A DNA stretch of 36,863 bases from Bacteroidota bacterium (lineage in GTDB: Bacteria > Bacteroidota > Bacteroidia > Chitinophagales > BACL12): positions 1 to 36,863 of the forward strand of contig JAKQVC010000160.1 of NCBI GenBank assembly GCA_029571985.1, read 5' to 3'. The notes beneath the pieces are model-generated. The model was not told the DNA's origin. It saw nothing but the letters and a program-made list of their open reading frames with translations, and did no database searches. Position 1 is the first letter of the stretch; each line of letters begins with the position of its first letter. Below, in pieces: positions 1 to 36,863 of the stretch. A program made the position numbers and the translations under genes.

Positions 1-1224
1 ATCGCTGGCGGCAGTTGTATTTGTGCCAAAGGTTCCACCAGTGAGGTTTGTGGTAACACCCGGCCAGAGTGCAGCGCCACTAAATTTTACAACACCGCCT
101 GATCCTCCACCACCCGGACCTGTGCATTGAGGTGCGCCAACGTCACCACCTTTTCCGCCCTGTGCCACAATCGTTAGATTAGAAACAGTCGGTGATACTA
201 GTACAATCATACCTCCAGCACCACCGCCGCCGGCTCCATCGCCCCAGGCCAGGTCGCTGACGGTCTGACCATTACTGATGATGCTATGACCGTCGCCAAT
301 AATTTGGTTAGCCGTAATAATGACCAGACCACCTCCATCTCCACCGCTTGTGCCGTTTGTGTTATTACCATGCCCTGCACCACCGCCACCGCCTAAAAAT
401 AATTTGTCAGACACCATGGTCATATCCAGCGCGATTGCGGGTAATCCCTGACTGCCCGGACAGGAGAAAAAAGATTCATCATTTTCTCCGCCACTTCCAC
501 CGGCACTTCCCAGGCTTCCTCCGCCTGCTCCTCCATTGTGGTCGTTACCGCCACCACCGCCGTTTACAGCTTTTCCTCTGCAGGCCAGAAAGTTCGCGGC
601 CAATTTTACAATACCCTCTCCCTTCGCACCGCCTTTTCCGCCCAATGTATCAGAATAATATAAGCTCGTTCCCGTTCCTGTCGGGCAACTCGCTGGATAA
701 TTGCCGGCATGTCCTCCCCTGAATCCTTTTCCACTTACATCAATATCCGCAGCAAAGGTGAGCATATCTGCTTCGAGTGCCAGAATGCCTCCGGTTGTGC
801 CATTCCAGTCCGCAGCACTTAAAGTACCAGTAATAACGGCGTCGTCATACACCGGAATACGCACTAATTGCAAAGAAGCCCCATTGGCATAGGAACGCGT
901 AATGCCATTTTCAAATGAAATTATTGACCCACTAACCGTGCTGATGGTAGCCACCTCATAATTTCCTGCCTGATTATAATTGATGATATTTCCAAAATTC
1001 GCTGTGTTAGTCAGGTTGATTTCGGCGCCCTGCATTTGTATGAGTAATACCCGGTCGCCTACGCTAAAACCCGCTGCAGATTGGGTGTACACCAGATTAG
1101 CACAGGTGTTTACGGAATCAACCACTGTATAAGTATTGATTACACCGCTAATATTCACCTGTGCAGAAAGCGGTAAATACAGAACCGAACAAATCAATAA
1201 AAACAAATATTTTCGCATAGACAT
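1..1224 (-). CDS. Large glycine-rich secreted protein, 3' part outside window
   Basis: The frame is open from the ATG at 1224 to the left edge of the window (408 codons, no stop), so only the N-terminal part is seen. It starts MSMRKYLFLLICSVLYLPLS with cleavage likely after SAQ, a typical Sec signal peptide. An alternative ATG lies at 1218 (MRKYL). After about 130 residues of a beta-rich region (YTQSAAGFSVGDRVLLIQMQ) the protein becomes very glycine-rich, with runs such as GGGGGAGHGN and GGGGAGG alternating with short hydrophobic strands (VIITANQI, MIVLVSPTVS). This architecture occurs in large Bacteroidota surface proteins that end in a gliding-motility or T9SS sorting domain; that end is not visible here. 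A TAATTTTG -7 box lies at 1255-1248 on the same strand. Function is unknown. Confidence 0.8.
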   Translation of the reverse strand, partial: MSMRKYLFLLICSVLYLPLSAQVNISGVINTYTVVDSVNTCANLVYTQSAAGFSVGDRVLLIQMQGAEINLTNTANFGNIINYNQAGNYEVATISTVSGSIISFENGITRSYANGASLQLVRIPVYDDAVITGTLSAADWNGTTGGILALEADMLTFAADIDVSGKGFRGGHAGNYPASCPTGTGTSLYYSDTLGGKGGAKGEGIVKLAANFLACRGKAVNGGGGGNDHNGGAGGGSLGSAGGSGGENDESFFSCPGSQGLPAIALDMTMVSDKLFLGGGGGAGHGNNTNGTSGGDGGGLVIITANQIIGDGHSIISNGQTVSDLAWGDGAGGGGAGGMIVLVSPTVSNLTIVAQGGKGGDVGAPQCTGPGGGGSGGVVKFSGAALWPGVTTNLTGGTFGTNTTAASD

Positions 1225-1247
1225 TGTGTGTGAATGATAAAACTACG

Positions 1248-1255
1248 CAAAATTA
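1248..1255 (-). promoter_or_regulatory. Candidate -7 box (TAATTTTG) of the glycine-rich protein gene
   Basis: On the minus strand this reads TAATTTTG, a match to the Bacteroidota -7 consensus TAnnTTTG, 24 bases before the ATG at 1224. No clear TTG -33 element is seen at the expected distance. It lies inside the longest possible reading frame of the divergent peptidase gene, which argues for the peptidase starting at 1264 or later. Confidence 0.35.
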
Positions 1256-1263
1256 CATCTACC

Positions 1264-2325
1264 ATGAAAAGTATTGGCATGTCCATTTCATTTAAAGGCG
1301 CTGTTGCCTTTTTATTCATTCTTTCCGCAAACGGTTTGTATGCGCAAACTTTTCCGGTGGATAGTATTTTTTCCATCATTCGGACAAATCATGTGGAGGC
1401 GCCAAATGCGGATTGGAATCATTTAGCTAAACTGACTGAAGAAACGCTTTCGAACGCCACGTCCAAACAAGATTCCATAATGGCCGTGGTAGATATTTTC
1501 GCAGAATTAAATGATGTGCACAGTACTATTACTGTTGATGGACAAACGTATGGTTTTTATAATCCGGTATCTGATTCTGTGTATGCGCTCATAGCACCCA
1601 TGTTATCGCTGTCACAAACACAGCAGGGTGTAGTATTTGATACGCTATTGGCAGATAATATAGCTTATCTGAGGATACCATCTATTATGGCTTGGGGGGA
1701 TGATGCAATAAACTCCTATGCACTGCAGGTTCAACAAACCTTATGTACCACTTTAGATGCTGACCCCGATGCCCTTATCATTGATTTGCGATTAAATACC
1801 GGCGGAAATATGTATCCTATGCTGGCCGGTTTGTGGCCGATTTTGGGTGATGAAACTGTTTTATATACGATGTTTCCGAATGGTGAACCACAATTTATCT
1901 GGTTCTTAAAAAAGGGAAACTTATATGCGAGAGACGGCGTGCAAACTTCGTTTCAGAATCAGATTACCAACGTAGAACCTGCGTGTAAAAAGGCAAATCA
2001 ATCCATTAAAGTGTATGTGCTTGTAGGACCTTTAACAGCTAGTTCTGGTCAGGCAACGGCGGTGGCGCTTATGGGCAGGCCAAATACCCTTTTTATTGGA
2101 GAGCCTACAGCAGACGGTTATATAACAGCCAATAATTATTATCCTATCGGAGAGCACATTCAGCTGAATTTATCCAGTGCATATATAGCTGATCGAAATA
2201 AAGTGGCATATCCACGCATATTTTTGCCCCAGGTATATGTATTAGGTGGAGATAATTTTCTGCATCTATCGCAGGATCTGAAAGTGCAGATGAGTAAGAT
2301 GATGTTCAATATGAAAAACAAGTAA
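1264..2325 (+). CDS. S41-family (C-terminal-processing-like) peptidase, secreted
   Basis: A serine peptidase of family S41 (tail-specific protease fold). Numbered from the ATG at 1264, residues 1-28 form a signal peptide ending LYAQ. A fold-typical IIDLRLNTGG strand-turn lies at 172-181, and the nucleophile region LTASSGQATAVAL begins at 257, with S261 the probable catalytic serine. IGEPTADG at 278-285 is also typical of the family. There is no PDZ domain between the N-terminal helical region and the protease core, so it resembles the short peptidases annotated as 'S41 family' rather than CtpA. An earlier ATG at 1234 is possible but leaves only 9 bases to the divergent gene; the ATG at 1279 also gives a good signal peptide. 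The substrate is not predictable. It is probably monocistronic. Confidence 0.85.
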   Translation: MKSIGMSISFKGAVAFLFILSANGLYAQTFPVDSIFSIIRTNHVEAPNADWNHLAKLTEETLSNATSKQDSIMAVVDIFAELNDVHSTITVDGQTYGFYNPVSDSVYALIAPMLSLSQTQQGVVFDTLLADNIAYLRIPSIMAWGDDAINSYALQVQQTLCTTLDADPDALIIDLRLNTGGNMYPMLAGLWPILGDETVLYTMFPNGEPQFIWFLKKGNLYARDGVQTSFQNQITNVEPACKKANQSIKVYVLVGPLTASSGQATAVALMGRPNTLFIGEPTADGYITANNYYPIGEHIQLNLSSAYIADRNKVAYPRIFLPQVYVLGGDNFLHLSQDLKVQMSKMMFNMKNK

Positions 2326-2461
2326 GATTTAATGCAAATCAACAATAGATTGTATCGGATCAGATGTGTTGCACAGATTCGTCATGTATTGCCATATAGT
2401 AAACAGGCCACAAACAATGCTCTAATCGCTGAATTAATGTAATTTCACCCAAAATTTAGGT

Positions 2462-3649
2462 ATGTATACCATTCAGGACCGTCTTCAAAAAGAAATTCAG
2501 GATATTCAAACATCCGGATTGTTTAAAAACGAACGTATTATTACTTCTCCTCAGGGTGCTGATATTGAGTTAGCAGATGGCAGCCGGGTTATAAATTTTT
2601 GTGCAAATAATTATCTTGGATTAAGCTCGCATCCGAAGGTAATTGAGGCGGCAAAAAAAGCAATTGACAGCCATGGTTATGGCATGAGTAGTGTTCGTTT
2701 TATTTGCGGAACGCAAGACATACATAAAACACTAGAGCAAAAAATATCCACCTTTTTAGGAACAGAGGATACAATTTTATATGCAGCGGCGTTCGACGCT
2801 AATGGGGGCGTTTTTGAACCCCTATTTGGGGAAGAGGATGCCATTATTTCTGATGCACTGAATCACGCGTCGATAATTGATGGTGTAAGATTATGTAAAG
2901 CAGTCAGATATCGGTATAACCATAACGATATGGCTGATTTGGAAGTGCAATTGCAGGCTGCTCAAGCACAGCGCAGTCGCATCATTGTAACCGACGGAGC
3001 CTTTAGTATGGACGGTACCATTGCCCAATTAGATCAAATTGTTGCACTGGCTGAAAAGTATCAGGCTTTAATTATGATTGATGAATGTCACGCTTCCGGT
3101 TTTTTAGGAAAAACAGGCCGTGGCACGCACGAATATCGCGGCGTAATGGGAAAAATTGATATTATAACCGGCACGCTGGGAAAAGCCTTAGGTGGCGCAA
3201 GTGGTGGATTTACTTCCGGTAGAAAAGAAATCATCGAATTATTACGTCAACGTTCCCGTCCGTATTTATTCAGTAATACATTGGCTCCAAGCATAACAGG
3301 CGCATCTATAGCGGTGTTGGATTTATTAAGTGAAACAACAGAATTGCGCGATAAACTGGAAGCCAACACGAAGTATTTCCGAACAAAAATGACCGAGGCA
3401 GGATTTGATATCAAACCCGGAGAGCATCCGATAGTGCCCATCATGTTATATGATGCCGTATTAAGTCAAACCATGGCCGCACAATTATTAGCAGAAGGTA
3501 TTTATGTAATCGGATTTTATTATCCGGTAGTTCCGAAAGGACAAGCGCGAATTCGCGTTCAAATTTCTGCAGCTCATGATCAGCATCATTTGGACAAAGC
3601 GATTGCAGCCTTCATCAAAGTAGGTAAAAATCTATCCGTCATCAAGTAA
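2462..3649 (+). CDS. kbl: Glycine C-acetyltransferase (2-amino-3-ketobutyrate CoA ligase)
   Basis: A PLP-dependent alpha-oxoamine synthase, 395 residues, the usual KBL length. It makes glycine and acetyl-CoA from 2-amino-3-oxobutyrate and CoA, the second step of threonine breakdown through threonine dehydrogenase. Visible family features are the N-terminal [14 protein letters not shown] at 45-58, [13 protein letters not shown] at 76-88, the PLP-contacting [15 protein letters not shown] at 207-221 and the Schiff-base lysine K241 in [14 protein letters not shown]. The C-terminal [19 protein letters not shown] matches KBL better than 8-amino-7-oxononanoate synthase or ALA synthase. No threonine dehydrogenase gene is adjacent. 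The gene stands alone, 136 bases after the peptidase gene and followed by the repeat region. Confidence 0.93.
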
Positions 3650-3795
3650 TCCCATTTCAAGAGTAACCCTTTCGCCACAATCTAACGCATGCATTTCAAC
3701 CATGCGCAAACACTTTATTCCTCTCATAGTGAGGAGTGATTCTGCCATACCCATAATCGCTCACCCCACGTTTCTAACCAGGGTCACCGACCCGG

Positions 3796-3897
3796 CCCAC
3801 CGTGCTCACGAAGGTCTCTGACCCGAAGTGCGCCAAGCCCAACCGAAGCAAAAAGTACATCACCACAACGAATTCCTACCAGTGGGTCTCCGACCCG
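3796..3897 (+). repeat. 102-bp repeat, copy 1
   Basis: Begins CCCACCGTGCTCACG and ends CTCCGACCCG. It differs from copy 2 at seven positions by eye. It holds two hairpins, one near its start (3812-3824, outer pair lost) and one at its end (3884-3896), about 60 bases apart. Copy 2 follows directly after one base. Confidence 0.85.
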
Positions 3898-3898
3898 C

Positions 3899-4000
3899 CC
3901 CACCGTGCTCACGAGGGTCTCTGACCCGAAGTGCGCCAAGCTCAACCGAAGCAAAAGGAACATCACCACAACGAATTCGTACCAGCGGGTCTCCGACCCA
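3899..4000 (+). repeat. 102-bp repeat, copy 2
   Basis: Same length as copies 1 and 3. It differs from copy 3 at five positions, four of them just before the terminal hairpin. Hairpins lie at 3915-3927 and 3987-3999. The 125 bases after it (4001-4125) hold degenerate hairpin units without the internal segment. Confidence 0.85.
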
Positions 4001-4125
4001 CAAAATCGCGCTCACGCGGGTCGCCCACCCGTACAACATTCCTCAATAGAATCAAAAACTCACCTCACCGCGCTCACGCGGGTCTCTTACCCAAACTTCT
4101 TTGCTCACGAGGATCTCCGACCCGA

Positions 4126-4227
4126 CCCACCGTGCTCACGAGGGTCTCTGACCCGAAGTGCGCCAAGCTCAACCGAAGCAAAAGGAACATCGCCACAACG
4201 AATTCCCACCCGTGGGTCTCCGACCCA
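4126..4227 (+). repeat. 102-bp repeat, copy 3
   Basis: Begins CCCACCGTGCTCACG and ends CTCCGACCCA, with hairpins at 4142-4154 and 4214-4226. It is the copy nearest the transposase gene and has the strongest terminal hairpin (7-bp stem if one flanking base is included). Confidence 0.85.
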
Positions 4228-4239
4228 CAAACAGCAACA

Positions 4240-4794
4240 TCATTTAATCCACTTCACCTCCGGCTCAAAATACCTATTAAAATGCACCACCTCCATAACA
4301 CCACGCAAACCCGTCATATAGAACCCGGCACTCGAATACAAATAATCCTCTGCACGCTCAACCATTTTCCATTTTTCCTGCAAAGGGTTACGATGTATAT
4401 AATCCAACTTTTGTATTAAAAACTCAGTGGAAAAAACCTCCTTCCAATGGTATCCATCTTCCCACACCTTATACGTTTGCCTTTTCCGATGATAAGCCAA
4501 AATCAACGCATTAACCGGATCTCGCAATATCAATGTATGCCTGACAGCAGCCGAAGCATACGTCTTCAAACTATGCATATATTTAATAAGTTTATCCCGA
4601 TTGCGAATACGCAAGAGTAAATGGATGTGATTCGGCATAATTACATAACCAATTAAATCAGCGTCATGCAAAGCATTACAATTTAAAATCGCATTGCATA
4701 AAATGTGTTTCACCTCATCCGTTTCAAAGTAGTGATGATGATGTTTACAGGTAGTAGTTACGAAGTAAACAGACTTTTGTTCATTAAAGGACAT
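4240..4794 (-). CDS. REP-associated tyrosine transposase (RAYT), Y1/IS200-like
   Basis: A 184-residue single-strand DNA transposase of the Y1 (HUH) family. The HUH pair is seen in VIMPNHIHLLL (H56 and H58). The catalytic tyrosine is probably Y132 in LDYIHRNPLQEKW, and VWEDGYHWKEVFS just before it matches the region before the catalytic helix in RAYTs. The N-terminus YFVTTTCKHHHHYF is the first beta strand of the fold. All key residues are present, so it looks intact. RAYTs are usually domesticated single-copy enzymes that act on REP hairpins; here a hairpin array begins 11 bases past the stop codon. No IS-type ends or target duplication around the gene were recognised. A perfect 11-bp inverted repeat lies 30 bases upstream of the start. 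Confidence 0.9.
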   Translation of the reverse strand: MSFNEQKSVYFVTTTCKHHHHYFETDEVKHILCNAILNCNALHDADLIGYVIMPNHIHLLLRIRNRDKLIKYMHSLKTYASAAVRHTLILRDPVNALILAYHRKRQTYKVWEDGYHWKEVFSTEFLIQKLDYIHRNPLQEKWKMVERAEDYLYSSAGFYMTGLRGVMEVVHFNRYFEPEVKWIK

Positions 4795-4824
4795 ACAAGA
4801 ATTTTACACTAAGCAAATTACTCT

Positions 4825-4851
4825 TCATGAAAAAAGCTAATTTTTTCATGA
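4825..4851. repeat. Perfect 11-bp inverted repeat upstream of the RAYT gene
   Basis: The arms are TCATGAAAAAA (4825-4835) and TTTTTTCATGA (4841-4851), with loop GCTAA. It lies between the 3' end of the flippase-like gene (4943) and the RAYT start (4794). It could be a weak terminator for the gene upstream on the minus strand, or a hairpin tied to the transposase. Its sequence is unlike the GGGTC hairpins on the other side of the gene. Confidence 0.6.
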
Positions 4852-4942
4852 CTTTGTAAGCGCTTAGAGTATTTTTTAATTCCAGATTATATACACGACG
4901 GATATCGTATATCAATTGATAGACAGGAAGACACTCAGAAAG

Positions 4943-6043
4943 TTAAGTGTTATACTTTCGATTAATCCACCGCGGTAAAATTACAACACCTGCAAGCAGA
5001 TAAGGATAATAAGTAAGCAGACGCCAAACCAGCGCCATAGTTGCCACCAGGGCTGGGTCGGTGAAGTCGCACATCATTGCGCTGAAAGTAAGTTCGGCAA
5101 TACCTGCTCCACCTGGAGAAATTGGTAGGAGCATCAGCATCCAAATGGCAAACATGCGCGAAAGTATAACTGGAAAATCCGAAACACCTGGTTCAAAAAA
5201 TGCCAGTATAATCGTAAGTGGAATCATGAAAAACGCCAACCAGGTAATTGCGGTGGAACACAAGGCCTTCCACCAGAATCCTTTCGTTTTTGTTTTTAAT
5301 TCAGCGGATGTTAAAATCATGTCATCACCGGTTTGCAGTGCATCACTCTTCCATTTTTTAAGAAAGGGTAAGCTGAATAAGCCCGACAATAAACTTTTAA
5401 ACGCATGCGCATTAAAAAACAAACCATAAGCTAAAACTGCGATGATAATCAGAAACAGAAAGTACCCAAAGAAATAGATGGTTTGCATATTATGAAATAT
5501 ACCCATCATAGGCAGGTCGCTCTGACTTCTGCACATGGCGTCGTGAGCAAACATCGAAGTACCGCCTAGGGTAAGAAACAACAATCCGCCACCAATAGCC
5601 AGAAAAACCTGATCCAGGAAAATGGTAAGCATACTTGTTGCAGCGCTTTTACCTAAACTCAGGTTTTCCTTTTTCATAAACCAAATGGCAACTGCTGCAC
5701 CACCTACGGTGCTGGGGGTAACGGCCGACGAAAATTCCCATAAACTAATTACGTTGAATGACTGATACCAGCTGAGTTTTTTATCTGTAATCAGTCGCAG
5801 ACGATACATATATCCGATATGTCTGACAACCATGAGGAGGGCGCCCATGCTTATCCAGAACATGGATTTTCGTGCCCACTCAATTTTCTTGAGTGCATCC
5901 AGATCAAAAGAAGTATAAATCAGGTATCCGGAAATAGCTAAACTAACCGCAATAACCAGAATAATGCGGGAAAATGAAAACTGCTTCTTGATGTCCTGAT
6001 CCTGTGGGTCAGGATGTACTTCATTGAAATCGTTACTACTCAT
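4943..6043 (-). CDS. Flippase-like integral membrane protein (LPG synthase TM / UPF0104 family)
   Basis: A polytopic inner-membrane protein of 366 residues, with about eight hydrophobic segments after a charged N-terminus. The family signature is seen at PSTVGGAAVAIWF (110-122) and LLPISPGGAGIAELTF (305-320). The same fold forms the membrane domain of lysylphosphatidylglycerol synthase MprF; stand-alone members are called flippase-like domain proteins. No cytosolic synthase domain is present, so aminoacyl-lipid synthesis is not supported; lipid or polyprenyl-linked substrate movement is a family-based guess. Its start overlaps the end of scpA by 8 bases, which indicates one transcript and coupled translation. 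Confidence 0.85.
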   Translation of the reverse strand: MSSNDFNEVHPDPQDQDIKKQFSFSRIILVIAVSLAISGYLIYTSFDLDALKKIEWARKSMFWISMGALLMVVRHIGYMYRLRLITDKKLSWYQSFNVISLWEFSSAVTPSTVGGAAVAIWFMKKENLSLGKSAATSMLTIFLDQVFLAIGGGLLFLTLGGTSMFAHDAMCRSQSDLPMMGIFHNMQTIYFFGYFLFLIIIAVLAYGLFFNAHAFKSLLSGLFSLPFLKKWKSDALQTGDDMILTSAELKTKTKGFWWKALCSTAITWLAFFMIPLTIILAFFEPGVSDFPVILSRMFAIWMLMLLPISPGGAGIAELTFSAMMCDFTDPALVATMALVWRLLTYYPYLLAGVVILPRWINRKYNT

Positions 6044-6788
6044 TTTCTAAGTTCGAAGTTAACCAGAAATTGTTAACTCCTTCACCAACTAATAACGTAA
6101 CTTTTTGTGTTGCAATCAAATCAAGAATACTTAAGAAGCGGAATACGGCCTGATGCTTGTTTTTGCATGAGGTAAAAACTTCAGTGAAAGGAACGTTGAG
6201 CTTACCTTTTACATAAGCCAGCACACCGATACTTTCCTCCTCAATGCTATAGGTATACCGTTCAACCACGTGCTCAACCACTGTAGGCTGATTGTTGAAA
6301 CGGTCCATCACCTTTTGAAACACTTTCAGCAGCACAAACAGGTTTACGCTGCTGAGTTCCATTTCATTGCTGTGTTTCTTAGCCAGAATATCGTGCTCAA
6401 TTGGAATATTACCACGATGAATGCGTAACTGACGGTCGTCTTCCAACTCGGATAAATGACCAATCACTTCCTTATAGCGTTTGTATTCCAGTAGTCGGTC
6501 TACCAGTTCTTTACGCGGGTCAATTTCATTTCCAAATTCATCCAGCTCTTTTCTTGGCAGCAGCATTTTTGCTTTAATACGCATAAGCGTTGCAGCTACC
6601 AGGATGAATTCACTTGCCACTTCGATGTTCAATTGACTCATCGAGTGAATATAGTTTAGGAAGTCTTTAGTGATTTTAGAAATAGGAATGTCATGAATAT
6701 CTAATTCATCACGTTCAATAAAAAACAATAACAGATCAAATGGTCCTTCGAACTGTGGAAGTTTAATTTCAAATGTTTCCTGTTGCAT
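6036..6788 (-). CDS. scpA: Segregation and condensation protein A
   Basis: The kleisin subunit that links the SMC ATPase arms in bacterial chromosome condensation, normally working with ScpB. It is 250 residues long, the usual length. The N-terminal signature FEIKLPQFEGPFDLLLFFIE (6-25) is diagnostic, followed by ELDIHDIPISKITKDFLNYI and the helical segment SEFILVAATLMRIKAKMLLP at 60-79. The C-terminal winged-helix part contains AVFRFLSILDLIATQKV. No scpB is seen in the window. It sits 57 bases after recQ and overlaps the flippase-like gene, all on the same strand. Confidence 0.95.
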   Translation of the reverse strand: MQQETFEIKLPQFEGPFDLLLFFIERDELDIHDIPISKITKDFLNYIHSMSQLNIEVASEFILVAATLMRIKAKMLLPRKELDEFGNEIDPRKELVDRLLEYKRYKEVIGHLSELEDDRQLRIHRGNIPIEHDILAKKHSNEMELSSVNLFVLLKVFQKVMDRFNNQPTVVEHVVERYTYSIEEESIGVLAYVKGKLNVPFTEVFTSCKNKHQAVFRFLSILDLIATQKVTLLVGEGVNNFWLTSNLENE

Positions 6789-6845
6789 GTGTCAATAACG
6801 TAAATATCTGTGCTGCAATCCAATTAACTGAAATAGGCCAATTGA

Positions 6846-9053
6846 TTAATTGGCTATTTCCGACATAAATTTAATATGTAATAAACGAACTTCTTCAAAA
6901 CTCAATCCTTCATCTTTCAAATCGCCAAAAGCTGTTTTTAAATCCAGATTGCGCATCTCCATAAAATAGTCGTGCACTTCTTCCTGTAAATCAGATTCTA
7001 TAATATCGTCCAGATAATAATTGAGACTTAATTTAGTTCCGGAAGAAACAATGGTTTCTATCTCATCGATGAAATCAGGGAAATTCAATCCGATGTTTTT
7101 TGCAATATCCGGCAGTGGCACTTTTTTATCAATAAACTGGATAATTTTTACTTTGTGTGCCGACTTATTGACAACCTGTTTCATTACAAATTCTGAAGGC
7201 TTCTCTACGTCGTTCTCTTCAACATATTTGGTGATAGTCTCCAAAAATTTGCGGCCATATTTTTCGGCTTTACCACGACTTACACCACTGATTTTTACCA
7301 TTTCTTCCATGGTAGTCGGATACATGGTAGCCATTTCTTCCAGAGAGTTTTCTCCGAAAATGACATATGGTGGTAATCCGGCATCTTTAGCAACTTTTTC
7401 GCGCAAGGCTATCAGGGCGTCCATCAACACAGGGTCGAGAACGCTTTTACCGCCGGCATTCTCCATTTCTACATCGCTGGTATCTGTTTCAAAGTCATGA
7501 TTCAGGGATACCGGAATAGAGGAAGGTTTTTGCACAAACGCGCGACCTTTTTCTGTAAGTTTAATCAATCCGTATTGCTCAATGTCTTTATAAGCGAATT
7601 CGCTCAACAAACACTGGCGCATGATGGAATTCCAAAAATGCTCGTCCTTTTCTTTACCAACACCAAACAAAGCAATTTTATCGTGACGATAATTTTGAAT
7701 TTCCGTAGTGCGTTTGCCAACCAGTAAATCAACGAGATATGGAATATGGTGATTTTCATTTACGAGGTCAACCATTTTTAAGGCATTGACAATGTAATCC
7801 TTGCCTTCAATTTTTTCTTTAGGTTTTAAGCAATTATCGCAACAACCGCAATTATCCTGCTTATATTCTTCTCCAAAGTAAAATAAAAGAAATTTTCTAC
7901 GGCAAACACTTGATTCGGCATATGCAGCCGTTTCTGCCAGCAGTTGTGCACCCATTTCACGCTCGGCAAGTGGCTTATCGCGCATGAATTTTTCCAGCTT
8001 TTCAATATCCTTATAACTATATAAGGCAATACACTTTCCTTCCATCCCATCGCGACCGGCACGTCCGGTTTCCTGATAATAATTTTCGATGGATTTCGGA
8101 ATGTCGAAATGAATTACATAACGCACATCCGGTTTATCGATACCCATACCAAAGGCAATGGTTGCCACGATAACCTGATAATCCTCCATCAAAAATTTAT
8201 CCTGCACTTCAGAACGTAAATGCGCTTCCATACCGGCATGATAAGCGCCCGCTTTAATGCCATTAATATTGAGCACATTCGCAATATCTTCTGTCGATTT
8301 ACGATTCAGGCAGTACACAATACCTGATTTACGACCATTTTCCTTGATGTATTTTACAATTTGTTTGATGGCCTGCTCACGACTTCTTTTTGGTCGGATT
8401 TCATAATACAGGTTCGGACGGTTAAAGCTGGAAATAAATACATTAGGCTCTTCCAGTCCGAGGTTCTTCTTGATATCACTTTGCACCTTAGGTGTAGCGG
8501 TAGCCGTCAGGGCAATAATTGGAATATCATCGTTAATGGTTTCAATCATACTTTGAATCTGACGGTATTCCGGCCTGAAATCATGACCCCATTCCGAAAT
8601 ACAATGCGCCTCGTCCACAGCCACAAAGGAAACGCGAATGCCTTTGAAGAATTCGATGTTTTCTTCTTTTCTCAAGGTTTCCGGGGCTACATACAGCATT
8701 TTAGTGCGTCCGGCAACAATATCTGCCTTAACCTTTTTAATCTGTTGACGGTTCAGGGATGAATTGAGAAAGTGGGCAATATCGTTGTTACTGCTATAGC
8801 TGCGCACCAGATCCACCTGATTCTTCATAAGCGCAATAAGCGGAGAAACAATGATAGCCGTGCCATCCAGTATCATGGCCGGCAGCTGATAACACAGGGA
8901 CTTTCCGCCCCCTGTCGGCATAATTACAAAAGTATCGTGCCCATTTAACAAACTGGTGATAATGTCTTCCTGATTTCCTTTGAAGCCATCAAACCCGAAA
9001 TATTCCTGTAGGGTGTCTTTTAACGTAGCATGAGTTACATCCATCTTCTTCAC
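6846..9053 (-). CDS. recQ: ATP-dependent DNA helicase RecQ
   Basis: A 3'-5' superfamily 2 helicase for recombination and replication-fork repair. It is 735 residues, longer than E. coli RecQ because of a C-terminal extension. In order: Walker A PTGGGKSLCYQLPA with K51; DEAH box VDEAHCISEWGHDFRPEY with DEAH at 147-150; ALTATATP motif III; the IAFGMGIDKPDVRYVIH and QETGRAGRDG motifs; four zinc-binding cysteines (VCRRKFLLFYFGEEY, then CGCCDNC); an RQC winged helix; an HRDC domain around 525-605 (YVIFGENSLEEMATMYP); and a last 110-residue helical region of HTH type. ATG at 9053 or 9044 could start it. It is divergent from manC and probably leads the recQ-scpA-flippase group. Confidence 0.95.
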   Translation of the reverse strand: MKKMDVTHATLKDTLQEYFGFDGFKGNQEDIITSLLNGHDTFVIMPTGGGKSLCYQLPAMILDGTAIIVSPLIALMKNQVDLVRSYSSNNDIAHFLNSSLNRQQIKKVKADIVAGRTKMLYVAPETLRKEENIEFFKGIRVSFVAVDEAHCISEWGHDFRPEYRQIQSMIETINDDIPIIALTATATPKVQSDIKKNLGLEEPNVFISSFNRPNLYYEIRPKRSREQAIKQIVKYIKENGRKSGIVYCLNRKSTEDIANVLNINGIKAGAYHAGMEAHLRSEVQDKFLMEDYQVIVATIAFGMGIDKPDVRYVIHFDIPKSIENYYQETGRAGRDGMEGKCIALYSYKDIEKLEKFMRDKPLAEREMGAQLLAETAAYAESSVCRRKFLLFYFGEEYKQDNCGCCDNCLKPKEKIEGKDYIVNALKMVDLVNENHHIPYLVDLLVGKRTTEIQNYRHDKIALFGVGKEKDEHFWNSIMRQCLLSEFAYKDIEQYGLIKLTEKGRAFVQKPSSIPVSLNHDFETDTSDVEMENAGGKSVLDPVLMDALIALREKVAKDAGLPPYVIFGENSLEEMATMYPTTMEEMVKISGVSRGKAEKYGRKFLETITKYVEENDVEKPSEFVMKQVVNKSAHKVKIIQFIDKKVPLPDIAKNIGLNFPDFIDEIETIVSSGTKLSLNYYLDDIIESDLQEEVHDYFMEMRNLDLKTAFGDLKDEGLSFEEVRLLHIKFMSEIAN

Positions 9054-9079
9054 AAAGTTTTTATTGACGAGCGATTGGG

Positions 9080-9087
9080 TATATTTG
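9080..9087 (+). promoter_or_regulatory. Candidate -7 box (TATATTTG) for manC
   Basis: TATATTTG matches TAnnTTTG exactly. It lies in the 156-base gap between the divergent recQ and manC starts, and would give a leader of about 115 bases. A TTG at 9064-9066 is closer than the usual 19-21 bases, so the -33 element is unclear. Confidence 0.35.
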
Positions 9088-9209
9088 CGCCTGATTTAGT
9101 TACAAATACGGATTACTGCCGCATCTACCCACGGTATGAGAATCGCCTATTAAATATACTAAATTTTTATAATACTAGTTCAACTCGTAGAATTATACCA
9201 TCCGCGTCA

Positions 9210-10289
9210 ATGAGTAATGTTTATGTAGTGATTATGGCAGGAGGCATCGGGAGCAGGTTTTGGCCTGAAAGCCGCATCAAGAAACCCAAGCAGTTCCTCG
9301 ACATCCTTAATACGGGTGAAACCCTTATCCAGACTACCTATGCCAGGTTTTTAAAAATAGCCGACAAAGATAACATTTTTATCGTAACAAACGAACAGTA
9401 TATTCCGACTGTACAGGAACAATTGCCTGAAATTACCGCAGAGCAGATTCTTGCCGAACCTATGCGGAAAAATACCGCCCCCTGTATCGCTTATGCCTGC
9501 CATGTTATCGCCCAGCGCGACCCCGAGGCGGTGGTCATTATCTCCCCAAGTGACCACCTGATGCTCAATGAAGATAAATTCCTGCTTACCGCCCTCGAAG
9601 CGTTAGATTATGCCCAGCAACATGAGGTGCTCTTAACCCTGGGCATCAAACCTACGCGTCCGGATACGGGCTACGGGTATGTGCAGTTTGAAGAATCGAC
9701 CGTGGCAGGTCATATCCATAAAGTGAAAACCTTTACCGAAAAACCTGACCTGGAACTTGCGCGAACCTTTATTAAAAGCGGCGATTTTCTATGGAATGCC
9801 GGCATTTTTGTGTGGAGCGTGAAAAGTATCATGGAGGCGTTTGATCATTTACAACAAGATATCCATCAGGCATTTTGGGCAGCCAGAAAATCATTCGGCA
9901 CACCCGAGGAGCGCAGAATGATTGAAAAAGCCTATAGCATTTGTCCGAATATTTCTATCGATTATGCTATTATGGAAAAAGCCGATAACGTTTACGTTAT
10001 CCCATCTGCATTCGGTTGGAGCGATTTAGGTACTTGGGCCAGCTTATATGACAATTACGAGAAGGACTACTACGGAAATGCAGTGAAAGGCGAAAATGTC
10101 ATGATTTACGACGCTACCAATAACATGATTATGGCCAACAAGGATAAACTGGTTGTAGTGCAGGGATTGGAAGAATATATTATCATCGACACCGATGATG
10201 TGCTGCTTATCTGCAGAAAAGATAAAGAACAGGAAATAAAAGACATTACTACCGACCTGAAACGACAGGAGAAGGATGAATATCTGTAA
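9210..10289 (+). CDS. manC: Mannose-1-phosphate guanylyltransferase
   Basis: It makes GDP-mannose from mannose 1-phosphate and GTP, a precursor for surface polysaccharides and GDP-sugars. The protein has 359 residues, the single-domain form without a C-terminal phosphomannose isomerase cupin. The nucleotidyltransferase signature AGGIGSRFWPESRIKKPKQF is at 10-29. Also seen are AEPMRKNTAPCI (82-93), SPSDH (112-116), TGYGYVQF (153-160), FTEKPD (175-180) and WNAGIF (195-200). The open frame extends 60 codons upstream to 9030, into the start of divergent recQ, but MSNVYVVIMAGG at 9210 puts the start at the normal place before the signature, so I chose it. It appears monocistronic. Confidence 0.93.
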   Translation: MSNVYVVIMAGGIGSRFWPESRIKKPKQFLDILNTGETLIQTTYARFLKIADKDNIFIVTNEQYIPTVQEQLPEITAEQILAEPMRKNTAPCIAYACHVIAQRDPEAVVIISPSDHLMLNEDKFLLTALEALDYAQQHEVLLTLGIKPTRPDTGYGYVQFEESTVAGHIHKVKTFTEKPDLELARTFIKSGDFLWNAGIFVWSVKSIMEAFDHLQQDIHQAFWAARKSFGTPEERRMIEKAYSICPNISIDYAIMEKADNVYVIPSAFGWSDLGTWASLYDNYEKDYYGNAVKGENVMIYDATNNMIMANKDKLVVVQGLEEYIIIDTDDVLLICRKDKEQEIKDITTDLKRQEKDEYL

Positions 10290-10498
10290 AATGCCTTCGA
10301 GCTAAAAAATACTACAGCGATAGTTTCCTCCCCGGTTTTTGTATATATTCGTATGCAGTATACAATAATAACGCCCTAGATAAAGGAGTGTTTGGTTTGC
10401 CATGTTAGCAGCGGTTGCTATTCATCTTGCCGTTATACATGTTAAACAATCTGCACCTTTATTTTTAAGCAGTGTTTTTATTTACCTAAATAAATTAA

Positions 10499-11674
10499 AT
10501 GATGTTAACCATGAAAAGAACTAAACACACGTCACGATTGGATTGGTATGGTGTAGCAGCTGCCGGTTTTGTCCTTGCCGGCAATCAGGCCGTTGCACAA
10601 ATTGAATATACGGATTTAGGTCCTGATGTTATCCGGCAATACGGCGAGTTGCCGTTCAATTTTCCACTCAATATAGATGCCGATGGACCTATTGATTTTA
10701 ATTTCGGATTGGAAATCAATTCTCTTTTAGATGGTTACGATGGACTGATAGCCGCTCCCTGGTTTTTAGAGCCAGGGAATGGGGTAGCAGGAATAACGTA
10801 TTCATTTGGCGGAATTTTTCCGGTAGGCATGGCGTCACAATTTTCCAGTGGGGATGAAATTGGTTACGGAAATAATTTTGTTGGATTTAATGATATTGTT
10901 TCAAGCTCCTATTATGCTGTAATGGTTTTAGGTGTTGAACCTGAATTTTCGGCACAGGAAAATTTATTTTCTGATGATGCTGTTCCGCATTTTGTTGGAT
11001 TACGTATCGAAAAAGATGGTAATACACATTACGGTTGGGCAAGAGTTAGTGTTGATCCGGGATATTCCGGATTTGTCATGTATGATTATGCCTGGAATAC
11101 CGCACCGGGCGAATCTATTATAGCCGGCGATACCGGATTGGAAACATGTGAAACACCCGAATTAATAGGCGCATCTGTATTTTCCCCAACAATTGCTAAA
11201 GTAAAATGGGCGCCGGTTCCCGATGCGCTCGCCTATCAGGTAAACTATCGGGCAGTTGGAGATCCGGTTTGGTATACAGCATCAATCGGAGCCCCAAAAA
11301 CATCGAAAAAATTGACTGGTCTTTTATGCGCATCAACATACGAATGGAGGGTGCGTGCTGCCTGTGTAGACGGGTCGTTTTCACCGTATTCGGATTTGTT
11401 ATCCTTTACCACGTTGTCTTGTCGGGATGAAAATACATTAACTGATGAAATTGAGCCAACAGTGTATGCATTTGGTCAGGAGGTGCATGTACTATTTGAT
11501 GCATTACCGGAAAATGCAAGTATGCATGTATTTGATATACAAGGCCAATTAATTCTGGAAGAAAATCTTGTGCAAAATCATTCCACTGTCGCAACACAAT
11601 TGCCTATGGGATTGTATGTGGTAAAAGTGCATGCATCAAACATGACATATTCTACCATGGTTACTATTTTATAG
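10499..11674 (+). CDS. Secreted protein with Fn3-type domain and T9SS sorting domain
   Basis: A 391-residue protein of unknown function. A signal peptide ending QAVAQ follows a long charged start; the ATG at 10511 (MKRTKHTSRL) is an equally good start. Residues 30-215 form a beta-rich region containing HYGWARVSVDPGYSG and AWNTAPGESIIAGD, a pattern common in Bacteroidota secreted proteins with no known activity. Residues about 220-305 look like a fibronectin type III domain (PELIGASVFSPTIAKVKWAP, then STYEWRVRAAC). The C-terminus (AFGQEVHVLF, VFDIQGQLILEENL, LPMGLYVVKVHA) is a type A T9SS sorting domain, so the protein is probably exported across the outer membrane. The 209 bases before it hold no gene. 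Confidence 0.8.
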   Translation: MMLTMKRTKHTSRLDWYGVAAAGFVLAGNQAVAQIEYTDLGPDVIRQYGELPFNFPLNIDADGPIDFNFGLEINSLLDGYDGLIAAPWFLEPGNGVAGITYSFGGIFPVGMASQFSSGDEIGYGNNFVGFNDIVSSSYYAVMVLGVEPEFSAQENLFSDDAVPHFVGLRIEKDGNTHYGWARVSVDPGYSGFVMYDYAWNTAPGESIIAGDTGLETCETPELIGASVFSPTIAKVKWAPVPDALAYQVNYRAVGDPVWYTASIGAPKTSKKLTGLLCASTYEWRVRAACVDGSFSPYSDLLSFTTLSCRDENTLTDEIEPTVYAFGQEVHVLFDALPENASMHVFDIQGQLILEENLVQNHSTVATQLPMGLYVVKVHASNMTYSTMVTIL

Positions 11675-11728
11675 TGCTGTGGTTTGAAGGTTGTGTATCG
11701 GCTTTTCCTGTTTCTGATGGCAAACATT

Positions 11729-11747
11729 TTTCAAACAATGTTTGAAA
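11729..11747. promoter_or_regulatory. Inverted repeat TTTCAAAC-AAT-GTTTGAAA
   Basis: A perfect 8-bp inverted repeat with a 3-base centre, in the gap between the T9SS protein gene and the aminotransferase gene, 44 bases before the aminotransferase ATG. It is AT-rich and has no T run, so it looks more like a protein-binding site than a terminator. A TATCTTTA -7-like box follows at 11780-11787, very close to the ATG at 11792. Confidence 0.4.
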
Positions 11748-11791
11748 TGGTATGGCTATAAATCAAACTATCATAATGCTATCTTTACCCC

Positions 11792-12949
11792 ATGCCCGAT
11801 CAAAAAGTATCCGTAAAAAGTAAATTACCAAATGCCGGTATTTCCATATTTGCCCGCATGACTGCTCTGGCTAATCAGCATCAGGCAATTAATTTAGCAC
11901 AGGGATTTCCTGATTTTCTTTCCAGCGAAAAACTGATAGAACTGGTTAACCAGTATATGCGCAAAGGCATGAATCAATATGCCCCAATGCCCGGATTGCT
12001 GTCGCTGCGCGAGCGTATTGCCGAAAAAATCCAAGACATCAACGGAAGTGTATTTCACCCGGATACTGAAATTACCATCACAGCAGGTGCAACTCAGGCA
12101 ATTTATACTTCCATAGCTTCAACAATCAGAGAAGGAGATGAGGTAATTATTTTCGAACCGGCCTACGATTCTTATGCGCCGGCTATTCGTGTGCACGGCG
12201 GCGTACCTGTGCCTGTAACCCTGGAGGCACCTGATTATGCCATTAATTGGGATATGGTAAAGAAATCAGTCAACCAGCGCACCCGCATGATTATGATAAA
12301 TACACCGCATAATCCTACAGGTTCTGTGTTGCAGGCTTCTGATATAAAACAATTGATACGCATTGTGAATGGAAAGGATATCATTGTATTAAGTGATGAA
12401 GTATATGAACATATTATTTTCGACGGTCACCGGCACGAAAGTGTATTGTATTATCCGGAATTGCGCGACAGAAGTATGGTGATATTTTCTTTTGGTAAAA
12501 CGTATCATAATACCGGATGGAAAATGGGTTATGTCATTGCTCCGGATTATCTCACCAGAGAATTCAGAAGTGTGCATCAGTTTGAAGTATTTTCTGTAAA
12601 TACACCTATTCAATATGCTCTCGCTGATTTTATGCAGGATAAAAGTGAATATGAAAAAGTACAGGCATTTTATACACACAAACGCAATGTGTTTAACGGG
12701 ATGCTGCAAGGTTCTAAATTTTCTTTGAAACCTGCAGCCGGAACATATTTTCAACTATTGGATTACAGTAAAATAGCAGATAAAAATGATCAGGAAATGG
12801 CCGATTGGTTAACCATAGAACATAAAGTGGCGTCCATACCCTTATCGCCTTTTTATCGAAATGGTTCTGACGCGACCATGTTGCGTTTTTGTTTTGCGAA
12901 GCAGGAGGATACATTAAAACGGGCAGCAGAAATTTTATGCAGGATTTAA
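11792..12949 (+). CDS. Methionine/glutamine-type aminotransferase (YbdL-like)
   Basis: A class I PLP aminotransferase of 385 residues. Family features are INLAQGFPDF (33-42), YAPMPGLLSLRERIA (63-77), TAGATQAIY (98-106), INTPHNPTGSVL (169-180), LSDEVYEHI (200-208) and the Schiff-base lysine K236 in SFGKTYHNTGWKMGY. The last motif is typical of YbdL methionine aminotransferase and the kynurenine/glutamine transaminase K group. Its 3' end overlaps the omega-amidase start by 13 bases. That pairing fits methionine salvage: 2-oxo-4-methylthiobutanoate is transaminated using glutamine or a similar donor, and the amidase removes the oxo-acid amide formed. The substrate assignment rests on family and context. 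Confidence 0.87.
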   Translation: MPDQKVSVKSKLPNAGISIFARMTALANQHQAINLAQGFPDFLSSEKLIELVNQYMRKGMNQYAPMPGLLSLRERIAEKIQDINGSVFHPDTEITITAGATQAIYTSIASTIREGDEVIIFEPAYDSYAPAIRVHGGVPVPVTLEAPDYAINWDMVKKSVNQRTRMIMINTPHNPTGSVLQASDIKQLIRIVNGKDIIVLSDEVYEHIIFDGHRHESVLYYPELRDRSMVIFSFGKTYHNTGWKMGYVIAPDYLTREFRSVHQFEVFSVNTPIQYALADFMQDKSEYEKVQAFYTHKRNVFNGMLQGSKFSLKPAAGTYFQLLDYSKIADKNDQEMADWLTIEHKVASIPLSPFYRNGSDATMLRFCFAKQEDTLKRAAEILCRI

Positions 12950-13734
12950 CAGTTACACTGGTTCAGGCAAATTTGGTTTGGGAAAATAAACAGGCCAACC
13001 TCTCGCATCTCGAAGCGATGTTGAATGGCGTGCAACAAACACAACTAATTGTTCTGCCGGAAATGTTTAGCACCGGATTTTCGATGCAGTCAACTGCATT
13101 AGCCGAAAACATGATGGGTCCCTCAATCGACTGGATGCGTAATCTCGCTGAAAAAAAGAATGCTGTTGTTTGTGGCAGTCTTATTATTGAGGATGATGCC
13201 GCCTTCTACAACAGACTTATTTGGATGCAGCCGGATGGTATGCTGGAGTTTTATGACAAGCGACATTTATTTTCACTGGCAGGTGAGGAAAAATATTACA
13301 AGCCCGGTAAGCATAAAATCTTTCCTGAAATTGATGACTGGAAGTTTTTACCACTGATTTGTTATGACCTCAGATTTCCGGTTTGGAGTCGTCAATCGCC
13401 TCCATTTACTGAGCTCGGTGCCCATCCATATGATGTACTCGTTTATGTGGCTAACTGGCCCGAAAGGCGGTCGTACGCCTGGGAACAACTCCTGATTGCA
13501 CGGGCAATCGAAAACCAGTGTTATGTGATTGGCGTAAACAGAGTGGGAGATGATGGCAACGGAGTGCACCACAATGGTCTTTCCTGTATCATTGACCCTA
13601 TGGGAAAAAAATGCCTCCAGATTGAAGAGGTCGAATCGGCTGTATCCTTTACCCTGTCTGCTTCCAGCCTGCAAGACACCCGTCTTAGACTGCCCTTTCT
13701 CGACGACAGAGATGAATTCGAACTCCGTCGCTAA
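12937..13734 (+). CDS. Omega-amidase (YafV/Nit2 type, nitrilase superfamily)
   Basis: A carbon-nitrogen hydrolase of 265 residues. The catalytic Glu-Lys-Cys triad is visible: E42 in IVLPEMFSTGF, K108 in FYDKRHLF and C142 in PLICYDLRFPVW. YDKRHLFSLAGE and VYVANWPERRSYAWEQLLIARAIENQ are characteristic of the YafV/Nit2 branch, which hydrolyses 2-oxoglutaramate and 2-oxosuccinamate to the oxo acid and ammonia. The start is the ATG at 12937, inside the end of the aminotransferase gene (13-base overlap); the frame is open to 12889, but that start would add residues unlike the family. Translational coupling to the aminotransferase is likely. Confidence 0.9.
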   Translation: MQDLTVTLVQANLVWENKQANLSHLEAMLNGVQQTQLIVLPEMFSTGFSMQSTALAENMMGPSIDWMRNLAEKKNAVVCGSLIIEDDAAFYNRLIWMQPDGMLEFYDKRHLFSLAGEEKYYKPGKHKIFPEIDDWKFLPLICYDLRFPVWSRQSPPFTELGAHPYDVLVYVANWPERRSYAWEQLLIARAIENQCYVIGVNRVGDDGNGVHHNGLSCIIDPMGKKCLQIEEVESAVSFTLSASSLQDTRLRLPFLDDRDEFELRR

Positions 13735-13789
13735 ATGTTAAAATTTCATTAATCCTTACAATTTGTTTGGTGGTTTTGACGTCTGTACT

Positions 13790-13806
13790 GATATCTTTGT
13801 GATATC
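13790..13806 (+). promoter_or_regulatory. Palindrome GATATC-TTTGT-GATATC over a -7 box
   Basis: A perfect 6-bp inverted repeat with a 5-base centre. It contains TATCTTTG (13792-13799), an exact TAnnTTTG -7 box, so a protein binding here would cover the promoter. It lies 3 bases before the first ATG of the SPFH gene. The third gene of the operon encodes a ribbon-helix-helix protein that could bind it. Confidence 0.5.
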
Positions 13807-13809
13807 AAA

Positions 13810-14685
13810 ATGGAATCTAAACTCAAAACTATGATAACTGACAAAATTGTAAAACCCTCTTCGGGCTTTTTAATGTTTTTCCTGGTGCTGCTTTCTGCAG
13901 GCGCTATTGGTTATGCCATGAGCACCATACATCCGGCGTTTTCATTGCTGTATGCTGCATGGTTTTTTCTGCTAATCGGCTTTTTCATCGTAAACCCTAA
14001 CGATGCTAAGGTGCTGGTACTCTTTGGAAAGTACGCCGGCACGGTTACTGAAAATGGATTTTATTGGGCTAACCCTTTTTATGGAAAACACAAGGTTTCA
14101 CTCAAGGCGCGTACTTTGGATGGCGACAAAATCAAAGTAAACGACAAGTTGGGAAATCCGATTATCATCGGTGCTGTTATTGTTTGGCAAGTGAATGATG
14201 CGGCGAAAGCCAAATTTGAAGTGGAGAATTATGAGATGTATGTGAAATTGCAAAGCGATACCGCCGTTCGCCATTTAGCCGGTTCATTTTCTTACGATCA
14301 TTTTGGTGATGATGATGCACAGGAGTTTACACTGCGCAGTGGCGGCGAGCATATCAATGAAATGTTGATGGGCGAATTAAAAGAACGTCTTCAATTAGCC
14401 GGCGTGCATATTATTGAAGCGCGCATTACACATCTGGCTTACGCAGAAGAAATTGCCGGTGCCATGTTACAGCGTCAGCAGGCAACAGCCGTTGTTGCAG
14501 CCAGAACTAAAATTGTAGAAGGTGCAGTAGGTATGGTTCAATTGGCATTGCTCAAATTATCTAACGAAAAGATTGTTGAACTCGACGAAGAGAAAAAAGC
14601 AGCAATGGTAAGTAATCTGCTGGTGGTATTATGCTCCGACAAGGCAGCGAATCCGGTTGTGAATACGGGCACATTATATCACTAA
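13810..14685 (+). CDS. SPFH/band 7 domain membrane protein
   Basis: A 291-residue stomatin/prohibitin-type protein. Two hydrophobic segments lie at about 18-38 and 43-62, followed by the SPFH domain (NPNDAKVLVLFGKYAGTVTE, then GFYWANPF, then LKARTLDGDKIKVNDKLGNP). A long C-terminal helical part contains AEEIAGAMLQRQQATAVVAAR, the usual region after the SPFH core. Such proteins form membrane-bound cage-like assemblies. The first ATG (13810) is only a few bases from the predicted transcription start; the ATG at 13831 (MITDKIVK) is an alternative. It is the first gene of a three-gene operon with 10-base and -4-base spacings. Confidence 0.87.
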   Translation: MESKLKTMITDKIVKPSSGFLMFFLVLLSAGAIGYAMSTIHPAFSLLYAAWFFLLIGFFIVNPNDAKVLVLFGKYAGTVTENGFYWANPFYGKHKVSLKARTLDGDKIKVNDKLGNPIIIGAVIVWQVNDAAKAKFEVENYEMYVKLQSDTAVRHLAGSFSYDHFGDDDAQEFTLRSGGEHINEMLMGELKERLQLAGVHIIEARITHLAYAEEIAGAMLQRQQATAVVAARTKIVEGAVGMVQLALLKLSNEKIVELDEEKKAAMVSNLLVVLCSDKAANPVVNTGTLYH

Positions 14686-14695
14686 TAGTTACACA

Positions 14696-15211
14696 ATGGA
14701 TTTTAAAGAAACACAACGAATTGATGTTACCTGGTTGCGCTGGCTGTTTATCATATCCGGCGCAGCCATTGTGCTTATGCTTGTGTTTGCGGTCATTTCA
14801 GGCCAAGAGGATGTTGAAGGCGCTGGTTTGTATGTGGGTATATTGATTGTCCTGTTTACAATGGGTGGCACCTATTGGCTGGTTTTTAAGGCCGAATTAG
14901 AAACTACAATTGACTCGGTTGGATTTCAATATAGATACACGCCTTTTATCAATCGCACCAAAACAATTGCCTGGTCAGAAATTGAATCGTGGGAGTTAAT
15001 AAGGCTAACCGATAGAATCGGATTTGTAGGATATGGTTACGGCTATAAAAAACAAACCTTCCGCAAGATTACTTCCTTTCTCATGGGAGGAAATGAAGCG
15101 GTTCGTTTTATCCTCACGAATGGACACACCTTTATTTTTAATACGCGTATGACGATGGAATTGCAGCATGCATTAGCAAAGCATATCGCAAATAAGCAAA
15201 AGGTACAATGA
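14696..15211 (+). CDS. Small membrane protein, conserved next to SPFH (PH-like C-terminus)
   Basis: A 171-residue protein with two hydrophobic segments (about 14-35 and 46-66), then a soluble part rich in beta strands: ETTIDSVGFQYRYTP, KTIAWSEIESWELIRL, AVRFILTNGHTFIFNT, ending in a helix MELQHALAKHIANKQ. The order of strands with a final helix resembles bacterial PH-like domains found in small membrane proteins; this is by pattern only. Its stop overlaps the next gene's start (ATGA). Function is unknown; the context suggests it works with the SPFH protein. Confidence 0.75.
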   Translation: MDFKETQRIDVTWLRWLFIISGAAIVLMLVFAVISGQEDVEGAGLYVGILIVLFTMGGTYWLVFKAELETTIDSVGFQYRYTPFINRTKTIAWSEIESWELIRLTDRIGFVGYGYGYKKQTFRKITSFLMGGNEAVRFILTNGHTFIFNTRMTMELQHALAKHIANKQKVQ

Positions 15212-15405
15212 GTAAAGAGGATAAGAAATCTGGTAAAGAACGTCAGGCATTTATTCTTCGTATTTCGCCTGAAATTCTCAAGGCCGTTGAGAAATGGGCC
15301 GATGATGAGTTTCGAAGTGTCAATGGGCAAATAGAATATTTACTGAGTGAGGCACTTAAGAAATCCGGAAGATTAAAGAAAAATAATACCGACCCAAAAG
15401 CATAA
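15208..15405 (+). CDS. Arc-like ribbon-helix-helix DNA-binding protein
   Basis: A 65-residue protein. RQAFILRISPEILKAVEKWA followed by SVNGQIEYLLSEALKKSG fits a beta strand and two helices of a ribbon-helix-helix dimer (Arc/MetJ type). Its start overlaps the membrane-protein gene by 4 bases (ATGA). A palindrome on the operon's -7 box is a candidate target, so autoregulation is possible. It could also be the antitoxin-like member of a larger family, but no toxin gene is present. A hairpin terminator begins at its stop codon. Confidence 0.8.
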   Translation: MSKEDKKSGKERQAFILRISPEILKAVEKWADDEFRSVNGQIEYLLSEALKKSGRLKKNNTDPKA

Positions 15406-15434
15406 AAAAAACCCGGTCATATGACCGGGTTTTC
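15404..15434. terminator. Bidirectional terminator hairpin
   Basis: A perfect palindrome: AAACCCGGTCAT (15409-15420) pairs with ATGACCGGGTTT (15421-15432), with A and T runs on the outer sides. It lies between the convergent ribbon-helix-helix gene and the large modular protein gene and can serve both. Confidence 0.85.
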
Positions 15435-15453
15435 ATTTAATCACTCTTAATGG

Positions 15454-17991
15454 TTACCGTTGAATGACAAAATTTCGTGTGATGCTTTCAGCTCCATCTG
15501 AAATTCGCACGAAATACATTCCGGCATCGTAATGATCTGTTGGAATAGTAATCTGAGTATCTGTAATATTTTGATAAACGTCAACCACATTTCCTACAAT
15601 ATCTGAAATATAGAAATCCAAAGCCTCGCTACCATTGTTATGTAAACTAATGGTAATCACATCTTTAGCCGGATTCGGTGCTATTACAATATGATCGGCA
15701 ATTGGTAAATCATGAATGCCAACACCACAATCGGCGCATGCACCCCAGCATACAACACCTAAATCTGCATCACCGGTTACAGTCAATGCACGGTTTGTAA
15801 ATCCACCGGTGGTAATTGTACAAGGAGCGCCTTCAGTTAATGTTTCTGAACCGGCCCAAGCATCATAAGCAAATTTGTATTCGTAAGTGCCTGCAGTTAA
15901 TGAAATAGTTAAATCCCAGATATTATCACCATCAATATCTGACATCGGTGCACAACCACCGCACCAGCCATTAAATGTGCCGTTTACTTCAGGTGTAGTA
16001 AATGGTTCTGTAACATCATTCATGTTTACATGAAATACAATGTCAAATGAAGTATCAATTACACCATCGCATGCGCTGCAACTTGCCCAGCATACTTCAT
16101 CTAAAACGGCATCACCTGTAACAACTAATGAACGGTTTGTAAATCCAAATGCAGTTATAGTACATGGATCACCTTCAGTTAATGTTTCTTGTCCTGCCCA
16201 TGCATCATAAGCAAATTTATATTCGTAGCTGCCTGCTGCAAGTGGAATGGTAAGTTCCCACACATTATCTCCATCAAGATCGGACATTGGTGCACAACCA
16301 CCACACCAGCCATTAAATGTGCCGTTTACTTCCGGAGTTGTATATGGTTCTAAAACCTCATTCATATCAACAATGAAAGTAACATTGAATAAACTATCTA
16401 AACCGCAGTTTACACAGCTACCCCAGCACACAACATCTAATTCAACATCTCCTGTAACCGTCAATGCGCGATTGGTAAATCCACCATCAGTAATCGTGCA
16501 ATCAGCACCTGGAATTAAATTCTCAGAACCTGCCCATGCATCATAAGCAAATTTGTATTGATAATCACCGGCTGGCATAAATAAAGTAGCACTCCATATA
16601 CCATCACCATCATCATCAGAAAGTGGATTACAACCACCGCACCAACCATTAAATGTTCCATTTACTTCTGGCAGTGTATACGGATCTGCAACTTCGTTCA
16701 TATTTACATGAAAGGTAACAGCGTAAGTTGTATCAACTCCGGCACAATCACTGCAGCTTCCCCAGCACACTACATCGAGGTTAGTATCGCCTGTTACATT
16801 TAATGAGCGATTTGTAAATCCAAATGCGGTAATAGTACATGGATCACCTTCTGTTAATGTTTCAGAACCCGCCCATGCATCATAAGCATATTTAAATTCG
16901 TGTGTGCCTTCGGTTATTGCAATCGTTGTACTCCAGATACCATCACCTTCAGGATCGCTCAGTGGATTACAACCTCCACACCAACCGTTGAAGGTACCGT
17001 TTACCTCAGGCGTTGTAAATCCGGCAACCACTTCATTCATATTTACATTGAATGTAACGTTGTATACAGCAGGACCGCCACCGCCTCCAAATTGAACATC
17101 ATCGAAATAATAGGTTTTTTCACCAGCAATGGCACCTGTTACACCGAAGTTGAAAAAGATGGAAGCTTTATTATAAAAATAATCATAGTTAATAGCTGCT
17201 GTGCCCGGCGCTTCATTTGAAAAATCAAATAAGAGCGTTTCCCAGTCACCTGCAACAGTCGTTGTTGCTTCAGTCTCAACTGATTTTGTTGGGTCAGCAT
17301 AATCTTCTACTTTCAATCTAACCTGAATATTTGAATCAGGCGACCAAACGCGAACACTCATGGTAGTGGCGCCATCAGCGAAAGGAATTTCATTTGCAAA
17401 TCCGGCACCTGCACCATTGGTGATGGTTGTTCCTGCCCATAATTCAGCAGTAGCAGATTTAATTACTTTGGCTACCGTGTTTGATGGATCTGTCGGGTCT
17501 TCAACAATGCTTGAAGCTTCGGCACCACCAAAACCAATAAGACCATAATCTACATCTACTTCATCAAAGGTTACCGGAACGTCCATCTGCGTTAATCCGG
17601 GCGCGCCACAATCTTCGCACAAACCCCAGCAAACTACATCAAGTGTTACATCACCCGAAACAGTAAGCGTGCGGTTAGTAAACCCGAATGCGGTTACGGT
17701 GCAAGGTGAGCCTTCGGTCAAAAATTCCTGACCAGCCCAGGCGTCATAAGCATATTTATACTCATATGTGCCTGCGTCTAAAGCAATGGTGGCAGTCCAA
17801 ATGCCATCACCATCACCATCTGCCAGTGGGTTACAACCGCCACACCAGCCATTAAATGTGCCATTCACCTCTGGTGTGGTGAAGGCAGCACCCACCAGAT
17901 TCATATTGACCTGGAAGGTAACATTGTACGTTTGTGCTGATGCACTAAATGCAACAAAACACAAGATTAAAATGGTAAATAATCGTTTCAT
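15454..17991 (-). CDS. T9SS protein with five CBM48-like modules and one beta-sandwich domain
   Basis: 845 residues from the ATG at 17991 (signal peptide ending FSASAQ; the open frame reaches 18018). Module 1 spans residues 21-129. A different domain (about 130-305; PVTFDEVDVDYGLIGFGGAE to KTYYFDDVQF) looks like a CBM4/Lam-type beta sandwich. Modules 2-5 start near 310, 423, 534 and 649, each about 112 residues. Every module has PEVNGTFNGWCGGC, then DGIW or DNVW, YEYKFAYDAW and FTNR, and ends with cysteines such as VCWGSCSDC. NGTFNGW plus YEYKF resembles the glycogen/starch-binding CBM48/AMPK type of E-set domain. The C-terminal 85 residues (IAPNPAKDVI to TRNFVIQR) are a T9SS sorting domain. 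No catalytic domain is present. A role in binding glucan outside the cell is inferred from the modules and the adjacent glucan operon. Confidence 0.85.
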   Translation of the reverse strand: MKRLFTILILCFVAFSASAQTYNVTFQVNMNLVGAAFTTPEVNGTFNGWCGGCNPLADGDGDGIWTATIALDAGTYEYKYAYDAWAGQEFLTEGSPCTVTAFGFTNRTLTVSGDVTLDVVCWGLCEDCGAPGLTQMDVPVTFDEVDVDYGLIGFGGAEASSIVEDPTDPSNTVAKVIKSATAELWAGTTITNGAGAGFANEIPFADGATTMSVRVWSPDSNIQVRLKVEDYADPTKSVETEATTTVAGDWETLLFDFSNEAPGTAAINYDYFYNKASIFFNFGVTGAIAGEKTYYFDDVQFGGGGGPAVYNVTFNVNMNEVVAGFTTPEVNGTFNGWCGGCNPLSDPEGDGIWSTTIAITEGTHEFKYAYDAWAGSETLTEGDPCTITAFGFTNRSLNVTGDTNLDVVCWGSCSDCAGVDTTYAVTFHVNMNEVADPYTLPEVNGTFNGWCGGCNPLSDDDGDGIWSATLFMPAGDYQYKFAYDAWAGSENLIPGADCTITDGGFTNRALTVTGDVELDVVCWGSCVNCGLDSLFNVTFIVDMNEVLEPYTTPEVNGTFNGWCGGCAPMSDLDGDNVWELTIPLAAGSYEYKFAYDAWAGQETLTEGDPCTITAFGFTNRSLVVTGDAVLDEVCWASCSACDGVIDTSFDIVFHVNMNDVTEPFTTPEVNGTFNGWCGGCAPMSDIDGDNIWDLTISLTAGTYEYKFAYDAWAGSETLTEGAPCTITTGGFTNRALTVTGDADLGVVCWGACADCGVGIHDLPIADHIVIAPNPAKDVITISLHNNGSEALDFYISDIVGNVVDVYQNITDTQITIPTDHYDAGMYFVRISDGAESITRNFVIQR
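15730..17064 (-). repeat. Four tandem 336-342 bp module repeats within the gene
   Basis: The DNA for modules 2-5 repeats with a period of 112-114 codons (module starts at 17064, 16725, 16392 and 16047 on the minus strand). The segments coding for PEVNGTFNGWCGGC and FAYDAWAG are nearly identical, so copy number may vary by recombination. Module 1 lies apart, separated by the beta-sandwich domain. Confidence 0.8.
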
Positions 17992-18022
17992 ATTATTAGA
18001 TATTAAATTTAAATCCAATAAG

Positions 18023-18053
18023 TAAAGTTAGGCTCTTTTTGTAATAATTACAA
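18023..18053 (-). promoter_or_regulatory. Promoter and palindromic operator of the five-module protein gene
   Basis: TTGTAA-TAA-TTACAA (18039-18053) is a perfect inverted repeat. On the minus strand its TTG sits 20 bases before TAACTTTA (18030-18023), close to the -7 consensus TAnnTTTG, so the palindrome covers the -33 element. It is 47 bases from the ATG at 17991. The same layout is found upstream of the neighbouring module protein gene, including the TTACAAAAAGA that leads out of the palindrome. Confidence 0.7.
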
Positions 18054-18215
18054 CAAGTAACCGCATTTAACTTTTCTTTGCTGTGGAACGTATGGTTACA
18101 CAAAATGCGTTTGACTGCTTTGTTTAACAGCAAAGTGTTGTCTGTCAGGGGGTTATGAGAATCGATGCAATATGGTAAAAGCAATTTATCCCATCCGAAT
18201 CTATACATACACCAT

Positions 18216-18245
18216 AAAAAAAACCCACCCTTTTGAGGTGGGTTT
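18216..18245 (-). terminator. Intrinsic terminator of the two-module protein gene
   Basis: AAACCCACC (18221-18229) pairs with GGTGGGTTT (18237-18245). On the minus strand the stem is followed by T residues (eight Ts in all, counting the stem end). It lies 20 bases past the stop of the gene at 18265, so that gene is separated from the next one, which has its own promoter. Confidence 0.9.
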
Positions 18246-18264
18246 GTCAACCAGAGTTTGTACT

Positions 18265-19722
18265 TTATTCAATTACGATACTGCGGGTAATGGTTTGTTC
18301 ATTACCAATAATTTTAACTAAGTATATACCTTCAGCTGTTCCGCTGTTCAGGTTGATTGTTTCCTGAATGGCACCATTTGTTACTGGAGCCTGCATGCGA
18401 TACACTTCTGCACCGCTCAGGTTATACACCAATATATCTGCACTTGTTTCATTTTCGCTTAAGGCAGCTTCAACGGTAAAAGAACCGGTAGAAGGGTTAG
18501 GATACAAGGAAACAATAGCTTCCAGCTGGTCAGATTCTAAACGGCAGGAGGATGTAACTGCTATAGATTTAGATTTGGTACATCCTGCCGCAGTAGTTTC
18601 TTTTAATTTATAGGTACCAATTGATGTAGCCGTATAAACTAAAGGAGCACCTGGAATCAACACACCATTTTTAAACCACTGATAGGTGCTGCCGGCGCCA
18701 ATTTTTCCTTTTAACACAACAGAACCTGTTGCGCAAATATCCAGACTGCCTAAATATTGAATTTTAGGTGCGGGTTTAGATACTGTCAAGGTGGTAGCTG
18801 CCGATTCGGCAAATGCAGTGCCCTGATAGATAACTACAGAATAATTACCTGCCTGATTAGTTGTATAGGTAGCATTGGTAGCACCTGGAATATTCACACC
18901 GTTTTTCTGCCACTGATAACCGGTGTAACCCGCTGTAGCTGTAAACGTTTGAGTTAATCCGGAACAAATCGTTACCGGTCCTGCAGGGGTAATACCTGTT
19001 TCAATATAGTTGCAAGTTCCCCAGATTACTGGATCTAAAGTGGCATCTGCTGAAACTGATAATGCACGGTTGGTGAAACCGAAATTGGTCACCGTGCATG
19101 GGTCACCTTCTGTAAGTGTTTCCTGTCCGGTCCATGCATCATAGGCAAACTTATACTCATAAGTACCAGCACCTAATGGAATGGTAATTTCCCAAATACC
19201 ATCGCTGTTTGCATCGCTCATCGGTGCACAACCACCGCACCAGCCGTTGAAATTGCCGTTTACTTCAGGGGTAGTAAATGGTCCGGCAACACCGTTCATA
19301 TTTACCTGGAAGGTTATATCATATACACCGCCGGCACCGCAATCATCACAGCTTCCCCAGCAAACTAACGGAAGCACAACGTCGCCGCTTACATCTAAAT
19401 AGCGATTCGTAAATCCAAAATTGGTTACTGTGCAGGCAGATCCCGGTATAAGGTTTTCTTGTCCGGCCCAGCTGTCATAAGCAAATTTATATTCATAATA
19501 ACCCGGAGCCAATGGGATGGTTATTTCCCAGATGCCATCCAGATCCGGATCAGTCATAGCAGCACATCCGCCACACCAGCCGTTAAAACTACCGTTTACC
19601 TCTGGTGTCGTATACGGGTCTCCTACTGTATTCATGTTTACCCGAAAGGTAACATTGAATGTTTGTGCCTGGATAGCCAAAATGCTACCTAAAAACAAGG
19701 CTAATGTCAAAAGTCTTTTCAT
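18265..19722 (-). CDS. T9SS protein with two CBM48-like modules and Ig-like domains
   Basis: A 485-residue secreted protein. The signal peptide is MKRLLTLALFLGSILAIQAQ. CBM48-like modules lie at 21-131 and 132-240, each with PEVNG-FNGWCGGC and YYEYKFAYDSW or YEYKFAYDAW; the second has lost one late cysteine (VIWGTC instead of VCWGSC). Two Ig-like segments follow (about 245-316 and 320-393), with GYQWQKNGVNIPGATNATY and STYQWFKNGVLIPGA, the pattern of repeats often found in T9SS adhesin-like proteins. The T9SS sorting domain is at 400-485 (SLYPNPSTGSFTVEA to TRSIVIE). There is no enzyme domain. It is divergent from the Nudix regulator gene and shares its operator type with the five-module gene. 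Confidence 0.85.
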   Translation of the reverse strand: MKRLLTLALFLGSILAIQAQTFNVTFRVNMNTVGDPYTTPEVNGSFNGWCGGCAAMTDPDLDGIWEITIPLAPGYYEYKFAYDSWAGQENLIPGSACTVTNFGFTNRYLDVSGDVVLPLVCWGSCDDCGAGGVYDITFQVNMNGVAGPFTTPEVNGNFNGWCGGCAPMSDANSDGIWEITIPLGAGTYEYKFAYDAWTGQETLTEGDPCTVTNFGFTNRALSVSADATLDPVIWGTCNYIETGITPAGPVTICSGLTQTFTATAGYTGYQWQKNGVNIPGATNATYTTNQAGNYSVVIYQGTAFAESAATTLTVSKPAPKIQYLGSLDICATGSVVLKGKIGAGSTYQWFKNGVLIPGAPLVYTATSIGTYKLKETTAAGCTKSKSIAVTSSCRLESDQLEAIVSLYPNPSTGSFTVEAALSENETSADILVYNLSGAEVYRMQAPVTNGAIQETINLNSGTAEGIYLVKIIGNEQTITRSIVIE

Positions 19723-19754
19723 GATTTTGGTGTTTTTGTTATGATTTGAGTATG

Positions 19755-19785
19755 TAAATCTAAAGTCTTTTTGTAAAAATTACAA
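19755..19785 (-). promoter_or_regulatory. Promoter and palindromic operator of the two-module protein gene
   Basis: TTGTAA-AAA-TTACAA (19771-19785) is a perfect inverted repeat. On the minus strand its TTG is 20 bases before TAGATTTA (19762-19755), a near match to TAnnTTTG. It lies 48 bases from the ATG at 19722. The spacing and the following TTACAAAAAGA match the site upstream of the five-module gene. Confidence 0.7.
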
Positions 19786-19794
19786 TATGTCTTA

Positions 19795-19842
19795 AAGTAT
19801 TTTTTACAAAAAGTACTTTTTTCGCAATTTTCCTTACATTTG
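19795..19842 (+). promoter_or_regulatory. Promoter region of the regulator and glucan operon
   Basis: TACATTTG (19835-19842) is an exact -7 consensus, 18 bases before the ATG at 19861. Upstream are AAGTATTTTTTACAA (19795-19809), matching 12 of 15 positions of the palindrome used by the module protein genes, and a perfect palindrome AAAAAGTACTTTTT (19808-19821). AAAGTATTTTTT and AAAGTACTTTTT also form direct repeats 16 bases apart. This suggests autoregulation and control of the operon; no good -33 TTG is seen. Confidence 0.55.
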
Positions 19843-19860
19843 TTTAGTCAAACCTGCAGA

Positions 19861-20601
19861 ATGGCCGCTCACGATCCGGATAAAAGGAAAAGTTTAACAT
19901 ACGATATCTATACGGTACCGATAGATACCTTCTTCCAATCAGCATTTTCAATCGATTGTGTTGTGTTTGGCGTGAGTAATAAGCAGTTACAGGTTTTGCT
20001 TATTCAACGCGGTGCAGCTCCTTATAAAAATTATTGGGCCCTGCCGGGCGATTTGGTATTCCCGGAGGAAGACTTAGATACTTCTGCCATTCGCGTGCTA
20101 AAAGACCTGACCAGCCTGTCGAAAATACATTTCAAACAGGTGAAAGCCTTTGGTGAAGTGAACCGACATCCGCTCGGACGCGTAATCACCATTGGGTATT
20201 ATGCCTTTGTTAAAATTGAGGATTATACGCCAAAGGCATCGTTCTGGGCGAAAAAAACAAAATGGCATCCGGTTAATTCTTTGCCTAAACTGGCTTTTGA
20301 CCATAGAGCAATTGTAGATGCCTGTCATGAACGATTACAGGAAGACATCATTCAATATCCAATCTGGAAAGATGTACTGCCAAATAAATTTACACTCACA
20401 CAATTACAAGAAGTTTTTGAAGGTGTGTTGAACACAACGTTCGACAAAGGGAATTTTAGAAAGAAGTTGAGCACCTATCGTTTTCTCAAAGCTTTAAATG
20501 AAATGCAAACCGGCGTATCACACAGACCGGCAGAATTATATACATTTAACGAAAAAGAATTCGAGAAAGCCCGGCAAAAAGGGCATCGGTTCGACTTTTA
20601 A
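19861..20601 (+). CDS. Nudix-fold transcriptional regulator (NrtR/AraR type)
   Basis: 246 residues: a Nudix-like sensor domain (about 25-150) and a C-terminal winged helix (about 165-246; LPNKFTLTQLQEVFEGVL, then DKGNFRKKLS). The Nudix box region reads ALPGDLVFPEEDLDTSAIRV, followed by LKDLTSLS: the REUxEE catalytic glutamates are replaced, so it should not hydrolyse nucleotides. NRHPLGRVITIGYYAFV and LAFDHRAIVDACHERL are typical of Bacteroidota NrtR relatives; some of these sense sugars and control sugar-use operons. The frame extends to a TTG at 19840, but the ATG at 19861 follows the -7 box at a sensible distance. The first enzyme gene begins 9 bases after its stop, so the regulator is probably co-transcribed with the operon it controls. 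Confidence 0.88.
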   Translation: MAAHDPDKRKSLTYDIYTVPIDTFFQSAFSIDCVVFGVSNKQLQVLLIQRGAAPYKNYWALPGDLVFPEEDLDTSAIRVLKDLTSLSKIHFKQVKAFGEVNRHPLGRVITIGYYAFVKIEDYTPKASFWAKKTKWHPVNSLPKLAFDHRAIVDACHERLQEDIIQYPIWKDVLPNKFTLTQLQEVFEGVLNTTFDKGNFRKKLSTYRFLKALNEMQTGVSHRPAELYTFNEKEFEKARQKGHRFDF

Positions 20602-20610
20602 TAATTAATC

Positions 20611-21948
20611 ATGCATAAATTAACCTCGATGCTGTTAATGAGTTTGCTGGGCATATCGCTGCTGCAGGCTCAGTCAGGTGTGGTTCCTGTATCGCTTGTG
20701 CAGAATGCCGATGGGAGTTGGCAATTGATGCGCGATGGTAAACCATATTATATTCAGGGGGTTGGCGGACAAACCCAATTGGAAAAAGCAAAAGAGATCG
20801 GTGCAAATACGATCAGAACCTGGAGTACAGATAATGCAGGGGAAGTGCTGGATGCCGCACACAAACAGGGTTTGACGGTTATGCTGGGATTGTGGGCACA
20901 ACATGAACGTCATGGTTTTAATTACGACGATACGGCAAAAGTGCGCGCGCAACTCAATTACTTTACTGAGGTCGTAAAAAAATATAAAGACCATCCGGCA
21001 TTATTAATATGGGGCATTGGAAATGAAGTGGATTTATTTTACACCAACACAAATGTTTGGTACGCCATTAATGATATTGCAGAAATGATTCATCGCGTCG
21101 ATCCGAATCATCCAACCAGTACCGTTACCGCTGGTCTCGATCCTGCAGAAGTAAAACTTATTCATGAACGCGCACCCGCAATTGATATATATGGTGTCAA
21201 TACCTATGGAGATATTGGAAATGTTAAAGGAAAAATTAAACAATATGGTTGGGATGGTCCTTATATGATTACTGAATGGGGGCCTAATGGACACTGGGAA
21301 GTAAATAAGACGAAGTGGGGCGCACCTGTTGAACAAAGCAGTACGGAAAAAGCACAGTCGTATCGCGAAAGATATGCAAGCGCTATTTTAGGTGATAAAC
21401 CGCAGTGCATTGGCTCGTTTGTCTTTCTCTGGGGATTTAAGCAGGAAACTACTTCTACCTGGTACGGCATGTTTGACGAAAAGAACGCTTCCAGTGAAGC
21501 AGTTGATGTTTTAGCAGAATATTGGAATCCCTCAGCGCTGATAAATACAGCTCCTAAATTGGATTCTGCACGTTTAGATGGAAAAATTAAAGGGGATATA
21601 ATCGTTTTTGATCCCGAAACGCGCGCACAATCTATTGTTTACTGCACAGATAAGGAAGGAGATAAACTTAAATATGTTTGGGAAGTCGTAACTGAAAGCC
21701 GGGATATCAAAGCCGGTGGTGATGCTGAAACACGACCACCCGCTTTAATGGGCATAAGAGGGAAAAAGAAACAAAATACTTTTTCATTCAGAGTGCCAAA
21801 TGATGAAGGAGCTTACAGGTTATTTATTTATGTGTATGACGGCAATAATCATTATGCCTATTGCAATATTCCATTTTATGTGAAGGACCAAAGCAAAATA
21901 AAACCACGTCCGCTATCCTTTAAAAAACAGGAATTATCGTCGAAGTAG
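20611..21948 (+). CDS. Clan GH-A glycoside hydrolase, possibly GH158 endo-beta-1,3-glucanase
   Basis: A 445-residue exported protein (signal peptide ending LLQAQ). A TIM barrel covers about 25-300: YYIQGVGGQTQLEKAKEIGA, TIRTWSTDNAGEVLDAAH, ALLIWGIGNEVDLF with the likely acid/base E139, and YMITEWGPNGHW with the likely nucleophile E222. An Ig-like domain follows (about 310-435; IIVFDPETRAQSIVYCTDKE). The two glutamates are 83 residues apart; from memory this equals the spacing of the catalytic pair reported for the Bacteroides uniformis GH158 laminarinase, and the barrel-plus-Ig layout agrees. The general call could also be 'GH2-type TIM barrel'. GH16-like and GH3 genes in the same operon support a beta-1,3-glucan substrate. 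It lies 9 bases after the regulator gene. Confidence 0.75.
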   Translation: MHKLTSMLLMSLLGISLLQAQSGVVPVSLVQNADGSWQLMRDGKPYYIQGVGGQTQLEKAKEIGANTIRTWSTDNAGEVLDAAHKQGLTVMLGLWAQHERHGFNYDDTAKVRAQLNYFTEVVKKYKDHPALLIWGIGNEVDLFYTNTNVWYAINDIAEMIHRVDPNHPTSTVTAGLDPAEVKLIHERAPAIDIYGVNTYGDIGNVKGKIKQYGWDGPYMITEWGPNGHWEVNKTKWGAPVEQSSTEKAQSYRERYASAILGDKPQCIGSFVFLWGFKQETTSTWYGMFDEKNASSEAVDVLAEYWNPSALINTAPKLDSARLDGKIKGDIIVFDPETRAQSIVYCTDKEGDKLKYVWEVVTESRDIKAGGDAETRPPALMGIRGKKKQNTFSFRVPNDEGAYRLFIYVYDGNNHYAYCNIPFYVKDQSKIKPRPLSFKKQELSSK

Positions 21949-21980
21949 TTATATAAATCAATCATCAAGTAAACTGTTGC

Positions 21981-23933
21981 ATGAAATTCTTTGTACAAGT
22001 TCGCACCGCTTTATGCATTGCTATGTTTTGCTGCATGGTTGATCAGGCATATGCGCAAACGGATACTTCTAACACATCCTCAATTGGATTATTTCCAAAG
22101 TCGGCGCCGTCGAAACTCGAAAAAATTACGGTTTCAGGTTATTATCGTTTTTTCGGTACTTATTCGCAACATGATTTACCTTATGTAATTAATCCAATTA
22201 TCAGTGACACTATTTTACCTCGAAATGTATTTATTGGTGATGATAGTCAGTTACCCAATTTATTGTTAAACATTGCGGGAAGACCTAGCGCTAAAACATC
22301 ATGGGGTTTTGATGTTTATATGTTTCAGTTTTTGCAGGGCAATACGGATGAAGCTTACAGCAATCAGGTAGTGGATTCGCTGCGGCCTTCAATTTTTGCG
22401 CCACGCGATGACCAGCGTCTTGCCGGTAACCTGATTGTGCATCTCGGTATTAATTTATCAGGTACTTATAATACAGATTACGGAACATTTAAATTGCGCG
22501 CAGGTGGTATAAACTGGCATGCACTTACCGATTTAACCATGGCCTCCTTTAAAGGGTATAATCGGTATGTATTATATGAAGATAATCCTTGGGACCCGGT
22601 AGGACAAAATCCGATGAGTCGCTATGAAAAATATTATATAACCGGCGCCGTAGATCAGGATACGCGTTGGGGTAATCGGGCTTTCACCGGATTAATTCTC
22701 GATGGAACACAATTGCCTTATGGATTGCAATTTTCAGGTTTATTAGGCAAAGCGGAAATAAATGGCGGATTCTCGCAAACACCGAACTATTCTTACGGCG
22801 GAAAAATTCAAAAGACTTTTCATAATATTCATTCCATTAGTCTGAATACCATGAACAGCCTCACCTGGGCTGATAGCCTGGCTCAGGAAAGAGTTGGGTT
22901 TCATATGGTAACGGCTGAAGGAATTGCATCCATTGCAAATTTTATAGCTAAAGCAGAATTTGGAATGGGTCAATATATTAGTCCTGCACACAATGGAAAT
23001 TGGGGCGAGGCTATTCAAATCAATATTACCAGTCCGCTCTTTTGGAAGAATACACGCGTTTCTTTACAAGGTTATCGGATTAGTCCTGATGTTATTAATA
23101 ATACCTCAGCATTCATCAACACCTCTGTTAATGAGTATGTTGTAACGGATTTGCCTGCAGGTACCATAGGCAGCTCTGCCGTTCTGCAACCATTTGCCAG
23201 TGCCATGGTCAGATTAGGCCAAATGACAAATAACAGGCAGGGACTTGCACTCAATACTGATATGCAATTTGGTAAACTAAAATGCAGCTTTGCTTTAGGT
23301 GCTTCAGGAGAAATTACAGCTATTTCAAATGAAATAACATACGGCCATCCCGTTAACCAATTTACCCGCACGCGCTTCTGGCGTTTTGCATACCCTACCG
23401 GCGTGGGACCTTATGAGCGATATTCGGTCATTTACAGAGATACCTATGAAACAGTACATCTGTCGGACGACAGCAGTGGCATTGCCGTGAACAAAAAATA
23501 TTTTAATAATGCGGAAGTGCAACTCAAATATCATACGAAAATATTGAATCGCGACTTATACATATTTGGTCTCGGACAATATGCTTCTGTGCAAAGAGAT
23601 CCTGCTGCATTTATTGTCACAAATGAAGATGCTTATATCCGTCAATACGTGCATGAAGTGGAATTATACTATGCAATATTTAGCAAGTTGACTATTTCAG
23701 GCTATTATGGATATGAGCGCACGCTGGGTAATTACCTGACTGATATTGATGAAGAAACAAGACGCCCCAGAAATCAATATGGCAAGGGTCTTGGATGTGG
23801 TATTGATGTTGATATGGGCAAAAATGCCCGACTGTATGTGCGTAACAGGTGGTTTGAGTTTGAAGACACGAGTTTTCAGCAAGACCATTTTAAAGGATAC
23901 GAAACACTCATAGAATATAAACTGTTTTTTTAA
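21981..23933 (+). CDS. Outer-membrane beta-barrel protein, glucan operon
   Basis: A 650-residue protein with a signal peptide (about 25 residues, ending AYAQ). The rest consists of alternating strands of 8-12 residues with aromatic girdle residues (KITVSGYYRFFGTYS, GFDVYMFQFLQ, LTISGYYGYERTLG) and ends in LIEYKLFF, a C-terminal aromatic typical of BAM-folded barrels. It has no TonB box, plug domain or carboxypeptidase-like domain, so it is not a SusC-type transporter. A porin-like or surface-display role for glucan oligosaccharides is inferred from position only. It is 32 bases after the glycosidase gene and 6 bases before another barrel gene. No named family recognised. Confidence 0.75.
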   Translation: MKFFVQVRTALCIAMFCCMVDQAYAQTDTSNTSSIGLFPKSAPSKLEKITVSGYYRFFGTYSQHDLPYVINPIISDTILPRNVFIGDDSQLPNLLLNIAGRPSAKTSWGFDVYMFQFLQGNTDEAYSNQVVDSLRPSIFAPRDDQRLAGNLIVHLGINLSGTYNTDYGTFKLRAGGINWHALTDLTMASFKGYNRYVLYEDNPWDPVGQNPMSRYEKYYITGAVDQDTRWGNRAFTGLILDGTQLPYGLQFSGLLGKAEINGGFSQTPNYSYGGKIQKTFHNIHSISLNTMNSLTWADSLAQERVGFHMVTAEGIASIANFIAKAEFGMGQYISPAHNGNWGEAIQINITSPLFWKNTRVSLQGYRISPDVINNTSAFINTSVNEYVVTDLPAGTIGSSAVLQPFASAMVRLGQMTNNRQGLALNTDMQFGKLKCSFALGASGEITAISNEITYGHPVNQFTRTRFWRFAYPTGVGPYERYSVIYRDTYETVHLSDDSSGIAVNKKYFNNAEVQLKYHTKILNRDLYIFGLGQYASVQRDPAAFIVTNEDAYIRQYVHEVELYYAIFSKLTISGYYGYERTLGNYLTDIDEETRRPRNQYGKGLGCGIDVDMGKNARLYVRNRWFEFEDTSFQQDHFKGYETLIEYKLFF

Positions 23934-23939
23934 GTATAT

Positions 23940-25661
23940 ATGTATACGATAAAGATCTTCTGCGCAAGCTGTTTAATTGGGATATGTTCTCAAATTACAC
24001 TTGCACAAACAACAGACAAGGTTACTGTTAACGGCTCGTCGCGCGCTTTGTTTTTTGCTGACGATTTGCAACAGGAATTAACCGAACCGGATACCGTAAC
24101 TGCACCGAAAGAAAATAGTGGGCATACACTGGTTGATCTAGGGGTCAATATTCGTCCGCTGGATCATATTGAAATCCAGGGTATGGTGCGCGTGCGAAAT
24201 GATTTTGGCGGTTTTTGGGGTTCTGGCATAACCTTCGATGTGCGACAATTATATGTAAAAGGTATCATTGCTGATGTTGTGCGTTATCAGTTGGGCGATA
24301 TTGATTATGTGCTGACACCATTCACCATGTATAATCAAAAGGAGTATTTTTTACAGCATACTCCTTCAACATTTAAGCAGTTTCAGCAGACTATTGATTA
24401 TGATATGTTTTTTAATGATGATGCCACACGTCGTCAGCAAGGTGCAGCAGTCGATTTCTCTTTATTGTTTTCTGACCTGGTGCAGGAATTGCAATTTAGT
24501 GGCATGACATCCCGACAACAGCCAGCTGCAGCCGGTCAAAATGAAAGACTTTTTTCTGCTGCTAATATCACACTCATTCAAAGTAAGTACTTTGCCATCG
24601 GATATAATTTTTCTAACCTGTATGATATTGCAGGTACTTCTAAAAACACGGATATCTTTCACAATCCCGTGCATACCATTTCTGCTAAGTCTTCTATAGA
24701 AAAAGAAAACTGGAAAATTGCCCTGAGCGGCGAAACAGGTGCATCTAAAATGTGGTATAGCGAAAATGCAGAGGCGCCTTCGCTCAATGATTATTTTATG
24801 GAAGGCAAAGTAAAAGTAAGTTATACCCCGATTCCGCTTACCGCAACCGTGCAATACGTTTCCGTAGGGCCGGATTTCAGAAGTCCCGGTGCACAAACCA
24901 AACAGGTAAATTTTGATGCTTATCCGCGCGCATACGATCGTATCACAAATGATCAACTGTTGCGCACATTTGATTACTATGATTTGGTGAGGGATGTTGC
25001 CCTATACAATATGCGTATTGAATCCGGACTCATGAACATGGACCCGCGATATGATAACATCACCCCATATGGATTGGCAACGCCAAATCGTCAGGGCGTT
25101 CAGGCCGGCCTGCAATATGCTGATAAGTTAGACAGATTTACTATAAAGGCCGGTTATCTCAGTCAAACTGAAATCAGAGGCCAGGGAACAACGTTGTTGC
25201 GCTCGTTTGGTCGTTTTAGCTCTGACCTGACGATTAAACCTTCCGCATTCCTTAAACAGTATGCAAAACAAATTGTTATTGATGTGCACATGCATATGGA
25301 TCAAACATCACGCGATGCAGAAGGTAATGTGCCGGCAGTTGATTTGCAAACAAACGTGATTGCAGGAAATATAGCTGTTGAAACTTTTAAACAATTAGAT
25401 GTTTTATTCGGCATGCAGCAAATCAGTTATAGTGGTTTTGAATTTGCTCCTTTGCGGGATGAATTTGGTCAGATAATCTATTTCAATCCGCTCCAAACTG
25501 ATGGCAGTCAGACCCTGGTTGGCGGTGGATTGCAATATCGCTTTACTGAATTAATCAGTACGAGTGCTATTTTTAGTAAATTCTCTATGTCGGAAGCGAT
25601 TTCAGAACTTCCTCCATATTCAATTGGCACATTTGCCTTCATTTTTAAAATGGATTTTTAA
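23940..25661 (+). CDS. Second outer-membrane beta-barrel protein, glucan operon
   Basis: A 573-residue protein; the signal peptide ends ITLAQ. It contains many amphipathic strands (HIEIQGMVRVRNDFGGFWG, KYFAIGYNFSNLYDIAG, PLTATVQYVSVGPDF) and ends in YSIGTFAFIFKMDF, a C-terminal aromatic as in BAM substrates. The N-terminal DKVTVNGSSRALFFADDLQQ resembles the first strand of the 650-residue barrel (KITVSGYYRFFGTYS), but overall similarity by eye is low. There is no plug domain and no TonB box. It starts 6 bases after the previous stop and ends 1 base before the lipoprotein gene. It probably forms an uptake or display unit with its neighbours; no named family recognised. Confidence 0.75.
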   Translation: MYTIKIFCASCLIGICSQITLAQTTDKVTVNGSSRALFFADDLQQELTEPDTVTAPKENSGHTLVDLGVNIRPLDHIEIQGMVRVRNDFGGFWGSGITFDVRQLYVKGIIADVVRYQLGDIDYVLTPFTMYNQKEYFLQHTPSTFKQFQQTIDYDMFFNDDATRRQQGAAVDFSLLFSDLVQELQFSGMTSRQQPAAAGQNERLFSAANITLIQSKYFAIGYNFSNLYDIAGTSKNTDIFHNPVHTISAKSSIEKENWKIALSGETGASKMWYSENAEAPSLNDYFMEGKVKVSYTPIPLTATVQYVSVGPDFRSPGAQTKQVNFDAYPRAYDRITNDQLLRTFDYYDLVRDVALYNMRIESGLMNMDPRYDNITPYGLATPNRQGVQAGLQYADKLDRFTIKAGYLSQTEIRGQGTTLLRSFGRFSSDLTIKPSAFLKQYAKQIVIDVHMHMDQTSRDAEGNVPAVDLQTNVIAGNIAVETFKQLDVLFGMQQISYSGFEFAPLRDEFGQIIYFNPLQTDGSQTLVGGGLQYRFTELISTSAIFSKFSMSEAISELPPYSIGTFAFIFKMDF

Positions 25662-25662
25662 T

Positions 25663-26667
25663 ATGCGTCGCATTACTTTTTTCCTTGTAGCTGCATTTGC
25701 CATATTGCTAAATGCTTGTCGTAAAGACGCCGACTTGTTTGATGGTCCGTCATTAAATGATATCTATGGCGAATTCTCATTTGTTGAGCCTTTGCTGATT
25801 ACCAATACCGAAGTGGATTTCGCCGGCGGACAGTCAACTGCATTTACGGCTGAATTTTCAAAGAATGTGAATTGGAAAATCAGTATCAAAGGCCTGAGCT
25901 CAGGTGCTGAAAAAATTATTTCGGGAACCAGTAATGTATTGTCTGTAGATAATACAACCTGGACTGGCAGCACCACCATTTTACCTATGTTCAGAGCTGA
26001 AATGTGTGCAGTAGAATTAACCTTTTCTACAGAACCTGATACTGTGCGCGACACTTTAGAAATTCTGGCGCCAAAATCTAATGCGGGTTTATTGCTGGCT
26101 GATTTTGAATCCGGTTTTAATGCGGGTTGGGAACCTTTTGTGCAGGCAGGCGCTGATATGAGCTTTTCAGTTACCAATTCCGTAACAGCCGGACAAGGCC
26201 AATATTATTATGATATGGGTGGCGCAGTGGATTGGGACTGGCTGATTGGATTAATTGATATTCCGGCTACTGCTTATGGCAGCAGCACCTTCGCATTGAA
26301 TAGTAATCCGGATAATGTATTTTTTAATGTGATGTTATACAATCCGGTGGGTATTACAAATAGTATTGTTTTGTTCCAGTTCAGAGAAGATGATAATGGG
26401 GATGGTGCTTTTTCAGAAGGAACTGAAGATATGTTTTCGGTTGAAGTAAAAATGACTGAAACGGGATGGCAATTGATATCCAGAAATTATGCTGAATTAG
26501 CAACAATTGTAAATGGTGTACCGGTTGATCCACTGGGTAATGGATTACACGAACCGGATAAATTATTCCAGATAAGTATTTTAATGCTCGCAAATCCAAG
26601 TTCCGGTTATTCGCAGGCATTAATGGATTATATGATATTTACTGAAGGCGCAGCACTCGAACCATGA
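25663..26667 (+). CDS. Lipoprotein, probable surface glycan-binding protein
   Basis: A 334-residue lipoprotein: MRRITFFLVAAFAILLNAC gives a lipobox LNAC with C19. Two beta-rich parts follow: about 45-150 (LITNTEVDFAGGQSTAFTAE, NWKISIKGLSSGAEKII), Ig-like, and about 155-334 (LLADFESGFNAGWEPFVQAG to SQALMDYMIF), whose ends resemble a CBM-type jelly roll. This layout is similar to SusE/F or SGBP-B-like lipoproteins but without a SusC/D pair nearby. The open frame extends to 25564 within the barrel gene, but the ATG at 25663, 1 base past the previous stop, gives the signal peptide. It overlaps the next gene by 4 bases. The glucan-binding role is inferred. Confidence 0.75.
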   Translation: MRRITFFLVAAFAILLNACRKDADLFDGPSLNDIYGEFSFVEPLLITNTEVDFAGGQSTAFTAEFSKNVNWKISIKGLSSGAEKIISGTSNVLSVDNTTWTGSTTILPMFRAEMCAVELTFSTEPDTVRDTLEILAPKSNAGLLLADFESGFNAGWEPFVQAGADMSFSVTNSVTAGQGQYYYDMGGAVDWDWLIGLIDIPATAYGSSTFALNSNPDNVFFNVMLYNPVGITNSIVLFQFREDDNGDGAFSEGTEDMFSVEVKMTETGWQLISRNYAELATIVNGVPVDPLGNGLHEPDKLFQISILMLANPSSGYSQALMDYMIFTEGAALEP

Positions 26668-27926
26668 TAATGAACAGGCGACAAAATATTTTTCCGGGTT
26701 TACTGTTTTGCATGGCGCTGAGCGGATGTGTAGAAGTAAAACAGGCTGCCCTTTACCCGCAGCCCAATACGGAAGCTGCAGAGCCGCATATCGCTAATTG
26801 TTACGCACTACAAATTTTCGACGACCATATTACTAGCGATATCTGGTATACGCAAAATACATCCTGTATTCAAATTGATGAATTGAAATCCGGACAATAT
26901 GCCGGAGAAGGCGCCTTACATATCAAATGGAATAAACCACAAAGCGAATGCGACTGGATTGGTATGGGCGTTGGATGGGATGATTGGTTTGCAAAAGATT
27001 TGCATCAGATCGTGGATAGCGCTGCTATTCAATTTTATGTGCGCAATGTCAGCGGCGTTACGAAAGGCCTGCCCTGGGCAATCGCTTTTGAAGATTATGG
27101 TAATGCGCAGGCATGGTGTGGTATGTCACCCAATTTTATAGAAAATGGTGAAATTACAGAAAACTGGACTAAAGTAACTATCCCTCTTTCTGAATTTGAC
27201 TACGACATGCAGGAGCCTGACATGCGCACGGTGAAACAAATGATTATTCAGTTTGAAGGTGATGGAGAAATTTATCTGGATGATATAAAACTGGTCCGGA
27301 GTAGTGGCAGCACAAATAAATCTGCGTCAGTATATCCCTACATAGCGCCTTTTACAGAAGGCACGAAAAACTCTGCACTCGTTTCAATTCCATTGTCATT
27401 CGAACTTGAATCCGGGAGCATAGGAGTGGCATATACTGCTAATCAATTGCATGTGCAGGCAAAAATTATAGATAACACACCGATGCAAAATAGTAAATCC
27501 GGTACTGATATCTGGAACGGTGATGCGATTGAAATAGCCTTTGCCACAAATCCGGAGGCAAACCGCTTGCGCAAAACTTTTCTGTTATCTGATAAGCACA
27601 TCGGAATTCGGTGTACGGATAAACCCGTTATTTGGGATTGGTCAAGAAATGTAGAGATTCAAGGCGAGGTTTATATTACAAAAACAGCTGATGGTTATGT
27701 GGTTGAGGCGTCTATTCCTTGGAGTGCATTAGACTGCTCACCATGGCAAGCCGGTAAATGGTATGGCTTTGAATGTGCTATAGATAATGGCGATGCAAAA
27801 GGTAGATTACATCAAATGCGCTGGAACGATAATTATAATGCTGATTTTCATATTAACCCTTCCCTCTGGGGAAAGATAGAAGTTAACTCTTCGTGGACTA
27901 ATTGGTCTGATATAGAAGTAAAATAA
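26664..27926 (+). CDS. Lipoprotein with CBM-type domain and CBM9-like domain
   Basis: 420 residues; lipobox LSGC with C22. The N-terminal domain (about 45-215; ALHIKWNKPQSECDWIGMGV, VTIPLSEFDYDM, GEIYLDDIKLV) resembles CBM11/CBM30-type beta sandwiches. The C-terminal domain (about 225-415) fits family CBM9/DOMON: SIGVAYTANQLHVQAKIID, DIWNGDAIEIAFATNP, DGYVVEASIPWSALD, WYGFECAIDN. No catalytic motif is seen. It starts with ATGA overlapping the previous gene; ATG at 26670 (MNRRQN) is an alternative. It is probably surface-exposed or periplasmic and binds glucan chains or chain ends together with the preceding lipoprotein; the substrate is inferred from the operon. Confidence 0.8.
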   Translation: MIMNRRQNIFPGLLFCMALSGCVEVKQAALYPQPNTEAAEPHIANCYALQIFDDHITSDIWYTQNTSCIQIDELKSGQYAGEGALHIKWNKPQSECDWIGMGVGWDDWFAKDLHQIVDSAAIQFYVRNVSGVTKGLPWAIAFEDYGNAQAWCGMSPNFIENGEITENWTKVTIPLSEFDYDMQEPDMRTVKQMIIQFEGDGEIYLDDIKLVRSSGSTNKSASVYPYIAPFTEGTKNSALVSIPLSFELESGSIGVAYTANQLHVQAKIIDNTPMQNSKSGTDIWNGDAIEIAFATNPEANRLRKTFLLSDKHIGIRCTDKPVIWDWSRNVEIQGEVYITKTADGYVVEASIPWSALDCSPWQAGKWYGFECAIDNGDAKGRLHQMRWNDNYNADFHINPSLWGKIEVNSSWTNWSDIEVK

Positions 27927-27930
27927 ATTT

Positions 27931-30198
27931 ATGGTTATGCAATTTACCCATGCGCTCAGGCATTTTGTATCTGCGACTTTCATCGGGGTGAGTATGATGT
28001 CTGTGTCGGCTCAATCTCCTTACGACCCGGATATCGAAGCACTCATAAAAAATATGACCATCGAAGAAAAGGTGGGACAGATGACGCAATTAAATTTGGA
28101 TGTCATCAGTAAAGGTGAAATATACAACCTGGTTGAACCGCATCAACTGGATGCGGAAAAATTAAAGAAAGCACTCGTTGACTATCATGTTGGATCTATA
28201 TTAAATTGTGGTGGACATGCTTATACCCGAGAGCACTGGCGTGAAATAATTGGTGAGATCCAACGCGTTGCCACAAAAGAAACGCGATTGGGTATTCCAA
28301 TTATTTATGGTATTGATGCGATTCACGGGGCAAATTATACATTAGGCTCCACGCTATTTCCTCAGCAAATAGGTCAGGCTGCTACCTTCAATGAAATGTT
28401 GGTTGCACGTGCTGCTGAAATTACCGCATATGAAGTACGTGCCAGCGGCATTACATGGAATTTTTCCCCGGTATTAGATTTAATGCGCAATCCGCAGTGG
28501 TCAAGGTGCTTTGAAACTTTTGGCGAAGATGTGCTACTTGCAAAAAATATGACACACGCGGCCATTACCGGATATCAGGGGGCTACCCTAACAAATGATC
28601 CCGTAAAAGTGGCTGCATGTATGAAACATTTTTTGGGATACAGTATGCCGCGCACCGGAATGGATCGAACACCAGCTTATATTTCTGATATCCTGTTGCG
28701 TGAATATTTTCTGCCCACTTTTCAGGAGGCCGTGCAATCAGGGGCAGCAACCGTTATGATTAACAGCGGTGAGATAAATGGTATTCCTGTGCATGCGAAT
28801 AAGAAAATTGTAACGGATTTATTGCGCACAGAATTGGGTTTTGAAGGTGTAGCTGTTACCGATTGGGAAGACATTATGAAACTCAATAACTTTCATAAAG
28901 TGGCCCCGACTATGAAGGATGCTGTGCGCATGGCAATCGATGCCGGAATCGATATGAGTATGGTGCCCAATAATTATGAATTCTGTGATTTATTGGTGGA
29001 ACTGGTAAAAGAAGGCACCATTACAGAAGAACGCCTGGATGTTTCTGTGCGACGTATTTTAATATTAAAAAAGAAATTAGGTTTATTCGAAAATCCGATG
29101 CCTGCTGCGGATAATAATTATGCTGCTTTCGGCAACGCATCAGGTAAATTGGTTAGCCAGCTTACGGCAGAAGAGTCTATCACCTTGTTAAAAAACGCCA
29201 ATCAACTATTACCACTTGATGCTAAAACTAAAATTCTGGTTACCGGTCCTGGTGCTGATAGCTATACCATGTTGAACGGTGCATGGACACGCACCTGGCA
29301 AGGTACAGATACTAAATGGGATGACCCGTCTGTTGCATCCATATACGACGCATTAAAAAATATGGGTGGCGAAAATGTTCAATATGTGCAAGGATGTACC
29401 ACTTCAGCACTATCTGATTATCAGGCAGCATTAACTGCCGCGCAGCAAGTGGATGTAATTATTGCCTGTATGGGCGAATTGCCTTCAACGGAGATACCGG
29501 GAAATATTCAGGACATGCACCTGGATAAAGCACAGCTGGATTATATAAGCATGCTTTCAGCAACAGGTAAACCGTTAATCTTATTACTCACTGAAAGTCG
29601 GCCAAGAATAATCAGAGATATTGAGCCTAACTGTAATGCCATCCTGCAATTATATTATCCCGGCGATATGGGAGGTGTTGCTGCTGCAAATATTATTTAT
29701 GGAAAAGTAAATCCATCCGGTAAGTTGCCTTATACGTATCCAAAATATGCAAATGCCCTTTTGTGGTATGATCATAAACACACAGAAACCATGGATGTAG
29801 ATTTTGGTAATGATGCCTTTGATCCACAATGGACATTTGGATATGGATTGAGTTATACAATATTTGAATATTCCAATCTCTATATCAGTAATGATACCAT
29901 GACCTCTGCAGGTTTAACCGTATCTGTAACTGTAAAAAATACGGGAAGCCGGGTTGGAAAAGAGGTGGTGCAATTATACTTATCTGACCAGTTTGCAAGT
30001 ATTACACCATCTGTTAAAAGACTAAAAGCATATCAAAAAATCGAATTGCAACCACAGGAATCCCGTGTCATTACTTTTCAGCTCACACCGGAGCAATTGC
30101 AATTTGTGGGTGCCGACCTTCAATGGATTGCAGAGCCTGGCTGGTTTGATGTGTCCATTAATGGAAGCAAAACATCATTTTATTATAAATCTAACTAA
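27931..30198 (+). CDS. GH3 family beta-glucosidase
   Basis: A 755-residue exported enzyme (signal peptide ending MSVSAQ). It is a retaining GH3 with an N-terminal barrel (MTIEEKVGQM at 42-51; GIDAIHGANYTLGSTLFPQ; FSPVLDLMRNPQWSRCFETF; KHFLGYS) and the nucleophile D311 in GVAVTDWEDI. The alpha/beta sandwich domain starts near 405 (ITLLKNANQLLPL; PGNIQDMHLDKAQ), and the C-terminal Fn3-like domain begins near 645 (VTVKNTGSRVGKEVVQLYLS). The length fits periplasmic BglX-type enzymes. In this operon it should release glucose from oligosaccharides made by the endo-enzymes. It begins 4 bases after the CBM9 lipoprotein gene and its stop abuts the GH16-like gene. Confidence 0.92.
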   Translation: MVMQFTHALRHFVSATFIGVSMMSVSAQSPYDPDIEALIKNMTIEEKVGQMTQLNLDVISKGEIYNLVEPHQLDAEKLKKALVDYHVGSILNCGGHAYTREHWREIIGEIQRVATKETRLGIPIIYGIDAIHGANYTLGSTLFPQQIGQAATFNEMLVARAAEITAYEVRASGITWNFSPVLDLMRNPQWSRCFETFGEDVLLAKNMTHAAITGYQGATLTNDPVKVAACMKHFLGYSMPRTGMDRTPAYISDILLREYFLPTFQEAVQSGAATVMINSGEINGIPVHANKKIVTDLLRTELGFEGVAVTDWEDIMKLNNFHKVAPTMKDAVRMAIDAGIDMSMVPNNYEFCDLLVELVKEGTITEERLDVSVRRILILKKKLGLFENPMPAADNNYAAFGNASGKLVSQLTAEESITLLKNANQLLPLDAKTKILVTGPGADSYTMLNGAWTRTWQGTDTKWDDPSVASIYDALKNMGGENVQYVQGCTTSALSDYQAALTAAQQVDVIIACMGELPSTEIPGNIQDMHLDKAQLDYISMLSATGKPLILLLTESRPRIIRDIEPNCNAILQLYYPGDMGGVAAANIIYGKVNPSGKLPYTYPKYANALLWYDHKHTETMDVDFGNDAFDPQWTFGYGLSYTIFEYSNLYISNDTMTSAGLTVSVTVKNTGSRVGKEVVQLYLSDQFASITPSVKRLKAYQKIELQPQESRVITFQLTPEQLQFVGADLQWIAEPGWFDVSINGSKTSFYYKSN

Positions 30199-31038
30199 AT
30201 GAACATGCGCATATCATCGATATTTGGATTTGTATGTATCGGCTTGCTGGCTTTTGGATGTAAGCAATCGGAGCCTGAAGACGTTCTGGGAAGAACAGGT
30301 GATGTTGTCAACTTTTCCGGATACTTATGGGATGTGAAAATCGCTGAGTCCTATCAGGTGGGCCCGGGTCCGAATTATTTTTCGGGCTATTACGAGGATG
30401 TATTTATTGATGAGCAGGGCTATCTGCACATGCGCATTGCCGAGCATGACGGCAAATGGTTTTCAAGCGAGGTGATTACTCAACAAAATATGGGTTATGG
30501 AAAATACACCTTCGTTGTGCAGGGCGACCTTGAGCAAATTCCTGAAAATATTACGCTTGGATTATTTACCTGGGACAATAATACTTTTTTTGATCAGGCA
30601 AATAGTGAAGTGGATATTGAAATATCGAAATGGGGAGATAAAGAAGAAAAAAATACTTTATTGTATAGTGTGCAACCGGTAAATTTCGGACCATACTATC
30701 CCGAACGCACACATCTCGCCGAAACACCTGAAGAAAGCTTAATAGGAGTAACTACACATACCTTTGTGTGGACCGATACCTTAATTATCTGGAAAAGCTA
30801 TTATGGAGATTCTGAACAACCCGAAGATTTAATTACTGAATGGAGTTTCGACCTCGATAATCCGGCACGAGTAAAAAACGAAAATGGCAATAGTTCGGCG
30901 CCAATCGTAATTCCGGCTCCGGGCGAAACAACAAATGCAAGAATTAATTTTTGGCTGCTCCCATGGGTGGCAACTGCGCCAACAGACGGAAAGGAACAGG
31001 AAGTGGTCATACGTCGCTTTGCCTATGTGCCGATGTAA
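30199..31038 (+). CDS. GH16-like lipoprotein, probable endo-beta-glucanase
   Basis: 279 residues with a lipobox LAFGC (C21). The GH16 active-site strand is visible as NSEVDIEISKWG, with E137 and E141 as candidate nucleophile and acid/base in the ExDxE form without the beta-bulge, as in lichenases. The jelly-roll fold is supported by YGKYTFVVQGDLEQIPENI and the final INFWLLPWVATAPTDG and EVVIRRFAYVPM. Laminarinases and licheninases of GH16 cut beta-1,3 or mixed-linkage glucans, but this protein is short and diverged, so the exact specificity is uncertain. It is the last gene of the operon; its ATG follows the GH3 stop with no gap, and a strong hairpin lies 52 bases after it. Confidence 0.78.
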   Translation: MNMRISSIFGFVCIGLLAFGCKQSEPEDVLGRTGDVVNFSGYLWDVKIAESYQVGPGPNYFSGYYEDVFIDEQGYLHMRIAEHDGKWFSSEVITQQNMGYGKYTFVVQGDLEQIPENITLGLFTWDNNTFFDQANSEVDIEISKWGDKEEKNTLLYSVQPVNFGPYYPERTHLAETPEESLIGVTTHTFVWTDTLIIWKSYYGDSEQPEDLITEWSFDLDNPARVKNENGNSSAPIVIPAPGETTNARINFWLLPWVATAPTDGKEQEVVIRRFAYVPM

Positions 31039-31090
31039 TCAAGTATTATTCAATGCGTAAATTTTGATTTTTCTGGTTATAGATTAAATG

Positions 31091-31120
31091 AAATGTCAGG
31101 GATAATTCCCTGACATTTTT
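31091..31120. terminator. Terminator at the end of the glucan operon
   Basis: AAATGTCAGGGA (31091-31102) pairs over 12 bases with TCCCTGACATTT (31107-31118), with loop TAAT, and is followed by T residues on the plus strand. It lies between convergent genes, so it may also slow minus-strand transcripts from the T9SS gene at 31135. Confidence 0.9.
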
Positions 31121-31134
31121 ATTTAATACATTAT

Positions 31135-32751
31135 CTATTGTTTAACCAGATAGGTGCTCTGACTATTTCCTGAAATATCAAAAGCCTGTATCATATAAAC
31201 ACCCGGAGATAACTGACTGATGTCTGTCGACTGCACACCATTCATTTCCATAAACATAACAGGTTGTCCCTGCAGGTTAACAATCTGTATAGTATATGGA
31301 AGAGCATCATTGAGTGAAAGGGTAATCTGATCTCGTGCCGGATTTGGATACATTTCTAATTGCAGTTGCTCAAATGAGTAAACAGTTGTGGTTGTGGTGT
31401 CTTCAGTAAGTGTGTCGCCACTAATATAATTCAGATTGAAGGCAACTATTTCTTCATAAAAGAATGTGCGCGCTGCACCAATAACATTATCATCGGCAGT
31501 AGGTATCAAAGTAAATTCTGTATAAAACGGCGCGTAAGTTGACGATAAAACCTGAATCGGTTCAGGCCATTCGGTTGAGCCGTCAGGCCGTACTTTTTGA
31601 GCATAGAAAGCGCCACCCGCAACATAACAAACTACAACATCTCCACCTGAAGTTATGACCGATTTTATTACAGGGATATACAAAGGGGCGTCATCTACAT
31701 ATAAGGGCTCATCCCATAAGGTGTTTCCGTTTTCATCGAATTTTTGCATATAAATGCCGGTTGCATCAGGATTGTAATCCTGCCAACTTATATAATGGTC
31801 GTTTCCTGAACCGGAAAAAGCAATGCCCTCCTGAATTGCCGGATCAGAAATAATGACGCGACATGAATCAGGCCAAGCTAATGTACCGGCCGCATCTGAT
31901 TTGGCAGCATACACATCTCTGCTTGCGGATGTCCATGCCGACATTAACGCGCCATCAGCATCCAGATGAATATCGTAATAGGGATGTCCGGCATATGTTC
32001 CGCCTATTCCATCAGTACAGGATGTAATCAGTGTAGGCGATGCTAAATTTAATGTGCCATCAGCATTAAAATGTTGCAAATGCGCACCATAATATTCCCA
32101 ACTGATATAACCTCCGCCGGCCCCATCAGGTAATAAGTGTAAATTACCTGCTGAACCTAATCCGCAATCCCAAACAAGAATACCATTATATCCCCAGGTA
32201 AGCGAGCCGTCCATTTCAACTTTCGATAAGTATAAGTCGTCATAACCATAACCAGTTAATACATAACTGATATAACAACCAGTTCCATACGATTGCATGG
32301 TTAGTGAATTACCATTACTGCCCCATATATAGTCTTCAGGTCCTGCAACAAGAATATTTTCAGGAAAGGAGAAATATCCGTCTGCACCTAAAACATTTGC
32401 CTCAACCGAATCATTATAACCGATCCATGCAACCATAACTGAGTGATCATCGAGCAATGCTGCCTGCATATTGGTAGCCGATTGGGTAAGAGCAGTCAGT
32501 TGCCTGCCGTTACCTTCCCACATCGGTGTTCCATTTGTATCGAGGTGTTGCCCGAATACCTGGGCAATGCCACTCCTGTTATCAATCCAAAATACATAAT
32601 AGCCGGTTTCGCCATCTCCCAGCACAACAGGCTTTGATTGCAAAAAGGGATCATTACAGATCATTAAAGGATTTTCCGGGTCGTTTGACCATTGCCCAAA
32701 AGTGGCCACAGTTATGTGAAAACAGGCAAGCAGTGTTATAATACGTAACAT
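31135..32751 (-). CDS. T9SS protein with propeller-like repeats
   Basis: 538 residues from the ATG at 32751 (the open frame reaches 32838); signal peptide MLRIITLLACFHITVATFGQ. The mature part has repeating strands such as PVVLGDGETGYYVFWIDNRS, VFGQHLDTNGTPMWEGNGRQ and IYMQKFDENGNTLWDEPLYV, in which 'xDxxGxxxW' turns recur about every 50-60 residues, as in beta-propeller proteins. The C-terminal domain LQLEMYPNPARDQITLSLND to SQSTYLVKQ is a T9SS type A sorting domain. No catalytic residues are recognisable and the function is unknown. A -7 box TACTTTTG lies 19 bases upstream of the start. Confidence 0.8.
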   Translation of the reverse strand: MLRIITLLACFHITVATFGQWSNDPENPLMICNDPFLQSKPVVLGDGETGYYVFWIDNRSGIAQVFGQHLDTNGTPMWEGNGRQLTALTQSATNMQAALLDDHSVMVAWIGYNDSVEANVLGADGYFSFPENILVAGPEDYIWGSNGNSLTMQSYGTGCYISYVLTGYGYDDLYLSKVEMDGSLTWGYNGILVWDCGLGSAGNLHLLPDGAGGGYISWEYYGAHLQHFNADGTLNLASPTLITSCTDGIGGTYAGHPYYDIHLDADGALMSAWTSASRDVYAAKSDAAGTLAWPDSCRVIISDPAIQEGIAFSGSGNDHYISWQDYNPDATGIYMQKFDENGNTLWDEPLYVDDAPLYIPVIKSVITSGGDVVVCYVAGGAFYAQKVRPDGSTEWPEPIQVLSSTYAPFYTEFTLIPTADDNVIGAARTFFYEEIVAFNLNYISGDTLTEDTTTTTVYSFEQLQLEMYPNPARDQITLSLNDALPYTIQIVNLQGQPVMFMEMNGVQSTDISQLSPGVYMIQAFDISGNSQSTYLVKQ

Positions 32752-32769
32752 ATTGTTTGATTTATAAAG

Positions 32770-32777
32770 CAAAAGTA
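32770..32777 (-). promoter_or_regulatory. Candidate -7 box (TACTTTTG)
   Basis: On the minus strand this is TACTTTTG, an exact TAnnTTTG match, with 18 bases to the ATG at 32751. No clear TTG -33 is seen about 20 bases further upstream. Confidence 0.4.
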
Positions 32778-32856
32778 GAGTCGCCCTGCTGCCTAAACAG
32801 GTAGACTTTTTTGCATTTGTAGCAAGACACTTGGGCAATGTCAGCCTGTTATGTAT

Positions 32857-32886
32857 AAAAAAAGCCCCGCCGAAAGTGGCAGGGCT
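32857..32886 (-). terminator. Intrinsic terminator of the second propeller-like gene
   Basis: AGCCCCGCC (32863-32871) pairs with GGCAGGGCT (32878-32886) with one C-A mismatch and loop GAAAGT. On the minus strand a run of T residues follows. It is 21 bases past the stop codon at 32908. Confidence 0.85.
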
Positions 32887-32907
32887 ATTGAAGGCTGAGC
32901 AACTATA

Positions 32908-34506
32908 CTATTGCTTTATAAATGGTTGCGCGATATAATCACCTTGCGTATTTATCAATTGGATTACATAGGTTCCGCATGGCAGGGTTGATATATCCAG
33001 TGTAGTTTCAAATGTCATGTCTTTTGTTGACAAAAGGTTTCCCTGTAAATCAAATAGTTGTAAGCGCTCTCCTGCGAAAGCACCTGCATCCACCTGAATA
33101 TAGCTTGTTGCCGGATTAGGCCATAAGGCAAGTTGTTGTGCAGCAATTTCCGTTTGCTGAATGGGTACAAGTTCAGAAGCTACTTTGCAGATAAAAATAT
33201 CTGATGCACCCTGTGAATAGATCGTTGAATAACCAGGAACGGTTACATCCGAATTAAAGACGCCCGCTACTAAAGCACCGCCCCGCTCATCGCTGGTAAT
33301 ATTATAAGCATGTGCACCGCTGGTACTGGTGAGTGGAGTTAATTCCATAGCACTGCCATCGAAATTATAGCCAATCATAAAACCACTTGTTCCGGTGCTT
33401 AATAATTGCAGGCCACCAAACTCTGCATCACCATTTACTGTTCCGCAAACAAATACACCATTGCTGCCTACCACTAAATCATACACATAATCCCAGTCAT
33501 AACCGCCACCGGTTTGATACCAGTTTACAGCACCGTTGTCCGGATTAATTTCCAACAAACACATATCAGTTAATCCGAGGGTGTTAATAGTAAATGCATC
33601 TACATACATGCCATCATCAACAGAAAGGCTGAGGTATATATTGCCATTATCTGCAATTCCCAATCCGGCAGGCATACGATTGTTCCCATCATCACCCAAT
33701 ACATTTACCCATACAGGCGATCCTTCTGAGTCTGTTTTTAAAATAAAAGCATCCTCATTGCCATAACTGTTAAAAGAGATGCCCTCAAAAGTGAAATTGG
33801 AAAAAAATCTGCCGGTGATGAGTATATTATTTTCCGCATCAATGGCAACCTTGCTCGAATATTCAAGATCAAGTCCCGGTAATACTTTAATCCATAACGG
33901 CGTTCCGTCTGACGCATATTTTCCGAAAATAATATCGCGGTCACCATATTCGGGTTGTTCTTCTCCGTTAAACGTAAATGGATTACTTATTTCACCAAGA
34001 AAAATAATACTTCCTGTATGGTCTATAGCTAATTGATAGTAATTTGCTGATCCGCTTTCACCTCTAGCCCAGAGCACATTCCCTTCCTTGTCGTATCGCG
34101 CAATAAATGGGTTACCTGAAGCATCATTTGTTAGCGTAATATTTCCAAACTGTGCATCAGCATTAAAATAAATGCCGCTTATGCAATATCCGCCATCAGG
34201 TGTAGTTATTAAATCGTATGCGGCGTAAAAGGCGTCTGATGACTCACCTTTTAGCCAAAGGATATTTCCGTTTTTGTCAAATTTCGCCACATATAAATCG
34301 GAATCGTTGCCGTTAAGTGTTAAGCCGTCAATTGTAATTGAAGTATTGTAGATTCCGGTTATATAATAATTCCCTTCAACATCTGCTGCAAATCCTGCAT
34401 AGTTTTCTCCGGTTTCGGTACCAATGCGATTTAACCAGACAGGCTGGGAAAAACCGGTTATACTTACAATTAATAATACTAAAGTTGCTAAGTTTCTAAA
34501 ATACAT
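32908..34506 (-). CDS. T9SS protein with SBBP-like propeller repeats
   Basis: 532 residues from the ATG at 34506 (the open frame reaches 34569); signal peptide MYFRNLATLVLLIVSITGFS. About seven repeats of 50-60 residues carry patterns such as DLYVAKFDKNGNILWLKG, PFIARYDKEGNVLWARG, DIIFGKYASDGTPLWIKV and DAFILKTDSEGSPVWVNV, each followed by a GNIYLS or GGYCISG-like strand. This is the SBBP-type beta-propeller repeat found in many secreted Bacteroidota proteins. The C-terminus LALWPNPATSYIQVDAGAFA to IAQPFIKQ is a T9SS sorting domain. The function is unknown. It resembles the next gene downstream in design, and each appears to have its own terminator. Confidence 0.82.
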   Translation of the reverse strand: MYFRNLATLVLLIVSITGFSQPVWLNRIGTETGENYAGFAADVEGNYYITGIYNTSITIDGLTLNGNDSDLYVAKFDKNGNILWLKGESSDAFYAAYDLITTPDGGYCISGIYFNADAQFGNITLTNDASGNPFIARYDKEGNVLWARGESGSANYYQLAIDHTGSIIFLGEISNPFTFNGEEQPEYGDRDIIFGKYASDGTPLWIKVLPGLDLEYSSKVAIDAENNILITGRFFSNFTFEGISFNSYGNEDAFILKTDSEGSPVWVNVLGDDGNNRMPAGLGIADNGNIYLSLSVDDGMYVDAFTINTLGLTDMCLLEINPDNGAVNWYQTGGGYDWDYVYDLVVGSNGVFVCGTVNGDAEFGGLQLLSTGTSGFMIGYNFDGSAMELTPLTSTSGAHAYNITSDERGGALVAGVFNSDVTVPGYSTIYSQGASDIFICKVASELVPIQQTEIAAQQLALWPNPATSYIQVDAGAFAGERLQLFDLQGNLLSTKDMTFETTLDISTLPCGTYVIQLINTQGDYIAQPFIKQ

Positions 34507-34610
34507 AGTTTTTGTTTTTGATGTTATAGTTGCCTTTTGATAATGCAGTTGCAGCACGTTGGCTTTCACTGACGATACAAAGGTCTGATGACAGGTAACC
34601 TATTTCAAGC

Positions 34611-34640
34611 AAAAAAAGCCCGAAATCTTAGCATCCGGGC
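34611..34640 (-). terminator. Intrinsic terminator downstream of hutU
   Basis: GCCCG (34618-34622) pairs with CGGGC (34636-34640) around a 13-base loop. On the minus strand the stem is followed by seven T residues. It lies 145 bases past the hutU stop. The rest of the 34507-34784 gap shows no other feature. Confidence 0.7.
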
Positions 34641-34784
34641 GGGATATATTCCTCTGAAAGTATTATAAATAAAGGGTTTCAGCCGAAACTCGACATTTTG
34701 GGAGAGGGCTGTCAACAAGGCATAAAATGGCCGTTTAAACCAGTATAAGATGCAGTTTAAACAGATAAGCCGCTTGCAACAGAT

Positions 34785-36809
34785 TCAGGAAAAGTAATCT
34801 TCCAGTGGCAGATCTACCAGATTGGGTATCGTAACCTGTAGGGTGGGTGTTCGTTCCATTTCACGTTTGATGGCAAATGTGGCTTCTGCATTGCGGGCCC
34901 AGCTGCGACGGGCAATACCATTATTGACATCCCAAAACAACATCATCTGTAAATTGCGATCGGCATCAGCACTGCCATCCAGCACCATGCCAAAGCCACC
35001 ATTCATCACTTCACCCCAGCCCACACCACCACCATTGTGGATACTCACCCAGGTAGCACCTCTGAAGCTATCGCCTATAACATTATGTATGGCCATATCG
35101 GCTGTAAAGCGACTTCCATCATAAATATTGCTGGTTTCCCGAAAAGGCGAATCAGTTCCGCTTACATCATGATGGTCGCGACCTAATACAACCGGTCCTG
35201 CAATTTTTCCTTCACGAATGGCTTTATTAAACGCCTGGGCAATTTTAATTCGACCTTCGGCATCTGCATATAAAATACGTGCCTGACTCCCTACAACCAT
35301 TTTGTTGTGCATGGCTGAGCGTATCCAGTTTATATTATCCTGCATTTGCAAACGGATTTCAGCCGGTGCTTCTGCATACATATCAGCTAAAACATCAGCT
35401 GCAATAATATCCGTTGTATGTAAATCCTTTTCATCATTGCTGCAACAAACCCAGCGGAAAGGACCAAAGCCGTAATCAAAACACATCGGACCTAAAATAT
35501 CCTGCACATAACTGCGATATTTAAAATCGCCATCAGCATCTAAAACATCCGCACCGGCGCGTGATGATTCCAATAAAAAGGCATTTCCGTAATCAAAGAA
35601 ATACATGCCGCTTGAACTCAGTGTATTAATCGCTGCAACATGTCGGCGTAAACTGGCGTACACTTTTTCTTTAAATAACGCAGGCTGTTCTGCCATCATA
35701 ATTTTACTTTCTTCAAAACTTAATCCAACAGGATAATATCCTCCTGCAAATGGATTATGTAGTGAAGTCTGATCACTGCCGATATCAATGCGAATATCTT
35801 CTGAAGCAAGTTTCTCCCATAAATCAACCACGTTACCCTGATAGGCAATTGATACAGCTTCTTTGTTGTCGCGGGCCTCTATCATGCGTTTAATTAAGGC
35901 ATCCAAATCAGCATATACTTCATCCACCCAACCTTGTGCATGTCTTTTTTGTGTGGCTTCAGGATTTACTTCAGCTACCACACACACACCTTTGGCAATA
36001 ACAGTAGCTTTAGGTTGAGCGCCACTCATGCCGCCAAGTCCGGCTGTAACAAATATTTTTCCGGTGCAATCTGTTGCATGCCGATCAATTTTTCGCGCAG
36101 CATTTAATACAGTGATATTGGTGCCATGTACTATTCCCTGCGGACCGATATACATAAATGATCCGGCAGTCATCTGACCATATTGTGTAACGCCGAGCGC
36201 ATTATATTTTTCCCAATCATCCGGCTTCGAATAATTTGGAATCATCATGCCATTTGTAACCACAACTCTTGGTGCAAGTTTATGTGATGGAAATAATCCC
36301 ATAGGATGACCACTATACAGCACCAGTGTTTGTTCATCTGTCATGGTAGCCAGATATTGCATGGCTAAACGGTATTGCGCCCAGTTCTGAAATACTGCGC
36401 CATTTCCACCATATGTAATGAGCTCGTGCGGATGTTGCGCAACTGCATAATCCAGGTTGTTTTGTAACATGAGCATAATACACGCCGCCTGAGTACTTTG
36501 ATGCGGATAATCGGCATAATGTCTGGCCTTAATGGTTGTATCCGGACGGTACCGATACATATAAATGCGGCCATACTGCTTTAATTCTTCAGCAAATTCA
36601 GGTGCTAATGTAGCATGCAACTGCTTTGGAAAATAGCGCAATGCATTGCGCAGGGCTAATGCTTTTTCTGATTTAGATAAAATATCTTTTCGTTTGGGGG
36701 CATGACTTATTTCTGTTGCATAAGGCTTCACCTCCGGTAAGGTGTCTGGAATGCCCTGCAATATTTCTTGCTGAAATACCTCACGTTCACTTTGTGTCAT
36801 GCTGGCCAT
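34785..36809 (-). CDS. hutU: Urocanate hydratase
   Basis: It converts urocanate to imidazolone propionate in histidine breakdown, with NAD+ as a tightly bound electrophile. 674 residues from the ATG at 36809 (MASMTQSE), the long form, about 120 residues longer than the E. coli-type enzyme. Family features are ITYGGNGAVFQNWAQYRLAM (131-150), LYSGHPMGLFPS (164-175), TAGSFMYIGPQGIVHGT (214-230), VTAGLGGMSGAQPKA (254-268), GPMCFDYGFGPFRWVCCS and SIHNGGGVGWGEVMNGGFGM near the end. ATGs at 36836 and 36800 are alternative starts. No other hut gene lies in the window; upstream sequence is cut off. Confidence 0.95.
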   Translation of the reverse strand: MASMTQSEREVFQQEILQGIPDTLPEVKPYATEISHAPKRKDILSKSEKALALRNALRYFPKQLHATLAPEFAEELKQYGRIYMYRYRPDTTIKARHYADYPHQSTQAACIMLMLQNNLDYAVAQHPHELITYGGNGAVFQNWAQYRLAMQYLATMTDEQTLVLYSGHPMGLFPSHKLAPRVVVTNGMMIPNYSKPDDWEKYNALGVTQYGQMTAGSFMYIGPQGIVHGTNITVLNAARKIDRHATDCTGKIFVTAGLGGMSGAQPKATVIAKGVCVVAEVNPEATQKRHAQGWVDEVYADLDALIKRMIEARDNKEAVSIAYQGNVVDLWEKLASEDIRIDIGSDQTSLHNPFAGGYYPVGLSFEESKIMMAEQPALFKEKVYASLRRHVAAINTLSSSGMYFFDYGNAFLLESSRAGADVLDADGDFKYRSYVQDILGPMCFDYGFGPFRWVCCSNDEKDLHTTDIIAADVLADMYAEAPAEIRLQMQDNINWIRSAMHNKMVVGSQARILYADAEGRIKIAQAFNKAIREGKIAGPVVLGRDHHDVSGTDSPFRETSNIYDGSRFTADMAIHNVIGDSFRGATWVSIHNGGGVGWGEVMNGGFGMVLDGSADADRNLQMMLFWDVNNGIARRSWARNAEATFAIKREMERTPTLQVTIPNLVDLPLEDYFS

Positions 36810-36863
36810 AAAAACAATTTGATGCAAAATTACCATTTAACAGCTGCATTACCGAAGTTTCGG

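Follow-up and report, generated by a model that had tools for sequence, protein, structure and literature searches.

The window analysed here, a 36,863-nucleotide stretch of DNA from a Bacteroidota bacterium, contains an operon of eight ORFs on the plus strand (19861-31038). We consider this operon, at a probability of about 0.58, to be a PUL for a beta-1,3-glucan, laminarin-like or possibly mixed-linkage, in which a pair of plugless beta-barrels replaces SusC/SusD; we infer that the barrels carry out the transport, presumably in a passive mode. Beta-1,3-glucan is a storage sugar of algae and fungi, and laminarin, one of the major storage polymers of the sea, belongs to the glucan class that the cassette would target. 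Bacteroidota glycan loci are found by their hallmark, SusC/SusD, so that a cluster lacking it escapes recognition as an uptake locus. Should oligosaccharides be imported by the barrels, some of the laminarin flux would pass a type of channel which surveys based on SusC/D do not count.

The eight genes follow each other with intergenic gaps of 9, 32, 6, 1, -4, 4 and 0 bp. The operon ends with a single intrinsic terminator (31090-31119, plus strand) consisting of a 13-pair stem and a T-rich tail, the strongest terminator-like site on the plus strand of the scanned region. A preliminary description had listed eight plus-strand genes spaced by -4 to 32 bases and closed by one strong terminator, which the ORF coordinates and the terminator scan confirm; its gene calls also stand, as Pfam and PDB searches and the barrel models agree with them. 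The -7 element of Bacteroidota promoters has the consensus TAnnTTTG, and reading of the sequence places a putative element of this type, TACATTTG, at 19835-19842 on the plus strand. Because it overlaps the upstream TTG at 19840, this codon was rejected as start of the regulator gene and the ATG at 19861 is preferred.

The GH158 endo-beta-1,3-glucanase (20611-21948, plus strand) carries a signal peptide and is predicted to be periplasmic; few of its relatives have a lipobox. Pfam recognises this protein only as GH2/GH-A-like, and the family was assigned via its PDB matches (9oro, E 7e-96; 6pal, which is BuGH158, E 1e-74), with which the catalytic Glu motifs GNE and TEWGP align. The GH3 beta-glucosidase (27931-30198, plus strand) also has a signal peptide and is supported by Glyco_hydro_3 (4e-71) and PDB entry 5jp0 (E 1e-177). 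Gene 8 (30199-31038, plus strand) encodes a divergent GH16 lipoprotein, a predicted endo-glucanase with the lipobox CKQSEPED. Its own sequence has no Pfam match, while eight of 32 relatives match PF00722 (GH16; best 1.6e-6), its profile matches lichenases, and E137, D139 and E141 of the ExDxE motif are invariant. The clan GH-A, GH3 and GH16-like assignments made earlier are thereby confirmed. Regarding the proposed substrate, the combination of GH158 with its catalytic residues, GH16 and GH3 fits a beta-1,3-glucan, but since the GH16 protein carries the lichenase-type motif, mixed-linkage glucan is possible besides laminarin. The same enzyme set is found in the 1,3GUL of Bacteroides uniformis, which likewise encodes a glycan-binding lipoprotein, although a nonhomologous one; that locus, however, works with SusC/SusD and is under a hybrid two-component regulator, neither of which is present in the locus studied here (PMC7157763).

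BAR1 (21981-23933, plus strand) and BAR2 (23940-25661, plus strand) were modelled with AlphaFold2 as large plugless beta-barrels of approximately 22 strands each, in agreement with the two outer-membrane barrels described before, and neither belongs to a named family. The BAR2 model is of high quality (pLDDT 91, pTM 0.86), whereas that of BAR1 is of moderate confidence with several long loops poorly modelled (pLDDT 77, pTM 0.76). BAR1 superposes on the barrels of TonB-transporters from just past the plug (PirA, rmsd 3.0 over 356 residues; Cir, 3.1 over 351), and the nearest folds of BAR2 are usher, OprD/Occ, AlgE and SusC barrels; these matches are not taken as family kinship, because large barrels resemble many barrels. 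In the models the BAR1 barrel starts about 25 residues past the signal peptide and that of BAR2 directly past it. By hmmscan neither a Plug nor a TonB box nor TonB_dep_Rec was detected in the two proteins, nor did their relatives show a Plug or TonB_dep_Rec family; the N-terminal plug and TonB box of TonB-dependent transporters are thus missing from both barrels. BAR1 and BAR2 have no Pfam family above the cut-off, and searching the profiles of BAR1, BAR2 and LP1 against the PDB revealed no sequence relative. Profile alignment did not detect the two barrels as paralogues (hhalign probability 8%). A plugless barrel of 22 strands would form a very wide pore and therefore loops or a partner must restrict the opening. 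In BAR1 the loops 181-232 and 445-506 are among the most conserved parts, and a conserved GxFPK motif precedes strand 1.

As had been noted, two lipoproteins follow, one of them CBM9-like. LP1 (25663-26667, plus strand), a predicted surface lipoprotein, consists of an N-terminal domain and a CBM11-like domain (13 of 39 relatives match CBM_11 at E<0.1), and its lipobox cysteine C19 is followed by RKDAD, which is near the C-X-K-(D/E)2 export signal (PMC5080379). CBM9LP (26664-27926, plus strand) combines a CBM30 (9e-8) and a CBM9 domain (CBM9_1, 6e-18); lacking an acidic export signal, it possibly faces the periplasm.

The preliminary description had proposed to search for the same gene order in other Bacteroidota, and this order is indeed conserved across the phylum. 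The core cassette has the fixed order GH158-BAR1-BAR2-LP1-CBM9LP. Among 92 loci, each recruited by a barrel, the consecutive pairs from BAR1 to CBM9LP are adjacent and co-directional in all loci holding them (88/88, 89/89 and 79/79). A search for related loci with the single BAR1 sequence found none, while a search with the BAR2 alignment yielded 282 loci; at least 282 contigs of a collection with one genome per species carry the cassette, for the most part MAGs of species that have not been cultured. No BAR2 relatives were found on viral contigs or plasmids. In a set of 395 genomes the BAR1 and BAR2 profiles match the same six, all of which possess GH158, although GH158 occurs in only 46 of the 395 (hypergeometric 2e-6); a single extra BAR2 match (E 4e-4) is a fragment of 62 amino acids. 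In this set the barrels thus never occur apart from GH158. In other cassette loci the neighbours include canonical GH16, GH30 and transporters of the MFS, SSS and FucP types, and in many relatives, unlike in the locus studied here, a sugar transporter of the inner membrane (MFS or SSS) adjoins the cassette. Phaeocystidibacter luteus LMG 25704 (L075) has the order GH158-SSS-BAR1-BAR2-LP1-CBM9LP-GH16-MFS-GH16-GH30, and one SusD was detected in this carrier.

The SusC/SusD pair which defines a canonical Bacteroidota PUL is absent from the locus, as claimed before: SusD_RagB (PF07980) and RagA_SusC (TIGR04056) have no match on the contig of the window (C35). Likewise, the 92 cassette loci contain no SusD and no adjacent SusC, the sole full TonB-dependent receptor being one non-adjacent protein (in L025). 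In a positive control, comprising GH158 in 20 genomes lacking the cassette, a SusC/SusD pair within 10 kb was found only in L168, and L167 has a SusC at the edge. Because GH158 without SusC/D is common, their absence near GH158 is by itself not diagnostic; the diagnostic feature is the barrel cassette. An ordinary system depending on a SusC/SusD pair located elsewhere in the genome could be imagined, as the laminarin genes of Maribacter are dispersed (PMC11345257) and the genome has three SusC/SusD pairs. These, however, are surrounded by peptidase, amino-acid and T9SS genes, glycosidases being absent from their neighbourhood and exact regulator sites from their promoters, so that a pair under the same regulator site, which would have spoken against the earlier proposal, was not found. 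In addition, six of 15 carrier genomes have no SusD above the Pfam cut-off, a count based on PF07980 among the SusD families PF07980, PF12741, PF12771 and PF14322; most carriers are incomplete MAGs. We therefore regard a distant SusC/SusD pair as very unlikely. Functional independence of the barrel cassette from SusCD is supported, but not proven.

More serious, yet still unlikely, is the explanation that barrels and lipoproteins form a surface complex for capture or anchoring, in adhesion or enzyme docking, while general porins or some other transporter admit the oligosaccharides. The two lipoproteins are predicted to bind glucan, neither barrel has an energy-coupling domain, and the SGBP-like CHU_1279 of Cytophaga hutchinsonii matters more by its presence than by binding (PMC12016534); but for an anchor it would be costly to keep two large, complete barrels side by side in each cassette, and inner-membrane sugar transporters adjoin many of the loci. 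It is rather improbable that BAR1 is an energised barrel resembling TonB-transporters, with a plug formed by the conserved inward loops and BAR2 or LP1 as lid. The superposition on PirA and Cir, the conserved loops and the GxFPK motif point in this direction, whereas the hmmscan result does not, and energy coupling does not follow from a barrel fold by itself. Export of glucan or a role in envelope assembly, suggested by AlgE and usher barrels among the nearest folds, is hardly to be expected where the neighbours are glycosidases and sugar importers, and no glycosyltransferase or synthase occurs among the window ORFs around the operon or in the recurrent neighbour clusters.

We thus prefer uptake through the plugless barrel pair, and the different uptake design suggested before is supported in so far as barrels and lipoproteins stand where SusC/SusD would sit. 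The closest published design, judged by gene layout, is the atypical cellulose PUL chu_1276-chu_1280 of C. hutchinsonii, which encodes two outer-membrane proteins (CHU_1276 being a predicted barrel with TonB-transporter matches), two SGBP-like binding proteins (CHU_1279 with a CBM11-like domain) and then an endoglucanase, and in which SusC/SusD is not involved (PMC12016534). The locus studied here has the same SusCD-less layout of two barrels, two glycan-binding proteins and an endoglucanase. However, the C. hutchinsonii cluster serves cellulose under control of an ECF sigma factor, whereas here GH158, GH3 and GH16 are combined with an NrtR/AraR-type regulator. Clusters of the chu_1276-1280 type were published in Cytophaga and Sporocytophaga only (PMC12016534). 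It is conceivable, although we would not give it an even chance, that Bacteroidota possess, across the phylum, a second machine for glycan uptake at the outer membrane. It would consist of an obligate pair of large plugless barrels and two CBM lipoproteins, one at the surface and one in the periplasm, would import beta-1,3-gluco-oligosaccharides with no need of SusD and perhaps none of TonB energy, and would fall into one general class with the C. hutchinsonii system. If so, the unexplained cellulose cluster would gain a broad comparative family, with a cultured carrier, such as Phaeocystidibacter luteus, at hand for genetics.

In the proposed mechanism the glucan would be held by secreted CBM48-type proteins and by LP1, and cleaved at the surface by the GH16 lipoprotein. 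BAR1 and BAR2 would act as substrate-selective channels for the oligosaccharides, with their long conserved loops serving as lining and gate. In the periplasm CBM9LP may retain the oligosaccharides, which GH158 and GH3 would degrade to glucose, and an inner-membrane MFS or SSS transporter would take up the sugar.

The first gene, NUD (19861-20601, plus strand), encodes the regulator, which is expected to repress the operon and the gene X25b at TTGTA-N5-TACAA until a sugar is bound. It had been described as a Nudix-fold regulator; a Nudix domain is present (NUDIX, 1e-7), but NrtR_WHD (2e-21), AraR_C (3e-11) and an alignment of 22 relatives identify an NrtR/AraR-type protein with a winged HTH and a degenerate Nudix ligand domain, in which the REUXEE part of the signature reads RVLKDL. 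The BtAraR/NrtR-family regulators of Bacteroidota share this architecture, the setting in sugar operons and operators upstream of their own operon, but those characterised so far govern genes for arabinose or xylose, and the AGTGT...ACACT-like sites of AraR differ from the palindrome found here (PMC4666351). A putative operator, TTGTA-AAAAT-TACAA, lies at 19771-19785, and a probable second one, the half-matching AAGTA-TTTTT-TACAA, at 19795-19809, resembling the tandem sites of AraR (PMC4666351). A further exact match, TTGTA-ATAAT-TACAA (18039-18053), lies in the X25b promoter, 21 bp upstream of the ORF start. The genome of 4.0 Mb has 14 exact sites, and the exact motif occurs in 14 of 46 regions upstream of regulator genes, compared to 0.04 expected from shuffles; this operator is therefore conserved and specific. 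The remaining exact matches in the genome are mostly intragenic or have no related neighbour.

X25a (18265-19722, minus strand), which shares its intergenic region with the operon, and X25b (15454-18018, minus strand) are predicted T9SS-secreted proteins; domain searches detected two AMPK1_CBM/CBM48-like repeats in the divergent X25a and five AMPK1_CBM/CBM48/X25-like repeats in X25b. The CBM48/AMPK-type fold usually binds alpha-glucans, and the presence of such repeats in the same regulon, like the lichenase-type ExDxE motif of the GH16 protein, counts against a beta-1,3-glucan PUL. Relatives of X25b are found in 42 of the 92 cassette loci.

As had been proposed in the preliminary description, the eight plus-strand genes between 19861 and 31038 form a single operon, with intergenic gaps of 9, 32, 6, 1, -4, 4 and 0 bp and a terminator with a 13-pair stem (31090-31119, +) closing it. 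The first gene (19861-20601), described there as a Nudix-fold regulator, matches NUDIX only weakly and is of the NrtR/AraR type (Pfam NrtR_WHD 2e-21, AraR_C 3e-11). The assignments of the enzymes held. The clan GH-A glycosidase is a GH158 (PDB 9oro, E 7e-96; BuGH158, 6pal, E 1e-74) whose catalytic motifs GNE and TEWGP align with the PDB relatives, and a whole-genome search found this single GH158 gene. The GH3 gene matches its Pfam family (4e-71). The last gene (30199-31038), called GH16-like, encodes a 279-aa lipoprotein with no Pfam match for its own sequence; among 32 relatives, 8 match GH16 (best 1.6e-6), and in the alignment of its profile with Bacillus-type lichenases the ExDxE motif is preserved. 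The lichenase/XTH-type ExDxE stands in place of the laminarinase ExDxxE, and the protein is possibly a new GH16 subfamily. No further GH16 was found in the genome by PF00722.

The third and fourth genes, BAR1 (21981-23933) and BAR2 (23940-25661), encode predicted outer-membrane barrels without a Pfam or NCBIfam family above cut-off. Each was modelled as a single chain, so that the models carry nothing on a BAR1-BAR2 complex (BAR2: pLDDT 91, pTM 0.86, 59 aligned sequences; BAR1: pLDDT 77, pTM 0.76, 56 sequences). Both models have about 22 strands, counted on the DSSP strings, and no plug domain. The BAR2 barrel begins right after the signal peptide and that of BAR1 about 25 residues further on, where a GxFPK motif is conserved. 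By structure comparison (Foldseek, VIA-align) both models fall among usher, OprD/Occ, AlgE, TonB-transporter and SusC barrels. BAR1 superposes on TonB-transporter barrels from just past the plug (PirA: Z 14.7, rmsd 3.0, 356 residues; Cir: Z 13.7, rmsd 3.1, 351 residues), a score level that usher barrels also reach (Z 16.6); such superpositions of predicted models can be taken to show size and fold, not function. Long stretches are conserved in BAR1 (181-232, 445-506) and BAR2 (124-163, 310-383). From the usual barrel topology we infer that they lie on the outer side; they are likely either to fold inward to the lumen or to bind partners.

Two lipoproteins follow. After the lipobox LP1 (25663-26667) reads C-RKDAD in the window and C-KTDDE-like in relatives, which is near the Bacteroidetes surface-export signal C-X-K-(D/E)2 (PMC5080379). 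The second lipoprotein, CBM9LP (26664-27926), carries CBM30 and CBM9 domains and is predicted to face the periplasm, because acidic residues are mostly missing at the signal position. CBM_11 weakly matches the C-terminal half of LP1 relatives (13 of 39 at E<0.1, best 1e-4). Most GH158 relatives lack a lipobox, unlike BuGH158 with its type II signal peptide (PMC7157763).

The first searches covered 395 genomes from the phylum for BAR2 and 199 relatives for BAR1. The gene order recurs in other Bacteroidota: BAR1, BAR2 and LP1 are contiguous in nearly all neighbourhoods with enough contig, usually close to GH158, GH3 or GH16; one BAR1, in L023, had been overlooked by the ORF caller and was recovered by profile. 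The BAR2 profile matches 282 contigs in GTDB species genomes, 80 of which were fetched. Among 92 loci, all recruited via a barrel so that their statistics are conditional on it, we counted BAR1 in 88, LP1 in 89, CBM9LP in 80, GH158 in 72, GH3 in 53, the operon-type GH16 in 50, the regulator in 46 and the upstream gene X25b in 42. Where both partners are present they are always adjacent on the same strand (BAR1-BAR2 88/88, BAR2-LP1 89/89, LP1-CBM9LP 79/79). Further recurrent neighbours are GH30, sugar-porter MFS, SSS, FucP-type MFS and canonical GH16 genes, the last present in 22 other loci.

As an unbiased test, independent BAR1 and BAR2 profile searches of the 395 genomes matched the identical six genomes; an additional BAR2 match is a 62-residue fragment (4e-4). 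GH158 occurs in all six and in 46 of 395 overall (hypergeometric 1.8e-6, or 1.6e-5 without the window's own genome), figures which ignore phylogeny and thus overstate independence. In the open-access literature we found no published description of this cassette.

Among the carriers fetched, only Phaeocystidibacter luteus LMG 25704 (L075, NZ_WBVO01000011.1) is on record as a named strain; its cassette contains SSS and MFS transporters and GH30. MAG records under 'Chryseobacterium gleum', 'Chitinophaga pinensis' and 'Sphingobacterium thalpophilum' (L053, L054, L060, L061, L067, L070 and others) have cassettes of very similar types, and their species labels look wrong. A secreted, carbohydrate-binding-like protein of no known family, with the motif FxDFxxxRxxxYG, stands ahead of distant cassettes but not of the window type (L025:6060-7076, L026:6058-7071, L027:14515-15909, L033, L035:2271-3599).

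The predicted operator, TTGTA-N5-TACAA, lies upstream of the operon (19771-19785), with a second, half-matching copy (19795-19809) immediately before a TAnnTTTG -7 element; the full palindrome recurs ahead of X25b (18039-18053). The 4.0 Mb genome has only 14 exact copies, against 9 of the reversed control pattern. In 46 regulator upstream regions, some of them near-duplicates and hence fewer independent cases, it is exact in 14 and within one mismatch in 23; shuffled-sequence means are 0.04 and 1.4. Judged by these sites, it would define a small local regulon of operon and X25b. An extended, near-perfect copy (CTTATTGTATTTATTACAATAAG) lies elsewhere in the genome (L193, C218:35792), close to the 3' end of an ORF for a secreted, possibly GH8-like protein.

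The reported absence of SusC/SusD stood, neither family being matched anywhere on the window's contig. Three pairs occur in the genome (contigs C222, C234 and C56), by sequence inspection next to peptidase, acetyltransferase, T9SS, aldehyde-dehydrogenase and Lrp-type genes, and no relatives of the operon enzymes are beside them. The exact operator is absent from all three loci. None of the 92 cassette loci has SusD or an adjacent SusC; a TonB receptor at the edge of L025 is separate from the cassette. SusD above the curated cut-off is absent from six of 15 carrier genomes, many of them drafts, and occurs exactly once in another six, counts covering the PF07980 family of SusD alone.

Compared with the B. 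uniformis 1,3GUL (GH16, GH158, GH3), the enzyme set is equal and the outer-membrane part exchanged (PMC7157763). The closest published design, with the same layout, is the C. hutchinsonii cluster chu_1276-1280, which encodes a pair of outer-membrane proteins, two SGBP-like proteins (one, CHU_1279, with a CBM11-like domain) and an endoglucanase, in an organism whose cellulose use has no SusC/D role (PMC12016534). Because the likeness seen is one of layout, the operon may be said to work like that cluster, without being classed as a member of it. As substrate, beta-1,3-glucan is well supported as a prediction from GH158, and mixed-linkage glucan is possible since the ExDxE of the operon GH16 is lichenase-type.

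Divergent from the operon, X25a (18265-19722, -) and X25b (15454-18018, -) encode T9SS-tailed proteins with AMPK1_CBM/CBM48/X25 repeats, a fold which usually binds alpha-glucans. Both (15454-19722) have their predicted regulator and operator in common with the beta-glucan operon. Directly downstream and convergent, two long secreted repeat proteins with T9SS-type tails (31135-34569, -) are of a type rare beside other cassettes. Further away a small REP-associated (Y1, 'MPNHIHLLL') transposase-like gene adjoins an ORF with internal repeats (4240-4794, -, and 3905-4419, +), possibly a REP element pair (3905-4794).
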